A DNA stretch of 64,000 bases from Struthio camelus (taxonomy: Eukaryota > Chordata > Aves > Struthioniformes > Struthionidae), in contig NC_090982.1 of assembly GCF_040807025.1 (NCBI RefSeq), positions 77,045,931-77,109,930 on the forward strand. Reading direction: 5' to 3'. Numbering within the stretch: the stretch's first letter is position 1; every line of letters starts with the position of its first letter. Positions 1 through 64,000 of this stretch are shown here, piece by piece. The notes beneath the pieces are model-generated. The model ran no database searches. It had not been told where the DNA came from and worked only from the letters and a program-made list of their open reading frames with translations. The translations under genes were made by a program, and so were the position numbers.

Positions 1-3000
1 TTCTGTTCTGTTTTACTCAAATTAGGGTGTTTCTGTTCTGGTTCCTAGTAGGTAAATGCAGGACTTCCAGCCCTGGTTCCACTTCTCAATAATTACATTT
101 TTCATTCCTATGTAACTTATCTCAGAGAAAGAAGAAAGGAAGCTTCTGTGAAAGCACATCATTTCTCTGAAATAGCCTCAGAGGATGTGAGGAGTGCCAC
201 ATTTGTGCCATCTGGCGCCTCTTCTTGGAGGTGCTGTTTTTATTTAGGAATGGTGTGATCTGTCTAGCGTGTGCGTCCTCTAGCTCTGTAGCTCCTGAGA
301 CCTACTCCAAGGGCAGTTCAGCGTGGCCAGTTTTCAGCCCCATGGCTAATGGCTGGGACAGGGGAAGGCAGTGTTAAGACTGCATCAAAGGCTTAATGAA
401 TTCCAAAATCATGTGCTCCACGTGATAGCACTAATGCTGCCTTTCAGCAGCCAGCTTGGGATTCTGCTAAAAACACATTTGTCTGATGAGTTCCCAGAGC
501 TTGTTACTGCTCTTTTGGTTCTGTTATCTCCTAGTGCTTCTGCTGCAGCAAGAGTGAGAGGCCGAGGCCAAGGGTCCGCAGGGCTGTGCACCGCCTGGGC
601 ACAACAGCTGTCCGATGTCATTAGCCTGACATCCGGCAGCAGAGTAGAGTACAATGCCGCGGAGGATGCCGTGCTAACAGGCGCCTTGCGCAGGTCGCAG
701 GAGTGCCTGCTCCGTTATTTTTTTACTCACTGTTTTGCTGGTGTTTGCTGAATTCTGTTTTTCTCTGAGAGATTTTTCTCCTCTGTGGAAGCTACAGCTT
801 CAAAAAGATGCTGGTCTGTAGTTTAGCAATATATGCCCAAGGTTTCTCTGCTGTCCTGCAGCAGCACGTGTCCCTGATTCTGTGGTTGTCCATGGTTTGT
901 GTTTAATGGCCTGGGACATTCTGCTCCTGAATGGCTGAGCTCAGTGTGGTATATTTTCCAGGTCTATTCTACTTCCAATTCTTTTATGTGTATATGTTAT
1001 AGTAATGTAGTTCTATGTTCTTTCTAAGCTTTAGTGATTAAAGACCTGAATTTTTAATCCGTGATTAAAAATCAATTTTATGTTCTTGCTGAGTTCACAC
1101 TAATTTGTTAAGCTGTGCACAAGAGCAATTAGCACTTGAAGGAGTCCCTCCGCTGCCTGTCCCCAAGCCAGCATAGCCTGGTTGCTCTTCCTTTGGGTCC
1201 TACTGAAAATGTATCCCTTTTTGTCGGGACTGCTGCCAAAGGAGGTGGTTGATCTTGTTGGATCCGTGTAGGGGTGGAGAGTCTGCTGGTTGAAAAGGGC
1301 TGCCGGGGAGCTGTCTTTATATTTGAATTTGTACCATGATTCCCTAGAGCTTTGGATTGGTAAAGAGAGTCCTCTCTCTCTGCCCTCCCGGTGGGAGCTG
1401 AAAGGTCTGGAGTTTCTTGCTAGGGCAATAACATCAGGCCTGATAAAATGCTGAGGGTCTCCATTGCACTTTAGTGTTGGATGCCTATAATGTCTGTGAA
1501 GGGCAACAGTTGTACATAGCGCCAAGGAGCTCTACTGCTGGAAGAGCTGGATAAATAAGGGCATTAGGTCTTGGCTCTCTAATTGCCTGACTTGATGTCA
1601 CTTAATTTGTTGTTGCTTAGTGTTTTGCAAACTCTTTTCCCCTCTATGCAAATGGGATCTGATGTGTCAGTCAAATAAAATGTTGGAAGACCAATTGTGG
1701 GAGGAAGAAACTACCAGAGTCTGATGTAACCGAAACCACCCTTTCTGTACAGCTGCTATAATAATACCTGCTAGGAAAGATCTTTGCCTAGCAAGTAGGT
1801 CTGTTTAGATGGCCGCCAGAAAAATTGCTCTTGTCAATTCATGGAGTCTTAAGCCCAGAAGAGACCACAAGATTGCTCCTGTGTGCACAGCACAGAGCAT
1901 CTGCCCTACTTCTGCTGCTGTAGCCAGCTGTGTTCCCCACTAGACCCCCACAGATGCCTACTGCGATCACCCAGGCAGTCTCTCTCCACTGTGAGCCCAT
2001 TGGTACAGTGCATGGACTTGCACTCTTGGTGTTTGAGGCTTTTTCCCTTGCTTGGCAGGTCAGGACAGGTAGACGATGGTGCTGTGCAGGGCTGCAGGTT
2101 TTCTCATGCTGCCCCCGATTCTCCCATCTTGCGTTCCTGCCTGGGGCAGCGGCTGTGTTTAACGCAGTATGTCCCAGCCTGCTCTGAGCCCCAGTTCACA
2201 TCAGGTCCACATGAGCTCCTGTTGTCCTTGCTTGCGTGGAGACACATCTCCTCTAGTACCGACAAGGCATCCCCAGGGAGCCTGGTGCCTGCTGTTAGCA
2301 TTCAAAGTGTTGTGGAAACAGTTCGACCCTAGGTTTCCAAGGAGCAGAGTCTCGTGCATGTGTAACAGCAAAATTAATTATATATTTAAATGGCGATATA
2401 GCATAGTTACAGCTCGAGCTGGGTGCCTCCCGAGAGGGACCCAGAACAGAGAAATTCTGGGGTACTTATACCCTTTACAGTGTTATTTCCCTGCCTGACA
2501 GTGAAGGTCTCCTCCAATCTTTTTTACTGAATTGGTGGTCTCTCTTCTTCTGGTTGGTATCTCTCTCCTTCTGACTGGTGTCATTCTCCTTCTGACAGGT
2601 CCTGGCCTACATCCCAGACTGGTTGCCATGTCCTTGTTTCCCACAGCTCCTTATCTTCTCGAAGGTCAATCACAACCCAGGTGCATCCCATTTTGTCTCT
2701 GGCATTCTACTTTGTATCCTCCTTAGGTAGTTCTGTATCTTTATTAGCTGGTTTTAGTCAGTTACATGGTTGAGAGTGTTACGTCATCAGCAACGTTTCT
2801 CGAGTTCATTGGCAGTTCAGCCTTGGGGCCTGCAGGCTTCATCTACTTCAGGCACTTATGCTAAGCAAGAGTCAGACTTAGGCTAAGCTGAAGCTAAGTT
2901 AGCTACAATTTCCTTCTCTAACAGTGCTGAAGCTAAATAAGTTACGATTTCCTTCTCTAACAGAAGCAAGGGATGCTTGATCTGGAGCACGTTGGCAACC

Positions 3001-6000
3001 AGCATCAAGCCTTGCTGCTGTCCTCTGATGAAACTGAATGTTTTATGAAGGGTTTCAGGCAAGAAAGCACAGGGAAAATACAGCTTGGAGAGCTGTAGGG
3101 ACACACCAGCTCCTATACGAGCATCCTAGGAACTCTCCTAGGGCGCTCTGCCGGCAGCATCAGCTTCCTCCTGCATCGTGTGTGCTGGAGTCAGCGTGCT
3201 CGGCTTGCTGGCCATGCAGTGCCTGCTCTGGCCACCACCAGCCTTAGCTACTTGGAGAGGTTGTACAGGGCTCAAGTACAGAACATCAGGGCTATTGCAG
3301 GGGCTTGTGCAGCCCCACAACAAGGCCCTGGGGCAGGTTTTGGGCAGTCCCGGCTGGTCTCTGCTGTGATGGTGGGGTGTTGTAGGTGTCCCCAGGCTGA
3401 GCTCTGTGGAGGCCCCCTGCCTCCACCAGGGAGTCCCAAGCCGAGCTCTGCAGCTCTAGGACACCGCAAAGCCCTCGTGCCCAGGGAACTCTCTCTGCAG
3501 CTCAGGGTTAGTGCTGCCGAGTAACGTCCCTTCTGTCTTGCGCTCCTGCCAGCCAAAAGGCATGGATTAAGGCAGTGAAGGGACCTGATGCATGTGATAT
3601 CAAGGCCCTGCCAGGAAACCTGGGAAACAAAATGATTTTGCCACAGCAGCTTGGCTGGGCAATCCTTCCCTGTATGCCAGCACTGAATGCCGATCTTAAC
3701 CCCCAGGAAACTCTAGAGGAGAGCAGGAAGGGACAGAACCAGATGAGGAAAAACAGTAATTAACTAATAAATGCTCTGGCCAAGCGAGACAACCCCATCC
3801 CCACTTCTGAGTGTCCTAAGCTGCGAGTAGGAGTGACACTAGGCATACAGGGCTCATACGCTTCCCGGGTGCCCTGCACCCTGTGTCCTGCTCCGGTTGC
3901 TGTCTAAACTCTGGACAGTCCCTCCATCCTGTTTGAGGAAGGTGCTGTTCAGAGGTTGCCCAAGGGCTTCTCCGGGAGATGCAGATGTCTTTGCTGTCGG
4001 CACCACACTTCTGTGAGGCTTTTCTCCCTGCTTTCCACCATCTCAGCTCATATTGTGCTGTTGATCACGTCCACCCCAACATCCCGCTGGCATAGTTATC
4101 TGTGGGTTTTATCGACTAACAATGCGTGCAATGTTATTGCACTAAAAAGAAAACAAAGCTTAATCCATTTTAAATTAAAACAGTGCCCCAGTGTCATGCA
4201 ACCAATGTAAATAATGGTCTGGCTCTGCAGCTCTGCCTGCTCTCCAAAGGGTTCGCCCCAGAGGCACTGGGCTGCCCGCTCTACTCCCAGCAGATGTCAG
4301 CTGCAGGCATCGGGCTGGTTTGCACAGGTCTCTCTTGCTCAGAGCCTTTGGGCTCTCCTGTATCTTAAAGAGCTGTGTCACTTTGGGTGACAGGCAAAGC
4401 ATTGCCATGTGCCAGAAATTAGCAGAAGACAGAAAACAGAGAAGGCGGAAATATCTGGGTTCTTCTCGTTGTGACATAAAGCTGTTAGAGAGCCTTGGCC
4501 AGGTCTGTCCTGGATGTTATAGTCTCCAACGATCTGAAGAAGAGGTCAGCAGGGGTACAACATTTGCAAAGCAGGGGACTGGTCTTTTTGGCTCGAGAGA
4601 TCATATTTTGGTTATGCCCTTAGAACTAAGAAATTAGTTTCTGTAATGGCTTCTCCTAGTAGCCTTTGACATCTAGCAGTATTACAGAGCCCGCTCAGCA
4701 GGCAAGGCTGATGCTGGCGTGGTGCTGTCTTGCAGGAGCTCTTTCCCAGGCCTTCTCAGGAGTGATTTTGATTCCTGCTGGTTGGAGCATGGATATTTCT
4801 TTCTGGCATTGTGCAGGGGAGACACACGAGGGTGCCCCTCGTGGGGGAGTGTGGCAGGCGGGTAGGGCTTTGGGGCCACGATCAGCAGGCTCTGTTCCCG
4901 TCCCGCCTGCAGTAAGGCAAAACAAGGGAAGTTTCATCCCATTGTGCAGGGAGACAGTCCAGGCCCCAGCGACTTCACTGGGCTGGGCAGAGCCGTTCAA
5001 CTTGTTTGATTTATAGCTCTTTTATGTTTGCACTATTGTGCAGCAGTCACGGGTGTGGGCTTCACCCAGCAACAGCCTCGTTGCAGCAAGTCTTGCCAGT
5101 GGGAGCTTTGGCTGTAAATCGCTCTGAGATCCTCGCCTGTCTGCTCTTCCGCTGCTTGCCGCTGCACGCAGGAGGGCCTGGCACTCCAGGCACTGGCCGG
5201 GGAAGATCAAGGCCAGCATGAGCTGGCGGGACTTGAGACCCTTTACCTTTATAGGCCTGACTCAGGCAATTAGGCCAGGTAGTAACAAGTAAAAGCTCTT
5301 TTGTTTGTTCGCTCCATCCCTCTGCATCTGATCAGTGCCCTTCTAGGAGAGATACAGCCTCTGTGCTGTGGCTGCAGCCGGTGCTAATGCATCCTGGCTG
5401 GAAGCACTCTGTGGGAAGGGGCCACAAGGAGGATGGGTGCTGGGTGGCAGGCTGGAGCTGAGCACCCCGTGGGGCCTGGGCTGGGTCAGAGTAGTGCGCT
5501 GTTTTGGGAAAAGCCAGTTTTGTGTATGGCCTCAAGCCCCATCACGTCTCTGCTGCTCTCTGACTGTGCACTTGGCTCTCATCCCCGATGTCACAATCCT
5601 GCACACATCATTTGTGAAACTGACTTCCTTTTGCTCAGCCTGTCGCCCAGCTCATCGCTGAAGATGAGCAGAGATGAAGCAGTACTGGATCTCCTGCAAC
5701 CCTGTGGTACTCTGACTTGCTACGCATTAAAGGGACCTCTTCTGTTCTGTGTGCCGTCTTGCACGCATGCTGCACTGCGGCCTGGCTTCACTTCCTCTGG
5801 AGAGTTTTTACTACAGGAGGGCTGAACTTTTATCTCCCCTTGCGAAGTGGCCTGCCTGGTGACTGTCAGGAGCCACTGGTGGGAATGGGGGCTCTGCAGA
5901 GAATGATTCTAGGTGGGGAAAATCTGTGTTTTGGAGGTTAATACAAGAGCCCTCTGGCAAAACTCCAACTGTGTTCAGAGCTGGCAAAGTGATATACTTA

Positions 6001-6429
6001 ACTGTGAGGCCTGAGTGGCCTGGATCTCTTTGAAAACATGGCCTTGTGAAAGCCAAATACATGCATGCAGACATATGGCAAGTCAGGCTCAGGGAATGAG
6101 GAACTTTTTTCCTGGAAATCCGTGTGCTGGAAAATGAACTTGGATCCTAAAAGCAGAATGGTCTGAATTCCTACCAGGATTCTGTGCCACAAGGAGCTAA
6201 TGCTTTTCCAGCCAAGGATCCTGGTTAAGTAGGGAGAGCAAAGGGATTCTGCCTCTGCGTGCAGTTTTGGTAAGCCTGAAACTGCCATAAAGGGTCCTGT
6301 TCTGGTGTTCACATTTTAAAAATAACTTTAATGGAAAGTTGGAGAGGGCACAGGAAAAAAATTACAGATTCCTCTAAGGCTGGGAAAATGCTCAACAGTG
6401 AGCAATTTAAAGGGTAAATGAAGATTTCA

Positions 6430-6700
6430 TTAGTCTATTGAGGTGGCTATTGAGGGGTGCTTTGGTTAGGATATGGGAGAATATACTGGTACTGTTCAGG
6501 GTCTTAAACTGGCAGAAAGACAGAATGAAGACCAAGGGCTCGATCTTATGGTTAGACAAATTGAAAACAGGTATGGAGCACATCATTTTAAAACTGAGGG
6601 AGACTACCCACTGGAGTAAATCCCTAAGGGAAACCTAAGGCTCCTTAAGTTTTGGGGACTCTTGTCATTTGAAGGTTTCCTATCAACCTTTACTTCCCAG
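6430..6700 (+). repeat. Probable CR1-type retrotransposon relic (3' part)
   Basis: The stretch containing 'actgagggagactaccca' followed by 'ctggagtaaatccctaagg' has the layout of the 3' portion of old CR1 elements, where a short acidic stretch precedes the 'ctggaacaaattgccaaggg' motif. It is heavily decayed and has no usable frame. The call rests on remembered family sequence, so the boundaries are approximate. Confidence 0.4.
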
Positions 6701-8269
6701 AAGAGATGTTTTAATCACACACAAGCTTCTGGGCTCAGTACAAGGAGGGACTGTGCAAAGCGATGCATAGCCAAGCGGAGTACTTTAGTGAGTCTTTTTG
6801 CAGGTCTAAGGCTACAACCCCAAACTGCTCTGCTTGTTCTGCCGCAGGTGGACCCTACCCCTTACCCAGAAACCTCCTAATTCATTTATTCCGGTGTCAG
6901 ACATTACGACCCTTTCACAAGCATTCAGGGTTGGTATTTTTAATTTGCTGTCCCATTAATTCCCTTTCCTTTAAGTATCTGACTTGTGGTCCTATGGCCC
7001 TAATTGAGGCTTCCTTACCCCATTTCCCTTCTTGAAGAAGCTCTTTAGAAAGTAAAAGCCACCACATAGGACAAAGTATCCAGATGCCGGTGATCTGTCT
7101 GAGTAGCTCTAACCAGCCCTGATCATCTCCTTCAAAGTAGTGAATCATGCTTGGTTTCTAGGGGTATGGAGTTCACAGTTCTGGGGAAATGTGTACCAGG
7201 AAGTGTTTCACAACTTTCTGTAAATTACAGGCAAGATCTCCTTCTCTGCTCATTTTGTATGCACTGAGACATCATTTCTCTTTCCCTAGAGCCAGCTCAC
7301 GTTGGGCTAATAGAAGCAGGAGCAGTCTGTTAGTTCCCTGTGACTATAAAAAACGCTCCAGGTTTGCTAATGGCTCCTCACCAAAGTCACTTGCACCAGC
7401 CACTGCTTAACCATCCCTCTTCACAGCTGTTCACTCAGTTGAAACATCCAGGGAACTGACAAGAGTCAGTAACATTGCTTCTCAGGTGTGGGGAAATTAT
7501 TGTACAAAAGCTGGTTACACCTTATATTGAACAATGAAAATTAAATTAAATAAATCAAAAGGTTAAAAAAAAAGTTTGCAACTAAGATTATTAATTTCAA
7601 GGACAGCAGTTAGAGAAACAAATTAAGGAAACTAGCTAATGAAGCCACCTGGATTGAGAAGCATCAGGACATGGATATAGAGTGGCATAGATTTCTTCAG
7701 TTCACTTGGTACAAAAGCTGTCTGAAGCTGTCTTTTGAATAATGTTTAAGCTGCAGTCCTCAGGGGTTGTGTAACTGCACTGAATGACAGTGAGAAAGAG
7801 CAAAGAATCTGCTGGCAGTAGGAAAAAAGGGTGGATCAGCAGAGGATGTTGTGGCTTGGAGGTGAGGATGTGCATGGAAAACCTGGGAACTCTTCAAAGT
7901 CAAGATCCTGTAGAGAAAACTATAATACACCACAAAAGGGTCTGCACTGATATTTGAAATGGGAGGGGAGAACAAGAGAGGGGAGGTGGCCACTGTATAA
8001 AGATTAAGAACTAAACTTTAGGTGTGACTCCACAACTGAAGGAATATTTGCCTCCATGTTGTTAAATGCAGGAACAGAGGTGGAGAGCCCAACAAAAAGC
8101 AAGTGTAACAACATACCACCCCAGCTAGAACAAAGCTCAGAGATTAATGCATTCAAATTGCTTGGAGTTCATAATCTCTTCCCCCGAGAGCTGAAAGAAC
8201 CGACAATCACCTTGCAGGTCTGGTTGGAAGTGGTGCCACGCAACCAGAGAATAACAGCTGTACCTCACT

Positions 8270-9240
8270 TTCAGTGGAGAAAATAGATTTGGAAATCTTT
8301 AGGTCTATTAAACTGATCGCAAAATTAGGCAAGCTTTTAGAACAGATTCTGAAGGAAACTAATAGCATAAACGGGCAGAAGGATAAAATGGAATGCATAT
8401 TTGCTAAAATGATATTTTATCAAACTAATCTAATGTCTTTCTGGACAAAGGAGGTGTTGTGGGTTAACTTTACCAGGATTTCAATGAGTTATTCAATATA
8501 ATTTCAGGTATGAATATTTATTAGAGTGAAGAGGATAAGGACTGTGAAGTAAAGAAAAGATGTAATAAAACAGGGGAAAAGAACAAGTTATCTAAAAAAA
8601 AAAAAAAGAGTTACTGGGCAGTAAAGATATAACTGAAGTTCCTCAAAGATTGGTTTTAAGACCCACCTTCATATATAGTGTCATTAGGGACCTTCACAAA
8701 GTGCAAGAAAGTGCCAATGGCATGAAGCTAGGAGTCACTGTCTTTACAAATGAACATCAAGCCACGCACAGGAAAGCTGCAGGATTGCAAAGACCGTCAG
8801 CAACAGGATGAAACCTCCTATTTCCAAGTGTTGCTGAGCTGCTGATGAGAGCTGCTGGTATAAACTGGTGTAAGAAAATGAAAAAGAAGGAGCAGGCAGA
8901 CCATTTGATTGTATGCTTATTATGAGCAATTTCGTATGTAAAGGGAGAAGTATTCATCATACAGATTAAATGTATACTTTAGCTTGCATATGTTCAGAAA
9001 AGATTAATTAAAATTTGAAGAGGTGCAAAGAGTGAATGTGATCAGAGGAAGAATGGGGCATTAATTTTCTGGTAAGCTAAGCTCCTTATGACTTCTCTTT
9101 AACCTTTCAAAACACAGTTTGAGAAGGGATAGAGTTGCTGTCTATAAATACATCAGGGGGAATAGATGTTACCAAAAGGGCAGCCTCACACAGGAACAAA
9201 TGAATTCACTTTGATGGAAAAAATCAAAGCAGGTTCATAA
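8270..9240 (+). repeat. Decayed CR1-type element, 3' half
   Basis: Landmarks occur in the order expected for the reverse transcriptase end of an old CR1: 'caaactaatctaatgtctt', 'ttaactttaccaggatttca' (from LDFSKAF), 'gaagttcctcaaagattggt' (from GVPQGSVL), then near 9,150 'ctgtctataaatacatcagg' (from VYKYI). Stops and indels break every frame. The copy is much older than the CR1 at 19.0 kb. Confidence 0.55.
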
Positions 9241-12200
9241 ACACTGAGGTTTTAGAATAAACCCAGGGGAATACAGGGCAGGCAGGGGACCTCTGCTTTT
9301 CATATATGGCTTGATCAAGTTATGAGGGAGACCGTGTAGTTGCTCCTTAATAGCCAGGGGATTAGACTGAATGCCCAGACAGGTGCTGTCAGCCCTAATT
9401 TGCACATTTCTATAGCTGAAATCTTGTTCTCTTTGCTGCAACTTAGGAGACGGACTTATTCACTGCTTGAGAGAGATCATAGTGCAGCTCAGTGCTCTTG
9501 GAAGTGCCAGCTCCAAGTCTCCACAGCGTTTTTCCGTCCCGCTAGGATATTCTGCTGTGGTTGGGGTTTGCCAGCAGCTGTTGGGGAGGTTGCTGGCTTA
9601 CTTGGGACAAACTGACCCAGGGGTCCAGAGGCTCTTATGCAGATCTCACCTGAAGTCAGACTTTCTAGTTTCCAGAAGTTTTGTTATTGTGAAACACAGA
9701 TTTGGAAAGTTAATCTCACAAAAGTAAAATAAAATGAAATAAACAAGTTCAGTTTCTCATTACTCAAAATTTTTAGTTTTCCCTGAGAGGTAATAATAAA
9801 AGTTCATATATTATACATTAAAATTGTATATACAAACATATAAATGTATATTTTTAAGCAATCCCTTCTGGAGCTGCTAGCATGCGTAGCTCCAAAGCAG
9901 CTGCCATGCTTTCCTGCTAACTTTCCAGACTCTGTGATTGAAAATATTTTTACTAGAGCACTCATTCATTGCTGATCCTTGGAAGCATCTCTGCAGGTAG
10001 CTTAGCTGCTGTCAATTATTGTTTTAACAACATACATAACAGTGGTCACCAGGCTGTTCCTGTTATGATGGCAGGTCTGCACCTTCCCATTTTCAAAAGG
10101 CTGACCTCTGCACTGGCTTTCTGAAGCTGGATTTCTGCATAAAAGCTGCTTTTTAAAGCTTGAGCAAAATCTCTTGGGCCTGCTTGTCTTTTGGACGGTT
10201 AAAAAAAAACCCTATACAGATGAAAGCAAAAACAATTGGAGGGAGACTTTTCATGTAATCTCCGCAAGTGCAAAGCAAAGTCTATCATCACCTTGGAAGA
10301 AAGATTATTATTTAGACAATTCTAACCAGCTCTCAGATAATAACTAACTACAAACGACAGATGTTGGTGCCTGGGATTCACCTCAGGGAATGGCGTGGAC
10401 CAGTCAGATTTCATCTGGAAATCATCCAGTGAACTTGTGAATAGGTGCAGCAACAGCACGAATGAACTACTGCCCACTGCCATCATGTTAAAAGTAACAG
10501 ACAATAAGCCTACACAAGAGCTCAGGAATTCATTAAGAATGTCCCGTGGGAAAGGATTACTACTATAAATTTGAATCAGGCGATGTCCTAAGGTTCTTCT
10601 AGACATCCAAGCCTTTCCTTAGCATGACTTCATTTTCCTGGGAATAAAGTCATTTTCCTCAGAATAAATCCTTTTACAAGCATTTAGAGGTCGTCCTTCA
10701 CCACAGCAGTGAGGCACCGTTTGCAGAAAGCCAAAACAAGACCGGCGAGCGTTTCCAAAAGCACGTCCACTCTGGCACAGCCCAGGGCATGTTATGCTGC
10801 TGGAGATAGCTAGAGTGACCCAGCCACCTGGCAGAGTAGGCAGCAGCTCATCGCTGCTGTGGAGAAGAGCATCACACTGGCACTTCCACTGCGTTTTCCT
10901 ACTAGGGGGAAGGGGTTCTTGCTGACTGTTCCCCTCTGAAACAAAGCAAAAAAAAGTCTGAACAAAGAGACAAAGGGACACTTTCCTTGTGGGTCACGAT
11001 ACCTGCTCCTGCTGGCCTTAGGAAGAGTCATGAAGTTCCTGCTCTGGGGGGTCAAACAAGCTCCCTGGTGTGTGGGTGCTTTGTGCCGCAGACCGGACCT
11101 GTGCTGAGCAGAGGTCTGATGCTGTGTATCTCAAGATGCCTCCTAGCAGGGAAGGGCACAACGCTTGGAGAGCCCTGAACCCAGTTGCCCAGATCGCTAA
11201 CAGAGAAGCCCAGGGAAGACCTTTTGGTAAGGATACTGCGTTGCTGTGAGCCCTGAAAAGGAGGGCAAATGCTGTGCTCTTCCCCTTGCCCTGCAAGCTA
11301 GTGGAATAGGGCTGAGAGCCGGACTCCCAGCGTTCCCCAAAGACACACGCAGACAAAGTGACCTGATCATGGAGTTACCTTTTACTCTAACAATGTCTTC
11401 AGCTGCCACATGTCATCTCCACAAAAAGCTGACAGAGTGTTAGAGATCATAGGTGGAAAGAAGACGCACAAGCAATTACTGCTTCTGTGATATGACACGT
11501 GCAGCTTCAGGAAGAGTAATGAAGAGGGAGGACAATGAAACCTAAGAAAGATGAGGCAGTAAAGATGCTAACTCCATTACTATTCCATTTGCACAGAGTC
11601 AAAGCAGGGAACTGTCTAGGGAAACAAACAGAAAGGATGCAGCCAGGCACAAGGTGGGAAGTGCTTGTCCTGAAAAAGGAAGAGACTGAGCTTGTCCTTC
11701 ATCCACTACATCCAGCCTTCTCCTATGCATTCAGACTGACACATACTACAATGACCATTAACAAGATAAACTCTGGGAGTGTGAGATGAAAGAGAGTTTG
11801 AATGTTATGGTTTGTTTTTCCCTGCAGCCTCGTTTCCTTGAGCTTTGGTAAATGAATGTCTTCCTATTTGATGATTAAGCTTATCTGGTGTTGGGAGGAA
11901 CAAGGTGAATCAGGATAAAATCTGTAATTTGGGAGTGCAATGATCGTACCTGCAGGTCATCTCAGCTGACAGGGCTGGCTGGAGAGATTAGATACTAGTG
12001 AATGCACCATGGAGGGCACAAGCCCACGGTGCCAGGTTGCAAAGGATCAGCGCAGCGGCTTGTGTTCCTAACAGTCAGCTTTTCAGGAGGAGGTTCCCCC
12101 TGCTAGGCACAAAATCCAGACGCAGGCCCAGCAAGAGCTCCTCTACCTCCCCAAACAGGTCTTGAGCCCTGCGGCAGTGATGGCAGTGGCAAGGCTGTGG

Positions 12201-12949
12201 ACTGCGACTGTACCCACAAGGGCTACTCTGAGCACATTCATAAAGGAAGGTGCCAGGATGGGAGACAGCTGGGCAAACTGTGCTGGAGGCAGATGTTGGG
12301 GTTAGCAGAGGGGCAGGGGCCGTGGGGTCACAGCACAGAGCTGGCAAGCCAGGAACAAGGAGACCATTAACTTTTCTGATCTCTTTTTGAAGGTGTCCTT
12401 TCTGCACACGTGTACGTTTGATCTCTGGGAATCACAGCATCTTGTGGCAAGGAGTTCCCCCATTGCCTTCAGCAAAGCATGAAAAACTACTGTCTCTCGT
12501 TAGCGTCAAAGCTCCTGGTGGTTTCGGTTGATTGTGCTGTTAATTCTGCTATCCTGAGAGGGAATGAATGCTCATTTCCTGTTCACCTTTCCTGTATAAG
12601 TCACAATGCTGTAGCCACAGGCATCACTTACCAAGCTGGGCAGCCATACATGCTTTATACTCTTGCCTGGCACAGAAACCGTTCTTGCCCCCAAACACCC
12701 CTGTTGTCCCTGTGTGGGCTGTTTCTAGTTCTATCCCTTTTGTGATGGGTGGAACAGAACTGCAGGCAAAAACTGAGAGGAGGTTTCACCACAGATTTAT
12801 ACAACAGCAGGATGGGTTTTTGTTCTGTTCTCTGTTCCTTTGTTGATGATCCCTGATGGTCACTTCACTTTTTCCTTGCTGAGAAGTGAGCTGACATCTC
12901 CCCAGTGACTCTCTAATCTCTTTTGTGAGTGGCAAAATCTAATTTAAAG

Positions 12950-13290
12950 TCCATCCTTGTGCAGTGCATCCTCACTTCTGCCATCTGTGCATTACTGTGC
13001 ATTTACCAACATGGACCACAGTTTGCTGTTGATCCGCCCAGTCCCTCAGTACCATTATTGCCCCCTCGAACCTCTCAAGGCAACTTTAATTGGTGATTAT
13101 CCTAAATTAGAAGATCAGTAACTTCTGTCCCGTCCCTGCTCACACGCTTTTCCAGACCATTTATAAAAATGCTAAAAAAATCCAAGCCCTAGCCCAGACA
13201 TCATTGGTACCTTCCTCCACCTTAAAATCTGACCATTAATCCTACCTTTGACTTCCTATCTTCTTGCCTCTTATTAACCACGCGGAGAAA
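12950..13290 (-). repeat. Probable ancient non-LTR relic, antisense
   Basis: The segment around 13,150-13,290 ('ccagaccatttataaaaatg', later 'ctgaccattaatcctacctt' and 'ttcctatcttcttgcctctt') resembles the antisense of an old CR1/L3-like reverse transcriptase segment common in amniote genomes. No coding capacity remains. Family assignment is tentative. Confidence 0.35.
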
Positions 13291-13698
13291 GACAAAGGAA
13301 TGTATTATAGGATGAAATGGATTAAGGAAAAAAGAAAGCCCTGGCTTCTCGCTTGCCTCCTTCCACCCCTGAGGCTCAGACTGAGTGTAAGCAGTAGGTT
13401 ACCTGCCCCACAGCTAGGAGATCTGGCCAACTGAGCAGCGAACGCGTTGAGCCAGGCACCCTGGCACCAGCGCACCAGTTTGCTCTCCAGCTTCCCATCC
13501 CACCGCTCGGCCGTGCCAGCTCTTCTGGCTTCTGCTTTGGCTTTTGCTCCACAGGGGAGGCAGCAGGACCCTGAACTTTCTGTCAAGGGGCAAAACGAAG
13601 TTTGAAAGGAGGTTTGCTGAGGGTTGCAGACCCCCACCCTCAGGGAGGAGATGCAACCCTTACAGGCAATCCCCAGGGAACAGTCTCCCATCCCACAG

Positions 13699-14330
13699 CT
13701 GAGGGGACACCCAGCACCAATGAAGGTCCCTCACTCCACGACTGAGGGGATACTCGGTGCCGATGGGGGTCCCCCACCCCAAGGCCAAGGAGATGCCAGG
13801 TGCCAAGGGGGTCCCTCACCCCACGGCTGAGGGGACACCCAGCACCAAGGAGGTCCCTCACTCCAAGGCCAAGGGGACACCTGACACCAAGACGGTCCCT
13901 CACCCCACGGCCGAAGGGACACCCGGTGCCAAGGGGGTCCCTCACCCCATGGCCGAGGGCACCCCTCGCCCCACAGCCAAGGGGAAACCCGGTGCTGAGG
14001 GGATCCCTCACTCCATGGCCGAGGGCACCCCTTGCCCTACAGCTGAGGGGAAACCTGGTGCTGAGGGGATCCCTCACTCCATGGCCGAGGGCACCCCTCG
14101 CCCCACGGCCGAGGGGATGGTGTCGGGTGCTGAGGGGGTTCTTCACTCCATGGCTAAGGGCACCCCTCGCCCCACAGCTGAGGGGACTCCTCGCCTCATG
14201 GCGAAGAGGACACCCAGCACCGACGGGGTCCCTCGCCCCCCGGCCGAGGCGACGCGGGGGGGCTGAGCGGGTCCCTCGCCCCCCGGCCGAGGCGGCGCCG
14301 GGCGCTGAGCGGGTCCCTCACGCCACGGCC
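13699..14330. repeat. 42/24-nt minisatellite just upstream of CA9
   Basis: About a dozen imperfect units of 42 nt (type ccgaagggacacccggtgcc ... ccctcaccccatgg) alternate in the second half with 24-nt short units (ccgagggcacccctcgcccc + acag). Both lengths are multiples of three, so long stop-free frames run through it on both strands. It ends about 380 nt before the CA9 start codon. Confidence 0.85.
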
Positions 14331-14575
14331 GCGGTGGGGGAGGGGAACGCCTGGCTGACGGGGTCTCCCGCCCCCTGCCCGGGCCCCGGCTGACGGGGTC
14401 TCCCGCCCCGTGCGCAGGGGCCCGCTCCGTGGCGGGCAGTAGGCGCCGCGGACCCCGGCGCGGGGCTGGGGGGCGGGTCGCGGGTTCGAGTCCCCGCGCG
14501 GGCTGGCGGGCGAGCGGCCGGAGCGGCGGCTCACCTGGCCGGGCAAGGCGGCGGGCAGACTTTGCCTCTAGCCTC

Positions 14576-14582
14576 TATAAAA
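14576..14582 (+). promoter_or_regulatory. CA9: TATA box of CA9
   Basis: TATAAAA lies 125 nt before the CA9 ATG, in otherwise GC-rich DNA and with no other gene start nearby. It would place the transcription start about 25-30 nt further on. Confidence 0.6.
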
Positions 14583-14631
14583 GGTATAACGGCGGCGTGA
14601 GTCAGAGCCCCCGCCTCTCTCCGCCCGCCCT

Positions 14632-14637
14632 CACGTA
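14632..14637 (-). promoter_or_regulatory. Candidate hypoxia response element
   Basis: The plus strand reads CACGTA, so the minus strand carries TACGTG, the HIF-binding core. It lies about 30 nt downstream of the expected start site. The human CA9 element is also on the antisense strand next to the start site. Confidence 0.45.
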
Positions 14638-14706
14638 CACACGGCCCGCGCGGGCAGGCAGGCAGGCACCGAGCCGGCCGCCGCCGCCGCCGGGCACTTG
14701 CCGGAG

Positions 14707-14809
14707 ATGAGCAGCACCGGGTTGCGGGTCGCGCTGCTGCTCGTGGCCGCCCTGGGCCGCGCCGGGGCCGGGGTGGGCGCCGAGGACTCGCCGCACTCGC
14801 ACGAGAGAG
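14707..14809 (+). CDS. CA9: CA9 exon 1: signal peptide
   Basis: It encodes 34 residues beginning [17 protein letters not shown], a clear signal peptide with likely cleavage after GVGA, followed by a short acidic/His stretch. Donor is GAGAG|GTGAGC, phase 1. Human exon 1 continues into a long acidic proteoglycan-like domain; here it stops at once. An in-frame upstream TTG exists, but the ATG has a purine at -3 and fits the signal peptide. Confidence 0.88.
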
Positions 14810-17800
14810 GTGAGCCGGGGGCGGGGGGGTCCCTGTGGCTGGGCTGGGGGCAGCAGCGCGCCGCCGCCGCCGCCTTTGTCCCCGCTGCCGCCGCCGCGTC
14901 GGGGCTCTGCGCGGCGCCGGCCCCCGCGCCCAGGGGCTGGGGACCCGGCCTGGCGTGCTGCAACTTCTTTTTTCTTTCTTTTTCTTCTTTCTCTCCTGCT
15001 AATTCTGCCCCCCCCCCCCCAGCACATCGGGGCCCGGCAGCGCAGCGCGGTCCCCCCCCGGGGGCACGGGCTCTGCCTGCCGGCGGTGGCCGTTGTCCTG
15101 CTGCCGGCGGGTGGCTTTTTGCGATTTCGGGGGCAGCGTCTAAGGCAAAGCCCCAGGTCCTTGGGTCTCGGTGCCTGTTCTGAGCCGGGGACTGTGGCGC
15201 TGCGGGAGTTTGGGGGGCAGCGCCCTGGATTTGCGTCGCGTTTGGGGCTGCGCGCACCGCTGGGATGTTTCTGCTCCTGGCCATGCTCCTGCTGCGGTTC
15301 CTGTTACCAGCTTTGCTGGCGGCTTTGTGTTTCCCGGGCAGAGCGTGTCCTCCGTTGTGCCTCTGGTAAGGAGTTGTCTTGACCTGTGCCAGGGCAGCCG
15401 CTGCGCGGTCCGGACCCGGCAAGTGTTCGCTGCCAGGAGCTACTTTTGTTATTGCAGTGAATCACGCTTCTTACCAGAGCCGTTCTTGCTGGGCCGAGCG
15501 CTGAACAGAAGCAGGGACGCAGATGGTCCTTGCCACAGACATGAAGTAACCCAGGCTGCGGGGTGGGAGGGAGCTGGGCGTTCAGCGTAGCGGCCGGGTG
15601 CGCTGGCAGCGAGCGCCTGGGCACGGTGCGGGGTTAGCTTAGGGGTTGGGAGATGGGGATGCAGCTGGCAAAAGGAGCTGGAGGGGCAGGAGGTGGCAGA
15701 GAGGTGGCTGCGGAGCCCGTTAGCAAGGAGCGGGCAGCCTGGCCTTTGCTATGCTGCTGTCGGGGGCTGAAAGTCTCAGCTGTGCCCCCCTTCTGAGGAG
15801 CAGGACCACGAGTGCACGAGCTCTGCCAAGCTGCGTGTCTCGGCCTCGCTGCGAGGCATCGGTGCCGGCTCCCTCCCTGGCCCCTCCGGAGGCTTGTGGG
15901 GGAGGTAGGGCTGGTGGGCACCCTGCACCAGCCCAGGGTTGCCACAGAGGCCTGCCCAGGTTGCCCAGCCCCAGCAGATGTGGAAGGGGGCTCTGGGAGC
16001 CTCCAGCTTGCCCAGGGTCCTGCGATACGGGTATCTTCAGGAAACAGTAGCTCTCTTGCCTACTGCAGCCAGTTTCCTCTCTCCCCTCTCTTCAGGCCTG
16101 TCCTGTTCTCCATTTCCTCCTCTTTTCTTCCACCTGAGCCCATTTCTCTTGCTGTAACCTCCTATTTGACTCATTCCCCTTGGGTTTTCCCCATTTTTGC
16201 TCGCTTCTACTCAGGTGCCCTACGTGCTGCAGTGTGCTGCTGCCATTTCCTCTTTTCGCTGGCACCTGCCGGCGTGGGAGCGCTTGGGTTCATGGGGAGC
16301 AGGAGCGTGCCGTGGTGCAATGTCTGCCCTATGCCTTCCCCGACCCGAGCAGGCCTCCCTGGGGAGCTGGCCCGAGTCCCGCATGCCATGGCCCAGTCAG
16401 TCCTCCCCCAGCAGCACAAAGAACAGTCCCTGCAGCGACCTGAGCTCCTGATGGCAGATTAAAGGCTGATCCCAAAGGTTTGCAATGGGTCAGAGTTTAT
16501 GAACACAAAAGGGCTTTAATGCAGCCAGGCTTGGGAGGGATCAGTGCCCCCATGGAGCTGTGTCCTGGGAGGAAAGGGCCTGTGCGGGCTGTGCGTCTGC
16601 ATGGGGAAACCAGGGCTGTGCTTGCAGAGGAAGGGCCTGGCAACTTGGAGCTGTGCCGCAGGAGAAGAGGATCTTTGTGGGGGTCCCCAAAAGGGGCAGC
16701 TGGGTTGGGCACCCCGTTGCCCAGACCCTGTGTCAGCTCGGTGCTCGCAGCACCCTGGCCTGGGGACCTGCCTGCAGCCGGTCTTTGGGCAGGGGGAGCA
16801 CTGCGGCACAGCCTGCGTGCCTTGACCAGGCCATCGCCTTTGAGGGAGACGTGTTTTGTAGGCTGAGCTCTGCGGCTGGTCCCTGCTTCGGGACTCTTAG
16901 TGCATCTCTGCGCACCCTGGTACTTGCTGGGCCATTGAGCATCAGAAATAACACCCCACTTTCCCTCCTCTCTGGACCATGAGCTCTTGTGGTTCCCCGC
17001 CCCAGGTTGGGACCTGTCTCCTTGCCCGGGAGCACAGCAAGGTGGTCCTGCCCTGGCATCGCTGTGTCAGCCAGCCTCATCCCACAGGGCCTTGGCTGCC
17101 AGGCTGGGATCTGGCCCAGGGGCCCAGCACGGAGAGGGGGAGCTGGCAGGATCCCAGTGCCCTCCGTGGCTGAGCACGGGGCCATCGCGTGCCCAAGGGA
17201 AGGGAGCGGGGTGTCTGAGCTGGAAGCGAGCCTGCTGTCCCGCCTGCTGCACACAAGCCGTCGAGTTTCTCTTCGCCTCGGAGCTCAAGGCGAGGAGGTG
17301 CCGTCGGACAGCATCTGCGGCGTGAACGGCACGCGGTTGCTGCCCTGCGTTTCAGGGTTGCCCTGCAGTGGCTTCAGGCTGCCTGTCCGCTGATCTGTGG
17401 GAAAACTGAGGGTGGAGAGGGGCAGATGGAAAAGGCAGACCCTCTGGTGCCCCTCCGAATTGCCTAGCTCTGCTGCGGGATCCCTCCGGCTCCATGCAGC
17501 CAATCCCCCAGCCTCGATGAGAGCAGAGTCTCTCTCGGAGCGTGTCGTCCATCCCCACGTCCCTGTGGCACGGCGACATCTCCTCTCCTCTGTGCTGCCT
17601 CGGAGCAGCCAGCAGGTCCAGCCCCTTTCTTTAGCCTACCGTTGGGCTGGCCCCTCACCCTGCCAAAAGCTTCCCCTGTCCTCCCAGGCAGCAGGACATG
17701 CTGAGCAGCGAGCCGCTAATGGCAGCGCCCGCCTGAGCTCCGCCGGAAAGCGCTGCTGGATGGTGTTAGGTGTCACGGAGGGAAGGGAGCCGCTCGCCGC

Positions 17801-20800
17801 AGCGCGAGCGTCCCAGAAGCGGGAGGGCGGGGGGAGAGCGCAAAGGAGAGCACAACAGGGAAATCGGCTGCCTCTGGGGCTATGAAACATCCTCCCCCCT
17901 GGAGAAAGGGAACAGCATTTAGTGTTAAGCTGGACCAACCCTGCGGCTCAGCTGGAGGGGCTCTGCGTGGCTTTTCTCGCCCTCTTCTCCCAAGGCAGTC
18001 GGCTCCCTGCTGCGCTGCCTGGCTGGGGCCCCCCGCGAGCCCTCTCCTTGCGCGTTACCTCCCAGCGCGCTCATCCAGGTGGTGGGCAGCGGCTGGGTTT
18101 TTCCCCCAGGTTTCTTGCAGCGCTTTACAGCGCCTACCCGGGCTGTCAGCGCTGGCAGGTAGGGCAGGGCGCGCGGCGCTGCATCACCCGCTGCTGAAAT
18201 GCAGCCACCTCTGTTGTGGTAAATGGCAGCGGTTCAGTAGCAAGGAGAACTGGTGTCTGGCAGCTTTCAGAGGGGGAAGACTGTGCTCAGCTGGGGAGTG
18301 TGGGAGGTAGGCTGTAATTATGCAAATAGACATTTGGGCAGGGCAATGGGTTAATGTTCATGGCACGAAGGGCTGTGAGATTGCGAATGCCCCCACGTGG
18401 AAGGGACTGGAGCATTGCAGCGTGCCCGATGCTGAGCGGGCATCGGCTGCGACGCCTCCTGGCAGCGCTCGGCGCACATGCCGAGGGGCCCAGCCCTGTG
18501 CACCTGGGCCTGTGAGATGTTCGCTGGCGTGGGTGGCCTGGCTGCTGCTGCTGCTGTAGCTGTGCCCAAATCTGTGGGATCAGGGAAACTAATTTGGCTG
18601 GCCTCGGTGCATGGATGAGTGCTTCTGGGTACTTTTTGCTCTGGTTGCTGGGAGACCCCCGGGAGAACTTGTTCTGGCTGAACTGGGATGGATCAGACTC
18701 CTTGGTGCAGCTGCAGCCTTGAGGTTATTCACATGGGTGGTAGGAGGCTGGTGGAGCAGGGAGGTGCCAGCACCGTGCTATCGCCCCATCTATGACCTGA
18801 GCTTTGAGCCACTTGCAGTGTAGGCAGAGTCCCTGGAGCTGAGCAGAAACGGGGTGCTGCGGCAGGATGTGCGTCGACTGCGGGCTGTTGGGTCACCGTT
18901 CCCAGGCCTGACCTGAATACCCCTCTGAGATGCCACATCCCCGTGCTGCAAGAGAGGAAAGCTGCCAGGGCATATCTTGAGGGTCCTAGTCACAGAATCA
19001 CAGAATCGTTTAGCTTGGACCTCTGGAGATCATCTAGTCCAACCTCCCTGCTCAAGCAGGGTCACCTAGAGCATATTGCCCAGGATCACATCCAGACGGG
19101 TTTTGAATATCTCCAGCGAAGGAGACTCCACCACCTCTCTGGGCAACCTGTTCCAACGCTCTGTCACCCTCACAGTGAAGAAGTTTTTTCTCAGGTTCAG
19201 ATGGAACTTCCTGTGGTTCAGTTTCTGCCCGTTGCCTCTTGTCCTGTTGCTGGGCACCACGGAGAAGAGGCTGGCCTCATCCTCTTGACACCCTCCCTTC
19301 AGATACTTGTACACGTTGATGAGATCGCCTCTCAGTCTTCTCTTCTCCAGGCTGAATAGTCCTGTCCATGACTGCTATCGGTGGAGGATCCTTGCACCCC
19401 TTTTCTTTCCTCTTTACCCTCCTGCCAGCACCGTGCAGTGCATGTGCCTTTGCAGAGCCTGGCAGAGCTGCCACCCTCCTCCAAGCCACTCTGAGAGGCA
19501 GCCTGGGAAATCACAGCCTGCTCTGACCTTTCTTGCGGCTCTGGCCGTGGCATCCGTAATGCCACAGCTTCTTGCCTGGTGCTCCATGCCAGGACGGGAG
19601 CTGGCACTGCCTGCCACAGAGAAGCGTGGAGTGCAGGCATCCTCCCTGCCACAGGAGATGTGGCATGTTTCCAAAGTTCACATGCTTCTCCCTCGTGCTT
19701 TTGCTGGGCACCCTCAGCCCTGGCCTCCTAGGGAAATACTGGGAGGGATGTCTGTGGAGTGATTTTCTTCCTGGAGACAGCGGACCAGGAGCAGGAAAGC
19801 TGGGCTTCTGCACATGGGCTGCCTTCATCGGACCTGGGCTCTCAGGCTGACCATGACGGACAGTAGTAGCATCTTTGGTGCACGCCTGGATCTGCATTGG
19901 AGAGAGGAGGGCAGGCTCCCACTGTGTTTGGGGCCTTATGTCAGACGTCTGGGCCTGGGAAAATGTGCCTCTTCCTTTCTCACCCGTGAGCTGGAATCCA
20001 CTCCTATTAATAGCGAGTGACTGTCAATAGCTGTTGTCAGCAGCGGTGCTGGGGCTGGAGCTGCGCCTGCCCCTCCTGCATGCCGGCCCGGCCAGCGGGT
20101 GTTCGCCTCGCTGAGGCAGGGAGACAGTCTTGGTGCTGGCCTCATGGCTGGACCGTGCTGCTAAATGCTCCCTTGCGTCCTTGCACCCTTGGGAACTGAT
20201 GGGAAAGGGGCATGGGTGCTGCCCCAAGCTGTGGCACCCAACCTGCCCCTTGCTGCTAGGTGAGCTCAGGGTGTGCTCCCCATCTCGTCCCGGGTCCATC
20301 GCGCCCCTCTGCCCACCCCAGCACCCTCACTAGCTGAGGTATGCCAACAGCCTGTGTGCACCAATGCTGCACCCACGGTCAGCACGCTGGTAGGAAGAGG
20401 AGGAACCCTTGAGCTGTGCCAGCCTGGGCAGGGGCATGGTCCTTAATGGGGTCTTTTGGCCTCGGGACAAATCTGAGCCCATGTCCCTCCTGCCTGGAGC
20501 TCTCTGCTTGCTCCTAGCCTCAACCTGGAGGAGAAGTGTCCATCTTCTGCTGAGAGGCCAGGCAGCTGCTGGGGAAAGCCCATGGGGCATGCTGACGTGT
20601 CCTGGGCCAGGGGATGTGCCGCTGTGCCATGGCTGCAGCGCTCCCAATGGGCTGCCCGTGATGTGGGGCTTGGAGAGGTCCTAGCATGGGCCCCTGTCCT
20701 TCCCCTGCCCTTCCTAGGGAAAGGGTTTGCCTGTGGCAGGACTCTTACGCACCTCTCCATGGGAGTTTGGGTAGTGTGGACAGGTTGGGGGGGCCATAAG

Positions 20801-23800
20801 GGCCTGCTGGGACAGGAGCTGGGCCTGGGACACTCGGAAAGGTGTTTAGTCTGGCACTTCTTCCACTGGGAGCCTGTCCCAATGGCTAGTGGTATTTGCT
20901 CTTGAGTAAGACGTGGTTTTGGTGGCTGTTTTCCTGATGAGGAAAACTGCAGACCTGCCTTGCTAAATGCTTTTTCTTGGGACGGCGGGAGGCTGTGGCT
21001 GCTCTAGAGTAGCTGGAAGAGCATTTGTGCCACTTCTCAATGACGGAAGCCACTATCTGTGATTTTTACTGTCGTAACAATGATAACAAATGGCCAAGTC
21101 CCAGCTTTCCCCCTGCATGACATGCGCGGGAGACCTGGCCTTGCCCTGGGGACCTTGACCCTTTCGGCCGGAGGCAGAGCCCTCCGGGAGCATCCCGCTT
21201 GCCACGGTGGAGGCAGGGGGGGATCCAAGTGTGGTGGGAGCCTGGGGACCCGCACCTGGGCCAGGAGTGCTGCCTGGGGAGCTGTGCATGCTGCCAGTCT
21301 TTCCCTTCTACTCACACTCCTTTTTTTTTTCCCCTTTTCCTTTTCAAGGTCCTGGCCAGGGTCACTGGAGCTATAAAGGTAAATACCCTGTGGTTACTCC
21401 TGCTTTTTCCTACCACCCTACAGGCCCTGGGCCTGAGCCAGGTGTGGTTAATGATTACAGGGCTCCCGTGTGCACCCCACAGCTCACCTTTCCCTCCTGC
21501 CCAACCCTGCCAGCTTCGGCAGTGCCGATGGCTGCCCAGGGGCACGGCCGGCTGGATGGGCCCAGGCAGGTGCTCCCATTTGGCTGGGAAGCAGTGGCCC
21601 TGCTCAGGGTTTCCCCAGCCCCCTTGGGCGCGATGGGGATGCCCCTTGTGGTCTGGCTCTCCTGGCCCCAATCCCATGCCAAACCGGGCTCTGCTCTCTA
21701 GGCTGGACTTGCAGCCTCTGCGGGGACTTTGACCTGCCCAGGGCTAAGCCTATGTCCTTGGTCTCCTTCCCTCCTCTCCTGCCATGGCAGGGCTGAGCCT
21801 CCCCGCCGCATCCTGGACGGGCATCACTGCAGCCCTAGTGCCGAGGCAGCCGCTTCACAGCGCGGTGAGCTCGGGGCGCTCCCGCAACGGGGCAGGTGAA
21901 GTGACAGGCTGGAGGGCCAGGCTGTGCAAAGCAGCCAGACCGTGACGAGCTGCAGAGCAGGAGCTCCTCTGCCTGCCAAGTCCCCTCGTAAATCATCTTC
22001 TCACGCTCTTCCCAAACACCCCTAAAATAGACTTTCCTGGCAGCTCACCACGCTCGGAGGCCTTGTCCTAATCCAGCTGCCCACAGTCATGTGGCAGCAC
22101 AGAGCTGCTCCCATGGATGCTCCCAAGCTACCTTGGGGGAAACTAAACTGTGTGCAGGGTTTATTCCCTGGCCTGTGCTTGTCCCCTTCCCTCCTTTCCG
22201 GCGTGCCCCGTGCCCGGGCGGTCTCACGTGCCCTCCCTCCCGAACCAGACTGGCAGGAGTGGAACTTGCACTACCCGGACTGCGGAGGCATGATGCAGTC
22301 ACCCATCAACATCAACACGGCCAAGACCATCTTCAGTCCCCAGCTGCGGCCCATCCAGCTCTCTGGCTACAGCCTGCCCTCCAAGGAGAGACTCAAGCTG
22401 AAAAACAACGGACACACAGGTGGGTGGCTGAAGGGATGTGGCACGGGGCTGGCCTCACCGAGGCCAAGCCGTTGCTCGCAGCCTCTCCTGGCAGGACCGG
22501 GCTGGTCTGAAACTCTTGCGCTCTGGTCTCTGGTGAGGTTGCTGTCTTGTAGGCTTCATTCATACGGTCTCCAAGGCCAAAAGGGCAACATTAGGCTGTC
22601 TAGCCTGTAAGGCCCAAGTGCTTTCCTGGCTGGAGTGGAGAAACCAAGAGATGGAGAACTCACCGCTGCCTTTGGGAGTTTGCTCCAAGAATTTATTGTA
22701 ATCCACACTTCTTTTAAAAAATGGATCCTGGTACTTCTGATATAAGTTTGCAGCTGTTAGTTCCTCTCCTACATTTCACTGTTAAAGGACCATTTGGTCT
22801 CTGATATGACTTTGCCATTAAGGTATTTACCTCTTAGGCTTTTAGGACACAATATCAGTCAAATTCCTTAAGCTATGTGTTAGGATGTTATCTCAGGATC
22901 TTAAGGCATTTTTTTATGGGCCTTTTATATGCCTTCTCCAATTTTAGGGCATTTTTTGGAATGTGAGGACACAGTTTATTCACAGTATTTTAGCATCAGT
23001 CTCACCCTGCCAGGTATAGAGATTAAACCCACCTCCTTCCTGCTCACTACCCCACAGTTATGCATCTGGGAACAGTGGGTCCTGTGTGCTACCATGTCCT
23101 TGTGGGAGCGTGTCAAGTGTTATGTGTGTACTGATGTCGTCATGGCTCAGGGACTGGCAGAGGTAGTAGAGGCCATGACTTAAAATTCATTGAAGGTGTG
23201 ATAAAGCAGCTCACTGCCTTGGTAGCTAGCAAGACAGATTGAGCTGGTCTGTGCATTAAAGCAAACTCAAGGAGTTAGATTTGCTGTGCATGGTCAGAGC
23301 AGCCACGCATTGCATGCACGGAGCTTTATAATGCCTCCTGCCCTAGCGTGCCTGCATAGTTAAACTACTTGAGCTCGGTAGTTGCTATTTTAGACACCCT
23401 GGCATCTGGAGTTGCTTAGTGTTCAGAAAAGCAGTCATAGCACTTTCAGAGAGAGAACAACTCATTTCCCATGTGCTTATAAGATGCCCTTTTTATTATG
23501 GAAACTGCCAATCTTCTGTGATCATTATGAAAAGCCAGAAGTAACTAAAACATCACACATCTACTAGAATATTTGTACAGTTAATCCTTCTTATACTATA
23601 CAATGTACAAAGTTCTGAAGTGAGAATGACTCATATAAATAATAGAAGGAATGCACTAATTAAGATATACAAAAGAAATGTAAAAGCAGATAAACTTCCA
23701 GAGAGGGAGCGATTTCTCACTTCCTGTATTTGAGTTTTGTATCTTTAAGCCCAGTAGCAGGGAACAGAGGAGGGGACGAATGACTCATCATGGTCATATT

Positions 23801-24430
23801 ATGCTGTTAATCCTGAATCTGCGCTCTAGCTCAGTGATGTGACCAAGAGATATTTCACCTATAAATACAGAGGAAGGAAAAGAGTTGATTTTAAAAATCA
23901 AAAGGAGGTGCTCAGAAAGATATGACAGCCTTCCTCAGGCTTCAGAGATTGTTCAAAATATCAGAGCTATTTTGTGGCCTGTCCCAATAACCCAGCTTTA
24001 AGATTTGCCACATTGCTGTATGAGGACTGACTTGCTAGCCAGGACTTGGCCACGGTTTGAATCAGATTAAAGTAAAAGGCAGACAAAAGTATGTATTTAT
24101 AGCATCCATACAGGCAAAGCTTTAACTCTGAATGACTGCAGAAGAGTAATGCTTCCATAACAGCAGTCCTAGTGCTTGTCATACACTTACAGGCCACTTT
24201 ACTTGAATGGTCCTAGCTTGCCAATGATACAGCGCTCTCTTTACAGCTACTCTGCTCTCATAGGTGTTTAACGCTTCACCAATATCTTTCTCCATGAATT
24301 TTGTCTACAGTCTCTTTATGCTTGCTTACTGAATAAATTATGGGGTAACATCTGGCTTAGAACTAACCCCTGGGAGATTCTGCAGAGAGGTTGTTCTGCT
24401 CTTCGGTATTTCCCCAGCAGCTACTTTTGA

Positions 24431-24472
<42 letters not shown>

Positions 24473-27400
24473 CAAGGTGTCCTACAACCTGAAGCTGAAA
24501 GTTGAAGCCAGCTGCATTGGCACAGCTCTGTTCATTGCAGCCTCATTAAAGATTGAAAGAAAGTTTGTTTGTTGTGACCAATTTCCACAAACCCAAGGTG
24601 ACCCTCTCCCATGAGATGTCTCCTCTGCGCTCCTGTATGAAGGATCAAGCTTTGCATTTTACTGACCAGCCTCTTCCTTCTGCTCCTGCAGTTGTCCTTA
24701 AGCTGCCCGAGTCGCTGGCCATCACCGGTGGCTATGCCCAGCAGTACAGAGCTGTGCAGCTGCACCTGCACTGGGGCTCCCTGACGGGACCTGGCTCAGA
24801 GCACACCATCAATAATCACCGCTTTCCCGCAGAGGTAAGGAGCTCCTGCTCCTCCTTGCCGCCCTCCGCAGTGCTGCCCTCGCCTCTCCCAGCGTCTGCA
24901 CAGAGAAGGTGCTGGTGTCCTGTCCCATGGCACCATTTGCCGCTGGATGAATGTTGTAATTGTTTGGCAAGGATCTCTGCTTCCCCGATCGCCTCTGCAG
25001 GGTCAGAGTTTAGTGTAGGAGAGCACCAGCACCTAAAGTAAGAGCTGTGTCTGTGACGTGGCCTGCAGCACAAAGGCAGCCCCTGAGGACGCTCTGCCCA
25101 TGGGTGGGTTTGGGTAGAGCTGGCCTGAAGCAGGGACAAGGCGAACAGGAAGAGGTTGCCCTGCAGGAGAGGCAGCACACCCCCCCAGCATGCCCTGAGA
25201 TGTGGTGGACTCTTCCTCAGGCAGCTGAGCCTGTTCCCCCCCGTGCTGCAGCCCGGCCCTGGGCTGATGGAGCAGGAGCCACGGTGGCCCCAGGCTGGGG
25301 GAGACAGCCCCCTGGGCAGCCTGCTGCGGAGAGCTGTTTACTCTGAACACAGACCGCTTTCCTACTCTGCCAGGTCCCATCTGGTTTTATCCCTCCTTCT
25401 CTAGCACTTGTCCTCAAACCAAACCCAGCTCTGCAGTAAGTTGTCCGTTCCCCCCACCCCCTTCCCCCAGGGCAGGTTTGCTGGCTGTGACCAGGGAAGT
25501 TAAGGTGGGGAACTCTTCACGCTTGCTGCCCTGCAGTGGCATGTTTTCTTGGCCCCACCAGCATGTTTGCTCCCTACGATGGGTGCTCGGTGAGGGTGCA
25601 CGTCTCTCCCAGCCCTTGCTGTGGCAGGTTGGCTGCGCAGAGCCCCATGGCGGTGTGCACCTTCTGGATGTGCCTGTGCTGCATCGGGGCTTGCACCTTT
25701 CCCTTCCAGATCCACGTGGTACACTACAACACCAAGTATGACAACTTTGAGGAGGCGATGGTCCACCCAGATGGCCTGGCAGTGCTGGGAGCCTTCCTGC
25801 AGGTGAGGCCAATAGCTCAGGCTAGGGCAAGAGGGGTAGGAGCAGGACTGGGCGGGGAGCAAGACTAGGGTGGCAGAGTCAGCCACAGCTCCAGGGACAG
25901 GCAAAAGTGCCTGGGGAGAAGGAGACTGAGGGCAGGGTGGCCCTGGTGGGGGGAAGGGGCTGACTGGGGCAGGGTGCCCTGTGTTGGGAGCAATTCCTGC
26001 TTGCTGGCACTGCCATTGGCTGCCTGTTCCACTCTGGTCTCTGTGCTCTTCATTTCTGTGGGGGCTCTGCTTTGCAGGTTGGGCCAAGGGAGAATCCATA
26101 CTATCGGCAAATACTTGAGCATCTGTATACGATCCAGGGAGAAGGTAAGGCACTGTCCCACCTAGTACTTGTCTTGGGGTGCAGCAGCCAGGCAGGGAAA
26201 CTCAGTGCATGGCAGAGAAGGGCAGCAGCCCACACAGAAGAGAAGCGTTGCAGAGTCTGTGCAGAAACAGCTTTCCAAGGTGCCCTTTGCAGCGCTTGCG
26301 CATGCTTTCTCCTGACTCCAGGGCAAATCTGCTGCCCCTGGCTCGACCATATTACAGCCAGGGAGCAGGTTCCCTGGGTAAACGTGGTGCAAAGCTAGGC
26401 TTGGGGATGCCCCGGGTCAGATCTGCTCTAGGGATCCCCATGCTCTGGTGCTGTTCCTGTCTGAGGTTTTGTGTTCTGGACAGTGTTGCCCCATAGTGGG
26501 ACGGTGCTCTTCTGGATAGCCTGGCCTCCCTGCTGGGTTGCACTGCTCTAACTGGTGTTTCTTCTCCCAGGTGAAGAAGTCCTTGTGCCTGGATTCAACA
26601 TTGCTGGCCTGCTGCCTGCCAACCTGAACCTCTACTTCCACTATAACGGCTCTCTGACCACCCCTGCCTGCTATCAGACAGTGAAGTGGACAATCTTCAA
26701 CCAGACCGTGCAGCTGTCTCAAGATCAGGTCTGTCCGGGCACCGAGCCTCTCCCCCTGCTCTTGCCCAGCCTTTCCCCGTAGCGTGCAGCACCCTCGCTC
26801 CTAAGCCAGGCCCCGGTGGGACTCGCCTTGCTCCCGAGCCATCTCCTGAAGGCAGGGGCTCTGCTCCCGAAGGCAGGGCACCTTCGGCTCTGCTCATGCT
26901 GCTTTCCTGCCAGATCTCAGTGCTGGTGACGACCCTGAGGGGGGACGACGACAGCCCTCTGCAGAACAACTTCCGGCGGTTGCAGGAGCTGCATGGGCGA
27001 CACGTGCTGGCGAGTTTCCAGACTGCCCTCACGTCGGTGAAGCAGCTGCCTCCTGGTAAGGAGAGTGCGAACGTGCTCAGGTCATACTCCGCGGTGAGGT
27101 GCGGGAGGGACAGGCTGAGGAGTCGGAGTCAAGGTTTTGCTTCTCTCGTGGGGATGCAGTGTTGGCATGGGTTACCCTGCCCGGCAGAAGACTTACAGCA
27201 GCACTGGCCTCAGGGTCCCATCCTCCCCCATTTTGCACACTTGTCTTGTCCTGCATGGGGAAGATCAGTTTCTAGGAGTGATTTTTGTCCTCGGTCATGC
27301 AGAAGCAATAGTAACACAGGCTGAAGGATGTATGGGGCAGGCTTAAAGGCAAACAGCAAACTCGTAGCAACTCAGGTGCTTGGGAACGTCATCCTCAAAT

Positions 27401-30265
27401 CTAGTAGCTAAATTTAGTTCGGCGTTCACCTTGCGCTCAGTTCGTCCGCGAAGGCCTTTCTTGTGTTGGTGGTTTCCAACTATGTGTTTGTGGCTCTGCA
27501 GAAATTCCTGTCAGTCCTCAGGTGCGACTATCACTTTGCATCACTGAATTCTTGCCTGTTTCTATACTTTGAGATCACTTGGGCTTTTCTGTCCAACATC
27601 CTGTTCCTTTCCTGTTCTGATGGCATTTCCTCCTTAATATCATTATTCCCACACCTTGTGTAGGGTGACTAATAAAAATAGTACACAAGATTGGTCCCAG
27701 GCCTTCGGGAAAAACCTCAAGTAACCGCATGCTGGCATGCCACTTCCCCTCTCCGTTCCAGCTCCCCGTAGCCAGCTCACTGCTGGCCGTATGCTTTTAA
27801 TCACCGTGTTCTTCAGCCTCCCGAGCACTTTCCCATGTGGCACTGCATCAAATGCTTCACTGAAGTCTGGAGAGATAAAATCTACTGCATTTCCTTTGTC
27901 TAGAATATCAGTTATCAAAGAAGGATATCGGGTTAGGCTGGCATGCTCTATCTTTGGTAAACCTGCTAGACATTTTATCACATTTTCCATTTACCTCCAA
28001 GCCTTTTGTGACTTTCTTGCAGAAGCTGTTCTAAGGCCTTTAGTTGCTGAAGCTTAGATGAGGGGGTGGAGTTGTCCAGCTCAGCTTTTTCTTTTCTTAT
28101 TTGCTATTTAAATCAAACAACCCCAACTTTAACGAACCCGTGAAGGCCTTGTTCCTGGATTTGCAGTTCTGAGTGCCAGGACGCTGTCCCAGTAGTCCTG
28201 GATGTGATTACCTTGCCCCCTGCCTTGTGTGCATTGGGTTGTTCAAGTTTTGTTCCCACTTCTGCTCTGATAATTAGCCATCATATGCCTTTGCCCCATG
28301 CACTGGACTTATTGAATGCTGAGATCAAGTGCTTATTCAGCTTTGGGGTCATGTCTCACTTAGCTTTCATCTATACCTCCTGTGCCCGCGCTTGTTGATC
28401 TTTCCCGAGTCGCCAGCAGTTCAGGAAAGCAGCACTGGCCCAGGCTGCTGGGTGAAGGAGGCAAGTTCGGCTGAGCTGCTGGGTCCTGCTGGATATTGCC
28501 CACAGATAGATAGTGCCACTCCGTGCACGATACAGATGTGTACAGATGATAATGCAACCCTTTTAAAGGCAATGGTATAGTGGTAGGTAAATACTTGCCT
28601 GGCACGGCCCCCACCCAGTATTTAGGGCCCAGACACAGTCCCTGCCTCGATGCTGGCCGCTGAGCCGTCCCTACGCGGGATGCCCTGCCGGAAACAGCCA
28701 GGGCCGTGGGGACGCGGAGGTGGCTGCACTGCCTCCCACCAGCCTGGTGTGGGCTGCCCACTCTCTCTCGGGGGCAGAGGCTGGCGGGAGCCTGTCTGCA
28801 CCTCCCCAAGCCGGCAGTGAAGAGGTGAGCCTGTGTTTCATCCCACTGTTTACCCACAGGCAGCGGAGGCTCTCCAGGGAGGCCGCCCCTCGGGGGTGCT
28901 GCGGGGGCAAAGCCCAGCCTGGCCCCACGAGCAGGTACCGCTGTGCTGGTGGTGGGCCTGCCGTTTCTGCGGGGAGCGTGGGGTTTCTTGCCCTGCTCCT
29001 GGCTCGGGGAGCTGACTCGCCTGGCCGGGCTCTTGCCTGGGTTGCGCGTCCGCGGGCCACTGCAGTGCTGCTCTGCCCGCTCAGCTCTGCGGCCGGCTGC
29101 TTTCCAGGCACGGAGCAGCAGAGGGCAGAGTGGTGGGGGAGATGGCTTTTGGCTGGGCTCAGTGAGTCTTCCATGTTAGGTGGTGGTTCAGCAATTCTTT
29201 TTTTTTCCTTCTCCAATGTTTCTGGCTGCGAGCTGCTCAGGGTGCAAAGGGCAGCCCTCCCTCGACTGCTCAAAGAGGGTGGGGGATTTTGCAGACCACC
29301 TTGCTTTGCCTGTGCTACCCCCTTAGCTCTGCAGACTTGACACGCCCCCTCGACCCAACACCTTGGGAAACCTCTTGACCATGCCGTATCTCTTTCAGGT
29401 GGTGACAGCTCATCAGAGGCAGGTAGGTGAGAGCCCTGGGGCTGCTGGCCCAAAGGAGGGAGGTGGGTAACGCAACATTGGGGTGGTACCTGCCTGGGAA
29501 AGGGGTGGCCCGGCAGCTGTGCACTGAGCTGGGAGGGTGCTGAGCTGTCCTGGGCCTCTGTAGCATCTGTGCAGTGGGGGGGGGTCTCACAGTTGTCCTC
29601 TCACATCTGTGTTTAGGTGCAGAAAAACACACGAGTTCCTTTCAGGCAGGTAAGCACGCTCAGCTGAGGCTGCTGGCTTCGGGTCGTCTTTGCCTTCTGT
29701 CCATGGGCTCCTGGCCTTTCCCAGCCTTGCCCCATCTCCCTTGGCCCATAGCTGCAGGGGACCATCCCCATTGTAACGTGCCTGTGCTCGGCTCACTTGC
29801 AGGGGATGTGCTGGCTGTGCTCTTCGGGGTGCTCTTTGCTGTCACCGCGCTGGCCTTCCTGCTCTACATCCACAAACACCGCAACCAGAATGCACGGTGA
29901 GTGATGGGATGTGCAGGGAGCTGCAGACTAGGAGGAGGGGGGCTGCATGGATCGTGGCTGGGGACAGGGGACTGTGAGGTGCCAGGGACACATCTGAGGC
30001 AGCAGTCCCTGCTTGAGTGATGGAAATGTGTGCCCATGTATGCATGTGTACGTGAAGGGGGGGGAGGTTAAGGGTTGTCTCTAGGACAACGAGTGCTAGT
30101 CTCATGGGAAAGGGGTTAGTAGGGCTTTTTTAGTGTTGCCTCTTCAGGCCCCCCTCCCTGTCTGCTCTAACACGCCTCTGCTTTTCCTCCCCCCCCAGGC
30201 TGGACTCGCCGACCAAATCCAAGGTCATCTACACGGCAGCCACCACAGATGAGAACGCAGTGTGA
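14707..30265 (+). CDS. CA9: Carbonic anhydrase 9 (transmembrane, extracellular catalytic domain), 12 exons
   Basis: A zinc enzyme of the cell surface that hydrates CO2 and regulates outside pH. Joined exons (14707-14809, 21349-21378, 22249-22419, 24692-24834, 25710-25802, 26078-26144, 26571-26728, 26914-27055, 29399-29422, 29617-29649, 29803-29896, 30199-30265) give 1,125 nt, 374 aa, in frame throughout. Signal peptide is about residues 1-25. The alpha-CA domain is about 42-300: zinc ligands His126, His128 and His151, proton shuttle His100, Glu138-Thr232 pair, cysteines 56 and 236 positioned for the family disulfide, N-glycosylation site Asn246 (NQT). A stalk, a transmembrane helix (324-344) and a cytoplasmic tail ending DENAV follow. 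The membrane exon ([19 protein letters not shown]) matches CA9 rather than CA12 or CA14, and the neighbours TPM2 and TLN1 are those of human CA9. The proteoglycan-like domain of human CA9 is absent. Confidence 0.93.
14810..21348 (+). other. CA9: CA9 intron 1 (6.5 kb)
   Basis: GC-rich at the start (CpG-island shoulder to about 15.3 kb), then unique-looking DNA with one CR1 insertion. I see no further exon with conserved coding sequence; an exon for a proteoglycan-like domain was looked for and not found. The following intron 2 (21,379-22,248) also holds nothing recognisable. Confidence 0.6.
18991..19362 (-). mobile_element. CR1 non-LTR retrotransposon, truncated 3' end
   Basis: On the plus strand it begins cacagaatcacagaat, the reverse complement of the CR1 3' terminal repeat. 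It continues with the classic 'gacctctggagatcatctag', 'ctgctcaagcagggtcacct' and 'ctctgtcaccctcacagtga' segments. The minus strand still reads the pol C-terminus ([19 protein letters not shown]). It is 5'-truncated as usual and relatively little decayed. Confidence 0.92.
21349..21378 (+). CDS. CA9: CA9 exon 2 (30-nt micro-exon)
   Basis: The acceptor follows a T/C-rich tract (ttttcaag|gt) and the donor is AAAG|GTAAAT. It encodes [10 protein letters not shown], equivalent to the SHWRYGG entry of the catalytic domain in human CA9, whose second exon is also very short. Phase 1 at both ends fits its neighbours. Confidence 0.88.
22249..22419 (+). CDS. CA9: CA9 exon 3: start of catalytic domain
   Basis: The 171 nt hold the QSPININT motif (equivalent to QSPVDI), Cys56, and the NNGHT motif with the proton-shuttle histidine. 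Acceptor is cgaaccag|ac and donor cacacag|gtgggt. Confidence 0.95.
22420..24691 (+). other. CA9: CA9 intron 3 with old repeat relics
   Basis: A/T-richer than the flanking exons. Around 22,560-22,900 the text 'aaggccaaaagggcaacatt' then 'aggctgtctagcctgtaagg' resembles an old interspersed repeat widespread in sauropsids (identity uncertain). A 35-T homopolymer is listed separately. No exon is seen. Confidence 0.45.
24434..24468. repeat. Uninterrupted T35 homopolymer
   Basis: Thirty-five consecutive T residues, 223 nt before CA9 exon 4. It could be the poly-A tail of a minus-strand retroposed sequence lying to its right, or simple slippage. No target-site duplication was identified. Confidence 0.85.
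24692..24834 (+). CDS. CA9: CA9 exon 4: first two zinc ligands
   Basis: The 143 nt contain QLHLHWG (zinc ligands His126 and His128) and GSEHT with the gatekeeper glutamate. Acceptor is ctcctgcag|tt and donor cagag|gtaagg; the exon ends in phase 0. Confidence 0.95.
24835..25709 (+). other. CA9: CA9 intron 4
   Basis: 875 nt of unique-looking intron with no exon, repeat or motif that I can support. Introns 5 (25,803-26,077), 6 (26,145-26,570) and 7 (26,729-26,913) are similarly plain. Confidence 0.5.
25710..25802 (+). CDS. CA9: CA9 exon 5: third zinc ligand
   Basis: The 93 nt encode [10 protein letters not shown] through [10 protein letters not shown]. The first histidine is the third zinc ligand. 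Acceptor is cccttccag|atc and donor ctgcag|gtgagg. Confidence 0.95.
26078..26144 (+). CDS. CA9: CA9 exon 6
   Basis: The 67 nt encode [20 protein letters not shown] plus GE. Acceptor is tttgcag|gtt, donor gagaag|gtaagg, exit phase 1. Confidence 0.93.
26571..26728 (+). CDS. CA9: CA9 exon 7: active-site threonine, disulfide cysteine and glycosylation site
   Basis: The 158 nt encode the conserved [12 protein letters not shown] segment with the Thr199-equivalent (residue 232) and Cys236, then [10 protein letters not shown], which keeps the N-glycosylation site known in human CA9. Donor is gatcag|gtctgt. Confidence 0.95.
26914..27055 (+). CDS. CA9: CA9 exon 8: end of catalytic domain
   Basis: The 142 nt encode the C-terminal part of the CA fold ([20 protein letters not shown]). 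Acceptor is tgccag|atc, donor cctg|gtaagg, exit phase 1. Confidence 0.92.
27056..29398 (+). other. CA9: CA9 intron 8 (2.3 kb)
   Basis: It separates the catalytic domain from the stalk exons and contains an antisense CR1-like relic (listed separately). A GC-rich stretch at 28.6-29.1 kb holds no in-phase exon. Confidence 0.5.
27660..28060 (-). repeat. Old CR1-type reverse transcriptase relic, antisense
   Basis: The minus strand reads [20 protein letters not shown] then [12 protein letters not shown], matching the LINE reverse transcriptase core DKGNAVD...LDFSKAFDTVPH. Other frames are broken. The element is old and both ends are unclear. Confidence 0.8.
29399..29422 (+). CDS. CA9: CA9 stalk micro-exon A (24 nt)
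   Basis: Acceptor is ctctttcag|gt and donor aggcag|gtaggt. It encodes GGDSSSEA in phase 1/phase 1, so it can be included or skipped without a frame change. It lies where human CA9 has its short exon 9, between the catalytic domain and the membrane helix. Confidence 0.7.
29617..29649 (+). CDS. CA9: CA9 stalk micro-exon B (33 nt)
   Basis: Acceptor is tgtgtttag|gt and donor caggcag|gtaagc. It encodes [11 protein letters not shown], phase 1/phase 1, a serine/threonine-rich juxtamembrane stalk. Human CA9 has only one exon at this position. Confidence 0.7.
29803..29896 (+). CDS. CA9: CA9 transmembrane exon
   Basis: The 94 nt encode [19 protein letters not shown], a single hydrophobic helix, then basic residues (HKHRNQNAR) that fix the cytoplasmic side. 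Acceptor is acttgcag|gg, donor gcacg|gtgagt, exit phase 2. Confidence 0.93.
30199..30265 (+). CDS. CA9: CA9 last exon: cytoplasmic tail and stop
   Basis: The acceptor follows a C-rich tract (ccccccag|gc). It encodes [16 protein letters not shown]... ending DENAV and TGA at 30,263-30,265. The KVIY...T.. pattern is shared with the tails of CA12 and CA14. Confidence 0.9.
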
Positions 30266-30463
30266 GCCCTGTGCCACGGCAGCGGTCCTGGCACTGCTGG
30301 CTCAGCCTGCCACCCCACAACCCATCACTCCTGCCCTGGCTGATGGGAGGGCTGTCACTCCAGCATCCCTCTGCTGCATGGGCTGCCACACAGAGAAAGT
30401 TCACCTGGGGCAGCATCTGCCCTCAGCAGCTATTTTTGTTATAAAAAGATAAAAACATATTTA
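30266..30463 (+). other. CA9: CA9 3' UTR (approximate end)
   Basis: After the stop codon the sequence runs to an A/T-rich end with variant poly(A) signals (TATAAA and GATAAA near 30,440-30,452) followed by a genomic A tract at about 30,463-30,478. No canonical AATAAA is present, so the true 3' end is uncertain. Confidence 0.45.
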
Positions 30464-30478
30464 AAAAAAAAAAAAAAA

Positions 30479-31530
30479 GCAGAAAGCCTGCTGTGGTGCC
30501 AGCCCTGCCTCTGCTCTTCTGGTGCTGGGCTGCGGGAGAGGAAAGGGTGCCAGAGTAGCCAGCCCCATGGCGTAGGGATGCCGGGACTCTTTCCAGACAA
30601 GCAGAGAAAGCATCAGCCTCTATGCCCCAGGCAAAGCTCCAGAGCAAGCAGTGCTGGGCTCCTAGCACAGCCTGGCCCTGCCCTTCATCGCTCTGGGACT
30701 TCTTCCTCCTCTTATTTGTGTAAAGCGCTGGAAAAATACAACCAGGAGTTGGTATGGCCAAAGAAATGCAGAACTGAAGAGGGCAGACCCATTGCTTCCT
30801 CCCTAGCCAGCCCCTGCCCTCCTGCCCCCACCCAGTTCCCCTCTGGGTATGCTATAGGCTCTTGTAGCACTTTCCTCAAATCACCTATGCCCTCTTCTTG
30901 CTTACCACCCCTGAAGCCTCTTGTTCAGTCAGAGCCAAGCCCTGGACCGCTCCCTACTGCTCCGCAGCCAAGAGAAACGTGCTGGGCTTAGGAGAGGGAA
31001 GGAACCTGCTGCTCACCACCTCTGAGCAGCCTCCACCCTGAGGGTAGCCACTGCCCCCTGCGAGGGTGCTGCTGGGAGAAGGGCTAAGGGGAGGAAATGC
31101 TGGGGCCTAGCCCACGTTAGGAGGGACAGAGCAGGAGCAAGGCTTCAAGGCAGTTGTGGGAGTGCCATAGGGGCAGAATGGGCCCAGGATCCTCAAAGCT
31201 GCCTTCCAGAAAAGACAAAAACAAAGCTCTCCTAGTTCCTTGACATCATTTGGAGGGACAAAAGGATATCATGAAGCTAAAGTCACCCTTGGGGTGGGGG
31301 GAGAGGGAAAAGGTCCACATGACCTCTGTCACCTGCTTGGATGCCTAGCAGGTAGTACCCTGCATTGGCAGGCAGGAGAGCTGGGCTATCCCTGACTCTG
31401 CAGGCAAATCCCCAGCTGCAGCCATGCTGCATTCGATCCCTCACAGTCACACGTGTGGGAGCTGCTGCCATTGCTGTAGGGTGCTTGCACCCTGCCCACA
31501 GAGGCACGGCTGCCAGCCATGCACAACCCC
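30479..31530. other. Intergenic spacer between converging CA9 and APH1
   Basis: About 1.05 kb without recognisable exons or repeats between the two facing 3' ends. It may include extended 3' UTR of either gene. Confidence 0.5.
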
Positions 31531-31550
31531 ACTCACATCCAATACTTCTC

Positions 31551-31556
31551 TTTATT
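31551..31556 (-). terminator. Poly(A) signal of the APH1 gene
   Basis: The plus strand TTTATT gives AATAAA on the minus strand, about 960 nt after the APH1 stop codon. It is the first canonical signal on that strand. Confidence 0.65.
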
Positions 31557-32513
31557 GGTATAAAAGCCCAGTGTGGACAAAATCGCATTCTCAGCCCTGA
31601 GCCCGATGGTAATTTCTACCTCCCGGTCCTGTAGCGCATCCTCAGGGCTGATGCCCTGCTGAAAAGTCCCTCTCCAACCCTGGGAGAGGGAAATGATCCA
31701 CTGGAATGGTCCCCTGAATGTCACACCCACCCCTCCCAAGCTTTGCTGGCACCAGGGGTGGGGTGACTTGTCATCCTGAGCCCCCAGCCACTATCCAGCC
31801 AGGCCCATGTCTGCCAGGCACTGCACCCTCCTCCCACCCTGGGTAGCTCCAACCCCCTTTTCCCCGCCCCATGCCAGCTGCCAATGGTGCCCTGCACCTT
31901 ACCACCGCTCCACCAGCCTCCCCTACCCGCACTGGGGTGCCAACTCACTGCAGCTGCCACAGTTCAGCACCAGGGCAAAGCCTCGCAGTGCAGCAAGCCT
32001 GGGTGAAGAGGTGGAGAAAGTAGCACCACAGCGTTTGGCCCCAGCCCAGAGCGTGACAATGCCCTGCAAGGCTGCTTCCTCCACCCCAGGGGAGGAGGAA
32101 GAGGAGGAGCGATGTCTCCCTCCAGCACAGGGGACAGCATATCTTCCATATCTTCTGTGGTGGGGGAAGAAGCAATGTGTTTCTTCAGGCTTGGGCCTCA
32201 GGCAGTCCAAGGTAACATCCTTCCCAAGCAGGCTAACTCAGCCTTCAGTTGCAGCATGGCAGGGCCAGCAAAGCCGAGTCCCCCAAGCAGGGCTGTTCTG
32301 CGGGGGCTCCCAAAGGGGCAGAGGAGCGAGCCAGCCCCAGCGACGACAATCTGCTGGCTGCTGCAGCAGGACCGGAGCACCTGCCCCGCAGGGCCTGGCC
32401 GGTGTCCTCCATTCCAGGAGAAAATATATTGCAGAGAAGGTGACGGCCGCTCTAGCCGACAGAACGGAGGGGAGGGCAGGGGGCAGCTGGGGACAGGAAC
32501 ATCCCACAGGGCC
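31557..32513 (-). other. APH1 3' UTR
   Basis: The sequence between the stop codon at 32,514-32,516 and the AATAAA signal is GC-rich and carries no further in-phase coding exon. Confidence 0.55.
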
Positions 32514-32551
32514 TCAGGATCCTGGCTGTGGGCTGGCTCCACTCTGTGAAC
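32514..32551 (-). CDS. APH1 exon 7: short C-terminal tail
   Basis: Acceptor CCTGTAG|GTTCAC joins in phase to give C-SQSGASPQPGS and TGA. The tail is hydrophilic and poorly conserved in the family. If the preceding intron is retained, a different 23-residue tail results (see findings). Confidence 0.75.
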
Positions 32552-35500
32552 CTACAGGAACAAAGAGACGGGGGTCAGATTTCAGCAAACTTCTTGCCCC
32601 ATCCATTTCCTACAGCAGAGGCAACAATCCAGCTAAGGCCCCAAACCACAGAGTTTCCTAACCTGTCTGTGGTAGCGAAGGAGATCACATCCTTGCTTCA
32701 GCCTCTGATTGAGACAACCCCCGACCCTCAGCACTGTCCCAGCTCCTCACAGGTAGCCCAGAAGGGACCAGCCCAGCCAGCTACTGAGTCCCCCTGTAAT
32801 GGAGCAGGACTTACAGAGCAGGAAGCGACGCACGTTCTGGGCAGAGCCCCCTGACAGCAGGTAGGCCCAGGTGGCAGCGACAGCCATCAGCAGGTAGGAG
32901 GGCACCAGGCTGCCCACGTACAGGGGGTTGCAAAACGTCTGGGGAAGAGAAGCAGGAGAGGGAAAGGGTAAGCGGGCAGGAAAGGGATCTCTCAAGCCCT
33001 TGCTGCTGGACACAGCCATCATGTCCTGCTCCTCTCTCTTCCCCCGGGACAGCAGCTCTGGTGAGGGGCTGGGATGGGACAGGCACACGTGGCAGCATCA
33101 CAGCCCATGGCCTTGCTGAGCTGGCAGAGTACCGGGGCAGGAGAAACCAGCTCCAGCCGTTTGCCTTTGTCAAGGGCCCATCCCATGTGGGGCTGCTTCC
33201 AAGTCCCCAAACATCAACAGCTTTGTTGCTGTCGAAGGCTCTTCCTTCCTCTCTGGGCAGGGGGACTATCACATACCAAAGCCATTCCTGAACACAGGCC
33301 CCTAGCACACGGCTCCGCTCCCTGCTACTCACCGATCCCGAAACAGCAAGGTGCATGACAACAACAGCCATGATCTCCCACCAGCGCCGGTTCTCACAGC
33401 CATGGAAAAAGAGGATCCCCCAGAAGGTGTGAAGGAAAATCAGCACCATGGTCATAAAGGCTGCAGGGAGCAGCACAGAGGGGAGTCACAGGAGAGTCAC
33501 CCACCCCATCCTGTGGACTTAGGCTGGTGGAGAGGAGTCAGGCCAGGGAAGACGAGTGGTGGCACTACTGGGCTGAACTAGTAAGCACATGGGCACACCT
33601 TGAGTGTGGGAGGGATGGGGGACAGGCGCAGGGAGGGTAGCAGGCCACAGAGAGAAGGGTTTTGCACAGAACGCTCTTGCAGGTGGGGGGCTAAGAAAGG
33701 TATGGGGAGTAGCAGCAAAATGTAGCACGAAGGGGAGAGGACTGGGGGCTAAGGCTGTCATTCATGGGGCTGCACATCTCCGTGATGAGGCACAGTGGAG
33801 GGGCAGAGATGTGGGAGAAGGGTCGGGCTTGTCACTCACCCGAGGTCAAGAAGTAAAGCTGTGAGTCCCCATGGATCCCCACGGTGCCAGGCCCTAACGC
33901 GTCTGCCAGGAGATTGATCATGGAGAAGGCACCGCTCATGAGCCCAAAGCCCACGCCAGCCACTGCCAGGACAAAGACACTGTAAGGCCCTGAGCCCACA
34001 GCTCCAGCAGCCTCCCAGGGCCACCTACACCCAGGCACCGCCTAATCCCGCAAGAGACCCAGCCTGCTTTGGTGTGAGAAACCTCCCTTTCCTCTTGGCA
34101 AGAGGCCCAGCACCTCCCTATGGCCCAGGTTCACCCTGTGGGGCCACCTCTGGCTCTGCATTTGGGGTGCCCTGCTCTGCCCGCCACTCACCGTATGCCA
34201 TTTGCTGGATGGAAATCGGGGAGCAGCCATCTTCGCTGAGGGCCACGAGACCTTCAATAGCCTTCCTACAGAGAGGAGAGCACGTTGGAGCACAGCACAG
34301 CACGGCACGGCACGGCACGGCTGCAGCACCAAGGACGAACTGGGCAGCAAGCCAGGATTTCATCCTGCATCAACCCGCCCTCTTTGTAATCTCACAAAAG
34401 GAAGGGTGCAGCTGTGACACAATTGGGTCTCTGACAGACACCTGACTTTATGCTGAAAGATACTGCGATTGACTGATTGATTGATTGACTGGCACTTTGC
34501 ATATCACTAGACCACAGCAATAAACATTTATGACTTGGCTGACAAACTCCAGCAAGGAGCGCTGACTGAGGGCATCAGGATCAGTGCTCTTGCGTGTTCC
34601 CATTACTGAATTGGCAGCAACTGCAAAAACCACCATGGAGAGTATCTGTGGGACCTCCCTAATTGCCTGACAAACCATGCACACAAAAGACATACATTAG
34701 TGAAGCCAAATACAAACATTTTCCACATAGGAAGATGGATGCAAGCCAACCCTATAGACTAAGTGTAGGGGAAAACAGAATGCTGTGGGCCCAACGGGCA
34801 GCATCCTTGCACGAGGCTGCAGAAAACAGTACTGCTGCCGACATAGGAAGCATACACCCGTGAGACTGCACCGGGTCTTTGCATCCGTATTTTTAAAAGA
34901 GGTTGAAAAAACAGGGAGGGTGCAGAGAAGAGCTCAAAGAGCTAGAAAAATTGCTTTGGGGGAGAGACTCAGGAGCCTGGCCTGACAAATTTCATCAGCT
35001 TTGGGCTCTGGTGGGTAAGGAGAAATACAGAAAGCCTCTTCAGCCTGGAGGAGGAAAGCAGCACTAGAAGTTGCTGGGCTTCTGCAGAACAAAACGCAAT
35101 GGTTTATGTTACAGAGGGTAATCTACGGATCTCTGCTACCCTCTGCCTTCCTGGCTCCAGCAATGCCTTGCTGTAGGGAGTGGTGTGAGCTCACATACCA
35201 ACCACTGGCTGAACAACTGGCACTGCTTCCACACACGCCCCTACCCAAGTCCGGACCTTTCCCAAGCCCCTCGTTCCCAAGCTATCACCCTTTCCCTGCC
35301 TTTCTCTTGCTCCCAGCCCTTCCTGCATGCGTACTCCCTGCACCACGCTATGCTTGGGGAATAGGTGTGTGCAGCCAGCTGGCAAGGCAGGGACTGCTGG
35401 GATCCCAGCATTGCCTCCTTTTGGCCATCCGTGCTGCCCAGTGCGCAGGCTGCCTTGGGCCGTCCAAAAGCCCACGCGACTGGCAGCGCATGCTCAGCCC

Positions 35501-38500
35501 GGCAGGTGGCAGGGATCCCTGCGCTCCCGCCTGGCAGCGCCCAGGAAGCCAGAGATTTTCTGAGGTTGGGCTTAGACTTTGCCCTGGACTGGCCAGGATG
35601 CCAAGCACGAGGCAGAGGCAGTTACCGACGGTGATGCGCCATCCCAGCAACAACGTCCCAGCACCGCCAGACTGACTGTCCAAGCCCCTGGCGCACTCCC
35701 TTGCTGCAGAAGGCAGGTTGAGGTCACACTAGAGGCTCCTCGCTGCGGGGCTGAGCCCAGGTGTGGACCGTGCCATGGGGCACGGAGGATGCAGGATCAG
35801 AAGTCAGGACTTGCTTTGGAGAGATGCTGTGCTCCAGCACACCTCACTGGCAGTCCTGCTCCCTCCCCTCAGGGGGATTCACTGCCTGCCAGCACCATCT
35901 CAGGGCTCTTTATCTCAGCCCCGGAGCGGGGCACAGAGCAGCTGGCAGGGTTGCCCCGGCCCAGGGTACGCACCCTGTAGGAGACAGCTAGGCCCCGAGG
36001 GCTGGCCTTCCCGTCACAGAAAGGTAGGGCAGAGCCAGGAGGCTCTGGGAAGACTCTAGGCGGTCTAACACCCAAGTGCAGGTCGCTGGAACAGCTCCTG
36101 CCGGCCTTGACACCTGCAAAGCAGCTTTGCTACTTAAGGGAGGGGCAAAGCGATTCCTAGCAGAACAGCTCATATCTCTGGGCCTGATGGGGCAGAAACT
36201 CCCAAGAAAATCCAGGTCGAAGGCACCTCTCCCTGCGCCAAGGACTCAGGGCATCGCAAGAATGGTCCCCCAATGGCGGGACCTGCTCTGACTCCTGGCC
36301 ACACAGGGCTGATCCTGACCAGGAGGCCTGGCCTCTGACCTGATGGCAGGGGACCGTCCCTGAGCCCCGCTAGAACATCCAAGATTAATGTTTCTCAGTC
36401 AGGCTCAGGACCGACAAACCACTCTGGCCATGTTATCACCACCCCTCAGGAGGGGAGTCATCAAAGCATCCTGAACCTGACACCCAAATCTGAAGATGAC
36501 AGAGAGCTGTAGGCACTGCTGTGGATCTCTCCCCCACAGACAACACTATTACACAACTCCTTGCCATTTCCCTAGGCCTGAGCCATTTAGCTTTGAGGAT
36601 AACACGAGGCCTAACACTGGCTCACAAACAATGTGACACTGTACCAGCCAAGACAGGCGCCTCGGATGAGGCAGAGCCCTGAAATCACCTTCAGGCTGTT
36701 CCTGCTGAAACAAAGAAAAAGAAATCCCTAAGAAAGGAACAAAACTTGCTGGAACACGGGGGTAGATCCATAACCCTTCTCCTTCATCCACACAGCAAAG
36801 CGGGAGGTTTTCTGTCTGGCATCCCACAGGCATTTGTCCAAGCTATGGGAGCACTCCTGAATCTAGCCAAAACAGCCTGCTGGGAAGGCAGGACAGAGCT
36901 GATGTTACACATCCTGTAACAGCGTAAAATCACAGCCTACCTGTCCTGAATTAAGAGAAACCAGCCAGCTCAGGCATCAATCCTCCAGACCTTAGAGATG
37001 TTCTTCCCCACCACCAGAGCTAGACTCGATGTTCATGTACTGACCTAGCTGTGACACAGAGATTTTAACTGTACGAGTCTTTGCCTCCTAAAAAACGTTG
37101 ATCGAGATCCTGAGCAGAGTGCAGGCACAGGATGCAGAGAGAAAGGGCAGGGGAAGGGCAATACCAGTCCATCCCCAGATTCTGGGACCAGCCCAGGGCT
37201 CACTGAGGCCCACGGGAAATTTAAGCTGCCTCTCAGGGTATTGCCACCAGGCTCCAAAGAACATCTCAGCAGATAGGAAGCGCTGACATCCTCTGGCTAT
37301 GCCACAGCGAGATGGCAAAGCCTACAACCAGCTGGGTCACCGAAAAGCCTCCTCCTCATGCCAGGCTAATGCCATGTCCCTTACCTGAGGAGTTTGTAGT
37401 AGAGAAAACGGAAGGCCTCCTGCAGCAGCACAGAAAACATCACCCCAAATATCAAGAGCCCCTTCTGCAATGGTTCATCATTGGGGTCACTGGCTTTAAC
37501 AGCAATAAACCAGATCAGGGAGGAGAGCAGCAGCGAGACCAGCCAGAAAAAAGCCCTGAAAAAAGAGACAGAGAGACTGCTAAACAGAGAGCACTTGTGC
37601 TGGGCTCAAAGAGATAATTCCTGCCTCGGGCAAAAGATCTCCTTCTGCACTCAAGCAGCACACACAGTGCCTGGTGCTGGGGAGACAGGTCTGCACATCC
37701 ACAGATGGATCAGCTGGCATGCATCTGTGGAGATCCCTGGCTTCGCACCAGGCGAGGAGGTGTCTGGGCTGGGGATAACCACTGTCCTGCACCAAGAGGC
37801 TCCTCTCAGGGCCAATACATACTTTCTGCTGTGGGCCTAGACTGAGTAGAGAACACACTCCTTGCCTGCTCAAGACAAAGGCTGCTAGAAAGCAGCAAGC
37901 GCCTTTCTCCTCAAGGCTAGGTTCACACTTGAAGGGGACCAGCCCTGCGGTGTAAGGCATGTTTTACACCTGCATCAAAGAGGTGCATGAAAAATTCCCA
38001 AGAGTAGTGCTTTGCGGAAAGGCCCCAGGGGCCGGGCAGGTTGTACCTCGGCCCGGACAAGGACTTTGGCTGAGAGCCTGCTCCTTGCCTGCCCTGACGC
38101 GGTTGTCTTGCCTTTGCAGCTCTCGGCTGTAACACTGCCAGGATGTGCAGACGTGCTGAGCTGGTTCCCTGCCGCCCTCTGTCCTCCCAGGGACTGCCCT
38201 GTGGCCAGGCACAGGCACAAAGGACACTGTTCCCTCCCACCATGACCGCGCTTGGCCGCACAGGCCCCAAGGAAGCAGAGGCACGCAGAGGCACAAGGCA
38301 GGGGAGAGGTCTGTTGGCATCCCACCACCTTCCTGAAGGATCTGCCTGGGTCACAGGCGAGGCCCTCAGGGGCCATCCGAACCCCAGGAAGGGGCCATGC
38401 CTCTCCTGTGCTCATGGCACAGCTGAGTCCCCACGGCAGGGGATGTCCCCACAGCAGGGGATTCCCAGTGCCATTCCCAGCTCAGGAAGACATGTGCCCA

Positions 38501-39600
38501 GCGGGACACCCCAACCTGAGGGTCTTGCCCCATCTGCCCAGTGTACGCTGACCTCGCGCCCGTCACCGCATCCAGCGGCGGCACCAGCCACATGCCCACT
38601 TGGGCTCAGCACCGGGGGGCACAGCCTGCAACACGCCGATGCCCACCTGCAGCCAGCCTGCATGCCACAGCGACTGTGCCAGCACTGGTGCCGTGCCTAC
38701 GCCACTGCCATGCCGGTACCAGCACCGTCCCCATGCAGTACCGGTACCAGTGCTGCGCTTGTGCCACACCGGCACCAGCGTCCCTCTTGTGTTGGTGCTG
38801 ATGCTGTCCCCCTGCTACGCCTGTGCCGGTACCAGGCAGCACCTGTGCCCTCTGACTGTTGGCACTGCTGCTGTGGCAGTGTCCCTGCTGCGCCACTACC
38901 AACACTAGGCTGACAGTGGTACCAGTGCCTCTGCCATGCCCATACTGGCACCAGCGCTGTACTGGTACTGGTGGCGGTGCCATGCCCATTCTGTCGGTGG
39001 CGCTAGGGCTGGGCGTGCAGCCCTCTTGTGCTAGTACCAGTGTCCCTCTTGCGCCTCTGCCAGTACTGGTACCAGCACCAGTGCCATGCCTGTGCCGACT
39101 GGGGTGCCGGAGCTGTGCCTGCCCCCTTCCCGTGTTGGTGCTGGTACCGGTACCGGTACCAGCGCTGTGCTGGGGCTGCCAGCACCGGTACCTGTGCGGC
39201 ACCTATGCCTCTCCTGTGCTGGTACCAGTACTAGCACCAGCGCCCCCCCAGCGCGGGTGCCGGTAGCGGGGCCCCGGCCATGCCAACGCTGGTACCGGAC
39301 CCACTGCCAGCGCCCCCCCATGCCCAAACTGGTACCAGTGCCAGTACCAGTGCTGCTCCAATGCTATGCCAGTCCCAGGGGCCTTGTCACGCCCTGCCGG
39401 TACCAGCACTGGTCCCTGGTGGCCCTGCCGTGCCCGGGCCATCCCGGTGCCGGCGGCCGCGCGGGCCCCGTGCGGAGCGGGACTGACCCGGCGATGAGGA
39501 TGATGATGCGGAGCGGGTCGCGGGCGATGGTGAAGAGGAAGAGGCCGAGCGCCGGCCCGAAGGCGATGAAGGTGCACCCGAAGAAGACGGCGAGCGTCAT
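32514..39600 (-). CDS. APH-1 family gamma-secretase subunit, 7 exons, candidate third APH1 paralog
   Basis: A seven-pass membrane scaffold subunit of gamma-secretase, needed with presenilin, nicastrin and PEN-2 for cleavage of Notch, APP and other substrates. Joined exons (39600-39488, 37555-37385, 34265-34192, 33962-33840, 33460-33333, 32938-32815, 32551-32514) give 771 nt, 256 aa, in frame. Family features are intact: N-terminus VFFGCTFIAFGP, glycine zipper Gly122/Gly126/Gly130 and the two conserved intramembrane histidines His171 and His197, all at the human APH1A residue numbers. Residues 104-118 (ALSEDGCSPISIQQM) look like APH1A rather than APH1B; the N-terminus MT and short tail (SQSGASPQPGS) do not settle it. 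It lies between CA9 and TPM2, where mammals have no APH1. It could be APH1A relocated, but synteny favours a separate ohnolog. No gene symbol is given for that reason. Confidence 0.92.
32815..32938 (-). CDS. APH1 exon 6: last membrane helix
   Basis: The 124 nt encode TFCNPLYVGSLVPSYLLMAV through SAQNVRRFLL. Acceptor is CCCCAG|ACG, donor CTCT|GTAAGT, exit phase 1. Confidence 0.92.
33333..33460 (-). CDS. APH1 exon 5: conserved histidines
   Basis: The 128 nt encode FMTMVLIFLHTFWGILFF through VVVMHLAVSGS and carry the two conserved intramembrane histidines. Acceptor is CTGCAG|CC, donor ATCG|GTGAGT, exit phase 0. Confidence 0.94.
33840..33962 (-). CDS. APH1 exon 4: glycine zipper helix
   Basis: The 123 nt encode AGVGFGLMSGAFSMINLLAD through GIHGDSQLYFLTS. 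The G-x3-G-x3-G motif required for complex assembly in the family is present. Acceptor is TGGCAG|TGG, donor TCGG|GTGAGT. Confidence 0.94.
34192..34265 (-). CDS. APH1 exon 3
   Basis: The 74 nt encode KAIEGLVALSEDGCSPISIQ plus QMAY, the loop that best separates APH1A-like from APH1B-like proteins; here it is APH1A-like. Acceptor is CTGTAG|GAAG, donor TACG|GTGAGT. Confidence 0.93.
34266..37384 (-). other. APH1 intron 2 (3.1 kb)
   Basis: Contains a CR1-like relic, a short GATT microsatellite near 34,463-34,488 and a GGCAC pentamer run near 34,300-34,320. No exon is seen. Introns 4 (33,461-33,839) and 5 (32,939-33,332) are plain. Confidence 0.5.
34880..35060 (+). repeat. Decayed CR1-type fragment
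   Basis: 'gggtgcagagaagagctcaa' followed by 'gggggagagactcaggagcc' and 'cagcctggaggagg' matches the layout of the CR1 3' region (GAGRVQRRAQRA... EERLRSL). Frames are broken. Confidence 0.55.
37385..37555 (-). CDS. APH1 exon 2
   Basis: The 171 nt encode AFFWLVSLLLSSLIWFIAVK and on to LLQEAFRFLYYKLL, helices 2-3 of the family. Acceptor is TTTTTTCAG|GGC, donor CTCAG|GTAAGG. Confidence 0.93.
37556..39487 (-). other. APH1 intron 1
   Basis: 1.9 kb. Its half nearest exon 1 is filled by a GGTACC-rich minisatellite, listed separately. No exon is seen in the rest. Confidence 0.55.
38690..39420. repeat. Degenerate GGTACC-rich minisatellite in APH1 intron 1
   Basis: Short units around 'gtgctggtaccagtgcc' repeat with variation. 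The palindrome GGTACC occurs roughly a dozen times, as in 'ctggtaccggtaccggtacc' near 39,140. Units appear in both orientations. The long frames across it are by-products of the repeat. Confidence 0.8.
39488..39600 (-). CDS. APH1 exon 1
   Basis: The ATG sits in a strong context (GCCGCCATGA) in a CpG island. It encodes MTLAVFFGCTFIAFGP..., the first membrane helix, ending ILIAG. Donor is CGCCGG|GTCAGT, exit phase 2. Confidence 0.93.
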
Positions 39601-39850
39601 GGCGGCACCGCCGCGGCCGCACCGCAACCCACCGGACGGCACCGAGCCGCACCGCCCCGCTCCGCCCGGCCCGGCCCGGCTCGGCCCGCCGCCCTTCCGG
39701 GGCCGCCGTGACGTCACCCCGCCGCCGGAAGGGGGCGGGGCCAAGGCGCGGCGGGGGGCGGGGTCGCGGCGGGGGGCGGGGTCGCGGCGGGGGCGGGGTC
39801 ACGGTGGGGGCGGGGCCACGTGGGGGGCGGGGCCTCCCGGGGTGGGGTGA
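39601..39850 (-). promoter_or_regulatory. APH1 CpG-island promoter with GC-box array
   Basis: Directly upstream of exon 1, the plus strand carries a dense run of GGGGCGGGG-type GC boxes (about 39,732-39,835) and no TATA box. This is typical of a housekeeping promoter bound by SP/KLF factors. The start site is not resolved. Confidence 0.6.
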
Positions 39851-41480
39851 AGTGGGGGGGGGGGCACACTCAGCGCAACTGGGATGTGGGGCAAAACGGC
39901 GGAGCAGCAGACGGGCGCCGGGCCGCCCCGTCCCGCCTGCCGCGATTCCCTCGGGCGGGACTTGATACGTTTGGTTTTCAGTTCGGTTTTCAAGGCGGCT
40001 CCAAACCCAAAGCTGCCCCCAAACCGGGGGCCGCGGTGGCAGCAGGCCTCGGGCCTCGCGTGGCGCTCGGGGCCTTCGAAGGGCCCAGCGGGAAGTTTTG
40101 GAGAGGGTGCAAAGGGCGGGGGACGACGCGATGGAGGGGGGCGTCGCGAGGAAGGTGCGACGCGGCTCCGGCAGCTTTAATCCGGAGTTGGGGCCCGCCG
40201 GCGGCGGCGCCCCGAGGCCCGCGGCGCAGGCTGGACTGGGGCTGTGAACGGTTCAGCCCCCCCCCCCCCCCCTCCTGTCACCAGTGCCCTGAGCGCCGCC
40301 GTCCCTTCCCCTCCAGCACGGCCCTGCGACTCAGGGACAACGGGGAAAACCGGGGCAGGAGCACGGTGTGGCCAAGCAGCCTGTGCGAGGGGAGTCCTTT
40401 AGCCCTGCGGGAGGCCGGGGATAAGGTCTTCAGAGCCGCGAACCAGAGGTGCTGGGCTTGGGGGGCAGCTGGGGACCGGCAGCACCTGGGCAGGAAAGAG
40501 GTGCAGTCTCAGCCTCCTCCTTTCCTGAGCCAGGAGAGGTGCAGCAAATAAAGGAAAGCGGATAACAGGAGCGATCCCTGTCAGGCGCTCGCCGGGGTTA
40601 CGGCCTGGCTCATCAAGGGGTCAGCGTGACTGATGATTCCTGGCAGCAGGAGGCTGCGCTTTGAGAGGGATATCCGCCTGTTGGTGTGGGAGAACAGGGC
40701 TCGAGGCAAATCGTGGAGAGGCCCAAACCGGAGGGCAGAACTAGATCGTGACGCTCGGGTGTCTCCAGGGGAGCCCCGCTTTTTTGGTGTCAGCCAGGAG
40801 ACGGCGTGCTGCCACTCTTCTCTTTCTTCTGAGGGAAAAAGGAACAAACGCGGAGGAATCTGCCCGAGCCCTTCAGGAACTGATTGCCTATCGTATTAAT
40901 ATCTGCTAGTTTAGATTAGACAGCTGTCCCTGAGGAGGTGTTCAGTAACTGGTAATAGAAAATACAACCAGTGCGCAGGGTAAGCAGCTACCTGCAGACC
41001 TGCAGAAGACACTGATAAGCAATAGTGTGTGCACACGTGTGGACGCATACTTGTACATGTGCTTAGACTGCGTGGTTAGCATGAACCATGAGATGGACTC
41101 CATGGAGAAGTCAACATGGCTTCCCGAGTGCCAGGCAGGTAACGTGCCAGTTATGGTAGGGGTCATACTAGCGACATATTGCTATCAATGTGCACCTGAT
41201 TGAAGGATGGTCAGTTTGGACTTTTGAGTTTCCTCCCCTAAGGCTGTGCGTCACTCACATCCCAAGGAAGAGCTGGAGATGTGGGAACGCAGCCCAGACC
41301 ATGTGCGTTATCACTCCCAGCCCTCCAAAGCCAAGGAGGGTGTCCTTACAACTCCACTACCTGCCCCATAGCGAGGCCCAGAGCCTCTGTGCACGAATAA
41401 GGAAGGGAACCCCCCCCCACACACACACACACATCTCCTAGTGTCCATACGAACCCACAAGGACTAAGCACACTCATCCA
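39851..41480. other. Intergenic region between APH1 promoter and TPM2 3' end
   Basis: The CpG-island shoulder extends to about 40.3 kb, with a C run at about 40,258-40,273. I see no exon or repeat family. A short (AC)n tract at 41,419-41,432 follows a C9 run. Confidence 0.5.
41419..41432. repeat. (AC)n microsatellite
   Basis: Seven AC units directly after nine C residues, about 60 nt beyond the TPM2 distal poly(A) signal. Confidence 0.85.
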
Positions 41481-41494
41481 TCTTGTCAAACTGC

Positions 41495-41500
41495 TTTAAT
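41495..41500 (-). terminator. TPM2: Distal TPM2 poly(A) signal (exon 9d transcripts)
   Basis: Plus strand TTTAAT gives ATTAAA on the minus strand, the common variant signal, 203 nt after the exon 9d stop codon. Confidence 0.6.
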
Positions 41501-41702
41501 ATTTGGACATGAAGACAGGACAGAGCCATTCTGGCTGTGCACAGACAAGACACCCTTGAGCCACGGTGTAAGGCTGCAGGGTTTCCCTTCTCAATGGATG
41601 CGTGGATTTGGCCAAGACGCAGTTTAGCTGATGACGTCCAGAGCGTGCCAGTGGGGTGCACGTGTGGGGTAGGGAAGAGGGACGGGGGGCTCCCCAGGCA
41701 GC

Positions 41703-57890
<16,188 letters not shown>

Positions 57891-57989
57891 CTCGCCACCG
57901 GCCGCCGACGGCACCGGCCGGGGGGGCCGGGCACCCCGCCGCCGCCGCAGCCCCGGCACCCGGCTCGCGGGACGCCGCGGTGCCACCGG

Positions 57990-58970
57990 GCTGGCGGCAC
58001 CTCTGGTGGCACTGCGTTAGGGGCAGCCTGCGCTGGGGACACCCCGGTGACACTGGGTTGGGGCAGCTTGGGGGCACTGTGCTGGGGACACTCTGGTGAC
58101 ACTGGGTTATGGGCAGCCGGGGGGCACCGCGGTGGGGACACCCCGGTGGCACTGGGTTGGGGCACCCTGGTGGCACTGCAATGGGGACACCCTGGTGACA
58201 TTGGGTTAGGGGCAGCTGGTGGGTACTGCTCTGGGGACACCCTGGTGACAATGGGTTGGGGCAGCTTGGGGGCACTGTGCTGGGGACACCCTGGTGACAC
58301 TGGGTTACAGGCAGCCGGGGGCACCGCGGTGGGGACACTCCGGTGGCACTAGGTCAGGGGCAGCCGGGGGGCACCGCGGTGGGGACACCCCGGTGGCACT
58401 GGGTTAGGGGCACCCTGGTGGCACTGCAGTGGGGACACCCCTGGTGACATTGGGTTAGGGGCAGCTGGTGGGTACTGCTCTGGGGACACCCTGGTGACAC
58501 TGGGTTGGGGCAGCTTGGGGGCACTGTGCTGGGGACACCCCGGTGACTCTGGGTTGGGGCAGCTTGGGGGCACTGTGCTGGGGACACTCTGGTGACACTG
58601 GGTTGGGGCAGCTTGGGGGCACTGTGCTGGGGACACCCCGGTGACTCTGGGTTGGAGCACCCCGGTGGCACTGTGCTGGGGACACCCCAGTGATAGTGGG
58701 CTAGGGGCAGCCCAGTGGCACTGCGCTGCAGACACCCCGGTGACACTGGGTTAGAGGTACCCTGGTGGCACTGACTGGGGACACCCCCAGTGACACTGGG
58801 TTAGGGGCAGCTGGGGGACACTGGATGAGGGGCAACCCGGGGGCGCTGCACTGGGGACACCCTGGTGGCACTGCACTGGGGACACCCCCGTGACACTGGG
58901 TTAGTAGCACCCTGGTGGCACTGCGCTGGGGCACACCCACGGGCTGGGATTGATTTGGGGACACCCACAG
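57990..58970. repeat. About 50-bp minisatellite upstream of TPM2
   Basis: About 19-20 imperfect units of the type 'ggggacaccctggtgacact' + 'gggttggggcagcttggggg' + 'cactgtgct'. Long antisense frames rich in Pro, Ser and Cys are repeat by-products. It starts about 265 nt upstream of the exon 1a start codon. Confidence 0.88.
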
Positions 58971-61850
58971 AGCTGGCAGCACCTCGTGCACGTCCCCGTC
59001 CCCCTCCCAGATCCCACCCTCAAACTCCCAGGCTTTGGCTCATCCGTGCGCCGTTCCTTGCTCTAACGGTGCTCCCGCTGCCCCGGCAGGGTCCCGCCAG
59101 CCTCCCCGGGCCGCAGGCGGGAGCTGGGCTGGCGTCCGCGGCCTGGCCCCCTCCCGCTGGCCCTGCAGCCCCCCGGCACCGCGCCGGCTCTCGCCCGCGC
59201 CACGTGTCCCAGGAAACCTGCACGCTGGTGGCGCCGGCATCCCCTTGCGAGGACACGGCGTGGGGCGGGCGCTCGCGCCGGGCACCGGCGGGCGGACGCG
59301 GAGGTGCGCTGCGGGACGGCGCATCCACGCCGGCGGCATCCCCGGCCACGCGCGGCCCAGCGCTTCCCCCCTCCTAAATAAACTACGTTCGACGGACCAA
59401 AAAAATGCCAAGCTTTCAGATCCGGGATCCTCTAAAAATAAGCCGCGCTTTAATTAAACGCTCGTAAATGCTTCTGGCGCGTTCCCAGCTGCAGGGGTGG
59501 GCTGCCGGGGGGCCGGGGGGCGCCGCCGGAGCCCGGCCGGGCTGCTCGCCGCCCAGCCGGCGCTGGGGAGAGCGAGGAGGGGGAGCAGGGCGCGCGCTCC
59601 CCGCCGCCCGGCGCCGGGCGGCCCCGAAAGAGCTCCGAGAAGCGTTTCGGAGCCGGAGAAAGCGGCTTCGGAGGAGGCGAGGAGCGAGCTCGGCCCCCTG
59701 GTTTGTCAGCAAGGCGTAGCGGTGACGTGACCAGCGGCCGCAGCTCGCTCCCGGGGGACTGAGTGGCTGCTGGAGCTGCTGGAAAAACCCAGAAGAGCCA
59801 CCGGCGGCCTCGGGAGCGCAGCTATTGACGCTGATGAGTTGGGCACGTATTTGAGCAAGGAGACTCGGTAACTGCCAGAGCAAAACGCCCAAGCGGAGGG
59901 GCAGCACCCGTCTCCGGCCGCTCTCAGACGAGGATGGATGGCTTTCCGAAACTCTGACCAACTCAGCGGGCTCAGCCTTGGGGGGACACACGCTGATCTG
60001 TGCAGCGGGAGCAGCCAGGCAGGATAACGGTGGCGGGGGAAGGTGTCCCACCGTGCTTGGGCCCTTGCTTTGCCCCCCGGAAGGATATGACCCCCACTGG
60101 CGGTTGCTCGGGTGTGCGTGCCGAAATTAAGTTGCCGGCGTTTCTGCCGCCTCCTCTGGGCTCTGGCCGGGCCCGGAGGACAGAGCTGAGGGAGGCAGCC
60201 CGGCCGGGCCCCGGGCCGGCTCGGTAGCAGGGGGCCGGCCCGCTGCGGGGTCAGGCCGGCGCAGGCGGTCAGGGGACAGCTGGGAGGGCTGGGATTCCTG
60301 CAGGAGGCACAAATCCACCCCGGGGGGCAGGCGCCGGCGGCCCCGGGGCGCTCCCCTCGCCCCCCGCTGCCGGGGCTCAGCGCCGGCCGGCCGGCCGAAG
60401 GCGCTGAAGGTGGTGGCCTCGCCGGGCCGGGCTAGGGGGGGCCCGAATCCCGCGGAGTGACGGGGCGGGAACAGGTGGGGAAGGGGCCGCGCGTCCGCCA
60501 GCTGCCGCCCGCTCCGGTCGGCCCCGAGGCCGGCTATTTCGGGGTGTGAGCTCAGCGCCGGCGCCCGGAGGGGCTCGGCCGCCCTCCCGGCACGGCGGCA
60601 CGCCGAGCGCCGCTTCGCCGCCGGCACCCACCGCTGGCCCCGGGGGGCTCCGGGCACCCCCCAGCAGGCACGAAGCAGAGGCCGAGGCCGGGAGCTGGGA
60701 ATATCGCCGGGGGCGGGTGGACACCGCGGATGTTTTTGGCTGGCAGCAGGAACCGGGCGGCAGGCCAGGCCGGGAGCGCGAAGCCCCCCGGGACGCGCGG
60801 GGGCCTCACCGAGGCCCAAACCCCCCAGCGACAGCGGGTGCCCCCCCCCCCAGCAGCACCTGTGGGGCCGGCCACACGGCTGGCAGCGGGGGTCCAGCCC
60901 GCCGGGTGCCTGTTGCTGGACGTGCTTCGAATATTTTCCGTGCTGTCTAAGCACCCGCTCGCCGCTCCCCTCCCCCAGGAGCGCAGGCGCCGGCAAACCC
61001 GCCCGGCGCCGGCACCAGCACCCCCTTCCCCGGGGGGCTGCGCCGCCCGCCCGCGGCCAGCGAGCCGGGCACCGCTGGGGGGACCAGGCACGGCAACGGC
61101 ACGGGGATGGCTGTGCCGGCGACGGAAAACCCCAGCTGCGGGCACCCCTGCTCCCCGGCCGCCCTGCTCCGAGTTCAGCTCCCCCTCCACCCCCTGAAAG
61201 AGGCTGCGCTGCCAAGTCCTGTCCCATTTACAGCCCCTGTGCCGGAGCCAGCTTTTAACCTGCCATGCAGCACAAGGAAAGGACCCGGCTGGCAAACCTC
61301 CCCTTGCCCTAGCCAGAGCCACGGCACGCCGGCTGGAGGGATGCAGACAAGCCCGCCCGCAAGTCGATGCCCCCGGCTGCGGCTGGCCCCTTCCGCCAGC
61401 GCCGCGCGCCCCGGGCCGTGCCGGTGGCTGGGCCTGGAGTCAAACCTGCTCCCCGCAGCCAAACCGGGCACGTGGTGCAGCCCTGGCTGCGCCCGCGGCA
61501 TGGGCAAGCGCTGCGGAGCGCCGCCGGGGCCAGCACCCGCCCAGGGGAGCAGATCAGGCCGCCAGCAGCTCCTCCGGATGCACCGTGGCACCCAGCCCTC
61601 TCCCTCCCGCGGCCCTCGCTAGGGAGCTGTTCCGGACCCACCGCGGCCTTTTAATTCATATCCGCGACTTGCCCACCACTCAGATTTACCCACTCGTCCC
61701 TGAACCAGCCTCATCTCTCCTTGCCTGGGTTTGCTCCCCCTCGCAGCACGGATGGGGACATCTCCCATCCCTGCCCTGCCAGCTGAAAGGGCTTCCCCGC
61801 AGACAGTTCGCCTGTCCTGCTGACACAGACGCACCAAAAAAAGCAGGAAA
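58971..61850. other. Intergenic region between TPM2 and TLN1
   Basis: GC-rich with CpG-dense stretches at 59.0-59.4 and 60.1-61.1 kb and no supported exon. A MEF2-type site is at 59,432-59,441. Confidence 0.5.
59432..59441 (+). promoter_or_regulatory. Candidate MEF2 site
   Basis: CTAAAAATAA fits the MEF2 consensus YTAWWWWTAR, in a short AT-rich island 1.7 kb upstream of the muscle first exon of TPM2. That it regulates TPM2 is inference. Confidence 0.4.
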
Positions 61851-61856
61851 ACCAGT

Positions 61857-61862
61857 TTTATT
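61857..61862 (-). terminator. TLN1: Poly(A) signal of TLN1
   Basis: Plus strand TTTATT gives AATAAA on the minus strand, about 1.26 kb after the talin stop codon. Confidence 0.65.
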
Positions 61863-63125
61863 GATGAACGCCTCTTTCCAAGGAGACATCCCCACCCCTC
61901 CCACCCCAGAGCATCAGGGGGAGCTGGTTTCCTTTAATGTTTAATATGGGAAGCTTAAAGTATCAAAATAGTGAGAGAAGCCTCAGCAAGTGCAAGGGAA
62001 ATGGGGGGACTGGGCATCCCGGAGCCGAGGAGGGGTGGGGAGCTGGGCTCCGGGACCGGGCGCCCCGGTGAGAGCCTGGGGCACAGGCAGCCACGGGGCT
62101 CCATGGCACGGGCTGGGGATGCTCAGGCTGGGAGGTTAGTGGGGAGGATAGGAGCAGGGCAATAAATGAACTTTGAAAGCTGCAGACTCGTTACTACAGA
62201 GATTTAAAGTTACAAAAATACCAAAGATCTTGGGAAATGATGCAGGCACTTGGGAACGAGGAAGAGGGCAGAGCTGGCTGGGGACTGCGGGGGAGGTAAG
62301 GCCCCGCAGGAAGGCGACGACGTGGCGGAGAGCAGCTCTAGGGGCTAACCCGTTGCACCCCAGAGCGCAGGCACTGCAGCTTCGAGCTCAGCCCCTCTGA
62401 AGAGAGGCTTGGGCTGAAGAAGATGCTCTTGGGGGAGACTTGGGGCCTCCTAAGGAAGCTGCGAAGGCAGTGGGAACTGCGGTGGGCAGGGAGATTCAGC
62501 CAGCAATAAGGCATCAAAGGTGAAAGGCGGTTCTGTGCGAGGATTCAGCAAGGGAACATGCAGAGCTGCTCCCTACCCTCCATTGTACAAGAGGGCAAGA
62601 CGCCACTCTCTCCCCTTCCCACGTGGGGGGGAGAGAGAAGAAAAGAACTGGAAAGAGAACGACAAAGGCACAAGGGAAATCCTGAAAGGTCTGGAGGGCC
62701 AGGGGGCCGGGCTGGCTGCGCGGTAGCCCAGGCCCTGCAGCGCGGCAGGGGGCTCTCCGGCCCCAGGCACCCTGCACCCCAGGACGCGCAGCGCAGGCAT
62801 GGGAAAGCCCTGAGCCAGTCCAGAAGAGGCTCCCACGCCGGCCAGGCCCTGCCAGGCACTCTGGCCGTGCCCCTGCTGCAGTGTGGATGCGCGTGCGCGT
62901 GGGAAGGTGGGCTGGGCGGCGAAGCAGAGTTGCTGGTGCAGCGCCTGCTCGGGGCAGTGGTGAGCGGTGTCTCAGTTAGGCCCGGCGCTCTGGGTGCAGG
63001 AAGAGCTCTGGTCTATCCAAGGCAGCCCTTTGCTCGAAGTGGGTCTTAAATAGGAGCCGGCGGCAGCAGTCTGTGCAGTGAGTGGCGGGAGGGCTCTGCC
63101 CAGGAGCAGCTCAGTCGCACACGGC
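61863..63125 (-). other. TLN1: TLN1 3' UTR
   Basis: Sequence between the talin stop codon and the AATAAA signal. No other gene is seen; open frames are short. Confidence 0.6.
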
Positions 63126-63257
63126 TCAGTTCTGCTCCTCGTCCCGCAGCTCCGAGGGCAGGAACTTGTACTGCTGTTGCCGGATCATGGCCAACTTCTT
63201 CCGGGCCTCCTCCAGCTCCCGCTCCTTGCGCAGCATCTCCTCCTGGGCAGCGATGAT
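63126..63257 (-). CDS. TLN1: Talin-1, last coding exon (gene continues beyond window)
   Basis: Talin links integrin tails to actin at focal adhesions. This exon (acceptor GGCAG|ATCATC, phase 0, 43 codons and TGA) encodes IIAAQEEMLRKERELEEARK then KLAMIRQQQYKFLPSELRDE and EQN, the C-terminal dimerisation helix next to the actin-binding THATCH domain. FLPSELRDE is the talin-1 form; talin-2 has LPTELREDE. The rest of the gene lies beyond the right edge. Position and strand beside TPM2 match human 9p13. Confidence 0.95.
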   Translation of the reverse strand: MIAAQEEMLRKERELEEARKKLAMIRQQQYKFLPSELRDEEQN

Positions 63258-64000
63258 CTGCCAGCAAGAACACAGTGAGAGCCTGCGGGAGCACAGCTCC
63301 CTCCACCTACGTGCTAGGGACAGAGCGTCTGCCGCAGCAATGCCCAAGAGCACCACGCAGGCAGGGGCAGGCTCTCAGGGCACCAAGGTGTTGCGCTCCT
63401 GTTTGCTGGGCCCTCTTACTGCTGCACACCATACTCTGGCTTCCTCACATCACAGCCACAGCCTTCCTGCGCTGCTGTTTCTCCAAGCTGCGGCAGAACA
63501 ATCCCAGTGGTAGGACCGCGGCCCTTTGGAGATAATAACAGGGAGCACCAGAGCTCCTGGGATTCAGCCCAACACCTGCTGCATGTGCAGGTCTCAGCTG
63601 TGAGCTCACAGCTTGGAGCCAGATCACATCCAGGGGACAGAGCTGGGACCTGTGTCACCTCATGCCGGGCAGTTCTCATCCCTTGCCCTGTGCTCCACCC
63701 TACACACGTCCTGGCTGCAGGGATGGTGCTCGTATTATCAGTGTTACATGCCTGTGACTTTGGTATGAGCATGTTCACTAGCAGTGCCTGCTACTACAAG
63801 CAGTGGGAGGACTGTGAATCCGCAGTATTTAATTGGTGGTGGGTGGGATGGGTGCAATTTTCCTGCCTGCAGCATTTTTTTGAGGCTCTCCAGAGAGGTG
63901 CCTCGTGTTGCTGGATCATAGGACATATCCCTGACACATATTCAGGCTGTGCTGGAAGCCAGAGCTGACCCTGCCCCCTACAGAACAGCCCTACTGCTCA
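63258..64000 (-). other. TLN1: TLN1 intron (partial)
   Basis: Sequence upstream of the last talin exon up to the window edge; no further exon is recognised. Confidence 0.6.

What the first reader, a model, noticed from the sequence alone, without database searches (positions are those of the whole stretch)
32514..39600. Intact APH1 gene at the CA9-TPM2-TLN1 locus: candidate third vertebrate APH1 ohnolog
Seen: a complete seven-exon, 256-aa APH-1 reading frame with all family residues (Gly122/126/130, His171, His197), a CpG promoter and a poly(A) signal. Known: mammals have APH1A (1q21, beside CA14) and APH1B (15q22, near CA12), and none beside CA9. Inference: this is the third copy from the two early vertebrate genome duplications, kept in sauropsids and lost in mammals. 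It would add a gamma-secretase subtype. The protein mixes APH1A-like (SEDG.SPIS loop) and non-APH1A features, as expected of a separate branch.
Basis: partly seen in the sequence, partly recalled or inferred. Interest (0 to 1): 0.8.

Follow-up and report, generated by a model that had tools for sequence, protein, structure and literature searches.

The report
Third APH1 gene in a bird
A bird genome carries, on what are probably its sex chromosomes, an intact third version of APH1, a building block of the gamma-secretase enzyme; mammals keep a different pair of the same ancient set, and of the copy that mammals kept (APH1B) this bird shows only a decayed fragment.

Summary
Observation confirmed, interpretation largely supported. 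The window (contig C41, probably Z) holds a 7-exon, 256-aa APH1 gene on the minus strand between CA9 and TPM2, with TLN1 next. All six introns are GT-AG; exons 1-6 have the same lengths as those of the same bird's APH1A. A four-taxon tree keeps it out of the APH1A pair (AU p 0.0185 and 0.0221 for the two alternatives). No intact APH1B was found; at its expected place (RAB8B-[APH1B]-CA12, C12) lies a frame-broken exon-2 relic (17.9 bits; best of 80 block shuffles 12.2). APH1 is tail-to-tail with a carbonic anhydrase gene at both intact loci. Simplest reading: reciprocal loss, mammals keeping A+B, this bird A+third. A near-identical copy (same protein) lies on C40, probably W. Untested: other species, a rooted tree, expression, function. 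Earlier paralogon work used APH1 with chicken Z; its figure could not be seen, so the gene may already be catalogued.

The parts
39488..39600 (-). APH1 exon 1 (start codon at 39600), in a CpG-rich promoter region
   Evidence: donor gtcagt; CpG o/e 0.89-1.06
37385..37555 (-). APH1 exon 2 (171 nt)
   Evidence: same length as in bird APH1A; one synonymous C/T difference from the C40 copy
34192..34265 (-). APH1 exon 3 (74 nt; SEDG.SPIS loop)
   Evidence: same length as in bird APH1A
33840..33962 (-). APH1 exon 4 (123 nt; Gly122/126/130)
   Evidence: same length as in bird APH1A
33333..33460 (-). APH1 exon 5 (128 nt; His171, His197)
   Evidence: same length as in bird APH1A
32815..32938 (-). APH1 exon 6 (124 nt)
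   Evidence: same length as in bird APH1A
32514..32551 (-). APH1 exon 7, 38 nt, short C-terminal tail SQSGASPQPGS; the least certain exon
   Evidence: acceptor cctgtag; 38 nt against 65 nt in bird APH1A, and the tail does not resemble the bird APH1A tail
32425..32430 (-). variant poly(A) signal AATATA, 83 nt after the stop
22260..29891 (+). CA9, catalytic-domain exons to membrane anchor (the 5' part lies further left and was not delimited), tail-to-tail with APH1
44809..57725 (-). TPM2-type tropomyosin: first exon 57612-57725, a second possible first exon 52164-52295, last exon 44809-44886
63126..63257 (-). C-terminal coding end of TLN1
   Evidence: motif recalled; talin middle domain at C41:77136914-77137775

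Best explanation
The feature is an intact third APH1 gene, an ohnolog of APH1A and APH1B left by the two early vertebrate genome duplications, still in its ancestral place between a carbonic anhydrase (CA9) and the tropomyosin/talin genes (TPM2, TLN1). In this bird it is one of two surviving APH1 genes; APH1B has decayed to a relic. By homology (inferred, not shown) its product is a seven-span membrane scaffold that pairs with nicastrin, receives presenilin and PEN-2, and so forms an alternative gamma-secretase. Birds of this kind would then have APH1A- and APH1-Z-containing complexes instead of the mammalian A and B set. Shown: gene structure, a separate APH1A, no intact APH1B found, a relic in the APH1B slot, synteny, position outside the APH1A pair. 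Inferred: origin by 2R, expression, complex formation, any difference in substrate processing.
For: Complete open gene with all seven assembly residues. Separate APH1A in the same genome, 78.8% identical to human A, against 63.7% and 61.5% for the window protein with human and bird A and 57.3% with human B; human A-B is 59.0%. The topology with (human A, bird A) together is best (RELL 0.983); the other two are rejected by AU (0.0185, 0.0221). Neighbourhoods: C41 CA9-APH1-tropomyosin-talin; C30 CA14-APH1A, with a tropomyosin 1.7 Mb away; C12 talin-tropomyosin-RAB8 type-[relic]-CA12. APH1 and the carbonic anhydrase converge at C30 and C41, and so do the relic and CA12. The relic scores 17.9 bits; 0 of 80 shuffles (200-base blocks reversed and permuted) reach it (20, best 12.2; 60, best 10.8); four real control stretches, about 76 kb together, reach at most 6.0; the reversed 160 kb gives a best tblastn E of 0.52 against 0.002. 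PMC6354393 section 7 part 1 independently places APH1 among the neighbour families of a 2R paralogon that includes chicken Z.
Against: No sequences from other sauropsids, frogs or fishes could be used, so the tree has four taxa and no outgroup and cannot place the gene relative to the A/B split; the BIC-chosen model, mtZOA+G4, is a mitochondrial matrix (the same topology has 100% bootstrap under JTT+G). No expression data. The relic is one exon, in two frames, E 6.4e-4 by HMM; no other APH1B exon was recognised. The C-terminal tail (exon 7) is unlike the APH1A tail. No second species was available to show purifying selection; the C40 copy is too similar. The genome searches score only the best candidates, so a very diverged or unassembled APH1B could be missed.
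Confidence: 0.85

Rival explanations
1. It is a relocated or duplicated APH1B: a bird APH1B copy moved into the CA9-TPM2 interval and the original at CA12 then decayed.
For: No intact APH1B found elsewhere, and a decayed relic at CA12. The unrooted tree puts the window gene and human B on the same side.
Against: It would have to land, with all its introns, tail-to-tail beside the ohnologous carbonic anhydrase and next to tropomyosin. Identity to human B is 57.3%, far below the 78.8% of the human-bird APH1A pair, though B-type genes may evolve faster (human B branch 0.50). At columns where it matches only one human paralog it matches A in 38 and B in 22.
Confidence: 0.07
2. It is a bird-lineage duplicate or relocated copy of APH1A.
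For: Its nearest human protein is APH1A and it shares the SEDG.SPIS loop.
Against: Intact APH1A is beside CA14 on C30. The window protein is about equally far from human A (63.7%) and bird A (61.5%), and the topology joining it to bird A is rejected (AU 0.0221).
Confidence: 0.03
3. It is a third ohnolog but no longer working: untranscribed, or decaying without visible lesions.
For: No RNA evidence. Branch length 0.36 against 0.12 and 0.16 for the two APH1A tips. Unusual C-terminal tail.
Against: The reading frame, six splice-site pairs and all seven assembly residues are intact; the C40 copy differs by one synonymous base in the CDS; human APH1B, a working gene, has a longer branch (0.50).
Confidence: 0.05

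Closest known systems
APH1A (human, PDB 5a63 chain C; same bird, C30)
   Same: Family domain, numbering of the assembly residues, exons 1-6 of identical length (bird), SEDG.SPIS loop, tail-to-tail carbonic anhydrase neighbour.
   Different: Only 61.5-63.7% identical while human and bird APH1A share 78.8%; lacks the APH1A tail that the bird APH1A has; lies beside CA9 instead of CA14.
APH1B (human, PDB 8oqy chain C)
   Same: Family domain, MT.AVFFGC start, total length (256 against 257 aa).
   Different: 57.3% identical; lies beside CA9-TPM2, whereas the APH1B slot (RAB8B-CA12, human order recalled) in this genome holds only a relic.
Rodent Aph1c
   Same: A third APH1 gene in one genome (mice lacking all three, Aph1abc, appear in the abstract start of PMC5538297).
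   Different: A tandem copy of Aph1b (recalled), not an ohnolog; the name APH1C is therefore taken.
nAChR paralogon 1 (PMC6354393; section 7, part 1 of 2 read)
   Same: Lists APH1 as a neighbour family in a four-chromosome 2R paralogon that includes chicken Z.
   Different: The text seen names no APH1 gene on Z and says nothing of APH1B loss; the figure and trees were not seen.

Membership tests
APH-1 family (PF06105) | Full-length match over the curated cut-off | tested here: met
   308.6 bits against 25.6, profile 1-230 of 231
APH-1 family (PF06105) | Gln83, Glu84, Arg87, Gly122, Gly126, His171, His197 | tested here: met
   All seven present; list from PMC8745412, passage
APH-1 family (PF06105) | Assembly into gamma-secretase | not testable with these tools
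   Needs an experiment
APH1A | Nests with tetrapod APH1A | tested here: not met
   Four-taxon unrooted tree; separate APH1A present
APH1A | Located beside CA14 | tested here: not met
   Beside CA9; APH1A beside CA14 on C30
APH1B | Located between RAB8B and CA12 | tested here: not met
   That slot on C12 holds a relic; human order recalled
APH1B | Nests with tetrapod APH1B | tested here: inconclusive
   Only human B was available; unrooted
2R ohnolog of APH1A/APH1B | Lies in the same paralogon with ohnologous neighbours | tested here: met
   CA, tropomyosin and talin paralogs on the same contigs; no talin match on C30
2R ohnolog of APH1A/APH1B | Split from the other copies before jawed vertebrates diverged | tested here: inconclusive
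   Shown only to predate the human-bird split of APH1A
2R ohnolog of APH1A/APH1B | Present in other vertebrate classes at CA9-TPM2 | not tested
   No other vertebrate genomes held

The most novel reading that the evidence does not exclude
Mammals and birds each run gamma-secretase on two APH1 genes, but not the same two: from an ancient set of at least three, mammals kept APH1A+APH1B and birds kept APH1A+APH1-Z, each losing the copy that the other kept. Bird gamma-secretase would then contain a subtype that no mammal has, encoded on a sex chromosome.
Probability: 0.7. Interest if true: 0.62.

Novelty: new member of a known kind. Interest (0 to 1): 0.52.

Why it matters
Which APH1 is built in affects the Abeta42/40 ratio without moving the epsilon-cut (PMC4683055, abstract), and loss of APH1A or of APH1B gives very different phenotypes (PMC10943082, passages). 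A third natural version gives structural work an independent variant to compare, and warns that chick and songbird gamma-secretase or Notch work cannot assume the mammalian A/B pair. It also gives a test case of reciprocal ohnolog loss in a core signalling protease.

Tried and rejected
Relocated APH1A: rejected, since intact APH1A is on C30. Chance open frames: rejected. Retrocopy: rejected, six introns. Viral collection: 74 stretches matched a pattern, none encodes a relative. Rfam: 0 families over gathering score in the window. APH1 elsewhere in the genome: PF06105 gave 12 matches and human APH1B gave 17 at E up to 1; beyond C30/C40/C41 only two weak ones on C4 and C9 (E 0.296 and 0.411), which I take as chance. 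A rooted tree was not attempted, because only two distinct APH1 sequences were in the PDB and I did not want to type outgroups from memory. Structure prediction was not run.

Prior-art searches: (0 papers; 6; 0; 253, 15 listed; 1, a butterfly genome; 4; 18, 10 listed; 91, 8 listed; 37, 12 listed) was for function. No title or abstract start in those listings describes a third vertebrate APH1. Seven papers were opened: PMC6354393 (passage and section 7 part 1), PMC5356439, PMC10943082, PMC8745412, PMC11594159 and PMC2770060 (passages only), PMC4683055 (abstract and outline); none of the passages seen mentions one. PMC11594159 does not contain the word chicken; PMC2770060 used chicken among its species, but its APH1 gene counts were not seen. 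The library lacks most subscription journals, and gene databases were not searched.

Full report
WHAT IS THERE. The window lies at G000:C41:77045931-77109930 of a 1.45 Gb, 262-contig genome. On its minus strand, 39600 to 32514, is a seven-exon gene with a 771-nt CDS, 256 aa, all six introns GT-AG. It matches Pfam Aph-1 end to end and the two human APH1 proteins in the PDB, APH-1A first. The seven residues listed in PMC8745412 as important for complex formation and activity (passage) are all present at their human numbers. The promoter is CpG-rich. Exon 7 is the weakest part of the model.

NEIGHBOURS. Plus strand before it: CA9, whose strung-together pieces score highest with CA9 in the PDB (277 bits, against 227 for CA14 and 210 for CA12). 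Minus strand beyond it: a tropomyosin, called TPM2 from residues recalled from memory, then the TLN1 C-terminus (recalled motif; talin middle-domain matches further along). The names of the talin and tropomyosin paralogs on other contigs below are likewise given by neighbourhood, not tested.

PF06105 against the whole genome gave 12 matches, four each on C30, C40 and C41 (only the best candidates are scored). C30 holds an intact 265-aa APH1A with a human-like APH1A tail and with exons 1-6 of the same lengths as in the window gene. Its stop lies 2.4 kb from the nearest matched piece of a carbonic anhydrase that scores highest with CA14 (214.6 bits, against 175.4 for CA12 and 149.9 for CA9). Identities over 244-247 columns: human A-bird A 78.8%, human A-window 63.7%, bird A-window 61.5%, human B-window 57.3%, human A-human B 59.0%, bird A-human B 57.3%. 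The topology with (human A, bird A) apart from (human B, window) is best; the other two are rejected by AU (0.0185 and 0.0221) under the BIC-chosen mtZOA+G4, and the same tree has 100% bootstrap under JTT+G. So the gene is neither APH1A nor a bird-age copy of it. With four taxa and no outgroup the tree cannot say more.

APH1B IS A RELIC. Human APH1B finds no further locus (17 matches at E up to 1; the two outside C30, C40 and C41 have E 0.296 and 0.411). On C12 the APH1B neighbourhood is otherwise in place: a talin at 20.81 Mb, a tropomyosin at 20.995 Mb, a RAB8-type gene on the plus strand at 21050165-21072865 (probe recalled), and CA12 on the minus strand at 21105851-21112704. Between RAB8 and CA12, plus strand, 21080139-21080308, is a frame-broken match to APH1 exon 2: HMM E 6.4e-4 and 17.9 bits, with a second collinear piece of 6.5 bits in another frame; tblastn E 0.002, 0.003 and 0.006 with human A, human B and the window protein. 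Controls: 20 shuffles of the 160 kb in 200-base reversed blocks reached at most 12.2 bits and 60 more at most 10.8; four held real stretches, about 76 kb, at most 6.0; the next best matches in the 160 kb itself were 6.7 and 5.3; the reversed 160 kb gave a best tblastn E of 0.52. The only runs of N in the 160 kb are at 20997557 and 21000490. No other exon was recognised, so the loss looks old (inference). The relic is too decayed to say which paralog it is; that it is APH1B rests on its place.

SYNTENY. APH1 points at a carbonic anhydrase at C30 and C41, and the C12 relic points at CA12. A tropomyosin lies on each of these contigs (on C30, 1.7 Mb away) and a fourth on C26, where no APH1 matched; talins were matched on C12 and C40/C41 and not on C30. 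A gene that merely moved would hardly land in the ohnologous slot. PMC6354393 (section 7, part 1 of 2) treats APH1 as a neighbour family in a 2R paralogon that includes chicken Z, with only ANP32, LINGO, ARHGEF and CELF keeping four copies; its figure was not visible, so a Z-linked APH1 may have been plotted there.

SEX CHROMOSOMES. DM-domain genes lie on C41 (three matches) and C8 (two), none on C40, so C41 is probably Z and C40 (70.4 Mb) W. A 30-kb stretch of C40 is 99.3% identical to window 21442-51484, with 89 mismatches, one of them in the APH1 CDS and synonymous. Such similarity suggests a recombining or recently recombining region (inference).

MECHANISM. By homology the product is the APH1 scaffold of an alternative gamma-secretase. 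That the choice of APH1 changes Abeta42/40 (PMC4683055, abstract) and that APH1A and APH1B knock-outs differ (PMC10943082, passages) make a functional difference plausible; nothing here tests it.

VERDICT. A real gene, most likely the third 2R APH1 ohnolog, kept while APH1B was lost. A new member of a known family; the notable part is the reciprocal loss. Whether it holds across birds and sauropsids, and whether gene databases already list it, could not be tested here.

Noticed in passing
G000:C12:21080139-21080308 (locus L032): Frame-broken relic of APH1 exon 2 between a RAB8-type gene and CA12, the expected place of APH1B.
   Followed up: yes
window 21442-51484 and G000:C40:57529000-57558999: The region has a 99.3% identical second copy on a 70.4 Mb contig without DM-domain matches, probably W; such a long, little-diverged W suggests a ratite-like bird (inference).
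   Followed up: partly
window 38540-39480: Intron 1 of APH1 is full of ACCGGTACC/ACCAGTACC-like words, seen by eye; Tandem Repeats Finder calls no array there.
   Followed up: partly
window 27643-27990 and 19066-19374, minus strand: Fragments that read like CR1-type LINE reverse transcriptase (recognised from memory in the open frames).
   Followed up: no
window 13692-14331: G+C-rich minisatellite-like arrays, units of 24 to 135 bases, some way before the CA9 exons.
   Followed up: partly
window 58028-58938 and 56986-57549: Two further tandem arrays (49-base unit, 18 copies; 31-base unit, 18 copies) flanking the first tropomyosin exon.
   Followed up: no
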